From assembly GCA_017630395.1 (NCBI GenBank), contig JAGBVI010000128.1:1-41177 (forward strand): DNA of 41,177 nt, written 5' to 3'. Source of the DNA: Paludibacteraceae bacterium. GTDB taxonomy: Bacteria; Bacteroidota; Bacteroidia; Bacteroidales; Paludibacteraceae. Each line of letters begins with the position of its first letter. The first letter of the stretch is position 1. Position numbers and translations under genes: made by a program. Positions 1-41,177 of this stretch are shown here, piece by piece. The notes under the pieces were generated by a model. That model made no database searches, had not been told where the DNA came from, and saw only the letters and a list, made by a program, of their open reading frames with translations.

Positions 1-10
1 GCAAGTGTCA

Positions 11-132
11 GCCTGCAAAATGGCCTATTGAGCATTTTCAAAAGTAAATTTTGCATTTCAAAGATTTGAAATGGCCACATCACCTGTGTTTATCGGGGAT
101 ATGGCCATGTCGTAGCCTGCAAATTGACCTAT
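11..132. repeat. Imperfect direct repeat pair upstream of the giant gene
   Basis: An 18-base unit at 11-28 (gcctgcaaaatggcctat) recurs at 115-132 (gcctgcaaattgacctat) with two mismatches. The shorter string aaatggcc also occurs at 18-25 and 69-76. All three frames between 1 and 134 contain stops, so this is non-coding or decayed DNA. It could be the edge of a mobile or recombining element, but no transposase, terminal repeat or target duplication can be seen because the window starts here. Confidence 0.5.
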
Positions 133-139
133 AGGTCAA
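124..139. other. Perfect 16-bp palindrome
   Basis: The sequence ttgacctataggtcaa is its own reverse complement. It overlaps the second direct-repeat unit and contains the in-frame TAG (132-134) that closes the reading frame of the giant gene on its 5' side. It could be an operator, a recombination site or chance. Nothing in the window identifies a protein that binds it. Confidence 0.5.
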
Positions 140-191
140 AAATCCTCGCAAAATTATTGAAATCACAGGTAATGATGTCTCTTCGCCTAAA

Positions 192-3100
192 TTGTGTATT
201 CCAAAGTCTTTGATACAGGAAGACATAGTTTACTGTTTTAGACAATACGCGGTCATGAATAATTTTGGTGGAATTAAAGTCTATTCTACCGCTGCAAATA
301 AGACGGTGAATGTGACTCGCTATTCTTCATTGAAAAAGGAACTCTTCTCATCTCCCGACTTTAGTCCTACATGTTCGGGAATGATTTATGATGATTTGTT
401 AAAGTTGGAGTTCCATCCGGAAAGTGGTGCGGTCTATAGTTCTTTAAAAAATGATAACCCTAACCATTTTCTTTATACTGTGAAGTCAAATATTGCAAGT
501 CTGAATGGTGATTTTGTGACTTCGGAACTATCCCTTCCGTTCTATGAAGAGTTGTTGGATGCTAAATCCATTTCTATAGAGGTGAAAGATGGTTGCAATA
601 ATTCCGTAACGATTGATAAGTCGATTATAGTTAATCCTTTACCTTCGTTTTCTAAGCAAGATATATCTGTTATGGGGGCAACAATCACTAATGCTACATC
701 TGGTTTGAGTGAGGAATTAAAGGTCTCTTCGCAGGGGAATTTTACACTCTTTATTGAGGACAACGAACCTAATATGAGGTTTTATATCTATTACCTTACA
801 GACCAGAAAGATGCAGAGGGAGCTTATATTTGGGATAACGGGAAACCTATTGGTGCGAATGGGCATTTAATTTCCTCTTCTATCAAGGACAGAAAGTGGT
901 TTAAAGAGAACAACTCCAGAGGAATAAAAATAGTAAAAGTGGATAATAAAAATACTACTAATTGTGAAAGTAGTCCTATTTATTTATCTATTTCGTATAA
1001 AGGAAGTCTGTATAACAATATTATTTCATTTAGTCAGAATGTCCCTAATGACGCAGATTCTATTCAATATTTATGTAGTACCGATGCTTCACCTTATATT
1101 GTTGGTTCTGAGGTTCTTGGTGGATATGGAGCAGAGGGAACATATAGTTACCAATGGCAATATTCAAATGATAATCAAACATGGATGAATATGCAAACGG
1201 TTGATGGTAAATTTGTAGTTTCTGAAAGTCTGAAAGAGGGTGCATGGAACAAACCTATGCATACCTCCTATTTTATTCGAAGAAAGTGCTATTCTCATAT
1301 TGATATTAACGACACTGAAAGTTATATTTCAGGAGTGAGTAATGTTTTGAAAATTGCTCCTCGCTCTATTCCTAATTTCGAGGTTAGAGTTAATTCGGAA
1401 CAGAAAGAGAGTCTGAATGTTTGTTATGGTAGTAATCTCGAATTATCGGTCTCATTTGAAAATGACTCTATTTTAAAGGTGCAAGGTATTCTTGATTTAC
1501 ATCCTAATTATATTTATATCAATAGCGCAAGTGATACAATAGAATTTTCTCAACTTGATTTGTCAAATTTTATGGTGACAGATACCATTTTGGTTAAGTC
1601 TTATTTAGATTATTGCGGAGAAAAGATATACTCGTCCAATTCGATTTTAGTGAGGCCGTACGATGATTTATTGAAAGACCTTTCTGTGGTCTATGGCGAT
1701 TGTATGGTGAGAGGTGAGCGAGCTTCTATTCATATCAATTCGCCTAAGTATAAAGAGAGCAATTATGGTTATGTCTTCATAGGTGACAATCAAAATCAAA
1801 TAGATACTGTGCTTGGTGTTAGTTGCAACAATATTTTGCTCCCGGAAAAGGGGTCAAAGTCATATTCGATTTTTGTAAAATCTGATGTGGGTTGTATGCA
1901 GGAAAAAGAATTTAGAATTGAAAATTCGGAGATGGATAATCCGTTATTGCACAGCAAATTAACTATTGAAATGCAGAATAGTGCAGGAAGTAGAGTTGTG
2001 GACGATACTTTCTTTGTGTGTGCGGCTTCTCCTCTAACGATTATAGATGAAATTCCTCAAGAAGAGAATCCTTCTATTTCGTATGTTTGGAATATCAATA
2101 ATGGTGCTAATATCAACAAAAACTTCTCTTCGTTGGTGAGTTCCGGTAACTATTTCAATATGCCAGAGCAATTGTATAGGGTGGTAAGAACCTCTTCGGA
2201 TATCAATAATTGTAGAAGAGTATTGGATACAGTTTTCATCAAGACTTTGGGTGAAGTTGAGCAAGTTGAGTTGTCTCTTTCTAAAGCAGCTGTCTGTTAT
2301 GGCGAAGAGGTGGATTTTGTAGTTAAAGCTCATGGTGGAAGTGGTGATTATCGTTATAAATGGAGTATTGGAGGAACGCAAATTTCTAACGAAGATTCTT
2401 TGAGTAACAGGTTGCACCTTGAGGCTCTTTCCGATGCCGGAACGCAAGAAGTAAAGGTGACAGTTTCTGATAATATTTGTCTTCATTCGATGGCATATAA
2501 TGTAACGGAAACAGCTTATATAGAGGTAGAAAAAGATCTGACTTTTAGCATTACTTCCGAACCTGCGTTTGTGGATGAAGGGGATATTTCCGGAGGGAAA
2601 TTAAAAGATGTTTTATTGATGATTCATCCGGGGCCAAGTGGTGATGAATTAAAGTTAGGTGATTCATTATTGGTTGATGGTGTTCCTACTATTTTTGATG
2701 GGACATTGAATATTCAAGTGGGAAGTGCAGATTTTGTCAACCATCTTGCTACAGTTCCGATCACTCGTTTTAGTACTAGTAAACGTTGTTCTTCGAGTAG
2801 CGCAATAGCCATACCTCTTAGTGATGGGTTCGATGGGATGCCGATTGTTGAATCTGATTTGTCGGGTCTCTTACCTACTACGGTTTGTGCCGGAGAGGAA
2901 GTATCCTTAGCTCTATCTTCACTGCCTCATTACAACAATCAACCTTTGAATATGGAGCATGTTTCGTATGTTTGGTACAGAGGTAATGCTCAAAATCAGT
3001 GGGCTAATGTTGGAGATGGTGAGACGATTACTGTTAGCGCAAATCCGGGGATTACAGACCGTTATTATGCAAAATTGACTTACGAAGTAGAGGGTAGGAA

Positions 3101-6100
3101 AGTTTCGGTTAGCAGCAATATTTTTGAGGTAACTGGAAAAGATCGAGTAAAAGTAGGAACAATCTATTTTGCTGATGGTGGTGAGAAGACGATTCTTTAT
3201 GTCTGCAAAGGGGCAGAAGGAGAGTTAACAATGAAAGTTGATGGGGTTGCAACAGACAATGTAGCAACGTATCAATGGTATCAAATGGTGGCAGGAGGCA
3301 ATGATTGGGAGAAAGTAACGGTTGAAGGAACTACCGTTGGTACGAAATCGGCCGAGTGTACAATAGATCTGGATAACTATAGTTCAAGTACTATGTTTAG
3401 GTTAGGTATCACAGATAAATGTAGTGGGGAAGAGTTTTTTTCTGAAAATAACATTTGGCTTAAATACAATGAGGGCGTTCGCTTAAATCCGGAAGAGATT
3501 ATGGTTTCTAATGGAGTGATATATGATAATGCAAGTGGATTGGCTTCCATTCGATTGACGGTCAGAAACGACTATAATAGCACCTATTATTGGACAAAAG
3601 ATTCTGAGTTGCGTGAAGATTGGCTGGAAGGGAATCCGGTGGTCATCAACGGACCTTTTGTTGGAGAAAATTCTGTTTATGTTTACAAACAAACGAATGG
3701 GAAGGGAAATTGTTTGTCAGATACGATTGAATTATCTTTTAATGCATTTGCCAAATTGACAGCAGATCCTCTCTTCCTTAATAACTCTTCTCCGATCTGT
3801 AAGGCTGATGATAACTCATTCACTTTCAGTTTAAATTCGATTGTAGGAGGAGATGGACATTATGAGGTTGAATGGTATTATAAATCCGATAATATGGGTG
3901 GTTTTGTTTTGTTGGATACGTTGAGTATTGATACAGCTTTGTTCCATTACGAAGGCAGCACAATTAGTTATGGGATTTTAGGAGCTACGGCACAACTACG
4001 TCTTTCACATCTTACATCGTCAACAGAATTTTATGCCTTGGTGAAATCTGTTGGAGAGTATAGGGGGGCTCCTTATTTAACCAATACACTTCGCAAAGAG
4101 GTGTTTGCGCCTCTGCGTGATGGTGGAATTGATGTTTGGGGAGAATTGGAGTTGTGTTATGGAGAAGAATTAGGAGTGGTTATTGGTAAACCTGCTTCCG
4201 GAGGTAGTGGAGAATATAGCTATCAGTGGCAAGTTAATTCGCTTAATTCAAATGGAGAATTGGAGGGTTGGAAGGATATTACTATGGCTGAATCTCAAAA
4301 CTTCAACAAGAGGTATCCGATGTTTTCCGGTGGAAAGATTCGAAGACGCATTTCCGACAGAAATTGTAAAACAGAATTATTATCTAAACAAGAGTTGATG
4401 GTTAGGGTGAATGAAGAGGTGAAAATTTCTTCAAGTGATTTAGGATATACCCCTTATATAGCTAATGGTGCTAGTGCAAATATGTGGGGTAAATCTCAGA
4501 ATTACAGTTATATATGGTATGATGCAAATAATATTCCTTGTGACACAACAGAGTGGACAGAAAATTTTGTCACACCTTCCATTATGAATTCTCCAACGGT
4601 CTATTATGTGGCGTCGCTGGCAAAGAATGGATGTATTTCATCTAATAGGGATACAATTTTAATATCTACTTATATGGTTGATGGTGGGCATTTGACTTTT
4701 GATAATTTTGATAATTCGGATTCAAATTATTGGATTTGCAGTGGACAATCTGCCGGAAAAATCTCTTCTGATGGAATAGAAGACTCCTTGAGTGGGCACA
4801 CCTATGAGTGGTATTATAGGGTAAACGATTCTAATGAAAGCAATAAAAGTTTGGGGGTTTATACTTTTGATATCGACTTGGATAAGTGTAAATTGGAACA
4901 AACTCTTTTTACCAACAGTTCGTTGGGTGGAACATTAGAAAAAAAGGTCTCTTTCTATCGAATCACTCGTTTTAATGTTAATAATAACGGAGTGATGGAA
5001 TCTCGTGCAGTTAGTTCTGATACTTTGTCATTGTATGTTGTTCCAACTCTCTCTTTGGTGGAATCAAAAATGTGGGAAGGTGAAAGTCTGGCAGGTGAGT
5101 TATTGATGGAAGATGGGAATAATTTCTGTTTTGGTGAATCTGCAAAGGTCAAAGTTCATATTTCAGATTCTTTGTATAAATTTTGGGAATCAGGCTATTA
5201 TGGGCCAAAACAGTATGATAGATATTCTGCGCATTTTTCTACTTGGGTAGAATATTTGCCAAGTAATAAAATTTCTCAAGGCGGGTGGATTGTTGATGAG
5301 AAAAGTCGGTTGGAAAATGATGCAATTGGTGCTTGGATGATGCAAGATTTATCATCAAATTATTATGTCCAATTTGCGTTTTCAGATGGTTGTTCTACCA
5401 CCTATTCGGATTATGTTCGTGTTGCCTTGTCAAACAGGGTGGCTGATTCTTCTGAAATTAGTTGCTTTGCCGTAACTCCTGAAGGGGAAAAGATAACGCA
5501 GGGATTTGAGTATGGAGATAGTCTTGTTGTCAGGTATGGAGATCTGTTATATGATTGTTATTGGTTTGGGAATTCATCTTTGACAGATACTTTGTCTAAA
5601 GGGGGATATTCATACGGAACAATCATATCAGACAAGACTCCGACAGAAATCTTCTTAACACGTTATGATTCGGAGAAGAGTTGCATGTCTCAGAGCATAG
5701 CGATTAACCTTCCTCTTTACTCTAAAAGTGAGGGTGGGAAATTGGCCTACGTTGGAGAGACATTGTTGTGTAGAGCAGACAGTTTTAAGGGAATAGTAAA
5801 TGTTAAAGAGGCTTCCGGAATGATGATTTCACCAAGTTTTGGTCAGGAAAGGAGCTTCGTTTATCAATGGCAAGTGGCAACAGATGCTCTTGGGAAACAA
5901 TGGAAAGATATACCAATGGCAACTGATTTAGACCTCTCTTCCGAAAAGATAAATTCACTGGCCTCCCATGATGTTAGCAGTTACATGTTCAGACGAAAGG
6001 CAACTAATGAATGCGGAAGAGTCTCTTTTTCAGATACAATTACTCTTCGTTTCTATGATGATTTCTTGCCGGGAACAATCTCTTATCCTTCTCCTAAAGA

Positions 6101-9100
6101 TGCATTTTGTACCACAGATTCTTTCCCTACGTTATCTTCAACAACACCGGTTGGAGGTATTTGTGGCATGGATGGAATTGGTTATCAATATAAGTGGCAG
6201 TACTCCTTAGATGGAATAGAATTTGTTGATTTACAGAATTATACACGTTATGGAACTGAGATAGACTTGAATTTGTTGCTTCGTTCACAATCCATTCTAA
6301 TGTTGGATTTTAGTAAGGTCAATAATCTATTCTTTAGAGCAATGTACAGAGATGGAAATAATGGTTGTGGTGAGGTAATTAGTAATGTGCTAAAAATAAA
6401 GATTTGGGAAGAACCGAAGGCTCCAAGTATATATCAGGACAACGAGAGTTGTGATACAAACGAGGTTTTAGTGCGTGTTCATAATACGGGAGATTATACT
6501 CACTCATGGTATATGCTCGACCAAGATGGGAATATGAAATGGGCTTCTGTTGTTGCAGATTCTATGGAGATTAAGCGCATAACAGATGTGGCAGAGGTAA
6601 CATCATACGGCGTTCGTGCTGAATCAAATATATCGGGTTGCCCTTCTCCGATTACCTATTTTGATGTGGACTCATTGCCAAAATTAGCTCAAGAAACTAT
6701 TTTGCAACCAGAACAGCCTTTGTGTTTCAACTCTTATTTAAGGGTAGATGGAGGTGATGTCCATGGAGGAAATGGCGAAAAGAATTTCGAGTGGCAATAT
6801 TCATACAACAATGTAGATTTTGAAAGTTTCAGTTTAGATGAACATTTAGAAGTCCTTAACGTAAAATCGGATGTCTATTATAGACGGATTGTTAATGACA
6901 TTTGTGCAAGTGACACATCCAATGTGATTAAGGTCGAGGTGAAAAAAGAACTTCTCTTGGAGAATCCTAATCTCTTTGTTTTGTCTGACTATAAGTGTAA
7001 AAATAGAAATTTCAATATCTCGATAGAACCATCAGATTTTGACTCAATTTTTTCCCTATATCAGGCTGCCGGTTTTCAGTCGGTTGTTATCGAAATTTAT
7101 GATGAAGAAAAAATCTGTGGAATCTTTGGATCGTCAAAACATGCCGTTACATTGGATGGGTTTGCGGAGGATAGCAAGCAATATGATTTGCTTTTGGTGG
7201 CTCTCGATTCATTAGGAAATCGTTGTGAAAGCGAGCCTTTGAAAATTGAGGCACATACTGCACTCTCTCTGAATGATTCCCGTAATTCAATCTCTTGCGA
7301 TGAACCCTCTCCATGTAGTCAAACAATTGTTCATGTTGATGGAGAATTCCCTTCTGTTTCTGAAGATGTAGAGCATATCTATTTTTCATGGTATCGTTCA
7401 AGTGATAACAATTCATGGACTCAAATCTTATTGCAAAATGAGAAAGATATTTATATAGCCATCGAGGATACTCTTTATCTTAAAAGAAGTGTTTCAAATG
7501 GATGTGATACGTTGTGGAGTAATGTCTTGTCATTTGTAGCTCAACCATTGGTAGAAGTAGATTATGTAACAGAATTATCAATGGAAATTGTCACACAACT
7601 AACTGATGAGCAGGATTCCGTTGTTCTATATACGCGTAGTAAAGAGATTGAGACAGAGTATGAGTTTGTTGGAGATGGAGAATTACCTTTGTTATTGTAC
7701 GGATCTCAAAAATTACCTTATTCGGCAAGTTTGTACAAAGATTCTTTATTGAAAATTCAAAAAAGAGGAGACTGTTACTCAAATTATAGAATCGTTCCGC
7801 TGAGAGGAGGAAGAATTCACAGCGACAAAGCAATTAAAGTTTGCAAAGGCGAGGAGATGCCAAGTTTTGTTGTTACGGATGTAGAAGGCGGAGTAGGAGA
7901 GTACACCTATCAATGGCAATACCGAAATGAGTACTTTTCTCGACCGGAATATGTAAACATTGAGGGGGCAACTGCTAAGGAGTATAAGCCTCAAGTTATA
8001 GATGTAAAAACGTGGTATAGACGCATTACACGTTCCGGTGAATATATTCTTTATAGTAATGAAGTGGAGGTCTCTTTACAAGAAGAGCCACAGGTAGGAA
8101 CAATTGTTCTACTTCAAGATTCCTCCTATTTCCAAGAAAAAGGATTGGAATTTTCTGAGTGCTATGCTCAAAAAACACCTGATTTATCTATCACTTTGAG
8201 TTCAAATATTGTTAATGCAACAAAAGCCTATTGGCAGTATAGTGAAGATAATGTTAGTTGGGAGACGCTTTCATTCCCAATTAAAATTGAAGTTGATACC
8301 GTGTTGACTATTTCTGTTAAAGATAGTTTTCAAGTGAGATACTATAGATTAGTTGTTGAAAATCAATGTAGTATAGAATATTCAGAAGGATTCAAACTAA
8401 TTACGTTAAATGATGTTCCTCCTATTCTTGAAAAACATATTCAACTCGTTCAAAAAGCGCTATGTCTTGGAGACGAATGTCAAATAAGAATTGGGGATTA
8501 CTTAAATTATTCAGATCAGCCTACATGTTCAGGTGATTATGCCTATCGAGTTGAAGGGTATGATGAAATCTATCTTCACTTAAAAAAATACACAGAAGGA
8601 GAGTTAATCAGGCCAAAGGGAGATTTTGTTTTGACCTTAAAAAATGTCACACAACCTATAGAGTTGACAATCGAAAGAGTATCTGAAAAAACGGGAATTA
8701 CATCAGCAATTACATATTCATTAGATTTTGAATTATTCGAAGCCGATTTTGAATTCTCTGTATTGACGCAAAATAATGAGATTCGTTATAATGCATCGGC
8801 AGATAATGTAGAGATTGAACAAGGAGCTTTGGTTCAGTTCTTTAATACAACAGAACAGAAACTACAATCCATTGGGTGGCTTTTAATTGACTCAAAAGAT
8901 TACGAAGAGGAGAGTGACATAGACTTAAGTGCAAAGGGACTCTATTCGTATAAAGATTCTCCTCTTTCCTATTTTTATAATGGAGGAAGATATACTGTGA
9001 CAATGTATGCAATTTCTGAATTTGGCTGTAAAGATACTGTTCGCTCTTCAGCACTTTACATTCCATGGGAGAGTGTACGAAGTGGTGAAAATGGAGCAGG

Positions 9101-9371
9101 ATTTTTTGAAAATGAAGTGGAAGTAGAGGAGTGGATAGAGCAGCATCAGATTTCAGAACCGGTAGTTTATCCCTCACTTTTTGACTCTTGGATAAAAGTT
9201 CATTATCCAGAGAAACGATTCCGTTACACTTTATACGATGAGGTAGGACGAAAACTTATTGAGGGAGAAGGAGAATCCTCTTTGGAGCTTCATTTAGAAT
9301 ATTTGTGCAGTGGAAATTACGTGTTAGAAGTAGGTGAATATTGGTTTAAATTGGTGAAGGTTTATAATTAG
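192..9371 (+). CDS. Giant Ig/PKD-like repeat surface protein with T9SS sorting domain, 5' end abnormal
   Basis: About 3,059 residues. A motif of the form hydrophobic-Cys-x-Gly-Glu-Glu recurs at least 13 times (near residues 409, 699, 897, 1003, 1201, 1320, 1514, 1644, 1858, 1970, 2176, 2549, 2756). Many copies are followed by GGxGxYxYQWQ-type strands (near 315, 715, 1340, 1890, 2000, 2200, 2570), as in SprB/PKD-like Ig domains of Bacteroidetes surface proteins. The last ~70 residues (YPSLFDSWIKV, YDEVGRKL, SGNYVLEV, FKLVKVYN) match a type-A T9SS sorting domain, so the protein is probably exported through the T9SS and anchored or released at the surface. The start is doubtful: 192 is a TTG, the first in-frame ATG is at 255, the frame is open only back to 135, and there is no signal peptide, which a T9SS cargo needs. 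The gene is therefore probably truncated or rearranged at its 5' end. Adhesin is a plausible role; function is not shown. Confidence 0.85.
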   Translation: MCIPKSLIQEDIVYCFRQYAVMNNFGGIKVYSTAANKTVNVTRYSSLKKELFSSPDFSPTCSGMIYDDLLKLEFHPESGAVYSSLKNDNPNHFLYTVKSNIASLNGDFVTSELSLPFYEELLDAKSISIEVKDGCNNSVTIDKSIIVNPLPSFSKQDISVMGATITNATSGLSEELKVSSQGNFTLFIEDNEPNMRFYIYYLTDQKDAEGAYIWDNGKPIGANGHLISSSIKDRKWFKENNSRGIKIVKVDNKNTTNCESSPIYLSISYKGSLYNNIISFSQNVPNDADSIQYLCSTDASPYIVGSEVLGGYGAEGTYSYQWQYSNDNQTWMNMQTVDGKFVVSESLKEGAWNKPMHTSYFIRRKCYSHIDINDTESYISGVSNVLKIAPRSIPNFEVRVNSEQKESLNVCYGSNLELSVSFENDSILKVQGILDLHPNYIYINSASDTIEFSQLDLSNFMVTDTILVKSYLDYCGEKIYSSNSILVRPYDDLLKDLSVVYGDCMVRGERASIHINSPKYKESNYGYVFIGDNQNQIDTVLGVSCNNILLPEKGSKSYSIFVKSDVGCMQEKEFRIENSEMDNPLLHSKLTIEMQNSAGSRVVDDTFFVCAASPLTIIDEIPQEENPSISYVWNINNGANINKNFSSLVSSGNYFNMPEQLYRVVRTSSDINNCRRVLDTVFIKTLGEVEQVELSLSKAAVCYGEEVDFVVKAHGGSGDYRYKWSIGGTQISNEDSLSNRLHLEALSDAGTQEVKVTVSDNICLHSMAYNVTETAYIEVEKDLTFSITSEPAFVDEGDISGGKLKDVLLMIHPGPSGDELKLGDSLLVDGVPTIFDGTLNIQVGSADFVNHLATVPITRFSTSKRCSSSSAIAIPLSDGFDGMPIVESDLSGLLPTTVCAGEEVSLALSSLPHYNNQPLNMEHVSYVWYRGNAQNQWANVGDGETITVSANPGITDRYYAKLTYEVEGRKVSVSSNIFEVTGKDRVKVGTIYFADGGEKTILYVCKGAEGELTMKVDGVATDNVATYQWYQMVAGGNDWEKVTVEGTTVGTKSAECTIDLDNYSSSTMFRLGITDKCSGEEFFSENNIWLKYNEGVRLNPEEIMVSNGVIYDNASGLASIRLTVRNDYNSTYYWTKDSELREDWLEGNPVVINGPFVGENSVYVYKQTNGKGNCLSDTIELSFNAFAKLTADPLFLNNSSPICKADDNSFTFSLNSIVGGDGHYEVEWYYKSDNMGGFVLLDTLSIDTALFHYEGSTISYGILGATAQLRLSHLTSSTEFYALVKSVGEYRGAPYLTNTLRKEVFAPLRDGGIDVWGELELCYGEELGVVIGKPASGGSGEYSYQWQVNSLNSNGELEGWKDITMAESQNFNKRYPMFSGGKIRRRISDRNCKTELLSKQELMVRVNEEVKISSSDLGYTPYIANGASANMWGKSQNYSYIWYDANNIPCDTTEWTENFVTPSIMNSPTVYYVASLAKNGCISSNRDTILISTYMVDGGHLTFDNFDNSDSNYWICSGQSAGKISSDGIEDSLSGHTYEWYYRVNDSNESNKSLGVYTFDIDLDKCKLEQTLFTNSSLGGTLEKKVSFYRITRFNVNNNGVMESRAVSSDTLSLYVVPTLSLVESKMWEGESLAGELLMEDGNNFCFGESAKVKVHISDSLYKFWESGYYGPKQYDRYSAHFSTWVEYLPSNKISQGGWIVDEKSRLENDAIGAWMMQDLSSNYYVQFAFSDGCSTTYSDYVRVALSNRVADSSEISCFAVTPEGEKITQGFEYGDSLVVRYGDLLYDCYWFGNSSLTDTLSKGGYSYGTIISDKTPTEIFLTRYDSEKSCMSQSIAINLPLYSKSEGGKLAYVGETLLCRADSFKGIVNVKEASGMMISPSFGQERSFVYQWQVATDALGKQWKDIPMATDLDLSSEKINSLASHDVSSYMFRRKATNECGRVSFSDTITLRFYDDFLPGTISYPSPKDAFCTTDSFPTLSSTTPVGGICGMDGIGYQYKWQYSLDGIEFVDLQNYTRYGTEIDLNLLLRSQSILMLDFSKVNNLFFRAMYRDGNNGCGEVISNVLKIKIWEEPKAPSIYQDNESCDTNEVLVRVHNTGDYTHSWYMLDQDGNMKWASVVADSMEIKRITDVAEVTSYGVRAESNISGCPSPITYFDVDSLPKLAQETILQPEQPLCFNSYLRVDGGDVHGGNGEKNFEWQYSYNNVDFESFSLDEHLEVLNVKSDVYYRRIVNDICASDTSNVIKVEVKKELLLENPNLFVLSDYKCKNRNFNISIEPSDFDSIFSLYQAAGFQSVVIEIYDEEKICGIFGSSKHAVTLDGFAEDSKQYDLLLVALDSLGNRCESEPLKIEAHTALSLNDSRNSISCDEPSPCSQTIVHVDGEFPSVSEDVEHIYFSWYRSSDNNSWTQILLQNEKDIYIAIEDTLYLKRSVSNGCDTLWSNVLSFVAQPLVEVDYVTELSMEIVTQLTDEQDSVVLYTRSKEIETEYEFVGDGELPLLLYGSQKLPYSASLYKDSLLKIQKRGDCYSNYRIVPLRGGRIHSDKAIKVCKGEEMPSFVVTDVEGGVGEYTYQWQYRNEYFSRPEYVNIEGATAKEYKPQVIDVKTWYRRITRSGEYILYSNEVEVSLQEEPQVGTIVLLQDSSYFQEKGLEFSECYAQKTPDLSITLSSNIVNATKAYWQYSEDNVSWETLSFPIKIEVDTVLTISVKDSFQVRYYRLVVENQCSIEYSEGFKLITLNDVPPILEKHIQLVQKALCLGDECQIRIGDYLNYSDQPTCSGDYAYRVEGYDEIYLHLKKYTEGELIRPKGDFVLTLKNVTQPIELTIERVSEKTGITSAITYSLDFELFEADFEFSVLTQNNEIRYNASADNVEIEQGALVQFFNTTEQKLQSIGWLLIDSKDYEEESDIDLSAKGLYSYKDSPLSYFYNGGRYTVTMYAISEFGCKDTVRSSALYIPWESVRSGENGAGFFENEVEVEEWIEQHQISEPVVYPSLFDSWIKVHYPEKRFRYTLYDEVGRKLIEGEGESSLELHLEYLCSGNYVLEVGEYWFKLVKVYN

Positions 9372-9385
9372 ACTTTGTGATTTTA

Positions 9386-9427
9386 GGTTGCTTCTGTAAG
9401 TGATTTCAAGCATTTATGGGAGCAACC
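9386..9427 (+). terminator. Hairpin after the giant gene
   Basis: Arms 9386-9399 and 9414-9427 can form a 14-bp stem (three G-U pairs) around a 14-base loop, 15 bases after the stop codon of the giant gene. No T-run follows, so it may be a weak terminator or an mRNA 3'-end stabiliser. It suggests that the tra operon downstream is transcribed separately. Confidence 0.55.
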
Positions 9428-9578
9428 ATAAAGAAGAGTTATTCATTCAGTTAAAATATTTAATCTTTTAAATATGATGTATTATTAAAGAAAATAATAA
9501 ATATATGAAAGAAATCAATAAATATAACAATACAAACAGAAAAAATAAAAACAAAAGTAAAAATAATTATGAAAAAAT

Positions 9579-9609
9579 TTTGTAAGATTGAAATTTTGTA
9601 CTACTTTTG
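9579..9609 (+). promoter_or_regulatory. Bacteroidetes-type promoter for the tra operon
   Basis: TTTG at 9579-9582 is followed after exactly 19 bases by TACTTTTG at 9602-9609, matching the Bacteroidetes primary sigma-factor consensus TTTG-N19-TAnnTTTG. It lies 72 bases before the first ATG of the operon (9682). The 310-base gap between the giant gene and that ATG (9372-9681) otherwise holds only the hairpin and very AT-rich DNA. Confidence 0.75.
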
Positions 9610-9681
9610 TAGTGATAAATAACTACATGTACATGAGAGAGTTTTTGTTTGTATTCTGATGAATATTTTGTGGTGTTGATA

Positions 9682-9924
9682 ATGGTTCAAGAGAGAACGT
9701 TTAAAATTATAAAAACAATGTTTGGATTGTCAGAAATCGCTTGGTTGGATTTCCTGTTCGTTGATGTTATTGTTTGCTTGTGTTTGGATATTATGATGTC
9801 AATCTGTGTTTGTTGCATGTCGGGCGAAAAGGATTCAATCAATAAATTAAGAAAGAAAAAATCGTTATCCGGAGTTGAGTCTAATGAAAAAGTTAGTCTT
9901 GATGAGGAAGTAGTAAATAATTAA
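9682..9924 (+). CDS. Small membrane protein leading the tra operon
   Basis: Eighty residues from ATG 9682. A TTG start at 9649 would add 11 residues, but ATG is preferred in this phylum and better placed after the promoter. A hydrophobic, Cys-containing segment (about residues 20-46) is followed by a charged, Lys-rich then acidic tail, so it is probably a single-span inner-membrane protein. It ends 10 bases before traE and should be co-transcribed with it. I do not recognise the family; it does not resemble the TraA-TraD proteins that usually precede traE in Bacteroides elements. A role in assembling or regulating the secretion channel is only inferred from position. Confidence 0.65.
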   Translation: MVQERTFKIIKTMFGLSEIAWLDFLFVDVIVCLCLDIMMSICVCCMSGEKDSINKLRKKKSLSGVESNEKVSLDEEVVNN

Positions 9925-9934
9925 TAGTTTAAAT

Positions 9935-10234
9935 ATGAAAAAAAGATTATTAAATTTAGTTTGTTTTTTGTTTGTAGTTTGTGAGGCATTTTCTCAAAAA
10001 CAAGCCTCAGAGGCGTTAAAAGCAGCCAATACTCAATTGGACAAGATGGTTTCACCGGCATTAACTTTGTTTATGTCTGTTTGTGGTTTATTTGCATTGG
10101 TAGGCGGTGCTGTTGTGGCCTATAAAATGTTTAATGGAGATAATGACTCAGCTAAAAAAATCGGAGGTTGGGTCGGCGGACTTGTTATTGCTTGCGTTGT
10201 TTCTATGGTTGTAAAAAATTTCTTTTTTGCTTAA
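9935..10234 (+). CDS. traE: TraE, DUF4134 pilin-like conjugation protein
   Basis: Ninety-nine residues: an N-terminal signal peptide (about 1-20, ending near AFSQ), a short helix, then two hydrophobic segments (about 41-64 and 75-96) separated by a Gly/Lys-rich turn. This is the DUF4134/TraE family of Bacteroidetes conjugative transposons, taken to be the VirB2-like pilin subunit. The stop codon abuts the ATG of traF, and the gene order E-F-G is that of CTnDOT-like elements. The family call is confident; pilus formation here is inferred. Confidence 0.9.
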   Translation: MKKRLLNLVCFLFVVCEAFSQKQASEALKAANTQLDKMVSPALTLFMSVCGLFALVGGAVVAYKMFNGDNDSAKKIGGWVGGLVIACVVSMVVKNFFFA

Positions 10235-10555
10235 ATGGAGTATCCCATTAACAAGGGGGTAGGACGATCATTTGAATTTAAAGGTTTACAAACCATTTAT
10301 GTTTTTATAGCCTTAGGGGGGATTGTAATTGGAGTTTTACTCTACTTTATCTTAGGTCTATTTCTTCCATTTGAAATCTCGATAATTGTGGTAGCAATTG
10401 TGGTGATTGGATGTGTTGGAGCTGCCTATTATCTAAATGGAAAGTATGGAGAAACCGGCTTACTGATGGAGCGAGGAGCTAGAAAACTTCATCAAAGAAT
10501 TCAGAATGACAGGCGTGTTCGTTCATTGATAATTAGAAAAGGAGATGAATTTTAA
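10235..10555 (+). CDS. traF: TraF, DUF4133 VirB3-like protein
   Basis: A 106-residue protein starting with MEYPINKGVGR, a typical DUF4133/TraF opening. Two adjacent membrane segments (about 22-42 and 47-68) are followed by a basic cytoplasmic tail (RGARKLHQRIQNDRRVRSLI). TraF is regarded as the VirB3 counterpart that works with the VirB4-type ATPase. The ATG follows the traE stop with no gap, and the 3' end overlaps traG by 11 bases, so translation is probably coupled. Confidence 0.9.
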   Translation: MEYPINKGVGRSFEFKGLQTIYVFIALGGIVIGVLLYFILGLFLPFEISIIVVAIVVIGCVGAAYYLNGKYGETGLLMERGARKLHQRIQNDRRVRSLIIRKGDEF

Positions 10556-13049
10556 TATAAAGAGTAATTTGATAGAGAAGGTTTTCCCATTATGGAAGTT
10601 GGATGGGGGATTTCTTATTTCAAAGTCTTCTGATGTAACTATTTGTTTAGAATTGACTTTAATCGAGTCGTTCACTTCTGATGTTGATAGATACAAAACT
10701 TTGCACAATTGTTTTGTATCTGGAATGAGAGATTTTCCCAATTATACAATAATACATAAACAGGATATTTATACATACTCAAAAGTAGATTTACAACAAA
10801 GAGGAGACTCGTTTTTAAGTTCAGCTTATGCTTCTCATTTTCAGGGAAGATCTTTTCTATCTCATCGCTCTTTTCTTTTCATCACCCTTTCTTGTAAAGC
10901 GAATATGGAGACTACATCTGTTTTGTCTTCTTTATGTCGAAATCGGTTAATACCGAAAGAACAAATGGATGAAAATAGGTTGAATGATTTCACTCAAGCT
11001 GTTTCTCGGTTTATACAGATTTTGTCGGATAATGGTATCTATGTAAGACGGATAGAAGATAGTGAACTTTTGGGAGATGATTTGCAATTAGGAATTATTG
11101 AGCAATATTTAAATCTAAAATTTTCCGGAGGGACTGTTTTGAGCGATCTACATGTTGAGGATGGATGTCTTATGATCGGAGATAATTATGTATCTTGTCA
11201 TTCAATCGCAGATTTAGATGCAGTTCCATCTTTTGTTTGCAGTTGTTCAAATAATTCCAAATTGTCAAGTCCTCCCAATTTTCATGTACCGCAAAGTTTT
11301 ACAGCGGATTTAGGATTGTCTTTGAACTGCGAGCATATCTTCAATCAATATTATTTTTTGGACGATGACAAAAAAATTCTTGATTCGATTCGCCAAAAAG
11401 GAAAATTACAACAGGCTTTTTCTAATGCATCTAGAGCGAATAGTTTGAATTTGCAGCGTAATATGGAGTTTTTGGATGAAGCATATGAAGGGCAAAAAAG
11501 AGCTGTAAAATGTGCCTTTAATGTAATTACTTGGGATAAGAATTGGAATAAGTTGTTGGATAAGAATGCTCTGGTTGAGGCTGCAATGTCTAAAATTAAC
11601 TGCTGTACTAAAACAAAAACAGAAAAAATAGTTCCTCAAGTCTTTTGGGGAGGTATACCGGGAGCGGCGTCTCAATATCCGAAAGAATTAACTTTCTTGA
11701 CTTTTTTGGAGCAAGCTTGTTGCTTTCTAAACTTTGACACTAATTATAAGAACATGGTAGGTAGTTCTGATTTTGGAATCTATTTAACTGATAGATTGGC
11801 AGGAGTACCGGTGAGAATTGATTTAGATGATTATCCTAAAAAAATGGGGTGGATTGACAATCGTAACAAGGTGATTATTGGTCCATCTGGTTCGGGAAAA
11901 TCTTTCTTCACGAACAATTTAGTAAGGCAATATTGGGAACAGGGTTGTCATGTCGTTTTAGTCGATGTGGGTGATTCTTATCAAGGTCTTTGTCATTTGA
12001 TCAATGAAGAAACGAATTCCGATGATGGTTTATATTTTACTTATACTGAGGATAAACCACTATCTTTTAATCCCTTCTATGAGAAAAATTATGAGTACTC
12101 GGAGGAGAAAAAAGAACAGTTGCTCTCTCTTATAAAAACTTTATGGAAGGGCGATATGGGATTAAGTAATACTGAGTCCACTCATATCAAAGTGGCAATT
12201 TATAATTACATTGATGCTGTTTGCGATGATCGTTCTATCACTCCTTGTTTTGATACTTTTTATCACTATCTTATATCAACCTTTAAACCATATATCCAAA
12301 ATGAGCTGTGCGTAAGAGTCGAGAATTTTGATGTGGACGATTTGATACAAGTTTTAAAACCTTTTGAATCCGGAGGAATGTTTGGGCATTTATTGAATTC
12401 AAAGGAGGAGCTGAATTTGCTTGAGAAAAGATTTATTGTTTTTGAGCTAGATAACATTAAAGATAATAAAACTCTTTTCCCTATTGTAACTTTAATCATC
12501 ATGGCTACTTTTATGGATAAGATAAGACGTTTGCCATCGGATCAGCGAAAATTGATGTTAATTGAAGAGGCTTGGCAAGCTATTGCCAAAGAGGGTATGG
12601 CAACTTTTATCGGTTATCTTTATAGAACGGCAAGAAAACATTTTGGTGAAATCGCTATCGTTACTCAAGAACCTGATGACTTGGTAGGGAATAAATTTAT
12701 TAAAGATATTATGATTACTCAGTCTCATTGTAAAATCTTATTAGACTTGAGAGATTTTAAGGAAAAGGTGTCAATCATTCAAGAAATTTTGTCCCTATCG
12801 AAAAAAGAGCAAAACATCCTGTTTTCTGTAAACAATAATCTGAATTTTACTTCTCGTTCTCGTTACAAAGAGGTCTTTATTTCACTGAGAAATTTTTGTG
12901 CTGTTTATGGTGTGGAAGTTAGTGATGAGGAGTATTGTACCTTTACAACTGATAAAGAAGAAAAAGGAAGATTGCACAATCTTATGAGAGAAAATGGGAA
13001 TAGTATTTTGAAAGCTATTCCTTGTTATATTAAACAATTTAAATCATGA
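10545..13049 (+). CDS. traG: TraG, VirB4-family conjugation ATPase
   Basis: An 834-residue protein, the normal length for Bacteroidetes TraG. Walker A is GPSGSGKS at about residues 446-453 and the Walker B region is LMLIEEAWQAIA near 670-681. An ARKHFGEIAIVTQEPDDL stretch follows, as usual in the VirB4/TraG family. It should be the inner-membrane/cytoplasmic motor that powers pilus assembly and substrate transfer. Despite its name it is VirB4-like and not the VirD4-type coupling protein, which is absent from this window. No frameshift or lost catalytic motif is visible, so the ATPase looks functional. It overlaps traF at its start and traI (ATGA, 4 bases) at its end. Confidence 0.95.
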   Translation: MNFNIKSNLIEKVFPLWKLDGGFLISKSSDVTICLELTLIESFTSDVDRYKTLHNCFVSGMRDFPNYTIIHKQDIYTYSKVDLQQRGDSFLSSAYASHFQGRSFLSHRSFLFITLSCKANMETTSVLSSLCRNRLIPKEQMDENRLNDFTQAVSRFIQILSDNGIYVRRIEDSELLGDDLQLGIIEQYLNLKFSGGTVLSDLHVEDGCLMIGDNYVSCHSIADLDAVPSFVCSCSNNSKLSSPPNFHVPQSFTADLGLSLNCEHIFNQYYFLDDDKKILDSIRQKGKLQQAFSNASRANSLNLQRNMEFLDEAYEGQKRAVKCAFNVITWDKNWNKLLDKNALVEAAMSKINCCTKTKTEKIVPQVFWGGIPGAASQYPKELTFLTFLEQACCFLNFDTNYKNMVGSSDFGIYLTDRLAGVPVRIDLDDYPKKMGWIDNRNKVIIGPSGSGKSFFTNNLVRQYWEQGCHVVLVDVGDSYQGLCHLINEETNSDDGLYFTYTEDKPLSFNPFYEKNYEYSEEKKEQLLSLIKTLWKGDMGLSNTESTHIKVAIYNYIDAVCDDRSITPCFDTFYHYLISTFKPYIQNELCVRVENFDVDDLIQVLKPFESGGMFGHLLNSKEELNLLEKRFIVFELDNIKDNKTLFPIVTLIIMATFMDKIRRLPSDQRKLMLIEEAWQAIAKEGMATFIGYLYRTARKHFGEIAIVTQEPDDLVGNKFIKDIMITQSHCKILLDLRDFKEKVSIIQEILSLSKKEQNILFSVNNNLNFTSRSRYKEVFISLRNFCAVYGVEVSDEEYCTFTTDKEEKGRLHNLMRENGNSILKAIPCYIKQFKS

Positions 13050-13660
13050 AAAAATTACTTTATTCTTTTTGTTTGGCGATTATTTTGCATTTAAATACGT
13101 ATGCGCAAGGAGCTATGGTTATTTCTGATCCAGCATCTGTGGCTCAGCGGTTTGTGTTGGCTACCGAAGAAATGACAGAACAAATTGAGCAGAAATATAA
13201 GTTTATCGAACAGATTGATCTTGCTAGAAAAGCATTAGATCAGAGCCGAAAATTACAGCAAAATATCGAAATTGTTTCCTCTTTCGTGAAGAGTGCTCAA
13301 GAGGTGGTGGATATTATTTCTGAAGGGGAGAATATTGTGCGAAATTTTAAATCTATGCAAAATGCAATTTTTAAGTCAGACCTCCTTAGCAACGATGAAA
13401 AATTTATGTGTATTGCTGAAATGATTAACTGTTGCGATAACATCAATGAAATTTCAAAAAAAGCAACTGCAGTTGTTTCTGATAAGAATGCAGATAAAGG
13501 CGTGACATTATCTGATTTTGAGCGTCTTCAAGAACTTAGAACATTGAAGAGGGAGATGGAAATGACTTCGGATGAAATGAATGATATTTATCTTAGGTAT
13601 TTGTCTCCTTATGTTTCTACGAATAGAGAAGATTTTCTGTTTTCTTTTATAAATTTTTAA
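13046..13660 (+). CDS. traI: TraI, DUF4141 periplasmic conjugation protein
   Basis: A 204-residue protein with a cleavable signal peptide (about 1-20, NTYAQGA) followed by a long, largely helical, charged region. Position right after traG, length and the helical periplasmic layout fit the DUF4141/TraI family of Bacteroidetes conjugative transposons. It may play a VirB5-like role, but that equivalence is not firm. The start overlaps the traG stop as ATGA. This TraI is unrelated to the F-plasmid relaxase of the same name, so it does not supply a relaxase. Confidence 0.85.
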   Translation: MKKLLYSFCLAIILHLNTYAQGAMVISDPASVAQRFVLATEEMTEQIEQKYKFIEQIDLARKALDQSRKLQQNIEIVSSFVKSAQEVVDIISEGENIVRNFKSMQNAIFKSDLLSNDEKFMCIAEMINCCDNINEISKKATAVVSDKNADKGVTLSDFERLQELRTLKREMEMTSDEMNDIYLRYLSPYVSTNREDFLFSFINF

Positions 13661-13663
13661 AGT

Positions 13664-14755
13664 ATGAATAACGAATCTACTATTAACCTTTCCTCTTTGT
13701 TTTCTAACAAGTTTGCTGAGAATCTATTTAATGGATGCTTGGAAAAACTTTCAGGATTAACAGAATTGTGTTTTTTTCTGTGTGGTATGTTTGCTCTTGT
13801 TTATTTGGGAAATTTATTAATGAAAACCTGGGTAAAAGGGAGTCCGATTGATTTTTCGGTGCTTATTCGTCCTTTCATTATCGGAATTGTTATTATGAAC
13901 TTCTCATTGGTATATAATCTTGTTGATGGTATTTTGTCGCCTATAAATGCTTATACAGAGAATTTGGCATTAGATAGAAAGGAATTGATGAAAGAGAAAG
14001 AAAAGCTGGTGGATGTAAGAGCTGAGTTTAGAGAAAAAGAGGCTGCTTTGGAACAAGAAGGAACAACCTTTTGGAGCAATATTTTTAAAGTGAGTTCTGT
14101 GACAACTTTTTTTGAACATTTATTGGATAATTGCATTAATCTTTTTCTGGAGTCATTGGAATACTTTGCTTCAATTATTTTTGGTGCTATAAAGTTGACT
14201 CTCAGAGTGGTGAGTTATGCTTTCCGAATTATTTTAATTGTTTTGGGTCCTTTTGCTTTTGCTATGTCTGTCTTGCCTGCTTTTAAAGGGAATTGGGTCT
14301 CTTGGGTGGGGAAATATATTAATGTTTGTTTATTTATTCCTATCGCAAATATCATGGATGTGATTATTAATAAGTTGAATGTATTGTTGATAAGCACTCA
14401 TATTGATTATTATAAAGAAGCAATTACAGCATTGACAGACTCTACGTCAAGTGTAGATTCTGCTTTGATGTCTATAACTATATCATACATTATTTTCTTA
14501 ATTGCTTTTATCGTCTTATACTTGATGATTCCGAATATTGCTTCTTACGTAGTTAGTGCTGGTACGATGGAAGGTCTTATGGGGGGAATTACTATTGCTG
14601 GGTCAGCTGCTGCGGCAAAAATGATTGGTGGTGCCTCAAGTTCCGGTTTGCCTTCAAATGTGCTGAAGTTCTTTAGAAAAGCGAAGGGTGGAAAGGTTAT
14701 TTTTCAACCTCAAATTAAACAAGAGGTCTTACCCAAAAATGTGCAACAATGTTAA
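13664..14755 (+). CDS. traJ: TraJ, VirB6-like polytopic membrane protein
   Basis: 363 residues with several membrane segments (about 34-55, 68-86, 160-180, 183-205, 215-235, 265-295), a charged coiled stretch at about 100-130 (KELMKEKEKLVDVRAEFREKE broken over that region) and a Gly/Ala-rich segment near 302-328. This matches TraJ of Bacteroidetes conjugative transposons, the VirB6-like channel component in the inner membrane. It starts 3 bases after traI and its last 7 bases overlap traK. Confidence 0.9.
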   Translation: MNNESTINLSSLFSNKFAENLFNGCLEKLSGLTELCFFLCGMFALVYLGNLLMKTWVKGSPIDFSVLIRPFIIGIVIMNFSLVYNLVDGILSPINAYTENLALDRKELMKEKEKLVDVRAEFREKEAALEQEGTTFWSNIFKVSSVTTFFEHLLDNCINLFLESLEYFASIIFGAIKLTLRVVSYAFRIILIVLGPFAFAMSVLPAFKGNWVSWVGKYINVCLFIPIANIMDVIINKLNVLLISTHIDYYKEAITALTDSTSSVDSALMSITISYIIFLIAFIVLYLMIPNIASYVVSAGTMEGLMGGITIAGSAAAAKMIGGASSSGLPSNVLKFFRKAKGGKVIFQPQIKQEVLPKNVQQC

Positions 14756-15369
14756 AAAGTTTGAGAAATATTCAAGGGGCATTTGCGCTCTCTCGATTCT
14801 ATTTGATTGGAATTACTCTTCTCTCTTTGGGAGTGTCGGCTTATGCGATATTTCAATCCTATCAATTTGCTGAAAAACAGAGAGAAAAAGTTTACGTTTT
14901 AGATAATGGGAAATCTTTGATGTTGGCTCTTTCGCAGGATGTTTATATGAATAAACCGGCTGAGGCCAAAGCTCACCTTAAATGGTTTCATGAGTTATTC
15001 TTTACTTTAGCTCCTGATGGTGCTGCTATCGAAGATAACGTGAAACAGGCTCTGTTCTTGGCTGATAATTCTGCCCTTGAATTTTATAAAACTCGTCAGG
15101 AAAGTGGCTATTACCAAAAAATGATTGGTGCAGGAATCATTAATGAAATTCGCATCGATTCAATTTGCCTGAATATGGATGTATATCCTTATACGGCTAA
15201 GACTTATGCGGTGAGTTCTATCATGAGAAGATCTTCTATCTCTTATTACAGACTTATTACTTCTTGTGAATTGGTCAATTCTCCCCGTTCAGACAATAAT
15301 CCGCATGGTTTTATTATTAATAATTGGCAGGTGAATGATATGACTGAAATTAAAAGTGTTCAACGATAA
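14749..15369 (+). CDS. traK: TraK, VirB8-like conjugation protein
   Basis: A 206-residue protein with one N-terminal membrane segment (about 17-36) and a periplasmic domain. The N-terminal region, QREKVYVLDNGKSL and ISYYRLITSCELVNSPRSDNNPHG with a terminal NNW, are typical of TraK. It is the VirB8-like scaffold linking inner-membrane parts to the VirB9/10 proteins. It overlaps traJ by 7 bases and is followed by traL after 15 bases. Confidence 0.9.
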   Translation: MLKSLRNIQGAFALSRFYLIGITLLSLGVSAYAIFQSYQFAEKQREKVYVLDNGKSLMLALSQDVYMNKPAEAKAHLKWFHELFFTLAPDGAAIEDNVKQALFLADNSALEFYKTRQESGYYQKMIGAGIINEIRIDSICLNMDVYPYTAKTYAVSSIMRRSSISYYRLITSCELVNSPRSDNNPHGFIINNWQVNDMTEIKSVQR

Positions 15370-15384
15370 TATATTCTCTATTTT

Positions 15385-15702
15385 ATGAATGATTTAAAAG
15401 AAAAATTGTCGGAGTATTTAAACAAAATTCCGGTTGTTGAAAGAAAAACATACGTTATTCTTCTTTGTTCTTTATTGATTCTGGGTTTTGCAACTAAGTC
15501 TGTGATAAAAATTGTGCGTACATCTGAGGGGTGGGAAAACTTATCGACAGGAGATAATCAGACGATTTCTCAAGATCAATTAGATGCACTTAGTAGTGAA
15601 CTTAATCGTGTTCACGACCATTTTTCAGCCTCTAGAGATTCTTTTTTGATGTTAGTGGATGGGATGGATACACTTAATATACGGAAAAATGATGAAAATT
15701 GA
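15385..15702 (+). CDS. traL: TraL, small membrane conjugation protein
   Basis: A 105-residue protein with one membrane segment (about 24-41) after a charged N-terminus and a polar periplasmic tail with a predicted helix. Size, topology and position between traK and traM identify it as TraL of the Bacteroidetes cluster; sequence conservation in this family is low, so the call rests mainly on position. Its 3' end overlaps traM by 14 bases. Confidence 0.8.
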   Translation: MNDLKEKLSEYLNKIPVVERKTYVILLCSLLILGFATKSVIKIVRTSEGWENLSTGDNQTISQDQLDALSSELNRVHDHFSASRDSFLMLVDGMDTLNIRKNDEN

Positions 15703-16831
15703 TGAGAAATTAAAAAGGAAATTGCTTATCGTTCAAGGGTGTACACTCTTTTTCTTTGTTGGCTTTTTGTCTCTTTTCTATATGCTGGGTGGAGGAGCAC
15801 AAGCGAATTATTCGGTTGAAGAAGTTGCATTAAATCTTGATACTTTGCCTGATGTAATGGTGGACGAAATTCCGAATGATAGGTTAGAGGCTTTCAGGCA
15901 GGCTACTCATCTACTGAAACAAGAGAAGGAGTTGGAAGAGGTAAATAATTCGTTTCTGTTTTTAGAAGAGGATGCGGAGAATGAGATGGATGTTTTGGAT
16001 ACAACTATTAACGAAAGTCTATTTGAGACCTTAAAAGAAGTGGTTGTTGGTTCTTCGGAAGATCCGATTATTCCCAATAGGAAACAAATTGCTCAAAGGG
16101 TTCCTCGAAGAGGGGAAAGTGGAAGTGCTATAAGAACTGCAAAGAATGAGACTTCGGAGGATTGGGAGGCAAAAATGCAAGCAGAAATTGCAGAAAGAGA
16201 ACGCAGGTTACAGGAGTTGTATTATGGCAAGAAGGTTGTGAATGAACCATTACAAACATCTTCTTCGACAGAAGATGAACCTACAGAAAATGAGAAAGAT
16301 GTAAAGATAACTAAAAATAAAAATGGCTTCAGAACTCTGGGTGTTTCAGGTAGTTCCACAACTCCCCAAGGGAGCGTTAGAGCTGTGATTCATGGAGAGC
16401 AAAAGGATATTACAGAATCCTCTCAAATTAAGTTAAGAATATTAGACCCGATTGAGGTTGATGGTTTTATGATTCCGCGTAATACAATCATTTTTGGCAT
16501 GGCTTCGTTTTCCGAGAATAGAGTGAATATTGATATTGAAAATATTGCATTCCGAAACAATATTTATCCTTTCAGAGGGAGAATATATGATCAAGATGGT
16601 TTCTTAGGAATTTATATTCCGGACAATTTGGTAAATGATGCTAAAACTGAGGCCTCAAGTGAGACTGTTTCTGCTGCGGATGTCAATTTTAGCGGACTTA
16701 CAGGAATTGTGAGTACCGGAGCCAATGCAATTGTTAATGCTGCAAAAAATGTTGTTACTGGGTCAATTCGTAGAACAAAAGTTACTTTGCCGGCTAACTA
16801 TAAACTAATAATAAAGACGAATGAAAAATAG
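15689..16831 (+). CDS. traM: TraM, VirB10-like conjugation protein
   Basis: A 380-residue protein from ATG 15689 (a second ATG follows at 15692); an upstream in-frame GTG lies deeper within traL and is less likely. A membrane segment at about 15-34 precedes a long charged linker (to about 220). The C-terminal domain (RAVIHGEQKDITESSQIKLR, then IPRNTIIFGMASFSENRVNI and YPFRGRIYDQDGFLGIYIP) is the conserved TraM core, VirB10-like. It should span from the inner membrane to the outer-membrane core. Its 3' end overlaps traN by 11 bases. Confidence 0.92.
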   Translation: MMKIDEKLKRKLLIVQGCTLFFFVGFLSLFYMLGGGAQANYSVEEVALNLDTLPDVMVDEIPNDRLEAFRQATHLLKQEKELEEVNNSFLFLEEDAENEMDVLDTTINESLFETLKEVVVGSSEDPIIPNRKQIAQRVPRRGESGSAIRTAKNETSEDWEAKMQAEIAERERRLQELYYGKKVVNEPLQTSSSTEDEPTENEKDVKITKNKNGFRTLGVSGSSTTPQGSVRAVIHGEQKDITESSQIKLRILDPIEVDGFMIPRNTIIFGMASFSENRVNIDIENIAFRNNIYPFRGRIYDQDGFLGIYIPDNLVNDAKTEASSETVSAADVNFSGLTGIVSTGANAIVNAAKNVVTGSIRRTKVTLPANYKLIIKTNEK

Positions 16832-17933
16832 GAAATTGTATTTATGTATATTTTTTTGTTTCTATTTCCCGGCTCTTTTTGCTGTCAATTTAGTAGGAAG
16901 TAAGACAGATTCGTTGGAAATTTCTGATACGAAATGGCTCTATCTGAAATTTAATAGTGACATTAAGTATGCTGATATGGGAACAGAAGATATTCGAATC
17001 GAAAAGAGTGTTATTCCTTCTATTCTTAGGATTAAAAGTGAAATTCCATATTTCGAAAGTACGAGTATTACAATTATCACTATGGATGGCATTGTCCATA
17101 CTTTTAAACTCAATTATGGAACCAATCTTCCCTTTATTGCTTTTCAAGTAAGTGACGTTCGTTCAGAAATTCCTTTTTATGAAATAGAACTTTCTCATAA
17201 GCAGACAAGTCATCTTATTTTTGATAAAAAAGTGGTGGAAGTTAGTGCCGGTGTAGATACAATTATTGCTGAACAAGCTGAGGGCATTGATAATGTTATA
17301 AAATGTAAATCTATAGCATCCGGGTTTGAGTCCTTTGACGAAACTTCTCTTACGATAGTTACAGAAGATGGGAACCTTTATCCTTTTGTTATTACCTATA
17401 AAGAATCTCCGGATGTTGTCAATTATAATATTTCGAATGAGAGTCAGGTGGAGGCTATTTTTTCAGACTATTCTTTGAGAGAACCTGAAATGAAAAATTT
17501 GGCTAAAAAGATATTAAAAGAGGGCACACAATTGAGAAATTTAGGAGTTATGGAGAATAAAATGGTTTTTGGACTTCGTTCGATATTTGTACATAATGAT
17601 GTTATGATGTTTTTTTTGGATGTCCAGAATAATTCTCAAGTGGATTATGAGATTGATTTTATCAAAAGTTACGTAATCAACAAAAGAACTTCTAAGAAAC
17701 AAGCATTTCAAACGGATGAAAAAAGCCCAATATATATTTATTCTGAGAGTGTGTCGGAACGGATTGCCGCAAAAGGTAGCTATTCGGTTGTCTTCTTTTT
17801 TAGGAGATTTACTATACCGGACAAGCATAATCTGTTCTTCGAACTCTTTGAAAAGAATGGAGGAAGACATATTAAGTTTACCGTACCTAATAAAGTTTTG
17901 CTAAATGCAAAACACCTATATTCAAAGCCTTAA
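16821..17933 (+). CDS. traN: TraN, DUF4138 VirB9-like conjugation protein
   Basis: A 370-residue protein with a signal peptide (about 1-21, ALFAVN) and a TKWLYLKFNSDIKYADMG segment near residues 33-50 that is characteristic of Bacteroidetes TraN. The C-terminal half carries NKMVFGLRSIFVHND, then FFLDVQNNSQVDYEID. TraN is the VirB9-like outer-membrane-core protein. This is the last gene of the operon: a terminator lies 38 bases on, so traO, traP and traQ, which normally follow, are absent. Confidence 0.92.
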   Translation: MKNRKLYLCIFFCFYFPALFAVNLVGSKTDSLEISDTKWLYLKFNSDIKYADMGTEDIRIEKSVIPSILRIKSEIPYFESTSITIITMDGIVHTFKLNYGTNLPFIAFQVSDVRSEIPFYEIELSHKQTSHLIFDKKVVEVSAGVDTIIAEQAEGIDNVIKCKSIASGFESFDETSLTIVTEDGNLYPFVITYKESPDVVNYNISNESQVEAIFSDYSLREPEMKNLAKKILKEGTQLRNLGVMENKMVFGLRSIFVHNDVMMFFLDVQNNSQVDYEIDFIKSYVINKRTSKKQAFQTDEKSPIYIYSESVSERIAAKGSYSVVFFFRRFTIPDKHNLFFELFEKNGGRHIKFTVPNKVLLNAKHLYSKP

Positions 17934-17971
17934 CTATGTAAATATATATTTTGAAACTAAACAGGTTTGTG

Positions 17972-18004
17972 AAAGTCTTGCAAGGGATTGTAGGGCTTTT
18001 TTTT
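17972..18004 (+). terminator. Terminator of the tra operon
   Basis: aaagtcttgcaa and ttgtagggcttt can pair over 12 bp (several G-U) around a ggga loop and are followed by a run of eight T. This is a good intrinsic terminator 38 bases after the traN stop codon. Confidence 0.75.
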
Positions 18005-18123
18005 ATGTTTTCCGCAAAGAGAATAAATGGCATGTTAATCATTGAAAATCATAAATCCGGGTTCAGACTTTCCTAAAACAATTATAAATGTTCTATTTGT
18101 ACGGTTAGGTTTGAAATATTTCT

Positions 18124-18131
18124 TATATTTG
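18124..18131 (+). promoter_or_regulatory. Possible -7 promoter box ahead of the AraC gene
   Basis: TATATTTG fits the Bacteroidetes TAnnTTTG box. No TTTG at the ideal 19-21 base distance is present. It ends 12 bases before the MITE, so the MITE would lie in the leader of the araC-like gene if this box is used. The rest of the 435-base gap (17934-18368) holds the tra terminator and the MITE. Confidence 0.4.
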
Positions 18132-18143
18132 TACCGGTATTAA

Positions 18144-18338
18144 GGAGCTGTTTAAATTTCATTATAAAATTAATTTTGAACTTCACGCTCTTTTTTTTTC
18201 GGCATCTTTTCGACGATTTTTTAATCTATTTTTATTATTGTTTTTTTGATAATATTCAGCTATTAACGATAAAAGAATAACAAAAATAATCTTAAAAATT
18301 CCTCTCAAATATGCTTGAAATAAAATTTAAGCAACTTC
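18144..18338. mobile_element. MITE family I, copy 1 (195 bp)
   Basis: Terminal inverted repeats of about 20 bases (left ggagctgtttaaatttcat, right ataaaatttaagcaacttc; roughly 16 of 20 match) flanked by a TAA direct repeat at 18141-18143 and 18339-18341. No coding capacity. It aligns along most of its length with the reverse complement of the element at 39867-40054, sharing the central tttcggcatctttt and the end ctctcaaatatgc-tgaaataaaattta. The short TIR and 3-bp TNA target duplication resemble some IS5-group elements, but no parent transposase is in the window. Confidence 0.8.
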
Positions 18339-18368
18339 TAAGAATCTAATTGATAGTATGAGTAAAGT

Positions 18369-19304
18369 ATGACACTAACTGAAACAAAAATTAAAACAAT
18401 TTCCCTAAAAGAGGTGGCAGAATTGGCAGATTTGGAAATAAATCAAGAGATGTATAGTCAAACCGGAATATTTATCCGTAGAGATGTTTCTGTCAATGAT
18501 TTCCGTGATGCTATAAAATCGGTAGAGAAGGATATTTTTCGTTTGAAAGAGGTTCGTATTTTTTTCTTAAAAAAGGGGGATGTAAAATATTTGCTTAATT
18601 TTGAGGAGTATGAGATAAAGACTGGTTCATTGGTTATTTTACCTCCTAATTGTGTTTTAGAAATTAAAGAGGTTTCTGTAGATGCTGAATGTGAAATTAT
18701 AGCTGTTAACGAAGCTTTTTTTGAATCGGAGTCGATGGTAAAAATTTTCTCGCCACTTTGGATGCAGCCGTTTATTCACAGATTGACGGGTGATGAAATG
18801 GATATTGTAGAAAAATATTTCTCCTTGATACAAACATTGCGAGAAAATAGTTCTGTTAATTCATCGAAATCTTCTCTGCAATATTTGATGATTTCTTTTA
18901 TAATGAATGCAAAAAGTTTTGCAGAAAAGGAGAAGATGGAAGATTCTTATTCACCCTATAAGGTTTCTATATTTCATCGTTTTGTTTCTTTGGTAGGTGA
19001 GCATTATAAACAGCAACGTACAGTGGGGTTTTATGCAGAAAGATTGAGTTTAACACCTCACTATTTGAGTGCATTAATTAAGCAAACAAGCGGAGAAACG
19101 GTTATGCAATGGATAAATAAAATGGTTATTTTCAAAGCTAAAGAGTTGTTGAAAGAGGGTAATCTTTTGGTGTATGAAATCGCCGATGAATTGAATTTTC
19201 CAAATCCTTCATTCTTTTCGAGATTTTTTAAAAAACAGACAGGTATTACTCCTTTCCAATATCAAAAGCAAAATTTTAGAGATGTACTTCCTGATGTGCG
19301 ATAA
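18369..19304 (+). CDS. AraC-family transcriptional regulator
   Basis: A 311-residue protein with an N-terminal cupin-like sensing region (KKGDVKYLLNFEEYEIKTGSLVILPPNC near 65-95) and a C-terminal AraC double helix-turn-helix (about 200-305). The second HTH has IADELNFPNPSFFSRFFKKQ followed by TGITPFQYQK, the classic family signature. It should bind DNA and act as an activator or repressor; the effector is unknown. It sits between the tra operon and thiL in the same direction, so it could control either neighbour or a remote target. Confidence 0.92.
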   Translation: MTLTETKIKTISLKEVAELADLEINQEMYSQTGIFIRRDVSVNDFRDAIKSVEKDIFRLKEVRIFFLKKGDVKYLLNFEEYEIKTGSLVILPPNCVLEIKEVSVDAECEIIAVNEAFFESESMVKIFSPLWMQPFIHRLTGDEMDIVEKYFSLIQTLRENSSVNSSKSSLQYLMISFIMNAKSFAEKEKMEDSYSPYKVSIFHRFVSLVGEHYKQQRTVGFYAERLSLTPHYLSALIKQTSGETVMQWINKMVIFKAKELLKEGNLLVYEIADELNFPNPSFFSRFFKKQTGITPFQYQKQNFRDVLPDVR

Positions 19305-19320
19305 TAATCAAAAATTTGAC

Positions 19321-19328
19321 TAACTTTG
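19321..19328 (+). promoter_or_regulatory. -7 box for thiL
   Basis: TAACTTTG fits TAnnTTTG and lies 24 bases before ATG 19353. It overlaps an upstream TTG codon at 19326, which argues against that codon being the thiL start. Confidence 0.5.
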
Positions 19329-19352
19329 TGGCTTGGTATTAACTTTTTTAGC

Positions 19353-20390
19353 ATGGAAAAACAACAAAGAACGGAAATTTCATCATTGGGTGAATTTGGT
19401 TTAATAAAGCATTTAACAGAGCATTTCGAGCTTAAGAATCCTTCGTCTATAAAGGGTGTTGGTGATGATGCTGCAATTTTAGATTATAAGGATAAACAAA
19501 CGTTGGTTACAACCGACCTTCTTTTGGAAGGTATTCATTTTGATTTAACCTATGTGCCATTGATGCATTTAGGTTATAAATCCGCAATTGTGAATTTCTC
19601 TGACATCTATGCGATGAATGGAATGCCCAAGCAAATAACAGTCTCTTTAGGTGTTTCTAAACGTTTTTCTGTGGAAGATATAGAAACGTTGTATGCCGGA
19701 ATTAAATTAGCTTGTGATAGATATGGCGTTGATCTGGTGGGAGGGGATACCTCGGCTTCAATGACAGGTCTTACCATCAGTATCACTTGTTTAGGGGAAG
19801 GAGAAAAAGGGAAAATAGTTTGCAGAGATGGTGCAAAAAATACCGATTTGATTTGTGTTTCAGGTGATTTGGGTGCTGCGTATATGGGACTGTTGCTTTT
19901 GGAACGAGAAAAGAAAGTTTTTGCTTCTGATAATGCTATTCAACCTGATTTTGCTGGGAAAGAGTATATTATCGAGAGACAATTGAAGCCTGAATCGAGA
20001 AAAGAAATTATTGAATCGCTTGAGCGTATTAAGGTGGTTCCTACTTCTATGATGGACATCTCAGATGGCTTATCTTCCGAATTGTTGCATATCTGCAAAC
20101 AGAGCAAGTTGGGTTGCAGAGTCTATGAAGATCGTATTCCGATTGATTATCAAACAGCTCTGATGGCTGAGGAGTTTAATATGAATTTGACAACTGTTGC
20201 GTTGAATGGTGGTGAAGATTATGAATTGTTGTTTACTGTTCCGTTAGAAATGAATGACGTATTTCAGAATCTCCCGGGAATCAAGGTTATTGGTCATACT
20301 ACTGATGAGTCTTTGGGATGTTGTTTGATTACTCGTGATGGTCAAGAAATCTCTCTTAAGGCCCAAGGTTGGAATTCATTAGAAAAATAA
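19353..20390 (+). CDS. thiL: Thiamine-monophosphate kinase
   Basis: A 345-residue protein from ATG 19353 (LGEFGLIKHL opening). Family motifs are visible: GVGDDAAIL near 34-42, DLLLEGIHFD, GGDTSAS, MDISDGLSSELLHI and NGGEDYELLF. ThiL phosphorylates thiamine monophosphate to thiamine pyrophosphate with ATP in the cytoplasm, the last step of cofactor synthesis. Length is normal. It precedes the PorE-like gene by 45 bases in the same direction, so the two may share a transcript, but no functional link is obvious. Confidence 0.95.
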   Translation: MEKQQRTEISSLGEFGLIKHLTEHFELKNPSSIKGVGDDAAILDYKDKQTLVTTDLLLEGIHFDLTYVPLMHLGYKSAIVNFSDIYAMNGMPKQITVSLGVSKRFSVEDIETLYAGIKLACDRYGVDLVGGDTSASMTGLTISITCLGEGEKGKIVCRDGAKNTDLICVSGDLGAAYMGLLLLEREKKVFASDNAIQPDFAGKEYIIERQLKPESRKEIIESLERIKVVPTSMMDISDGLSSELLHICKQSKLGCRVYEDRIPIDYQTALMAEEFNMNLTTVALNGGEDYELLFTVPLEMNDVFQNLPGIKVIGHTTDESLGCCLITRDGQEISLKAQGWNSLEK

Positions 20391-20435
20391 ATCTTAATTC
20401 GTTACGTTATAATTGAGAATTTTAAATCATCGTAT

Positions 20436-22475
20436 ATGAAGATGCCCGATATTATAAATATTTTGTCGTTAAAGAGTTGCAAAAGAACTCTTTTGAAGGG
20501 CGATTTTATCTCGCTTTTTTTGCTTCTTTTTATTCTCATTCTTCCGGCTTGTTCTGTTAAGCAACAACTAAAAAAAGCAGATAAAAAGTATGAAGTGGGT
20601 GAGTATCATACGGCTTCTTCAATTTATAATCGAGTTTATCCCAGAGTTAAAGTGAAGGATCGTTCTATGAAGGCGTATTCTGCTTTTAAATTGGGGAATT
20701 GTTACCGTTTTTTAAACCTTTATGATCGTGCTGAACGTGCCTATTCTAATGCGGTTCGGTATAATCATAAAGATTCTGTTGTACATCTGTACTATGCGGA
20801 TATTTTAAGAATAAATGGGAAAGAGAAAGAGGCATTGCAACAATATGAAATCTATTTGGGGGCTTACCCGGAAGATGTTAGAGCACTCAATGGGAAAAAA
20901 TCAACAGAGGAGATGGCGGAGTGGAAGCAAAATCCAACTAAATATGTGGTAAAAAAATTGGATTTCTTTGTCTCTAAGCGTAGTGAGTTTTCTCCCTCAC
21001 ATCCGGGTGGTGATGAAGAGGTTGTATATTTTAATTCAACGAGAGAAAATAAAGAAATTGGAGGGGGAAATAGTAAAATTACCGGTGTAAGGAACAATGA
21101 TATTTATGTTGCTCGACGTAATTCGGTAGGAGAGTGGGATAACCTTTCTCCTGTTGAGGGTGACATCAATTCTGATATGGATGAGGGCTCTGTATCCTTT
21201 AGTGCTGATGGTAAAGTTATGTATTTTACCCGTTGCTATTCTGAGAAGGGGGAGAGCAGAGGTGCTCAAATTTGTTCCGTAAATCGTTCCGGAGGGAAAT
21301 GGGGAAAGGTAGTGGATGTAAAATTGTCTGAAGATAGTTCTGTGACATTTGCTCATCCTACGATTTCTCCGGATGGGAAGTATCTTTATTTTGTTTCTGA
21401 TTTAGAGGGCGGATTTGGAGGAAAGGATATTTGGAGAAGTGAGGTGAATGGTGGCCAATATAGTGCTCCGGTTAATTTAGGTCCGACCATCAATACTTCG
21501 GGTGATGAGATGTTCCCTTATATGCGCGAAAATGGGGTTCTTTATTTTTCCTCTAATGGTCATCCCGGATTTGGCGGTTTGGACTTGTTTTATGCTAATG
21601 AAATTGAAAGTGGCTCTTGGGCTGTACATAATATGATGACGCCAATTAATTCTAATAATGATGATTTTGGAATCACTTTCGTAGCCGGTAAGGAAAAGGG
21701 ATTATTTTCTTCAAATAGAGGAGAGAAAAAAGGTTATGACAAAATATATGAATTTGAATTGCCTCCGGTGGAGTTTTTAATTGATGGAAAGGTTACTGAT
21801 ATGGCAGGAGAACCTTTGGGTGGTGCTACTGTTCGTATTGTTGGCGACGATGGTACGAATAAAAAGTTAACTTCTAAAACTGATGGAACGTTTAAGATCT
21901 CTTTAAATAAGGATGTTCGGTATGTGCTTTTAGGTAATTGCAGAGGTTTCCTAAATCAAAAAGAGGAGGCTATTACGTTGGGAATGGAGGATTCTAAAAC
22001 GTTTCCGATTTCATTTGCCTTAGCCTCTATCGGAAAACCGGTTGGATTGGATAATATCTTCTTTGAGTTTGGTCAGGCTACCCTTTCTCCGGAATCTTCT
22101 ACTGCTTTGGATAAATTGGTTAAGATTTTGAATGATAATCCTAATATTACCATCGAAATTGGTGCTCACACAGACCGGGTTGGTTCGGCGGAAGGTAATT
22201 TACAATTGTCCGGCAAACGAGCTCAATCTGTTGTGGATTACTTAGTGAAAAAAGGTATAGAAGCAGAACGTTTGACAGCAAAAGGGTATGGAAAATCTCA
22301 ACCTGTGGTTGTAGATAAATTAGTGCAAAAAAAATATTCTTTTTTGAAAATTGGTGATACCCTTAATGAAGAGACAATCGAGTCTTTTGATAGTGATGAG
22401 AAAAAAGAAATAGCAGATTCTATCAATAGACGGACAGAATTTAGAGTGCTAAAAACAACCTACAAAATGTATTAA
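20436..22475 (+). CDS. porE: PorE-like T9SS lipoprotein (TPR, beta-propeller, CRD, OmpA)
   Basis: A 679-residue protein with a lipoprotein signal ending LPAC (Cys39), TPR-like helices (about 45-145), a PD40/WD40-type beta-propeller (about 165-435; repeats such as PTISPDGKYLYFVSDLEGGFGG broken across strands, with FSSNGHPGFGGLDLF), a carboxypeptidase-regulatory-like domain (about 445-525) and an OmpA C-terminal peptidoglycan-binding domain (about 545-660, GAHTDRVGSAEGN). This order is that of Porphyromonas gingivalis PorE (PG1058), a periplasmic T9SS component thought to tether the machine to peptidoglycan. The three T9SS-tailed cargo proteins in the window agree with this. Other OmpA/PD40 proteins share the architecture, so the porE symbol is likely but not certain. 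Confidence 0.8.
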   Translation: MKMPDIINILSLKSCKRTLLKGDFISLFLLLFILILPACSVKQQLKKADKKYEVGEYHTASSIYNRVYPRVKVKDRSMKAYSAFKLGNCYRFLNLYDRAERAYSNAVRYNHKDSVVHLYYADILRINGKEKEALQQYEIYLGAYPEDVRALNGKKSTEEMAEWKQNPTKYVVKKLDFFVSKRSEFSPSHPGGDEEVVYFNSTRENKEIGGGNSKITGVRNNDIYVARRNSVGEWDNLSPVEGDINSDMDEGSVSFSADGKVMYFTRCYSEKGESRGAQICSVNRSGGKWGKVVDVKLSEDSSVTFAHPTISPDGKYLYFVSDLEGGFGGKDIWRSEVNGGQYSAPVNLGPTINTSGDEMFPYMRENGVLYFSSNGHPGFGGLDLFYANEIESGSWAVHNMMTPINSNNDDFGITFVAGKEKGLFSSNRGEKKGYDKIYEFELPPVEFLIDGKVTDMAGEPLGGATVRIVGDDGTNKKLTSKTDGTFKISLNKDVRYVLLGNCRGFLNQKEEAITLGMEDSKTFPISFALASIGKPVGLDNIFFEFGQATLSPESSTALDKLVKILNDNPNITIEIGAHTDRVGSAEGNLQLSGKRAQSVVDYLVKKGIEAERLTAKGYGKSQPVVVDKLVQKKYSFLKIGDTLNEETIESFDSDEKKEIADSINRRTEFRVLKTTYKMY

Positions 22476-22532
22476 GGTGAGGCCTGAAAATTTGTGTATA
22501 TTGTAGTGTATAACTGAATTAATTAGAAGAAA

Positions 22533-23327
22533 ATGAAACAATATAAGGAACTTTTAAAACGAGTTTTATCAGAGGGTGTAGAAAAAGGAGATAGAACAAA
22601 TACAGGAACAATCAGTGTGTTTGGTCATCAAATGAGGTTTAACTTAGAGGATGGTTTTCCTCTTCTGACAACTAAAAAGTTACATCTGAAGTCGATTATT
22701 CATGAATTGTTATGGTTCCTTAATGGGGATACAAATGTTAAGTATTTGCAAGAAAATGGTGTCAGAATTTGGAATGAATGGGCTGATGAGGATGGTAACT
22801 TAGGACATATCTATGGGTATCAATGGCGCTCATGGCCGGATTATAAGGGGGGACATATTGACCAAATTTCTGAGGTCGTTGATATGATTAAGAACAATCC
22901 AAATTCTAGAAGAATCATTGTTAATGCATGGAATGTTGCAGACTTGGATAATATGAATTTGCCTCCTTGTCACATGTTCTTTCAGTTCTATGTGGCTGAT
23001 GGGAAGTTAAGTTTACAAATGTACCAAAGAAGCGCAGATATATTTTTAGGAGTTCCTTTCAATATTGCCTCTTATGCTCTATTACTTCTTATGATGGCAC
23101 AGGTAACCGGACTTAAGCCGGGTGAATTTATTCATACCTTGGGTGATGCTCATATCTATTCTAATCACTTGGAGCAAGTTAATTTGCAATTGACACGGGA
23201 ACCAAGAGAGCTTCCTACTATGAAAATCAATCCGAATGTGAAGGATATATTCTCATTTAAGTATGAAGATTTTACATTGGAAAATTACAATCCTCATCCT
23301 CACATTGCCGGTGTTGTAGCAGTGTGA
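22533..23327 (+). CDS. thyA: Thymidylate synthase
   Basis: A 264-residue ThyA, the size of the E. coli enzyme. Motifs include GDRTNTGT near 20-27, the catalytic [11 protein letters not shown] with Cys146, [18 protein letters not shown] and HIYSNHLEQ. It makes dTMP from dUMP using methylene-tetrahydrofolate in the cytoplasm. Dihydrofolate reductase (folA), often next to thyA, is not present here. The gene ends in a terminator shared with the convergent CotH gene. Confidence 0.98.
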
Positions 23328-23371
23328 TATGCTATAGGATTGTTTCCTGACGTAATTTATAGAGAATAATA

Positions 23372-23413
23372 AAATCGGATACCTCTTCAATTTGTTGAAT
23401 TGGTATCCGATTT
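23372..23413. terminator. Bidirectional terminator between thyA and the CotH gene
   Basis: aaatcggatacc (23372-23383) and ggtatccgattt (23402-23413) form a perfect 12-bp stem with an 18-base loop, with A-rich and T-rich flanks suited to termination on both strands between convergent genes. Confidence 0.85.
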
Positions 23414-23437
23414 AAAATTAGAAGAATAGTCAGTTTG

Positions 23438-26400
23438 TTATTCTTTTATGATTTTATTTCTATATACTCCCGATTTTGTTTCTGCATGAAGAATATAAAT
23501 ACCATTTTTAAGCTTAGATACATCTAATGTATATTGGTTTGTTGATGGCATTATTTGATAAACTAGTGTTCCTGTTACATCGTACAAAAGCAATTGCTCT
23601 ATCTCTTCTTCTGTTTGAAGGTGTATCTCTGTAGAGGTTGGATTTGGGAAACATAATAGGGAGAAGGTTTCGTCATACAAAGGATTGACAAACGTCTCTT
23701 CTTCGCATGATATACTTCCATTACTTAAGTTAGGAGTTGCTAAAGAGGTTTGGGTTGAGCAAGTGTCAAACACCATCCAATCTTCAGCTCCATCTGTTAC
23801 TCGCCCGTATGAACCATTGGTTGGGTGATTTTCATATATTTGTAAATAGTCGATAAGCACCACTTCTCCATTCACTTTTTGCGTTAAGAGTATTGGGGTT
23901 GCTTTGTCGGAACTTAATTTAAAGTCTAAATAGAGCGGGTCATATTGTAAATCCCCTTTTGCCCATAAAATTTTTCTTTCTTTAGGTTGGATTATTGTTT
24001 CAGTGAATCCGTATGGTATTTGAAATTTAGTCCAATTATTTTTTTCGTCCGAAAGGTAAAGTCCGGCCAAATCTTGTGGTTCAGCACCGTAATTGTAAAT
24101 CTCTATCCAATCAGGGTAATCTCCGTAATCATCAGAGTTCCCGGAGTTCTTGTTACTGCTGGCACATACTTCATTCAATTGCAGTGTTAGAGGCATAGGA
24201 TTTTCTATTTTTTCAAAAATTGCTTCTATTTTTTGGTCTGATTTAACCAAAATATTCAGCTGCTCTTTATCCGGATTCTCTACGAGTTGGATTTTTTGCG
24301 CCTTCATTTCAAGTTCAAATGTTAAATTACCGCTATTTGCTTTGTTCAAATGCACTTCAACAGCGATAAAGTTTTCGCCCTCAACCAATAGAGAAGGGTC
24401 GATGTTTAGTGTCCTTGTTGCACTATTTACGTTGGTCGCTGCTTCCGTAGAATATTGTATGGTATCTACTTTTCTCATGTTAGTTTGTTCTACCTCTACT
24501 CCATTGATATAGAGCACGTAGCCATCATCATAAGTGATTGAGGCTTGAAGGGTAATTAAATCTTTTAGGTTATCGATGGAGAATGAACTTCTGAAATAGG
24601 CAGTCATATATTTCTTTCTCCAATTTGTTCCGTAATCCAATTTTACATCGTAACCTTGAGCGGGATTCATTATGCCGGTTGAATTATATCCAAATCGTCC
24701 GGCACCACTTTCCCATTGGCTATCGTCGTAGAGTGTATCAAACCAAGCGGAATCCGGGGCTTGTTTGTCATAGTAGTACTTCCATTGGGTCTGTTTTGTC
24801 ATTATTGACTCCCAATATAGAGTACCATCTAAAATAGTGGCTTCCGGAGTCACTTTCCATTCTGAAAAGCGATAACCGGCAGGAGCGTAGGGTTTCAAAT
24901 TGAGCGTCATGCCTGATATATACTTCCCATTATATCCTCCACTTTTCTCTCCATTCATCATAAGAACAGCACCATCAACATTAGAGGTAATTTCTAAATC
25001 AACAATAGAATCTCCTCCTACGTATCCAACTAAATGATTATAAACATAGGAGGGCCTTTGCAGAGCAAAACGTCGCATACTTGCAGCTTCGTCAAAAGCG
25101 CTTTTATTTTTAGACAGACAATTCTCTTTATCCAAAATAGTACATATACTATCGAATACAGCATTGATTCTTGTTTCAGAGAATGTTGTGTTTAATCGGT
25201 CTAAATATTTGGTAACAAAGCGTTGTTTGAATTCACTATTTTTTGAGAGATTAGCAAATATAATGGTCATCCATTCCTCATCATTTCCCCAATTTTTCGA
25301 TCCAATACCTCGGCACCATTCAATCATATTTTTAGAAGCAGACTCCCCTTGTAATCCAAATCCAAAATCAGTGTCAAACATTATCCAACGGAATCGACCG
25401 TTATCTTTTAGCCGCCACATTTTGGTATTATTTCCCGGCCAATCCACGTTGGCAATAAATTGTTGAAGAATTTGATAATCAATGTATTCATCCATATCCA
25501 TTAGTCGTGCAGCCCCTTTATAGTAATTTTCATCTTCAGGATCATTGGTTGATAAATATTCTACCAATGCATTGTAGGCATCCAAAGTACCTTTGTTTGC
25601 ACTAATTTTCAGTTGGTCTGATAGTGTTACCAAATCTATTTCGTTATCATCATAGCCGTAGTTGGATTTTACGTAATCGGCATTGGTTCGTTCTCTTAGT
25701 CCCATCAGTCCCATATACTCTCCATTTAGGTAATATGCAACAGGCTGATAGGCTTGGTAATCGATGTTTAAACCAATGGCAAAAGTTTGCATAAGACCAT
25801 CTCCAAAACGCACACGATCAAATCCTTGACCACCATTTCTAAGGTGCAAAGTGCGATGAAATACATCCGGTTTGGAATTAAATATATGATAAGAGAAGTC
25901 CTCTTCCCCTGTTTTTTTCGAAGCTTTCAATGAGAGTGATTTTATGCTGTTGCTACGTGAACAACCACCCTCTACGGCAGCTTCCACCTCTTGAGAAAGA
26001 ACTTGTTCATTGTTCACGATGTACTCAAAATTGATAGCTCTCTTCCAATCTTGATTGTAGTTGGCTTTTTGAAAATTACAATCTTTCTCTCCCATGATTC
26101 CATTTTTCCCAGTTACGAGAATTCCAATCATTGGGTCGTTTAAATATTCATCATTAGTTGTTAAAGAGACGATGGGGATTGAGAACCCACCGCATTCGGC
26201 GCGTGCCTCTTCTGTAAATAGGTAGGTACCTGTTGTGATTTTACTTGGTAACATTCCATTCTTATAGGAACGTGCGCGTAGAATTGTATTTTTATTGATG
26301 TATAATGCCTCGGAGTAGATATTTCCACTTGTATCGGTTGGTTCAGTGCCATCCAATGTATAGTAGATAGATGAATTAGAGGTTGTTGTTGTAATTGAGA

Positions 26401-26980
26401 CATAGATGGAATCTGATAACACTCCAGGTTTTTGTGAAAACTGTGGAGCAGAACAGCGATTATTGGTCGTTAGGTTTTTGACAACCAAGGAATTTTCTCT
26501 CAAAGGTGATGGGGACATATAACCAACACTTCCATTGTAGCGTCCGTAAGAGATATGTGCATCTCCCTTTTCATACGCAAAGGAGTCGATTAATGTGGTG
26601 CCGTCATAGAGGGTTAAGTATCCTCCGTCTGCATCCAATTTATAGGGACTATGACCCATTTTATCGGATTCATCCATCCATATTAATTTAAATTGTTCTA
26701 ACTCGTCAACAATCAAATCTGAATCAATCTTCCATAGCCATTTTAATTCGAGTTCTCCATTCCCCTTTTTCTTGAAATGTGTTAGCACCATGCCTTTTAG
26801 ATTGACCGATTTTTCTCCTCCGTTAAATAGTTCAATGTAGCCGGAAAAATTATAGTTGTCTGTATTAATTTGTGTGGATATATTGCAAGGCATTACTTCG
26901 TTAATTGAAACCCCTTGACCTTGCATTCCTACGATAGAGAAAAGTATAAGTGTAATAATTGTTAGTAAATGTTTTCCCAT
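23438..26980 (-). CDS. Secreted CotH-kinase/lamin-tail protein with T9SS sorting domain
   Basis: An 1,180-residue protein from the ATG at 26980 (MGKHLLTIITLIL signal peptide); a further 16 residues upstream would bury the signal and are rejected. Domains in order: lamin-tail (about 24-150, INEVMPCN), chitobiase C-terminal-like (about 190-255, YYTLDGTEPTDTSG), CotH (about 285-640, with GLRERTNADYV, NWMLFDTDFG-like WIMFDTDFGFG), a Gly-turn domain, a galactose-binding-like module (YYDKQAPDSAWFDT, DDGYVLYINGVEV), a second lamin-tail domain (LNEVCASSN, DYPDWIEIYN) and a T9SS type-A tail (CFPNPTSTEIHL, YDVTGTLVYQ, LKNGIYILHAE). CotH proteins are atypical kinases in spores; in Bacteroidetes exports their substrate is unknown. 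It is transcribed alone on the minus strand. Confidence 0.9.
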   Translation of the reverse strand: MGKHLLTIITLILFSIVGMQGQGVSINEVMPCNISTQINTDNYNFSGYIELFNGGEKSVNLKGMVLTHFKKKGNGELELKWLWKIDSDLIVDELEQFKLIWMDESDKMGHSPYKLDADGGYLTLYDGTTLIDSFAYEKGDAHISYGRYNGSVGYMSPSPLRENSLVVKNLTTNNRCSAPQFSQKPGVLSDSIYVSITTTTSNSSIYYTLDGTEPTDTSGNIYSEALYINKNTILRARSYKNGMLPSKITTGTYLFTEEARAECGGFSIPIVSLTTNDEYLNDPMIGILVTGKNGIMGEKDCNFQKANYNQDWKRAINFEYIVNNEQVLSQEVEAAVEGGCSRSNSIKSLSLKASKKTGEEDFSYHIFNSKPDVFHRTLHLRNGGQGFDRVRFGDGLMQTFAIGLNIDYQAYQPVAYYLNGEYMGLMGLRERTNADYVKSNYGYDDNEIDLVTLSDQLKISANKGTLDAYNALVEYLSTNDPEDENYYKGAARLMDMDEYIDYQILQQFIANVDWPGNNTKMWRLKDNGRFRWIMFDTDFGFGLQGESASKNMIEWCRGIGSKNWGNDEEWMTIIFANLSKNSEFKQRFVTKYLDRLNTTFSETRINAVFDSICTILDKENCLSKNKSAFDEAASMRRFALQRPSYVYNHLVGYVGGDSIVDLEITSNVDGAVLMMNGEKSGGYNGKYISGMTLNLKPYAPAGYRFSEWKVTPEATILDGTLYWESIMTKQTQWKYYYDKQAPDSAWFDTLYDDSQWESGAGRFGYNSTGIMNPAQGYDVKLDYGTNWRKKYMTAYFRSSFSIDNLKDLITLQASITYDDGYVLYINGVEVEQTNMRKVDTIQYSTEAATNVNSATRTLNIDPSLLVEGENFIAVEVHLNKANSGNLTFELEMKAQKIQLVENPDKEQLNILVKSDQKIEAIFEKIENPMPLTLQLNEVCASSNKNSGNSDDYGDYPDWIEIYNYGAEPQDLAGLYLSDEKNNWTKFQIPYGFTETIIQPKERKILWAKGDLQYDPLYLDFKLSSDKATPILLTQKVNGEVVLIDYLQIYENHPTNGSYGRVTDGAEDWMVFDTCSTQTSLATPNLSNGSISCEEETFVNPLYDETFSLLCFPNPTSTEIHLQTEEEIEQLLLYDVTGTLVYQIMPSTNQYTLDVSKLKNGIYILHAETKSGVYRNKIIKE

Positions 26981-27369
26981 GGTAAAATGTTTTTGTAAAA
27001 TTTCTATCCCTAATGCGATTTTTACCAATCAACAATCTCCTTATTTGCTTGATTTTCACCAAATCGCAACGAGTTGGCAAGTAAGTCAAAATAATTTAAT
27101 TTTTCTAAAGTTCTGTGAAAACAATTTTAATTTATTGACTTAATTCAAAATAATTATTGGTTATTGTTTTATCGGAATAGGGTGTAGGACACAGAAACAT
27201 AATGCTAAAACTGATTTTGAGAGAGTATTCTCCTTGCTAGAAATTTTGCTATATTTGCAACCATTGATTAAGCCCTGAAAGTAGGAATGAACTTTTGCAC
27301 TATGGAAAGAAATAGCATAGGGTACTAATAAGGGTTGTATTATGGATAAATTATAATAACTGATAATAG
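26981..27369. other. Divergent intergenic region
   Basis: AT-rich gap between the CotH gene (minus) and the 27370 gene (plus). A TATATTTG box at 27250-27257 on the plus strand could serve the latter with a leader of about 105 bases. I see no RNA gene or clear minus-strand promoter in it. Confidence 0.5.
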
Positions 27370-28263
27370 ATGAAGAAAATTATTTTTTTAGTGATGGCAG
27401 TTTCATTGGCAATTTTTGCTAATGCTTCAGATGTCGTATTAAACCCTCGTGGGTGGAAGGTTGGGGATTCTCGTAGTTACAAATGTGTGACTGTGGATAA
27501 GCAAGGTAATATTGTTAATCACGATATTTCCATGGAAGTAAATTCGATGAATGATGATAAATACTTCATTGATTGTAAGCATGTTACAGATACAATGAGC
27601 AAGCCATATTTAGGAATTAAAAATTTGTTAGGAGAGAAATCGGCAAGAGATATGAACGAATTTGTTTATAAGGTTTCATTCTCTAAACAAGGTGAGTTTG
27701 GTAACTTTGAGAATTATAAAGATTTGCGAGGTTTGTTTGGTGGTGGTATGTTTGAATCTATAATTACAACTATAATAGGAACAAGCCAAGAAGATGCGGA
27801 AAATAAGTATTTGCCAGAGATTCAGAATATTTTCTGGTATATGAACAAGAAGTTTGATGCGAATAGTGGCAATATAGTAAAAAGGAATTTTATTGAACAA
27901 ATTTCTATTTACAAAGATGTTGAGGCTAACGTAAAAGTTGAATCGTCAAGAGGAAATCTGATTTTCACGCTGACTGCAAATTTGTCGGAAGAAGAACTCT
28001 TTTTAGAAACAGAAAAATCATTTAGAGAGGTGATGAATAATATGGCTAAATCTATGGGTGTTCAACCAGCCATGTTTGAGGATAAAGTGAAAGAGCAGAT
28101 GGATGAGTTGAAAAAATCAAGACTTTCGGCGGTAATTAAAGAGAAGGCTGTTTTTGATGAGAAAACCGGGTGGCTTATCTCTTATGATAGAGTGATGGAG
28201 ACAAATTCTGCTGCTACCGGAGAGACTTTCATTGAATCTCGTTGTACAATTTCTGAAAGATAG
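27370..28263 (+). CDS. Secreted protein of unknown function
   Basis: A 297-residue protein with a clear signal peptide (about 1-20, FANAS). It opens with VVLNPRGWKVGDSRSYKCVTVDKQG, a beta-rich stretch reminiscent of proteins that measure or bind a small ligand, and ends with charged helices (KVKEQMDELKKSRLSAVIKEKAV across about 240-265) and a strand-rich tail. No sorting domain or lipobox is visible, so it is probably periplasmic. It is flanked by a terminator and is likely monocistronic. I do not recognise the family. Confidence 0.8.
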   Translation: MKKIIFLVMAVSLAIFANASDVVLNPRGWKVGDSRSYKCVTVDKQGNIVNHDISMEVNSMNDDKYFIDCKHVTDTMSKPYLGIKNLLGEKSARDMNEFVYKVSFSKQGEFGNFENYKDLRGLFGGGMFESIITTIIGTSQEDAENKYLPEIQNIFWYMNKKFDANSGNIVKRNFIEQISIYKDVEANVKVESSRGNLIFTLTANLSEEELFLETEKSFREVMNNMAKSMGVQPAMFEDKVKEQMDELKKSRLSAVIKEKAVFDEKTGWLISYDRVMETNSAATGETFIESRCTISER

Positions 28264-28365
28264 AATTATGGCTGTGTTCTATATATTCCGCGTTTTATAA
28301 TAAAGTATAAATAGGTTGGCCGATAAAATTTTCGGTAAATTTTGAATTTATAGACTAACTCATAC

Positions 28366-28400
28366 AAAAGTTCGCAACAATAAATTTTGCGGACTTTTTA
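28366..28400 (+). terminator. Terminator after the 27370 gene
   Basis: aaaagttcgcaa (28366-28377) pairs with ttgcggactttt (28387-28398) in a 12-bp stem (one G-U) around a 9-base loop, followed by further T. It separates the secreted-protein gene from the transporter promoter. Confidence 0.8.
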
Positions 28401-28424
28401 TGTTTTGTTGTCCGGAGTTGCATA

Positions 28425-28455
28425 TTTGCATTATGAGAAAATGTTACTACCTTTG
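28425..28455 (+). promoter_or_regulatory. Promoter of the queuosine-transporter gene pair
   Basis: TTTG at 28425-28428, 19-base spacer, TACCTTTG at 28448-28455, matching the Bacteroidetes consensus, 17 bases before ATG 28473. The short leader leaves no room for a preQ1 riboswitch. Confidence 0.75.
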
Positions 28456-28472
28456 CAAAAAAAATTAATCGT

Positions 28473-29144
28473 ATGAACAAGGTATCGGAAAACCCTTTCA
28501 AAAACCGAACAAACAGTCAGTCTATGTTGATGATTGTTTCGTCGCTCTTCGTGACCATGTATTTGGTCTCTAATATCATGGCTGTCAAGGTCATAGGTTT
28601 CTTTAATCTTTTCTATTTTGATGCAGGGACGATAACGTTCCCTTTTGCCTATATGCTGGGTGATGTGCTCACCGAGATGTGGGGCTACAAAACTGCAAAG
28701 AAGGTGATATGGATGACTTTCGTCTGCAATATCATTCTTGTGGTCTGCACTATGATTGGCGTGTGGCTGCCTGCTCCGGATTATATGGCGGAGACCTCCG
28801 CAGCATATCAGCACATCTTCACCTACGTGCCGCGCATTGTGATTGGTTCGTTAGTGGGATTTGTCTGCGGAGAACTTTCTAACGCATGGCTGATGGAGAA
28901 AATTAAGCAGAAGACTGAAGGTAAACGTCTTTGGGTGCGCACTGTCGGCAGTTCAATAGTGGGTTATCTTTTAGATACTGTTCCGTTTGTGCTGATAGCT
29001 TTTGTAGGTGTTGTGCCTGTGGCAGATTTGATCTTGATGATTTTTACTCAATATTTTGTGAAGTTACTGATAGAGGCATTGTTAGGGACTCCTATGGCAT
29101 ACGCTGTAATTGGGTTTCTCTCAAAACGAATGGAGAAAGTTTAG
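28473..29144 (+). CDS. Queuosine precursor transporter, YhhQ/VUT family
   Basis: A 223-residue polytopic protein with about six membrane segments. Family features include the NIMAVKVIGFFNL opening, FDAGTITFPFAYMLGDVLTE, GFVCGELSNAWLM and RTVGSSIVGYLLDT. YhhQ-family (PF02592) carriers import 7-deazaguanine precursors or queuine for tRNA queuosine. The gene ends 2 bases before the radical SAM ATG at 29147, so both are one transcription unit. Which substrate it carries cannot be read from the sequence. Confidence 0.92.
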   Translation: MNKVSENPFKNRTNSQSMLMIVSSLFVTMYLVSNIMAVKVIGFFNLFYFDAGTITFPFAYMLGDVLTEMWGYKTAKKVIWMTFVCNIILVVCTMIGVWLPAPDYMAETSAAYQHIFTYVPRIVIGSLVGFVCGELSNAWLMEKIKQKTEGKRLWVRTVGSSIVGYLLDTVPFVLIAFVGVVPVADLILMIFTQYFVKLLIEALLGTPMAYAVIGFLSKRMEKV

Positions 29145-29146
29145 TT

Positions 29147-29830
29147 ATGGAGCGTTACGCAGAGATTTCTACAAAAATGCCTCGCGAGTTTGTGCTGTTG
29201 CAAGGCTTGGGATGCAAGTGGGCAAAGTGCTCGTTTTGTGATTACCACACAGATGTGAGCGACAATCCTTTTGAGGTGAATCGTATGGTTTTGAGTCGAG
29301 TAACCGGAAAATATGGTGTACTGGACGTGATAAATTCAGGTTCCGGAATTGAACTGGACGAGCAGACATTGGAGGAAATCAAAAAGGTGTTGGAAGAGAA
29401 AAAAATCCACACGATTTGGTTCGAAATGCACTATATGTATCGAAATCGGTTGGAGGAGTTTGCCAAACGTTTTGCGCCGGCAAGGGTTAAGTTTCGCTGT
29501 GGTATCGAGTCGTTCGATGGTGTTCGAAGGAGAGAGTGGAACAAAGGTGTTCCCGCTGATGTGACTGTTGCAGATGTGGCAAAATATTTCAGCGGTGTCT
29601 GTCTGCTGGTCTGTACGCAGGGCGACACAAAGGAGCGCATCATCACAGATATCGAATTGGCTAAAAATAATTTTGAGTATATGAGCGTGAACCTGTTTTG
29701 TAACAACGAAACCGAAGTCCGTCGCGACGAGGAGTTGGCAGACTGGTTTGTGAAAGAGGTTTATCCCAAGATAAAAGATGACAATCGTGTAGAGGTGCTG
29801 ATAGGGAACACCGATTTAGGGGTGGGGTGA
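29147..29830 (+). CDS. Small radical SAM protein paired with the queuosine transporter
   Basis: A 227-residue protein from ATG 29147; an earlier in-frame start would run through the transporter gene. Cys23, Cys28 and Cys31 form a CX4CX2C motif (GLGCKWAKCSFCDYHTD), one residue longer than the standard CX3CX2C loop, which suggests a 4Fe-4S/SAM enzyme. Further conserved-looking segments are VINSGSGIELDEQT, FEMHYMYRNRLEEF, FRCGIESFD and VNLFCNNETEVRRDE. It is small for a radical SAM enzyme. The tight link to a YhhQ transporter suggests queuosine salvage; QueL of Clostridioides difficile is a radical SAM queuine lyase linked to such transport, but I cannot confirm orthology. Confidence 0.8.
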   Translation: MERYAEISTKMPREFVLLQGLGCKWAKCSFCDYHTDVSDNPFEVNRMVLSRVTGKYGVLDVINSGSGIELDEQTLEEIKKVLEEKKIHTIWFEMHYMYRNRLEEFAKRFAPARVKFRCGIESFDGVRRREWNKGVPADVTVADVAKYFSGVCLLVCTQGDTKERIITDIELAKNNFEYMSVNLFCNNETEVRRDEELADWFVKEVYPKIKDDNRVEVLIGNTDLGVG

Positions 29831-29934
29831 TTTCTGTTGTATGGAGGTTGAAAGTTTTGACTCTTTTTTTGCATGGTTAAAATCTTGTTTGTCATAGAAA
29901 ATGTGGAAGTCGACTACAATCCGCTCTTTTTCGA

Positions 29935-31497
29935 TTATAACCACTCCTCCAAATACTTCTCAATGTTCCTTGTCTCGCCGCTGAAGTTCGCACCAATCAA
30001 AGCAATCTTTTTGCCGCTTGCGAGGAACGGCTGGGCGTAGTTCTTCTCCTTGATTTGAGCCATTGCCTCTTCGGCGGTGCCGTTGTATTTGAACTCGAAA
30101 ATATAGACATAATCGGGAGTCTCGATGGTCATATCTACACGTCCGTTGGAAGTGTGAAACTCAGCTTTCGTGTAGAGTCCGCAGAGGTTGCACAAGATGA
30201 AAAGCACGTTCTGGTAGTGGTTTTCTGTGTCCTTGATAAGGTCGTAAGGTGTGTTTGCGAAGAATGATTCGAGACGGGTCATGAAAGCGGTGATGTCACC
30301 GGACTTCACCTCATCAACGAAGCTACGAATCTGAAAAGCGCTCTTGCTCGGTTCTACAGAGGTGTACATCGGCAAAAGATAGCGAAGAAAACCCTTCTTT
30401 ACCTCCTCATTCGGGAAGTCCAATAAATATTCATCGTAGTCTTTATAATAGCCTTTGATGGTTAAATATCCGCTCTGAAAAATCACAGGGATAGGGTCGG
30501 ATGATGCTATATCAACAGAATTCAGCACATCGCCGGTTACGCCTCCTTCTGCCAAATCTTCCAATCGAAAATTACTATTTATCAACAGTTTAACAAGGTA
30601 TGACGGTGTGCCGGTCTCGAACCAATAACTACCGAATTTCAAGTTATCCAAAGTATTCAAAACACTGAACGGATTATACATTCCATGGGCATCTTCTGAA
30701 AAATGATAACCATCATAATTTCTTTTCAGTTCCGAATATGCCTCGTCTAAAGTGATGTTTTGCGAATCTGCCAAACGTTGGACGTAAGGTTCAAACACAC
30801 CGTGTAATTCTCCTTCATCAATTCCGCATAGGTTGTAGTAACGGTTATCCAAGGAGATGTCCTTCAAGTTGTTCAGATCGCTGAACACGCTCACCTTGCC
30901 AAACTTCGTCACACCTGTGAGCATGGAGAACTTGATGCAGCCGTCCTTGCTTTTCAGCGCGCCGTAGAAAGATTTCAGGGTGGAACGGTAATCTTCTTGC
31001 AACTCTTCATTGCCTATAGTTTCAAGTAATGGTTTGTCGTACTCGTCAACCAAAACAGCAACACGTTCGCCGCTCTTTTCGTATGCGGATTGAATAACAT
31101 CCTCAAAACGCATACCAAAATCTGGGTCGTGCGGTTTTATATCATAGAGTTTTTCCCACTTCGAAAGAGTTTTGTCCAACACGGCATCCAATTTCCCTGG
31201 CTCTTTATACTTCGCCGTATTCAAATCCAGATGCAGCACCGGATGCACCGTCCATTTCTGCTCAAGCTGCTCGACAGCCAAGCCTTTGAACAAGTCTTTT
31301 TTGCCAAGAAAATAGGCTTTCAACGTACTGATAAGCAAACTCTTACCAAAGCGGCGAGGACGAGAGAGGAAATAATAACTCCCTGTTGACACAAGTCTAT
31401 GCATCAACGCAGTTTTATCTACGTATAAGTAATTCTCCTTACGCAGTTTCTCGAAATCCTGAATGCCGATAGGCAAGTTTTTTAACGTCTGCTCCAT
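29935..31497 (-). CDS. AAA-ATPase-like and PD-(D/E)XK nuclease-like protein
   Basis: A 520-residue protein of the AAA-ATPase-like (PF09820) plus PDDEXK_9 (PF08011) type. The N-terminus has LPIGIQDFEKLRKENYLYVDKT and a P-loop-like RPRRFGKSLLIST near 47-59; VLVDEYDKPLLE is the Walker B-like site near 144-155. The C-terminus has GRVDMTIETPDYVYIFEFKYNG, a D-(E)FK nuclease-like signature near 458-479. Such proteins occur in many copies in gut Bacteroidetes and Clostridia; their role is not settled and some may be mobile. It is more GC-rich than the tra region. Confidence 0.9.
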   Translation of the reverse strand: MEQTLKNLPIGIQDFEKLRKENYLYVDKTALMHRLVSTGSYYFLSRPRRFGKSLLISTLKAYFLGKKDLFKGLAVEQLEQKWTVHPVLHLDLNTAKYKEPGKLDAVLDKTLSKWEKLYDIKPHDPDFGMRFEDVIQSAYEKSGERVAVLVDEYDKPLLETIGNEELQEDYRSTLKSFYGALKSKDGCIKFSMLTGVTKFGKVSVFSDLNNLKDISLDNRYYNLCGIDEGELHGVFEPYVQRLADSQNITLDEAYSELKRNYDGYHFSEDAHGMYNPFSVLNTLDNLKFGSYWFETGTPSYLVKLLINSNFRLEDLAEGGVTGDVLNSVDIASSDPIPVIFQSGYLTIKGYYKDYDEYLLDFPNEEVKKGFLRYLLPMYTSVEPSKSAFQIRSFVDEVKSGDITAFMTRLESFFANTPYDLIKDTENHYQNVLFILCNLCGLYTKAEFHTSNGRVDMTIETPDYVYIFEFKYNGTAEEAMAQIKEKNYAQPFLASGKKIALIGANFSGETRNIEKYLEEWL

Positions 31498-31517
31498 ACG
31501 CTGAATTTTTCTTTCTG

Positions 31518-31546
31518 CAAAGATAATGTTTTGGAAATGATTTCAA
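31518..31546 (-). promoter_or_regulatory. Promoter of the AAA-ATPase-like gene
   Basis: On the minus strand TATCTTTG (31518-31525) is preceded after 18 bases by TTG (31544-31546), close to the Bacteroidetes consensus, 20 bases before the ATG at 31497. Confidence 0.6.
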
Positions 31547-31595
31547 TAGTAGAGTAACAAAAATTAATGAATGAGGAATGAGGAGTTAGAAATTA

Positions 31596-31688
31596 ATGCT
31601 CTTGCCCCGCCATGGCGAGTTTTGTTCTGTGCCTCAATGCCGAGGGCGGTGCTAACGGCTGATGAGTTTTGCCCTTTCAGGACGCAGG
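31596..31688 (-). repeat. GC-rich dispersed repeat, copy 1
   Basis: On the minus strand this 93-base stretch (gaaagggcaaaactcatcag ... caccgccctcggcatt ... gcggggcaagagcatt) is about 80% identical by eye to 40847-40939 on the plus strand. It is clearly richer in G+C than its surroundings. It occupies part of the 307-base gap between the AAA-ATPase-like and GDYXXLXY genes; the rest shows only the promoter. An 82-residue reading frame crosses it, but I take this as chance. Confidence 0.7.
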
Positions 31689-31804
31689 TTGGAGCGTAAC
31701 GTTGAGAGTGAATATATACAGCTCTGGTTGTTAGTGCATTGCAAATGCTTGTACTCGGAGCAGTCGAATTGCAGATCCTGTCGAGCGGGATGGTCAAAAC
31801 AAAC

Positions 31805-32320
31805 TCACTCAATCAGTTTTTTGTTCTCATTGCACAGTCCGACAAGGCTGCAAGTCCCAATCATCTCTCCTTTTGTCACAACTTTCAGCATACCGTACTT
31901 GGCGGTCGCATATTTATTGGCAGTGCCTTCTTGAAAGAAATAACTGTCTGAACCGATGGTATAGAACTTTCCTCCCCAGCTGTTTTTTTCTAAAGAATAT
32001 CGAAGCAGAAGTTCATCCTCTCTTAATGCTACTGCTGCGTCATTGGTCAAACTGACAAAATGGGCGACTCTATCATCGTCTAACCGCACAACGCAAAATT
32101 TGTTCGATTCTGCTTCAAGACCATAAATATGATTACAAACTTCAAAATGAAGAGTCATATAGTCCCCTTGCATAAGCGAGCGAGGGTCCACCGGACGCAA
32201 TTCCAGCAACACAATCTCACCTTCGCTCAGAACCTTCTCGTTCTTCACTATGTTGAAACCAAAAAACAGCAGCACAAGCACCATGTTGGCTGATATGATG
32301 AATAGTTTTAATTTGCTCAT
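31805..32320 (-). CDS. GDYXXLXY-domain membrane-anchored protein
   Basis: A 171-residue protein with one N-terminal membrane segment (about 5-24) and GDYMTLHF at residues 52-59, the defining motif of the GDYXXLXY family (PF14345). Most of the chain should lie outside the cytoplasm. Its ATG overlaps the stop of the DUF4401 gene as ATGA, so the two are translationally coupled. This family commonly travels with DUF4401 and DUF2157; the shared function is unknown. Confidence 0.88.
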   Translation of the reverse strand: MSKLKLFIISANMVLVLLFFGFNIVKNEKVLSEGEIVLLELRPVDPRSLMQGDYMTLHFEVCNHIYGLEAESNKFCVVRLDDDRVAHFVSLTNDAAVALREDELLLRYSLEKNSWGGKFYTIGSDSYFFQEGTANKYATAKYGMLKVVTKGEMIGTCSLVGLCNENKKLIE

Positions 32321-33276
32321 TTTTTTAATCTGTTGATGAAAAAGAATAGTAGTAAAAAGATGATTCCGCTACCCATAAGCAAGTATGATTTATGACTTAG
32401 TAAGATCTCCATGTCGTAGTAGAACTTGCCGATAGAATAGATTAGGAAGAGTCCAAACGCAATCACACCGAACTTGTCCAACACCATGTAGGTGAGAATC
32501 AAGCCCAGCACAGCAAGTGAGACGTTGGGCGTGACGCAGGAGGCAGCGCAACCTAACAAAACAAGAGCCGTGCCCAAAGCTTTTTTTGTGGATCCTATCT
32601 CCTGCTTTGACAATATAAAGAGTGCCACTGCGAAACTTAATAAGGCGCAAATAATAGACTGCGCTACATTGTCAATACCCAACAAAGCGTATGGGATAGC
32701 AACAACTACTATACAAAAGCGAAGGGTGGGTATATATTGTGCATAAAGATTTTCTTTTTTGAATTTATCCGCATCAAACCAAATCGTCAAGCCGTAGATA
32801 ACCATTAAGAGGATTGAGTAGTAAAATGAAAAGTTTTTCAAAAAAGAATATCCTTTAAATTCGAACATTAGAGGGAAGACAGAGACAATCGACAAAAGAA
32901 TGATCTGTCTCAAAAAATGGTTTCGACAAAAAATCCACGATACAATCAGCACGCAGAATTCAAAAAACCAGAAAGCACTTTTAGGCATTTCATGATTTAT
33001 CAACATAAAAGAAGAGAGAACTTCTCCAGAAAAGAAAAGTGGCAGTGCTACCGAAAGTATAAGTTTTTCGTTATCAACTTTTCTCGTCATTATGATAGAG
33101 CCAATAATCAAGCATAAGCCCAAAACAAGAGCGGCACCAGCAGAACCCTCCACCATTAGTGCCAACGGGGCACCAACCATTAACATGGTTATCTGTCCTC
33201 CAATATAAAAGAGCAATTTGAGCGGCCACGTCAGTTTTGTGCCCTCTGTCAAATCATATTTGTCTGTAAATTCCAT
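32317..33276 (-). CDS. DUF4401 polytopic membrane protein
   Basis: A 319-residue protein from the ATG at 33276 (MEFTDKYDLTEG; a TTG two codons upstream is less likely). It has about ten hydrophobic segments with little between them, fitting the DUF4401 family (PF14351). It is coupled to the GDYXXLXY gene downstream by a 4-base overlap. The DUF2157 partner is upstream, separated by a 223-base gap that contains a MITE-like element. Function unknown. Confidence 0.82.
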   Translation of the reverse strand: MEFTDKYDLTEGTKLTWPLKLLFYIGGQITMLMVGAPLALMVEGSAGAALVLGLCLIIGSIIMTRKVDNEKLILSVALPLFFSGEVLSSFMLINHEMPKSAFWFFEFCVLIVSWIFCRNHFLRQIILLSIVSVFPLMFEFKGYSFLKNFSFYYSILLMVIYGLTIWFDADKFKKENLYAQYIPTLRFCIVVVAIPYALLGIDNVAQSIICALLSFAVALFILSKQEIGSTKKALGTALVLLGCAASCVTPNVSLAVLGLILTYMVLDKFGVIAFGLFLIYSIGKFYYDMEILLSHKSYLLMGSGIIFLLLFFFINRLKK

Positions 33277-33306
33277 AAACAATCCTTTTGAAAGTTTTTA
33301 AGTAGG

Positions 33307-33494
33307 GTTCTATAAATTCATTTCGAGGAATTTTTGAATTTATTTCGAGCAGATTGCTGTGCGAAAGTAGGGAGCTGTGCAGACACTGTAACCGTCCGAC
33401 AATCAGCAAGTTGCTGAAATAAATCAAAAAGTGCCGAAAAGTTTATCAACCCACGATTTGTACTTTTTAATTATAAACGGTGAATTTATAGAAC
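33307..33494. mobile_element. MITE-like element family II (188 bp)
   Basis: gttctataaattca at 33307-33320 is perfectly inverted at 33481-33494 (tgaatttatagaac). The interior has no coding capacity and shares tttatttcgagca with MITE family I, suggesting related elements. It lies between DUF2157 and DUF4401, two genes that are usually contiguous. A matching end, gttctata, recurs at 34433-34440. A clear target duplication is not visible. Confidence 0.6.
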
Positions 33495-33499
33495 TCACC

Positions 33500-34420
33500 T
33501 TAATCATTGTTTTGATTCTCTGTCTGCTGATTTGCAGAAGGAATCGCATCCCACTCCCTCTTTTTGTCTATGAGGTGTTTGCCTAAAAAATAGATGCCGG
33601 CCATAAATGGGATTGAGACCCAAATCATCATCTCCCAATCATCTATAATCCGAATCAATAATTCATATATTATGGTTAAAACACCTATGCAGAAAACAGA
33701 ATAGAGCATGAGGTTTCTCTTCATGAACGCATAAAAGAGGGTTGCTACGCTCACTGCTATGCTAACAGAAAAATCCCAGACCTCAATATAGTCAAAGCCA
33801 TCAAAGATAACAATTGAAATCATAATCACGGCGAGGGTGTATGCAATGCCGAAAAGCAGTGTTATAAACCATTGTGGTGCAACACTTTTATGCGGAATCA
33901 ACTTTGGTGATAATTCAAAAAAGAGGATGAAAAGAGAGGTGATAACCGCAAAGTCTGTGAATTCTAATTTGACAGACGGAATCAATCCGTAGGCAAGCAT
34001 CGTCAAGCCTATAAAGAAAATCCATAACGGATAAAAGTCTGCCACAACCACCCAAACCACAATGCAAATAGCCCAAGATAGGAAGAGCGTGTAACTGTCT
34101 GCTCCCGTCTGGTATATTTGTCCGAACAGAGCCAAGAAAGCACCTACCAGTATGCACATGGAAAAAATGGTTATGTTGCGCACCCAGTCGCGCATGGGCA
34201 CTTTCACCACGGCTACAAAGGTGGAGAGCAAAAGAGCCGCCACAATTCCCATCTTTACAAAACGATGAATCGTTTCCCAGTTGTAGGCAAAGAAAAATAT
34301 GATTCCGCTCAACAGGAGACCGGCTCCAAGCGAGAGCGTCAAAACCTCAGAAAACCTCAACCACTTTTGTGCATCGACTTTTCCCGCAGGTGTTGTGTTA
34401 ATAATACTATTTCCTTCCAT
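33500..34420 (-). CDS. DUF2157 predicted membrane protein
   Basis: A 306-residue protein whose N-terminus (AGKVDAQKWLRFSEVL) is soluble and followed by about nine membrane segments, starting LGAGLLLSGIIFFFAYNW. This fits DUF2157 (PF09925). It is the first gene of the DUF2157, DUF4401, GDYXXLXY trio, now separated from the next gene by the MITE-like element. A TACCTTTG box on the minus strand at 34498-34505 may be its promoter. Function unknown. Confidence 0.85.
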   Translation of the reverse strand: MEGNSIINTTPAGKVDAQKWLRFSEVLTLSLGAGLLLSGIIFFFAYNWETIHRFVKMGIVAALLLSTFVAVVKVPMRDWVRNITIFSMCILVGAFLALFGQIYQTGADSYTLFLSWAICIVVWVVVADFYPLWIFFIGLTMLAYGLIPSVKLEFTDFAVITSLFILFFELSPKLIPHKSVAPQWFITLLFGIAYTLAVIMISIVIFDGFDYIEVWDFSVSIAVSVATLFYAFMKRNLMLYSVFCIGVLTIIYELLIRIIDDWEMMIWVSIPFMAGIYFLGKHLIDKKREWDAIPSANQQTENQNND

Positions 34421-34497
34421 TTTATTAGTGAGGTTCTATAAAAACTCTTTTAGCGAATAACCTGAACCTCATTATGGCTACTGCAAAAGCTTTTTTT

Positions 34498-34505
34498 CAA
34501 AGGTA
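34498..34505 (-). promoter_or_regulatory. -7 box for the DUF2157 gene
   Basis: TACCTTTG on the minus strand, 78 bases before the ATG at 34420. No well-spaced TTTG is present. The gap 34421-34686 otherwise holds only the gttctata half-site at 34433-34440. Confidence 0.45.
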
Positions 34506-34686
34506 GTATAATATTTGTAATTTATGAAATTATTTTAGACCTTTGTAGGAGAGTTATGGATGCTTATGGTTACACTTCGTTTTTACAGTACACCCTAATA
34601 ATCCTAAGCATTTCATCTCTTGGACCATAATTAATCACTACAACAGATTATTCTATGTTCTTTGGTTAACATTCAAACAAAAATGT

Positions 34687-35218
34687 ATGGCAAAAAAAAC
34701 GAAATTAACAATTGAAATATTGCGTGCAGAAGCAAAACAATTCTGTATAGCAGAATCAAAAATTAAAAACAGCGAATATCAATAAAGCAACCTCAATCAT
34801 CATGTCCATATAAAGATGCAAAACAAAAAATTTTTGGTTTAGGTTACAATTTACTGGTTTTTGTATATAATAAAATTGATAATCCTAAAACCAAAACTAC
34901 AACATTACACTTTGTGAGTTGCACGTTTATATCAAGTGAACGAACTGCTGATTATACAACCACTTACCGTTTGCGTGAAATGATAAAAGATAAAGCTAAC
35001 GAAGAGGATATAGTTGCGTATTTAACTGATAAAAACATTCCGGCAGATGAAATAACTTTGCAAAACATGGCAAAAATGATAATGAAAAATCCTCCTAAAC
35101 AAGGATATTTAACATATCTAATGCATTGCAGTGGAGGTTGCAATATCAGAGAGTTGTTTCTCTAACGAAAAACGTGTCTGGCATTAACAAAATCATTGAT
35201 GAGAATATTGAAAAATGA
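34687..35218 (+). pseudogene. Decayed type II restriction endonuclease
   Basis: The intact start reads MAKKTKLTIEILRAEAKQF and stops after 32 residues (TAA 34783-34785). Coding resumes in another frame near 34776 with SIKQPQSSCPYKDAKQKIFG, LGYNLLVFVYNK, ERTADYTTTYRLREM and NPPKQGYLT. From memory of this restriction-enzyme family, the catalytic region should lie just before SIKQP, so it seems to have been lost in an internal deletion. A second lesion, a 1-base loss near 35115, shifts the tail; correcting it gives ISNALQWRLQYQRVVSL and a stop (35216-35218) overlapping the methyltransferase ATG as ATGA. The enzyme is almost surely inactive. The specific restriction family is recognised by pattern, not by search. 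Confidence 0.75.
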
Positions 35219-36900
35219 TTTTTTTTAACACCTATATCAGTGAATCTGTATTTTGTTTTTTTAAGAATAAAAAAAACATTTTAGTCTCCGTAGAAGATGC
35301 TAACAAGTATCTTCAAGAGCAATGCGGGATTAAAGCATTTTTTGAGAATGATTCAGAGCTATTGCAACTAACTAACAAACTTAATGAACAATTTACTAAT
35401 GAAGTTTGCGAAAGTGATGCAGAATATGGAGATTTTCAAACAAACCAGAATTTAACTTTTCAGATTGCAGAAAATCTTAAAAACAGCGGAGTTTCTCCAA
35501 AAATTGTTATTGAGCCGACTTGCGGTAAAGGACATTTTATTATTGCTGCGTTGGATGCATTTGATGACATTGAAGCAATATATGGCGTAGAAATACAAAA
35601 AAAACACATTTGGCAATCAAAATTTAACATTCTGGATTATTTTCTCTTGAATCCCAATAGAAAGATTCCTAATATTTATATTATTCATTCAAGCATATTC
35701 GATTTTGATTATCTCTCAATAAAGAAATCAATTGCAAAAAAAGAACTACTGATTATAGGAAATCCACCATGGGTAACCAATTCTGCATTGGGTATGATGG
35801 ATTCTAAAAACCTCCCTCAAAAATCAAACTTTAAACAACATAAAGGACTTGATGCAATGACTGGGAAGGGGAACTTTGATATTGCAGAATATATAACGAT
35901 TGATTTGCTGAGGAATTTCGGGGATTGTACCGGCAACATGGCATTTTTGGTAAAAAACTCTGTCATCAAAAACATTGTTCATGACATTCCAAAACTTAAG
36001 TTGCCAATCGCAAATATGAAAAAACAAAACATCGACAGTAAAAAAGAGTTTGATGTAAGTGTTGATGCGGCTTTATTTATTTGTGAGTTAAACAAGAACA
36101 CCGAATATTCATGTCAAGAGTCAGATTTTTATTCTTCTGAAATAAAATGTGATTTTGGATGGAAGGATAATAAATTTATGTCTGTTTTATCATTAAACAA
36201 TGAAGTAGATGGAATCTCTCCTTTTGTGTGGCGACAAGGGATTAAACACGATTGTTCAAAAGTCATGGAAATAGAGTCTGAAGGCAATATATTTTGCAAT
36301 AAGTTAGGAGAACGGTTTACCCTTGAAGATAATCTTATTTATCCTTTGTTAAAAAGCTCTGATTTAAAGACAACAGTAGCAAAATTAACACGGAAAATGA
36401 CGATTGTTACACAAAAATTTATTGGGCAGAACACTTCTTATATAAAAGAGTTTCCGCAAACATATAAATATCTTAATGACCACATTGATTTATTCCGAAT
36501 GAGAAAATCAAGCATTTATAAAGGGAAATGTGATTTTTCAATATTTGGCGTTGGAGAATATTCTTTCAAACCCTATAAAATAGCCATTTCGGGCTTGTAT
36601 AAGACATTTCATTTCTGTCTCGTAAAACCCCAGAATGGGAAACCAGTCATGCTGGACGACACTTGTTACTTCATTGGATTTGACACCTTAGAACAAGCTG
36701 AATATGTGTGGGAACTTTTAAATTCTGACCTCGTTGAAAATCTATTAAAAAGCATTACTTTCAAAGATGCAAAACGAATGATCACAAAAGATATATTAAT
36801 GAGAATTGATTTAAAAAAAGTAGCTGAAAAGAAAGGCAAAAAAGGTTTCCTTACGGATTTAGGGAAAAACACAAACCTACAATTAAGTTTATTTGACTGA
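35215..36900 (+). CDS. DNA N6-adenine (or N4-cytosine) methyltransferase, orphan of a restriction-modification system
   Basis: A 561-residue protein with the amino-methyltransferase motifs VIEPTCGKGHF at 98-108 (motif I, SAM binding) and NPPW at 183-186 (motif IV, catalytic). NPPW-type motif IV fits amino-methylation, probably N6-adenine. The C-terminal region (about 290-540) is the likely target-recognition domain. The frame is intact and the start overlaps the former end of the restriction gene, so it was the modification half of a type II system. With the nuclease dead it now acts as a solitary methyltransferase, if expressed. The recognition sequence cannot be deduced. Confidence 0.9.
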   Translation: MIFFNTYISESVFCFFKNKKNILVSVEDANKYLQEQCGIKAFFENDSELLQLTNKLNEQFTNEVCESDAEYGDFQTNQNLTFQIAENLKNSGVSPKIVIEPTCGKGHFIIAALDAFDDIEAIYGVEIQKKHIWQSKFNILDYFLLNPNRKIPNIYIIHSSIFDFDYLSIKKSIAKKELLIIGNPPWVTNSALGMMDSKNLPQKSNFKQHKGLDAMTGKGNFDIAEYITIDLLRNFGDCTGNMAFLVKNSVIKNIVHDIPKLKLPIANMKKQNIDSKKEFDVSVDAALFICELNKNTEYSCQESDFYSSEIKCDFGWKDNKFMSVLSLNNEVDGISPFVWRQGIKHDCSKVMEIESEGNIFCNKLGERFTLEDNLIYPLLKSSDLKTTVAKLTRKMTIVTQKFIGQNTSYIKEFPQTYKYLNDHIDLFRMRKSSIYKGKCDFSIFGVGEYSFKPYKIAISGLYKTFHFCLVKPQNGKPVMLDDTCYFIGFDTLEQAEYVWELLNSDLVENLLKSITFKDAKRMITKDILMRIDLKKVAEKKGKKGFLTDLGKNTNLQLSLFD

Positions 36901-36957
36901 ATCCTTGTTTCAAAAGAACGAGACATTCTCCAACTGCTTTTCTTCTTCCAAGAACCC

Positions 36958-39525
36958 TTACTCCACCAGCAACTTCTTGCCATTCACCACATATACACCT
37001 TTCTCCACCGCAATCTCAAGTTTCATTCCGGCTTGCATATAAAGTCTTTTAACCATGCGGCCCTGAATGTCATTCACGTTAATCCATGCCCCTTTGTCTG
37101 TGCTCTCCACAACGATTTTTCCATCGTTGCTGTAGATGATAAGGTAGAGAAGTTCAATGTCGTCTATCTTTGTTTCTATATCTTCTCCTGCCAACGCTTT
37201 AACCTCCTTGCGAGACAAGATTACCCAGCGTTGGTTGGAAGCCGAATTCTGATGGTCGAATCGAGTACCGGAGACATTGTCACTCGAAGAGGTCAGCGCA
37301 CTCGGATTGTTTGTTCCATTGTCGAATGTCAACCAATAAGATTTTAGATTGAAGGCATTGGTAACCACATTTTGTCGTGAACCAAGCATTTGTATATTGA
37401 AACTTTCACTATCAGTCAATTGAATCTTTGAGTTGTTGTATGAAAGAGCTTTGTCGGATTCCAAATTTTTAAACTCATAGAGTTGTGTGGCAGGATTGAA
37501 CCGTATCTGCCAAGCATACGAATTTTCCCTAAGAACGGTAACCCAATTACTCTTCTGCAATTGCAAATTATCTCCGTCCGATTTTAGCATTGAAAAGTCT
37601 GTGCCGTTCAAGTCATCAGCAGAGAGAATGTAGTAATATTCATTGTCGTCATGGATGAACGTGTATGCCGGCGAAGCGAATGCGCCCGACACCGGAGGAA
37701 GGTTATCTTCTCCTAAAGACTGCACAATAAGCGCATTGGCATAATATAACATACGAGTTCCGTTGTCTTCATGCGCACCGTTGATGCCGTAAGGCCAGAA
37801 GTGTGTTTTGTCGCCCTTCAAATGCGCATTGTTGTCATTTTCCAAGAATGCCAAAATACGGTCTGTTCGTTCTCCAAGCCAAAACCCTGTACTTGTATTT
37901 TCTCGGTATGTGCTGCTATTGTACCAAGTCTCTGTTGTTCCGACACCAACCGCATGAGCCATCTCGTGCTGAATTGTGCCAGTACGCTGATAACTCGCAT
38001 TAGGTCCCACTCGCATCCAGCCGCCATAACTGCAATCTGCTGTTGGTGTGCTGGCACCGTAGTTTACAGTCATGTTGATACCCTTGATGCTTGTAATGTT
38101 GTTCCAAATATCAACGGCATCTTTCACCGCAGAGTTTATTCGGTTGTTCTCTTCTGCCGAACCTCCGTTGTTATAGCTCCATGTGATTCCACCCTTGGGT
38201 AGAGTGCAGATTTTTATTGTCTTTCCATAGCCCACCACATTTTGATTGGTTATGGCGTATGGACGGATATAGTAGAATGTGGCAGGACTCAATTCCTCAA
38301 TCACATATATGTCACCATTGTTGCTGAATGATTTGGTAGAGCGATTATCTTTTATTGTAGGGTTGTTTTTCGTTCCCCAGCAAAAACCTTTTTCCACAAT
38401 TCCTTCTCCCGAAAAAGAGGCCCTGCCGAAGAACATTGTTGCGCCGCGAGCATGACGAGGGTCTGATGTTACAGTTGGAACCGGTCCGGAGGCATGACTT
38501 GTTCTGTAATAAAGCATCAACTCCTCCAACTCCAGGATGGTTTCGTTAACATCAGCAATAAGGAGTGATTCATTGTCATAAAACTGTTTGGCTTTATCCA
38601 ATGCATTAGAGATCTCAGCATCTTCCAAGGCTGCCGGCTCTGCTTCAGCAATGAGTTCTGCAAGTTTAGCATACAGAGCAACAGAAGTTTCTGCACTCTC
38701 CATAGTTTTACGTAGATTGGAAACCACCGAGGAGAGTGTCTGTGATGAAGGAGAAGATAACCAAAGCTCAGCACTTTCCGTCGCACCCTTCAGATTTTCA
38801 CGATGAGTGGCATTCATCCTTTGGGCTAACAATTCGTTAGCCGCCTCCACACGCTTCGACAATTCAGTGGCAAGATAATCTGTCGATTCATCTCCAATAA
38901 CATATAGTTTCACGAAATCTGCTACCACCTTGGCAGAATTGGCAGACCCGTTTGCAACTGCTTTGAAACCAATTTGAACACGTCCGGTTGTCTCCTCAGA
39001 AAGAGTGAATGTGACCTCATCCACAATCCATTGATTGAACGGGAAGGAGGAGATAGACGAAACCTTGCCGGAGCCATTCTTAGGAATCCATCCAAGCAGG
39101 CTGTAGCCATTATTGGAATTGCTGCCATTAAAAAAGGCGGTTTGGAGTTTGTAGTTTCCTGCCGGCAAAGTTATCTCTTGAAAAAACTTCATCTCTTGGT
39201 CCCAGCCGGTACTTAATGCAAGACAGCCACCCTTTGAATTGTTGTATCCGGCAGAAGGAACACTTCCGGAGGTGTTGAAAGTCTTAGACGTGCCAAATTC
39301 ATAGATTCCGCATACGGTATAATCCACACTGAAATCTTTGTTCCAACCATAGATTGGCAAAATCTCTTGCGCCACATTACCATTGTCGGAGATGGTATAA
39401 TCAAAGTGAGACTCGTCATCAAAACCTGCGTTTTGCAGATAAAGATCAGAAACATCCACATCAGCCAAAACGAGCGACTTACATATAGTCAAAAAAGAGA
39501 ATAGTAATAAAAAACGTGTTTTCAT
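36958..39525 (-). CDS. Secreted zinc-metalloprotease-like protein with T9SS sorting domain
   Basis: An 855-residue protein with a signal peptide (about 1-21), a jelly-roll-like N-terminal domain (about 25-215), a helical FIVAR-like region (about 220-345), a fibronectin-like segment (about 350-445), a catalytic-like domain with HEMAHAVGVG (His520, Glu521, His524), a RICIN-like region (about 625-780) and a C-terminal tail (IIYSNDGKIVVE, NDIQGRMVKRL, EKGVYVVNGKKLLVE) resembling a T9SS sorting domain. HExxH indicates a zincin. HExxHxxG suggests a metzincin, but the usual third ligand position (530) is Thr, so the third ligand must lie elsewhere or activity is altered. Likely role: secreted or surface hydrolysis of proteins or glycoproteins. 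Confidence 0.85.
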   Translation of the reverse strand: MKTRFLLLFSFLTICKSLVLADVDVSDLYLQNAGFDDESHFDYTISDNGNVAQEILPIYGWNKDFSVDYTVCGIYEFGTSKTFNTSGSVPSAGYNNSKGGCLALSTGWDQEMKFFQEITLPAGNYKLQTAFFNGSNSNNGYSLLGWIPKNGSGKVSSISSFPFNQWIVDEVTFTLSEETTGRVQIGFKAVANGSANSAKVVADFVKLYVIGDESTDYLATELSKRVEAANELLAQRMNATHRENLKGATESAELWLSSPSSQTLSSVVSNLRKTMESAETSVALYAKLAELIAEAEPAALEDAEISNALDKAKQFYDNESLLIADVNETILELEELMLYYRTSHASGPVPTVTSDPRHARGATMFFGRASFSGEGIVEKGFCWGTKNNPTIKDNRSTKSFSNNGDIYVIEELSPATFYYIRPYAITNQNVVGYGKTIKICTLPKGGITWSYNNGGSAEENNRINSAVKDAVDIWNNITSIKGINMTVNYGASTPTADCSYGGWMRVGPNASYQRTGTIQHEMAHAVGVGTTETWYNSSTYRENTSTGFWLGERTDRILAFLENDNNAHLKGDKTHFWPYGINGAHEDNGTRMLYYANALIVQSLGEDNLPPVSGAFASPAYTFIHDDNEYYYILSADDLNGTDFSMLKSDGDNLQLQKSNWVTVLRENSYAWQIRFNPATQLYEFKNLESDKALSYNNSKIQLTDSESFNIQMLGSRQNVVTNAFNLKSYWLTFDNGTNNPSALTSSSDNVSGTRFDHQNSASNQRWVILSRKEVKALAGEDIETKIDDIELLYLIIYSNDGKIVVESTDKGAWINVNDIQGRMVKRLYMQAGMKLEIAVEKGVYVVNGKKLLVE

Positions 39526-39547
39526 GCTTAATGGTTTATTTGATAGG

Positions 39548-39555
39548 CAAATATA
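39548..39555 (-). promoter_or_regulatory. -7 box for the metalloprotease gene
   Basis: TATATTTG on the minus strand, 23 bases before the ATG at 39525; the nearest upstream TTTG is at a longer than usual spacing. Confidence 0.45.
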
Positions 39556-39624
39556 AGAAAATTATGATTAAATAGTTATCTGTCAAAACTTTTTTGTGCA
39601 GATTTTGAGTTGATAAAGCTTTTG

Positions 39625-39657
39625 TTTGCGATAGGAGCCTAATTTTTTTTATCTTTG
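39625..39657 (+). promoter_or_regulatory. Promoter ahead of the signal-peptide stub
   Basis: TTTG at 39625-39628, 21-base spacer, TATCTTTG at 39650-39657, near-consensus, 41 bases before ATG 39698. Confidence 0.6.
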
Positions 39658-39697
39658 TCCCTTGGTTATATAAACTGAAGAATTAAAAATAAACATC

Positions 39698-39802
39698 ATG
39701 AAAAATATCCTTTCAGCCATCTTGCTTTTACTGGCAACTGTGCAGCTCTTTGCAGATGACGGCGGAGTTCGAATGACTATTTTGCGAGTACCTATCTTGT
39801 AG
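39698..39802 (+). pseudogene. Signal-peptide stub of a lost secreted-protein gene
   Basis: A 34-codon frame with promoter, reads MKNILSAILLLLATVQLFADDGG and then a TAG. The first 20 residues are a good signal peptide, but almost no mature protein follows. The stub ends 62 bases before the target duplication of the MITE at 39867. Most likely the remnant of a secreted-protein gene cut off by deletion or rearrangement; a genuine tiny secreted peptide is a less likely alternative. Confidence 0.5.
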
Positions 39803-39866
39803 AGCTTTGTATTTTTGCTAATATTGAAAAGGAAACAGGTTATTCTAATTTTATATAATATATTTA

Positions 39867-40054
39867 GAAGTTGTTTAAATTTTATTTCGAGCATATTTGA
39901 GAGAGATTTTTAAATCTATTTTTAGTCTTCTTTTGCAGAAAATAGTGGACTATTATCAAAAAAGGAGATTAAAAATAGGTTAAAAAGAATCTCAAAGATG
40001 CCGAAAATAAGAGAGTGAAACTCTAAATTTTTTTAATAAAATTTAAACAGCTTC
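39867..40054. mobile_element. MITE family I, copy 2 (188 bp, inverted relative to copy 1)
   Basis: Ends gaagttgtttaaattttat and ataaaatttaaacagcttc match in inverted orientation with one difference and are flanked by TTA at 39864-39866 and 40055-40057. Aligns with the reverse complement of 18144-18338. No open frame of note. It ends 24 bases before the ATG of the 40079 gene, so it forms that gene's immediate upstream region. The 553-base gap 39526-40078 is filled by two promoters, the signal-peptide stub and this element. Confidence 0.85.
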
Positions 40055-40078
40055 TTATAAACGTAAATTTATTTTATT

Positions 40079-40705
40079 ATGAAAAAGTTACTATTAATTG
40101 TCTTATCCGTTTTTATGGGTATCAGTGCTTATGCACAAGAAGAAGTTGACATTTATTTTAAAGGAGGGAACGTGACTCCGGGTTATCTTAAAGTTGATGG
40201 TGTAAAGTTTGAGTTTGCTCTTTTTGGTACTAAGGAGTGCAAAAGTCAATTGAATTTATCAAACATCGACTCAGTTGTGGTTAAAGCAGATACATCAGTG
40301 CTTATTCCTCTAAAATGGGTTGAGTGTGCAACTCTTCCTTTGAACAAAGAAAAAGATGTCACTTTGATGTTAAGAGTATATCAAGGTGCAAACATAGAAG
40401 GTTATATTACTTTTGCCGGAAATCACACATGGACCCCCTCTTTTAATGGAAATTATCACACCTATTCTGAAGTGGCAAAATTCTACTACAAAGTTAAGAA
40501 AGAGAAGTTAGCTTACTCTTTTTATACAAAGGTCCCTTATGATAATGATAAAAATGTTAGACGTACGATTGCAATTGGAATGAAGAAATCTCGTCCGGAG
40601 CTTCAAACCTATGTAAAGTCGGATGAATTTGTGAGTAAAACAAACGGGATTAAGGATACTCCGGGAATGGTCTTTCCTTTGTTTGATGAGTTCTTCGGGA
40701 AATAA
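40079..40705 (+). CDS. Small secreted protein of unknown function
   Basis: A 208-residue protein with a signal peptide (about 1-19, SAYAQEE) and a predicted beta-rich mature domain (VDIYFKGGNVTPGYLKVDG, TLMLRVYQGANIEGYITFAG). No lipobox or sorting domain, so likely periplasmic or released. The start follows the MITE by 24 bases and no clear TAnnTTTG box is seen, so its promoter may have been displaced. I do not recognise the family. Confidence 0.75.
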   Translation: MKKLLLIVLSVFMGISAYAQEEVDIYFKGGNVTPGYLKVDGVKFEFALFGTKECKSQLNLSNIDSVVVKADTSVLIPLKWVECATLPLNKEKDVTLMLRVYQGANIEGYITFAGNHTWTPSFNGNYHTYSEVAKFYYKVKKEKLAYSFYTKVPYDNDKNVRRTIAIGMKKSRPELQTYVKSDEFVSKTNGIKDTPGMVFPLFDEFFGK

Positions 40706-40725
40706 TTAAAGGTTCAATTTTTATT

Positions 40726-40770
40726 ATTAGCCGTTCATAATTCGAGAATATTGGATTGTGGACGGTTAAT
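40726..40770 (+). terminator. Hairpin terminator after the 40079 gene
   Basis: Arms 40726-40741 and 40755-40770 pair over 16 bp (about three G-U) around a 13-base loop, followed by gatttt, 20 bases after the stop codon. Confidence 0.7.
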
Positions 40771-40846
40771 GATTTTAGGTGGGTCTATAAAGTCAACTTA
40801 GCCGTAGAGTCAACTAGCAAGTGCTAATTCCTGCAGCGCACCCACT

Positions 40847-41177
40847 TGCACCTTGAAAGGGCAAAACCCATCAGTCGTTGGCACCGCCCTCGGCATTAAT
40901 ACCCACAACATAAACTCGCCCCAACGGGGCAAAAGCATTTTATTGATTTCGGTAGCTGCCGTCGGGGCGAATCGCATTCGCCCTGTTTTATATTCTCACT
41001 GAATTTCACCGATGTTGCGTCCCGGACTTTCATCACTATTTCCCCGAGACTTTGTCCTGGGCTACCATCGATGCGCTCAGTACTGCCTTCCAGGCAAGAC
41101 AAACTCCGCCACCTGCACCCTGAAACGCACGCAGTGCATTTTACACTATCGAGGATAAATATCGCTTATATAAAAAC
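40847..41177 (+). repeat. GC-rich dispersed repeat, copy 2, running to the window end
   Basis: The first 93 bases (to 40939) are the counterpart of 31596-31688 on the other strand. The continuing sequence stays GC-rich against an AT-rich background and contains short inverted pairs such as gtcggggcgaatcg and cgcattcgcc. Open frames are short and run on both strands, so I do not call a protein. It could be a mobile-element remnant or a structured non-coding repeat. Confidence 0.65.

What the first reader, a model, noticed from the sequence alone, without database searches (positions are those of the whole stretch)
9579..18004. Orphan type IV secretion pore: traE-traN operon without relaxase, coupling protein or integrase
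Seen: one promoter, nine contiguous tra genes in CTn order with overlapping starts and stops, all intact, closed by a terminator, then housekeeping genes (thiL, porE, thyA). Known: in CTnDOT-like elements traE-traN are part of traA-traQ and need mob and VirD4 genes for DNA transfer. Here traA-D and O-Q and all DNA-processing genes are absent from the window. Inference: either a deletion remnant kept intact by chance, or a pore adopted to export protein, take up DNA or build a surface fibre. Intact frames with clean coupling favour retention by selection.
Basis: partly seen in the sequence, partly recalled or inferred. Interest (0 to 1): 0.75.

Follow-up and report, generated by a model that had tools for sequence, protein, structure and literature searches.

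The report
Domesticated conjugation pore with giant surface protein
A gut Bacteroidales bacterium keeps the transport machine of a conjugative element as an ordinary chromosomal operon, without the parts that move DNA, next to genes for a giant surface protein; relatives keep the same set, so it has probably been given another job.

Summary
The operon is real: nine intact genes, traE-F-G-I-J-K-L-M-N (9935-17933), after a Bacteroidetes-type promoter match and closed by a terminator-like hairpin. The own genome (99.8% complete) has no VirD4-type coupling protein and no PF03432 relaxase. It is not a lone remnant: near-full-length traG (47% identity or more) is in 13 of 16 genus genomes, traG distances track rpoB distances within two clades, and seven of the eight tra genes that could be scored against the nearest relative have dN/dS 0.03-0.14 (traL 0.53).

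'Orphan' is partly wrong. On contig C31 of the same genome lie a TraO-like outer-membrane gene, a lipoprotein gene (F17) and the start of the giant gene whose remaining 3059 codons open the window. This trio recurs with this kind of T4SS, and in a second genus stands in line with the tra genes. The giant protein ends in a type IX secretion sorting domain.

Best reading: a host-owned, MOB-less MPF_B type IV secretion system combined with a T9SS-exported giant surface protein, for contact-dependent attachment or transfer other than conjugation. Retention under selection is well supported; cargo and target are inference. DNA uptake (ComB-like) is the main rival. In this genome an insertion-like sequence seems to interrupt the giant gene.

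The parts
192..9371 (+). C-terminal 3059 codons of the giant surface protein gene ('BIG', 3455 aa in G006); T9SS-type C-terminal domain; the upstream part is on contig C31
   Evidence: CTD profile-profile match to an alignment of two Por_Secre_tail domains, probability 96.5, E 7.9e-10
1..128 (.). non-BIG sequence at the contig edge, with a short motif repeated in inverted sense at the C31 edge; looks like the end of an inserted element
   Evidence: homology to the G006 gene starts at base 129 of the window and at base 142 of C31; the two homologous parts overlap by 18 bases
9579..9609 (+). Bacteroidetes-type promoter match TTTG-N19-TANNTTTG (consensus recalled)
   Evidence: 5 in window, 2.3 expected
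9718..9924 (+). small membrane protein (one helix, by eye) in the traD position; ORF listed from 9649; relatives in the four other clade-A genomes
   Evidence: weak profile similarity to clade-B protein F12 (hhalign probability 71)
9935..10234 (+). traE, pilin-type gene (DUF4134; VirB2-like role recalled and)
10235..10555 (+). traF (DUF4133; VirB3-like role recalled and)
10545..13049 (+). traG, VirB4-like ATPase
13046..13660 (+). traI by position; predicted helical, weak VirB5 match (E 0.004)
13664..14755 (+). traJ (VirB6-like; role recalled)
14749..15369 (+). traK (VirB8-like; role recalled)
15385..15702 (+). traL by position
15659..16831 (+). traM (VirB10-like; role recalled); the G006 gene suggests a start near 15689
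16821..17933 (+). traN (VirB9-like; role recalled), DUF4138
17971..18000 (+). terminator-like hairpin with T tail

Best explanation
A host-owned (domesticated), MOB-less type IV secretion system of the Bacteroidota class (MPF_B). TraE-TraN build an envelope-spanning channel with a pilin and one ATPase, the VirB4-like TraG. TraO (outer-membrane barrel), the lipoprotein F17 and the giant protein work with it at the cell surface; the giant protein is exported by the type IX system and acts as the adhesin that brings a target cell close. The machine then attaches to that cell and/or passes protein to it by a route that needs no VirD4-type coupling protein. Shown: gene content, no hit for VirD4-type coupling protein or PF03432 relaxase, low dN/dS, within-clade agreement of traG and rpoB, recurrent linkage with TraO-F17-giant protein, T9SS-type CTD. 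Inferred: adhesin role, contact dependence, protein cargo, target.
For: No coupling protein in the own genome by Pfam or by a 10-sequence profile that finds its controls G009, G013 and G014; no PF03432 relaxase, whereas the same model hits 5 of 16 genus genomes. traG of 47% identity or more in 13 of 16; rpoB/traG correlation r 0.93 in clade A (5 genomes, p 0.018) and 0.96 in clade B (6 of 8, p 0.013; G008 and G012 gave no rpoB). dN/dS against G006: F .14, G .04, I .04, J .03, K .04, M .13, N .07, L .53; clade-B pairs 0 to .27 where dS could be computed. F17 in 17 of 41 genomes, 15 of these among the 16 with a TraG of 40% identity or more. Two F17 copies in G012 and in G013, each with two TraG blocks. 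Twenty of the 30 other-genus genomes hit were looked at: the giant gene is beside F17 in 19 (one contig ends first), 8 have tra-traO-giant-F17 in line, and none has a coupling protein or relaxase within the 8-20 kb taken. Nine genomes, eight of them with a clade-B traG, have a coupling protein, 8 of 9 at a site with both flanks conserved (G009 shares one); 6 of these 9 have no PF03432 relaxase.
Against: No substrate is known for clade A; the candidate pair F10-F11 has no hit in G000, G002, G004 and G006. In G000 the giant gene seems interrupted by an insertion; its ORF is split in G004 and G014 and in L204 and L216. G006 traE carries a 1-base deletion, real or an assembly error. G020 traG has an internal stop and the G004 traJ ORF is split. 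The genomes are drafts, several metagenome-assembled, so unbinned mobile genes could be missed. Clade A and B traG do not form one group: A joins G034, B joins G020 and the G012 second block (G034 and G012b are long branches), so more than one capture is likely. Co-occurrence has exceptions: G021 has three TraG blocks and no F17; G009 has a second, divergent TraG with no matching second F17 (a weak one); G003 and G014 have F17 without a TraG of that class. The 40% line was set after seeing the data. The linkage p-value treats loci as independent, which they are not.
Confidence: 0.5

Rival explanations
1. Domesticated DNA-uptake or DNA-exchange machine: like H. pylori ComB (VirB4 as only ATPase, no VirD4) or archaeal Ced/Ted, the pilus and channel bring DNA across the envelope, ComEC finishing the import.
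For: ComB lacks VirB1, VirB5, VirD4 and VirB11 and is in the core genome (passages of PMC7366825); Ced/Ted are chromosomal derivatives of T4SS, and no relaxase homologues are known in those archaea (passages of PMC9905601). The clade-A set is alike in having one ATPase.
Against: The giant T9SS-type protein and lipoprotein are tied to the system, and also occur beside the G012 block that has relaxase and coupling protein on its contig, which fits cell contact better than free-DNA uptake. Clade B keeps a coupling protein. comEC and dprA were not looked for.
Confidence: 0.2
2. A surface fibre or adhesion organelle: TraE pilus plus giant protein, with no cargo.
For: Pilin and VirB4 kept, no coupling protein in four of five clade-A genomes, the fifth (G013) having one only beside its second T4SS; the constant partner looks like a surface protein.
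Against: The channel genes traJ and traK are strongly constrained too (dN/dS .03-.04), more than a pure fibre would seem to need.
Confidence: 0.17
3. Helper pore for mobilizable elements that come and go and bring their own relaxase and coupling protein.
For: PF03432 relaxases occur in 5 of 16 genus genomes.
Against: None in the own genome. Within-clade agreement with rpoB and fixed partners suggest a host function.
Confidence: 0.08
4. Decaying remnant of a conjugative transposon, intact by chance.
For: Scattered defects: G006 traE deletion, G020 traG stop, G004 traJ split, split or interrupted giant genes.
Against: dN/dS .03-.14 for seven of eight genes and within-clade agreement with rpoB.
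Confidence: 0.05

Closest known systems
CTnDOT-like conjugative transposons and MPF_B plasmids (e.g. Parabacteroides distasonis NZ_OY725747.1, Bacteroides ovatus NZ_CP081918.1)
   Same: Same tra gene order and families; TraG about 41% identical.
   Different: Those two carry mobA-mobB-mobC (relaxase and coupling protein), a ParA-type ATPase, DUF3408, traO and DUF3872 genes beside the tra genes; here no relaxase or coupling protein was found, and a giant T9SS-type protein and a lipoprotein join in.
Protein-secretion T4SSs without coupling protein (Bordetella Ptl, Brucella VirB)
   Same: No coupling protein (named as exceptions in a passage of PMC12102498).
   Different: Those are MPF_T (recalled). 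Abby 2016 states that only MPF_I and MPF_T are known to include protein-secretion systems (passages of PMC4793230).
Helicobacter pylori ComB
   Same: One VirB4-type ATPase, no VirD4, core genome.
   Different: Other MPF class (recalled); no VirB5; no giant surface protein known to me; proven DNA uptake.
Archaeal Ced/Ted
   Same: Domesticated conjugation machinery on the chromosome, no relaxase.
   Different: Archaeal, few components, DNA import.
Patescibacteria T4SS
   Same: Widely retained, mostly without relaxase (passages of PMC12102498).
   Different: Associated with MPF_FATA rather than MPF_B.
MOBless T4SSs of the 2011 survey (PMC3158045)
   Same: Channel without nearby relaxase; the survey puts only 33% of its MOBless T4SSs in proteobacteria (section 11), so MPF_B cases may already be counted there.
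   Different: No MPF_B system is described there in the parts I saw; no surface partner.

Membership tests
MPF_B type IV secretion machinery | TraG-type VirB4 ATPase with TraE, F, J, K, M, N in order | tested here: met
   (TraJ below cut-off)
CTnDOT-type conjugative element | relaxase | tested here: not met
   PF03432: 0 of 1 own genome; other relaxase families not searched
CTnDOT-type conjugative element | VirD4-type coupling protein | tested here: not met
   controls positive
CTnDOT-type conjugative element | linked integrase | tested here: not met
   PF00589 hits on 6 other contigs, none on C123 or C31; serine recombinases not searched
MOB-less (non-conjugative) T4SS | VirB-type channel genes without a relaxase | tested here: met
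Protein-secretion T4SS | exports a protein | not testable with these tools
   needs experiment; no substrate identified
ComB-like DNA uptake | VirB4 as only ATPase, no VirD4 | tested here: met
ComB-like DNA uptake | ComEC/DprA present and transformation depends on the pore | not tested
T9SS cargo (giant protein) | C-terminal sorting domain | tested here: met
   profile comparison probability 96.5; no Pfam or NCBIfam sorting-domain hit on the single sequence

The most novel reading that the evidence does not exclude
A T4SS-T9SS composite machine peculiar to Bacteroidales: a domesticated MPF_B channel whose target cell is caught by a giant T9SS-exported protein held by TraO and a lipoprotein, used to deliver proteins into neighbouring bacteria or rumen protists, with coupling-protein-dependent (clade B, perhaps exporting the multicopy F10-F11 pair) and coupling-protein-free (clade A, window) versions.
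Probability: 0.3. Interest if true: 0.85.

Novelty: new variant of a known kind. Interest (0 to 1): 0.66.

Why it matters
If right, T4SSs with a dedicated non-conjugative job are not limited to the classes where they are known, and gut Bacteroidales own a contact machine that annotation calls 'conjugative transposon protein'. The link with a T9SS-type surface protein gives a testable idea of how MPF_B machines, conjugative ones included, recognise partner cells, since the G012 block with relaxase and coupling protein on its contig carries the same partner genes.

Tried and rejected
Decay remnant: rejected as main explanation by dN/dS and agreement with rpoB. Block still part of a mobile element: no coupling protein or PF03432 relaxase in the genome and no PF00589 hit on C123 (41 kb) or C31 (105 kb). 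F10-F11 as the effector of the window's system: no hit in G000. F11 as a DUF3945 protein: suspected by eye, not supported (hhalign probability 0.7, two DUF3945 sequences). F12 or the small 9718 ORF as TraD of CTns: no support. TraI as VirB5 by structure: a model of mean pLDDT 79 from 5 sequences gave only generic helical matches, no T4SS protein among the 50 rows shown by either search; inconclusive. Whole-genome searches of G000 covered PF02534, PF03432, PF00589, TraG, the G009 coupling protein, the F11, F17 and coupling-protein alignments and rpoB; other relaxase families, serine recombinases, traP/traQ, comEC and dprA were not searched. dN/dS for the wider clade-A pairs was mostly not computable (synonymous sites saturated) and traE was not scored against G006. 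Literature searches listed no paper that I recognised, from titles and abstract starts, as describing a domesticated MPF_B system. I saw passages of PMC4793230, PMC3158045 (its section 11 whole), PMC12857230 (one passage), PMC9905601, PMC12102498 and PMC7366825; the library lacks most subscription journals.
Full report
What is there. The window is the whole of contig C123 (41,177 bp) of a 3.57-Mb draft genome, 99.8% complete. The four named records with the closest TraG are metagenome-assembled Bacteroidales/Paludibacteraceae, two with titles naming buffalo reticulum and horse faeces. Nine intact ORFs from 9935 to 17933 follow conjugative-transposon order and mostly overlap or nearly touch. 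Six pass a Pfam or NCBIfam cut-off, TraJ is below its cut-off, TraI and TraL are named by position. A promoter match and a terminator-like hairpin bound the unit; both scans also find chance matches, so these are suggestive.

Missing parts. The own genome has no PF02534 coupling protein, no PF03432 relaxase and no hit to a 10-sequence coupling-protein profile, which does hit the controls G009, G013 and G014 but not G002, G003, G004, G006, G020 or G022. The searches work in this group: PF03432 hits 5 and PF02534 11 of 16 genus genomes. Seven tyrosine-recombinase hits lie on six other contigs.

What lies left of base 1. F17, a lipoprotein by its N-terminus (by eye; no Pfam hit), was found near the T4SS in several relatives. 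Its profile hits G000 once, at the end of contig C31. There the order is TraO-like barrel gene, F17, then residues 1-381 of the giant protein; the window ORF covers residues 397-3455, numbered on the unbroken G006 gene. The G000 TraO-like protein matches only the general barrel model; its G002 homologue passes the TraO cut-off and the G008 homologue is just below it. Both contig edges carry foreign sequence (128 and 141 bases) with a shared motif in inverted sense, and the flanking homologies overlap by 18 bases: most likely an inserted element interrupts the gene in this genome and broke the assembly.

The system across relatives. Near-full-length traG at 47% identity or more is in 13 of 16 genus genomes; G003 and G011 have no hit and G014 only a divergent one. 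Clade A is G000, G006, G002, G013, G004; clade B is G001, G005, G007, G008, G009, G010, G012, G015. TraG and rpoB distances correlate within A (5 genomes, r 0.93) and within B (6 of 8, r 0.96), but the clades are not sisters in the traG tree: A joins G034 (99/100), B joins G020 (100/99) and a second block of G012 (92/77); G034 and that block are long branches. So capture or replacement probably happened at least twice, followed by inheritance. Nine genomes (clade B plus G011, which has no traG hit) have a YWFCY/VirD4-like coupling protein. In eight it stands at one site with both flanks shared; in G009 one flank is shared and the tra operon is directly upstream. Six of the nine have no PF03432 hit.

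The surface partner. F17 is in 17 of 41 genomes; 15 of these are among the 16 with a TraG of 40% identity or more, and 23 of 41 have neither (Fisher p 3e-8, or 0.0015 with the genus collapsed to one unit; the 40% line was drawn afterwards). Exceptions: G021 has TraG blocks with relaxase and coupling protein but no F17; G003 and G014 have F17 without such a TraG; G009 has a second, divergent TraG and one F17. Around the 19 F17 loci seen first, a giant gene is on the same stretch in all 19 and a TraO-like gene in 17 (not labelled in G009 and G020). Five genomes (G002, G003, G004, G013, G014) share one upstream flank of the trio; in clade B the flanks are shared only in part. A search of 300 family genomes finds F17 in 47, the weakest near E 1e-3 and doubtful. 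Of the 30 that are in genera other than those of G000, G020 and the already mapped G022 genome, I took 20: the giant gene is beside F17 in 19 (in L206 F17 is placed, in L211 a small ORF lies between; L208 ends first), eight stretches (L200-L205, L214, L218) have tra-traO-giant-F17 in line, a ninth (L217) has ORFs between, and eleven show at most traN. No coupling protein or relaxase is within any of the 20 stretches of 8-20 kb. All eight are in the genus of G022, which has the same order. The second block of G012, on an 83-kb contig that also has relaxase and coupling protein about 57 kb away, carries the same partners, so they may have served in mating contact first.

Selection. Against G006, dN/dS is .026-.137 for seven tra genes.53 for traL and .15 for the small 9718 ORF on five changes; clade-B pairs give 0 to .27. 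traE was not scored because G006 has a 1-base deletion there. Other defects: an internal stop in G020 traG, a split traJ ORF in G004, split giant ORFs in G004 and G014 and in L204 and L216. These may be assembly errors or real losses.

Mechanism. The parts predict a channel with pilin and VirB4 ATPase, an outer-membrane core (TraN, TraM; roles recalled) and a giant surface protein exported by the T9SS (sorting domain by profile comparison; one Ig_7 match below cut-off). Without VirD4, cargo would have to enter from the periplasm or by way of TraG (inference; Ptl, Brucella VirB and ComB also lack VirD4). The constant link with a surface protein favours a cell-contact function; cargo and target are unknown. 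Protein delivery or attachment is my best guess, DNA uptake the main rival.

Known or new. MOBless T4SSs are a known kind, and the 2011 survey places two thirds of its own outside proteobacteria (section 11 of PMC3158045), so MPF_B cases may have been counted before. Abby 2016 lists protein-secretion systems only in MPF_I and MPF_T. I found no description of a retained MPF_B system tied to a T9SS-type giant protein in the listings of my searches. I therefore call it a new variant of a known kind.

Noticed in passing
L050:13869-15837 and other loci: Gene pair F10-F11 (about 179 + 486 aa; no Pfam match for F11): 27 near-full-length F11 hits in 10 of 41 genomes, clade B plus G011 and G013, several beside T4SS or F17 loci, one beside a second T4SS of G013. 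Possible substrate and partner.
   Followed up: partly
L085:9365-12037 (G007) and equivalents: Coupling protein gene at a conserved chromosomal site between OmpH-like and aromatic-amino-acid-lyase genes, 6 of 9 such genomes without a PF03432 relaxase.
   Followed up: yes
window 1-128 and L135 1-141: Insertion-like sequence apparently interrupting the giant gene in this genome.
   Followed up: partly
L063 (G013 contig C1): A second, divergent T4SS with coupling protein, F10-F11 and giant protein; no PF03432 hit on its 242-kb contig.
   Followed up: partly
window 29935-31497: AAA-ATPase_like/PDDEXK_9 gene, a kind often multicopy in gut Bacteroidales (recalled).
   Followed up: no
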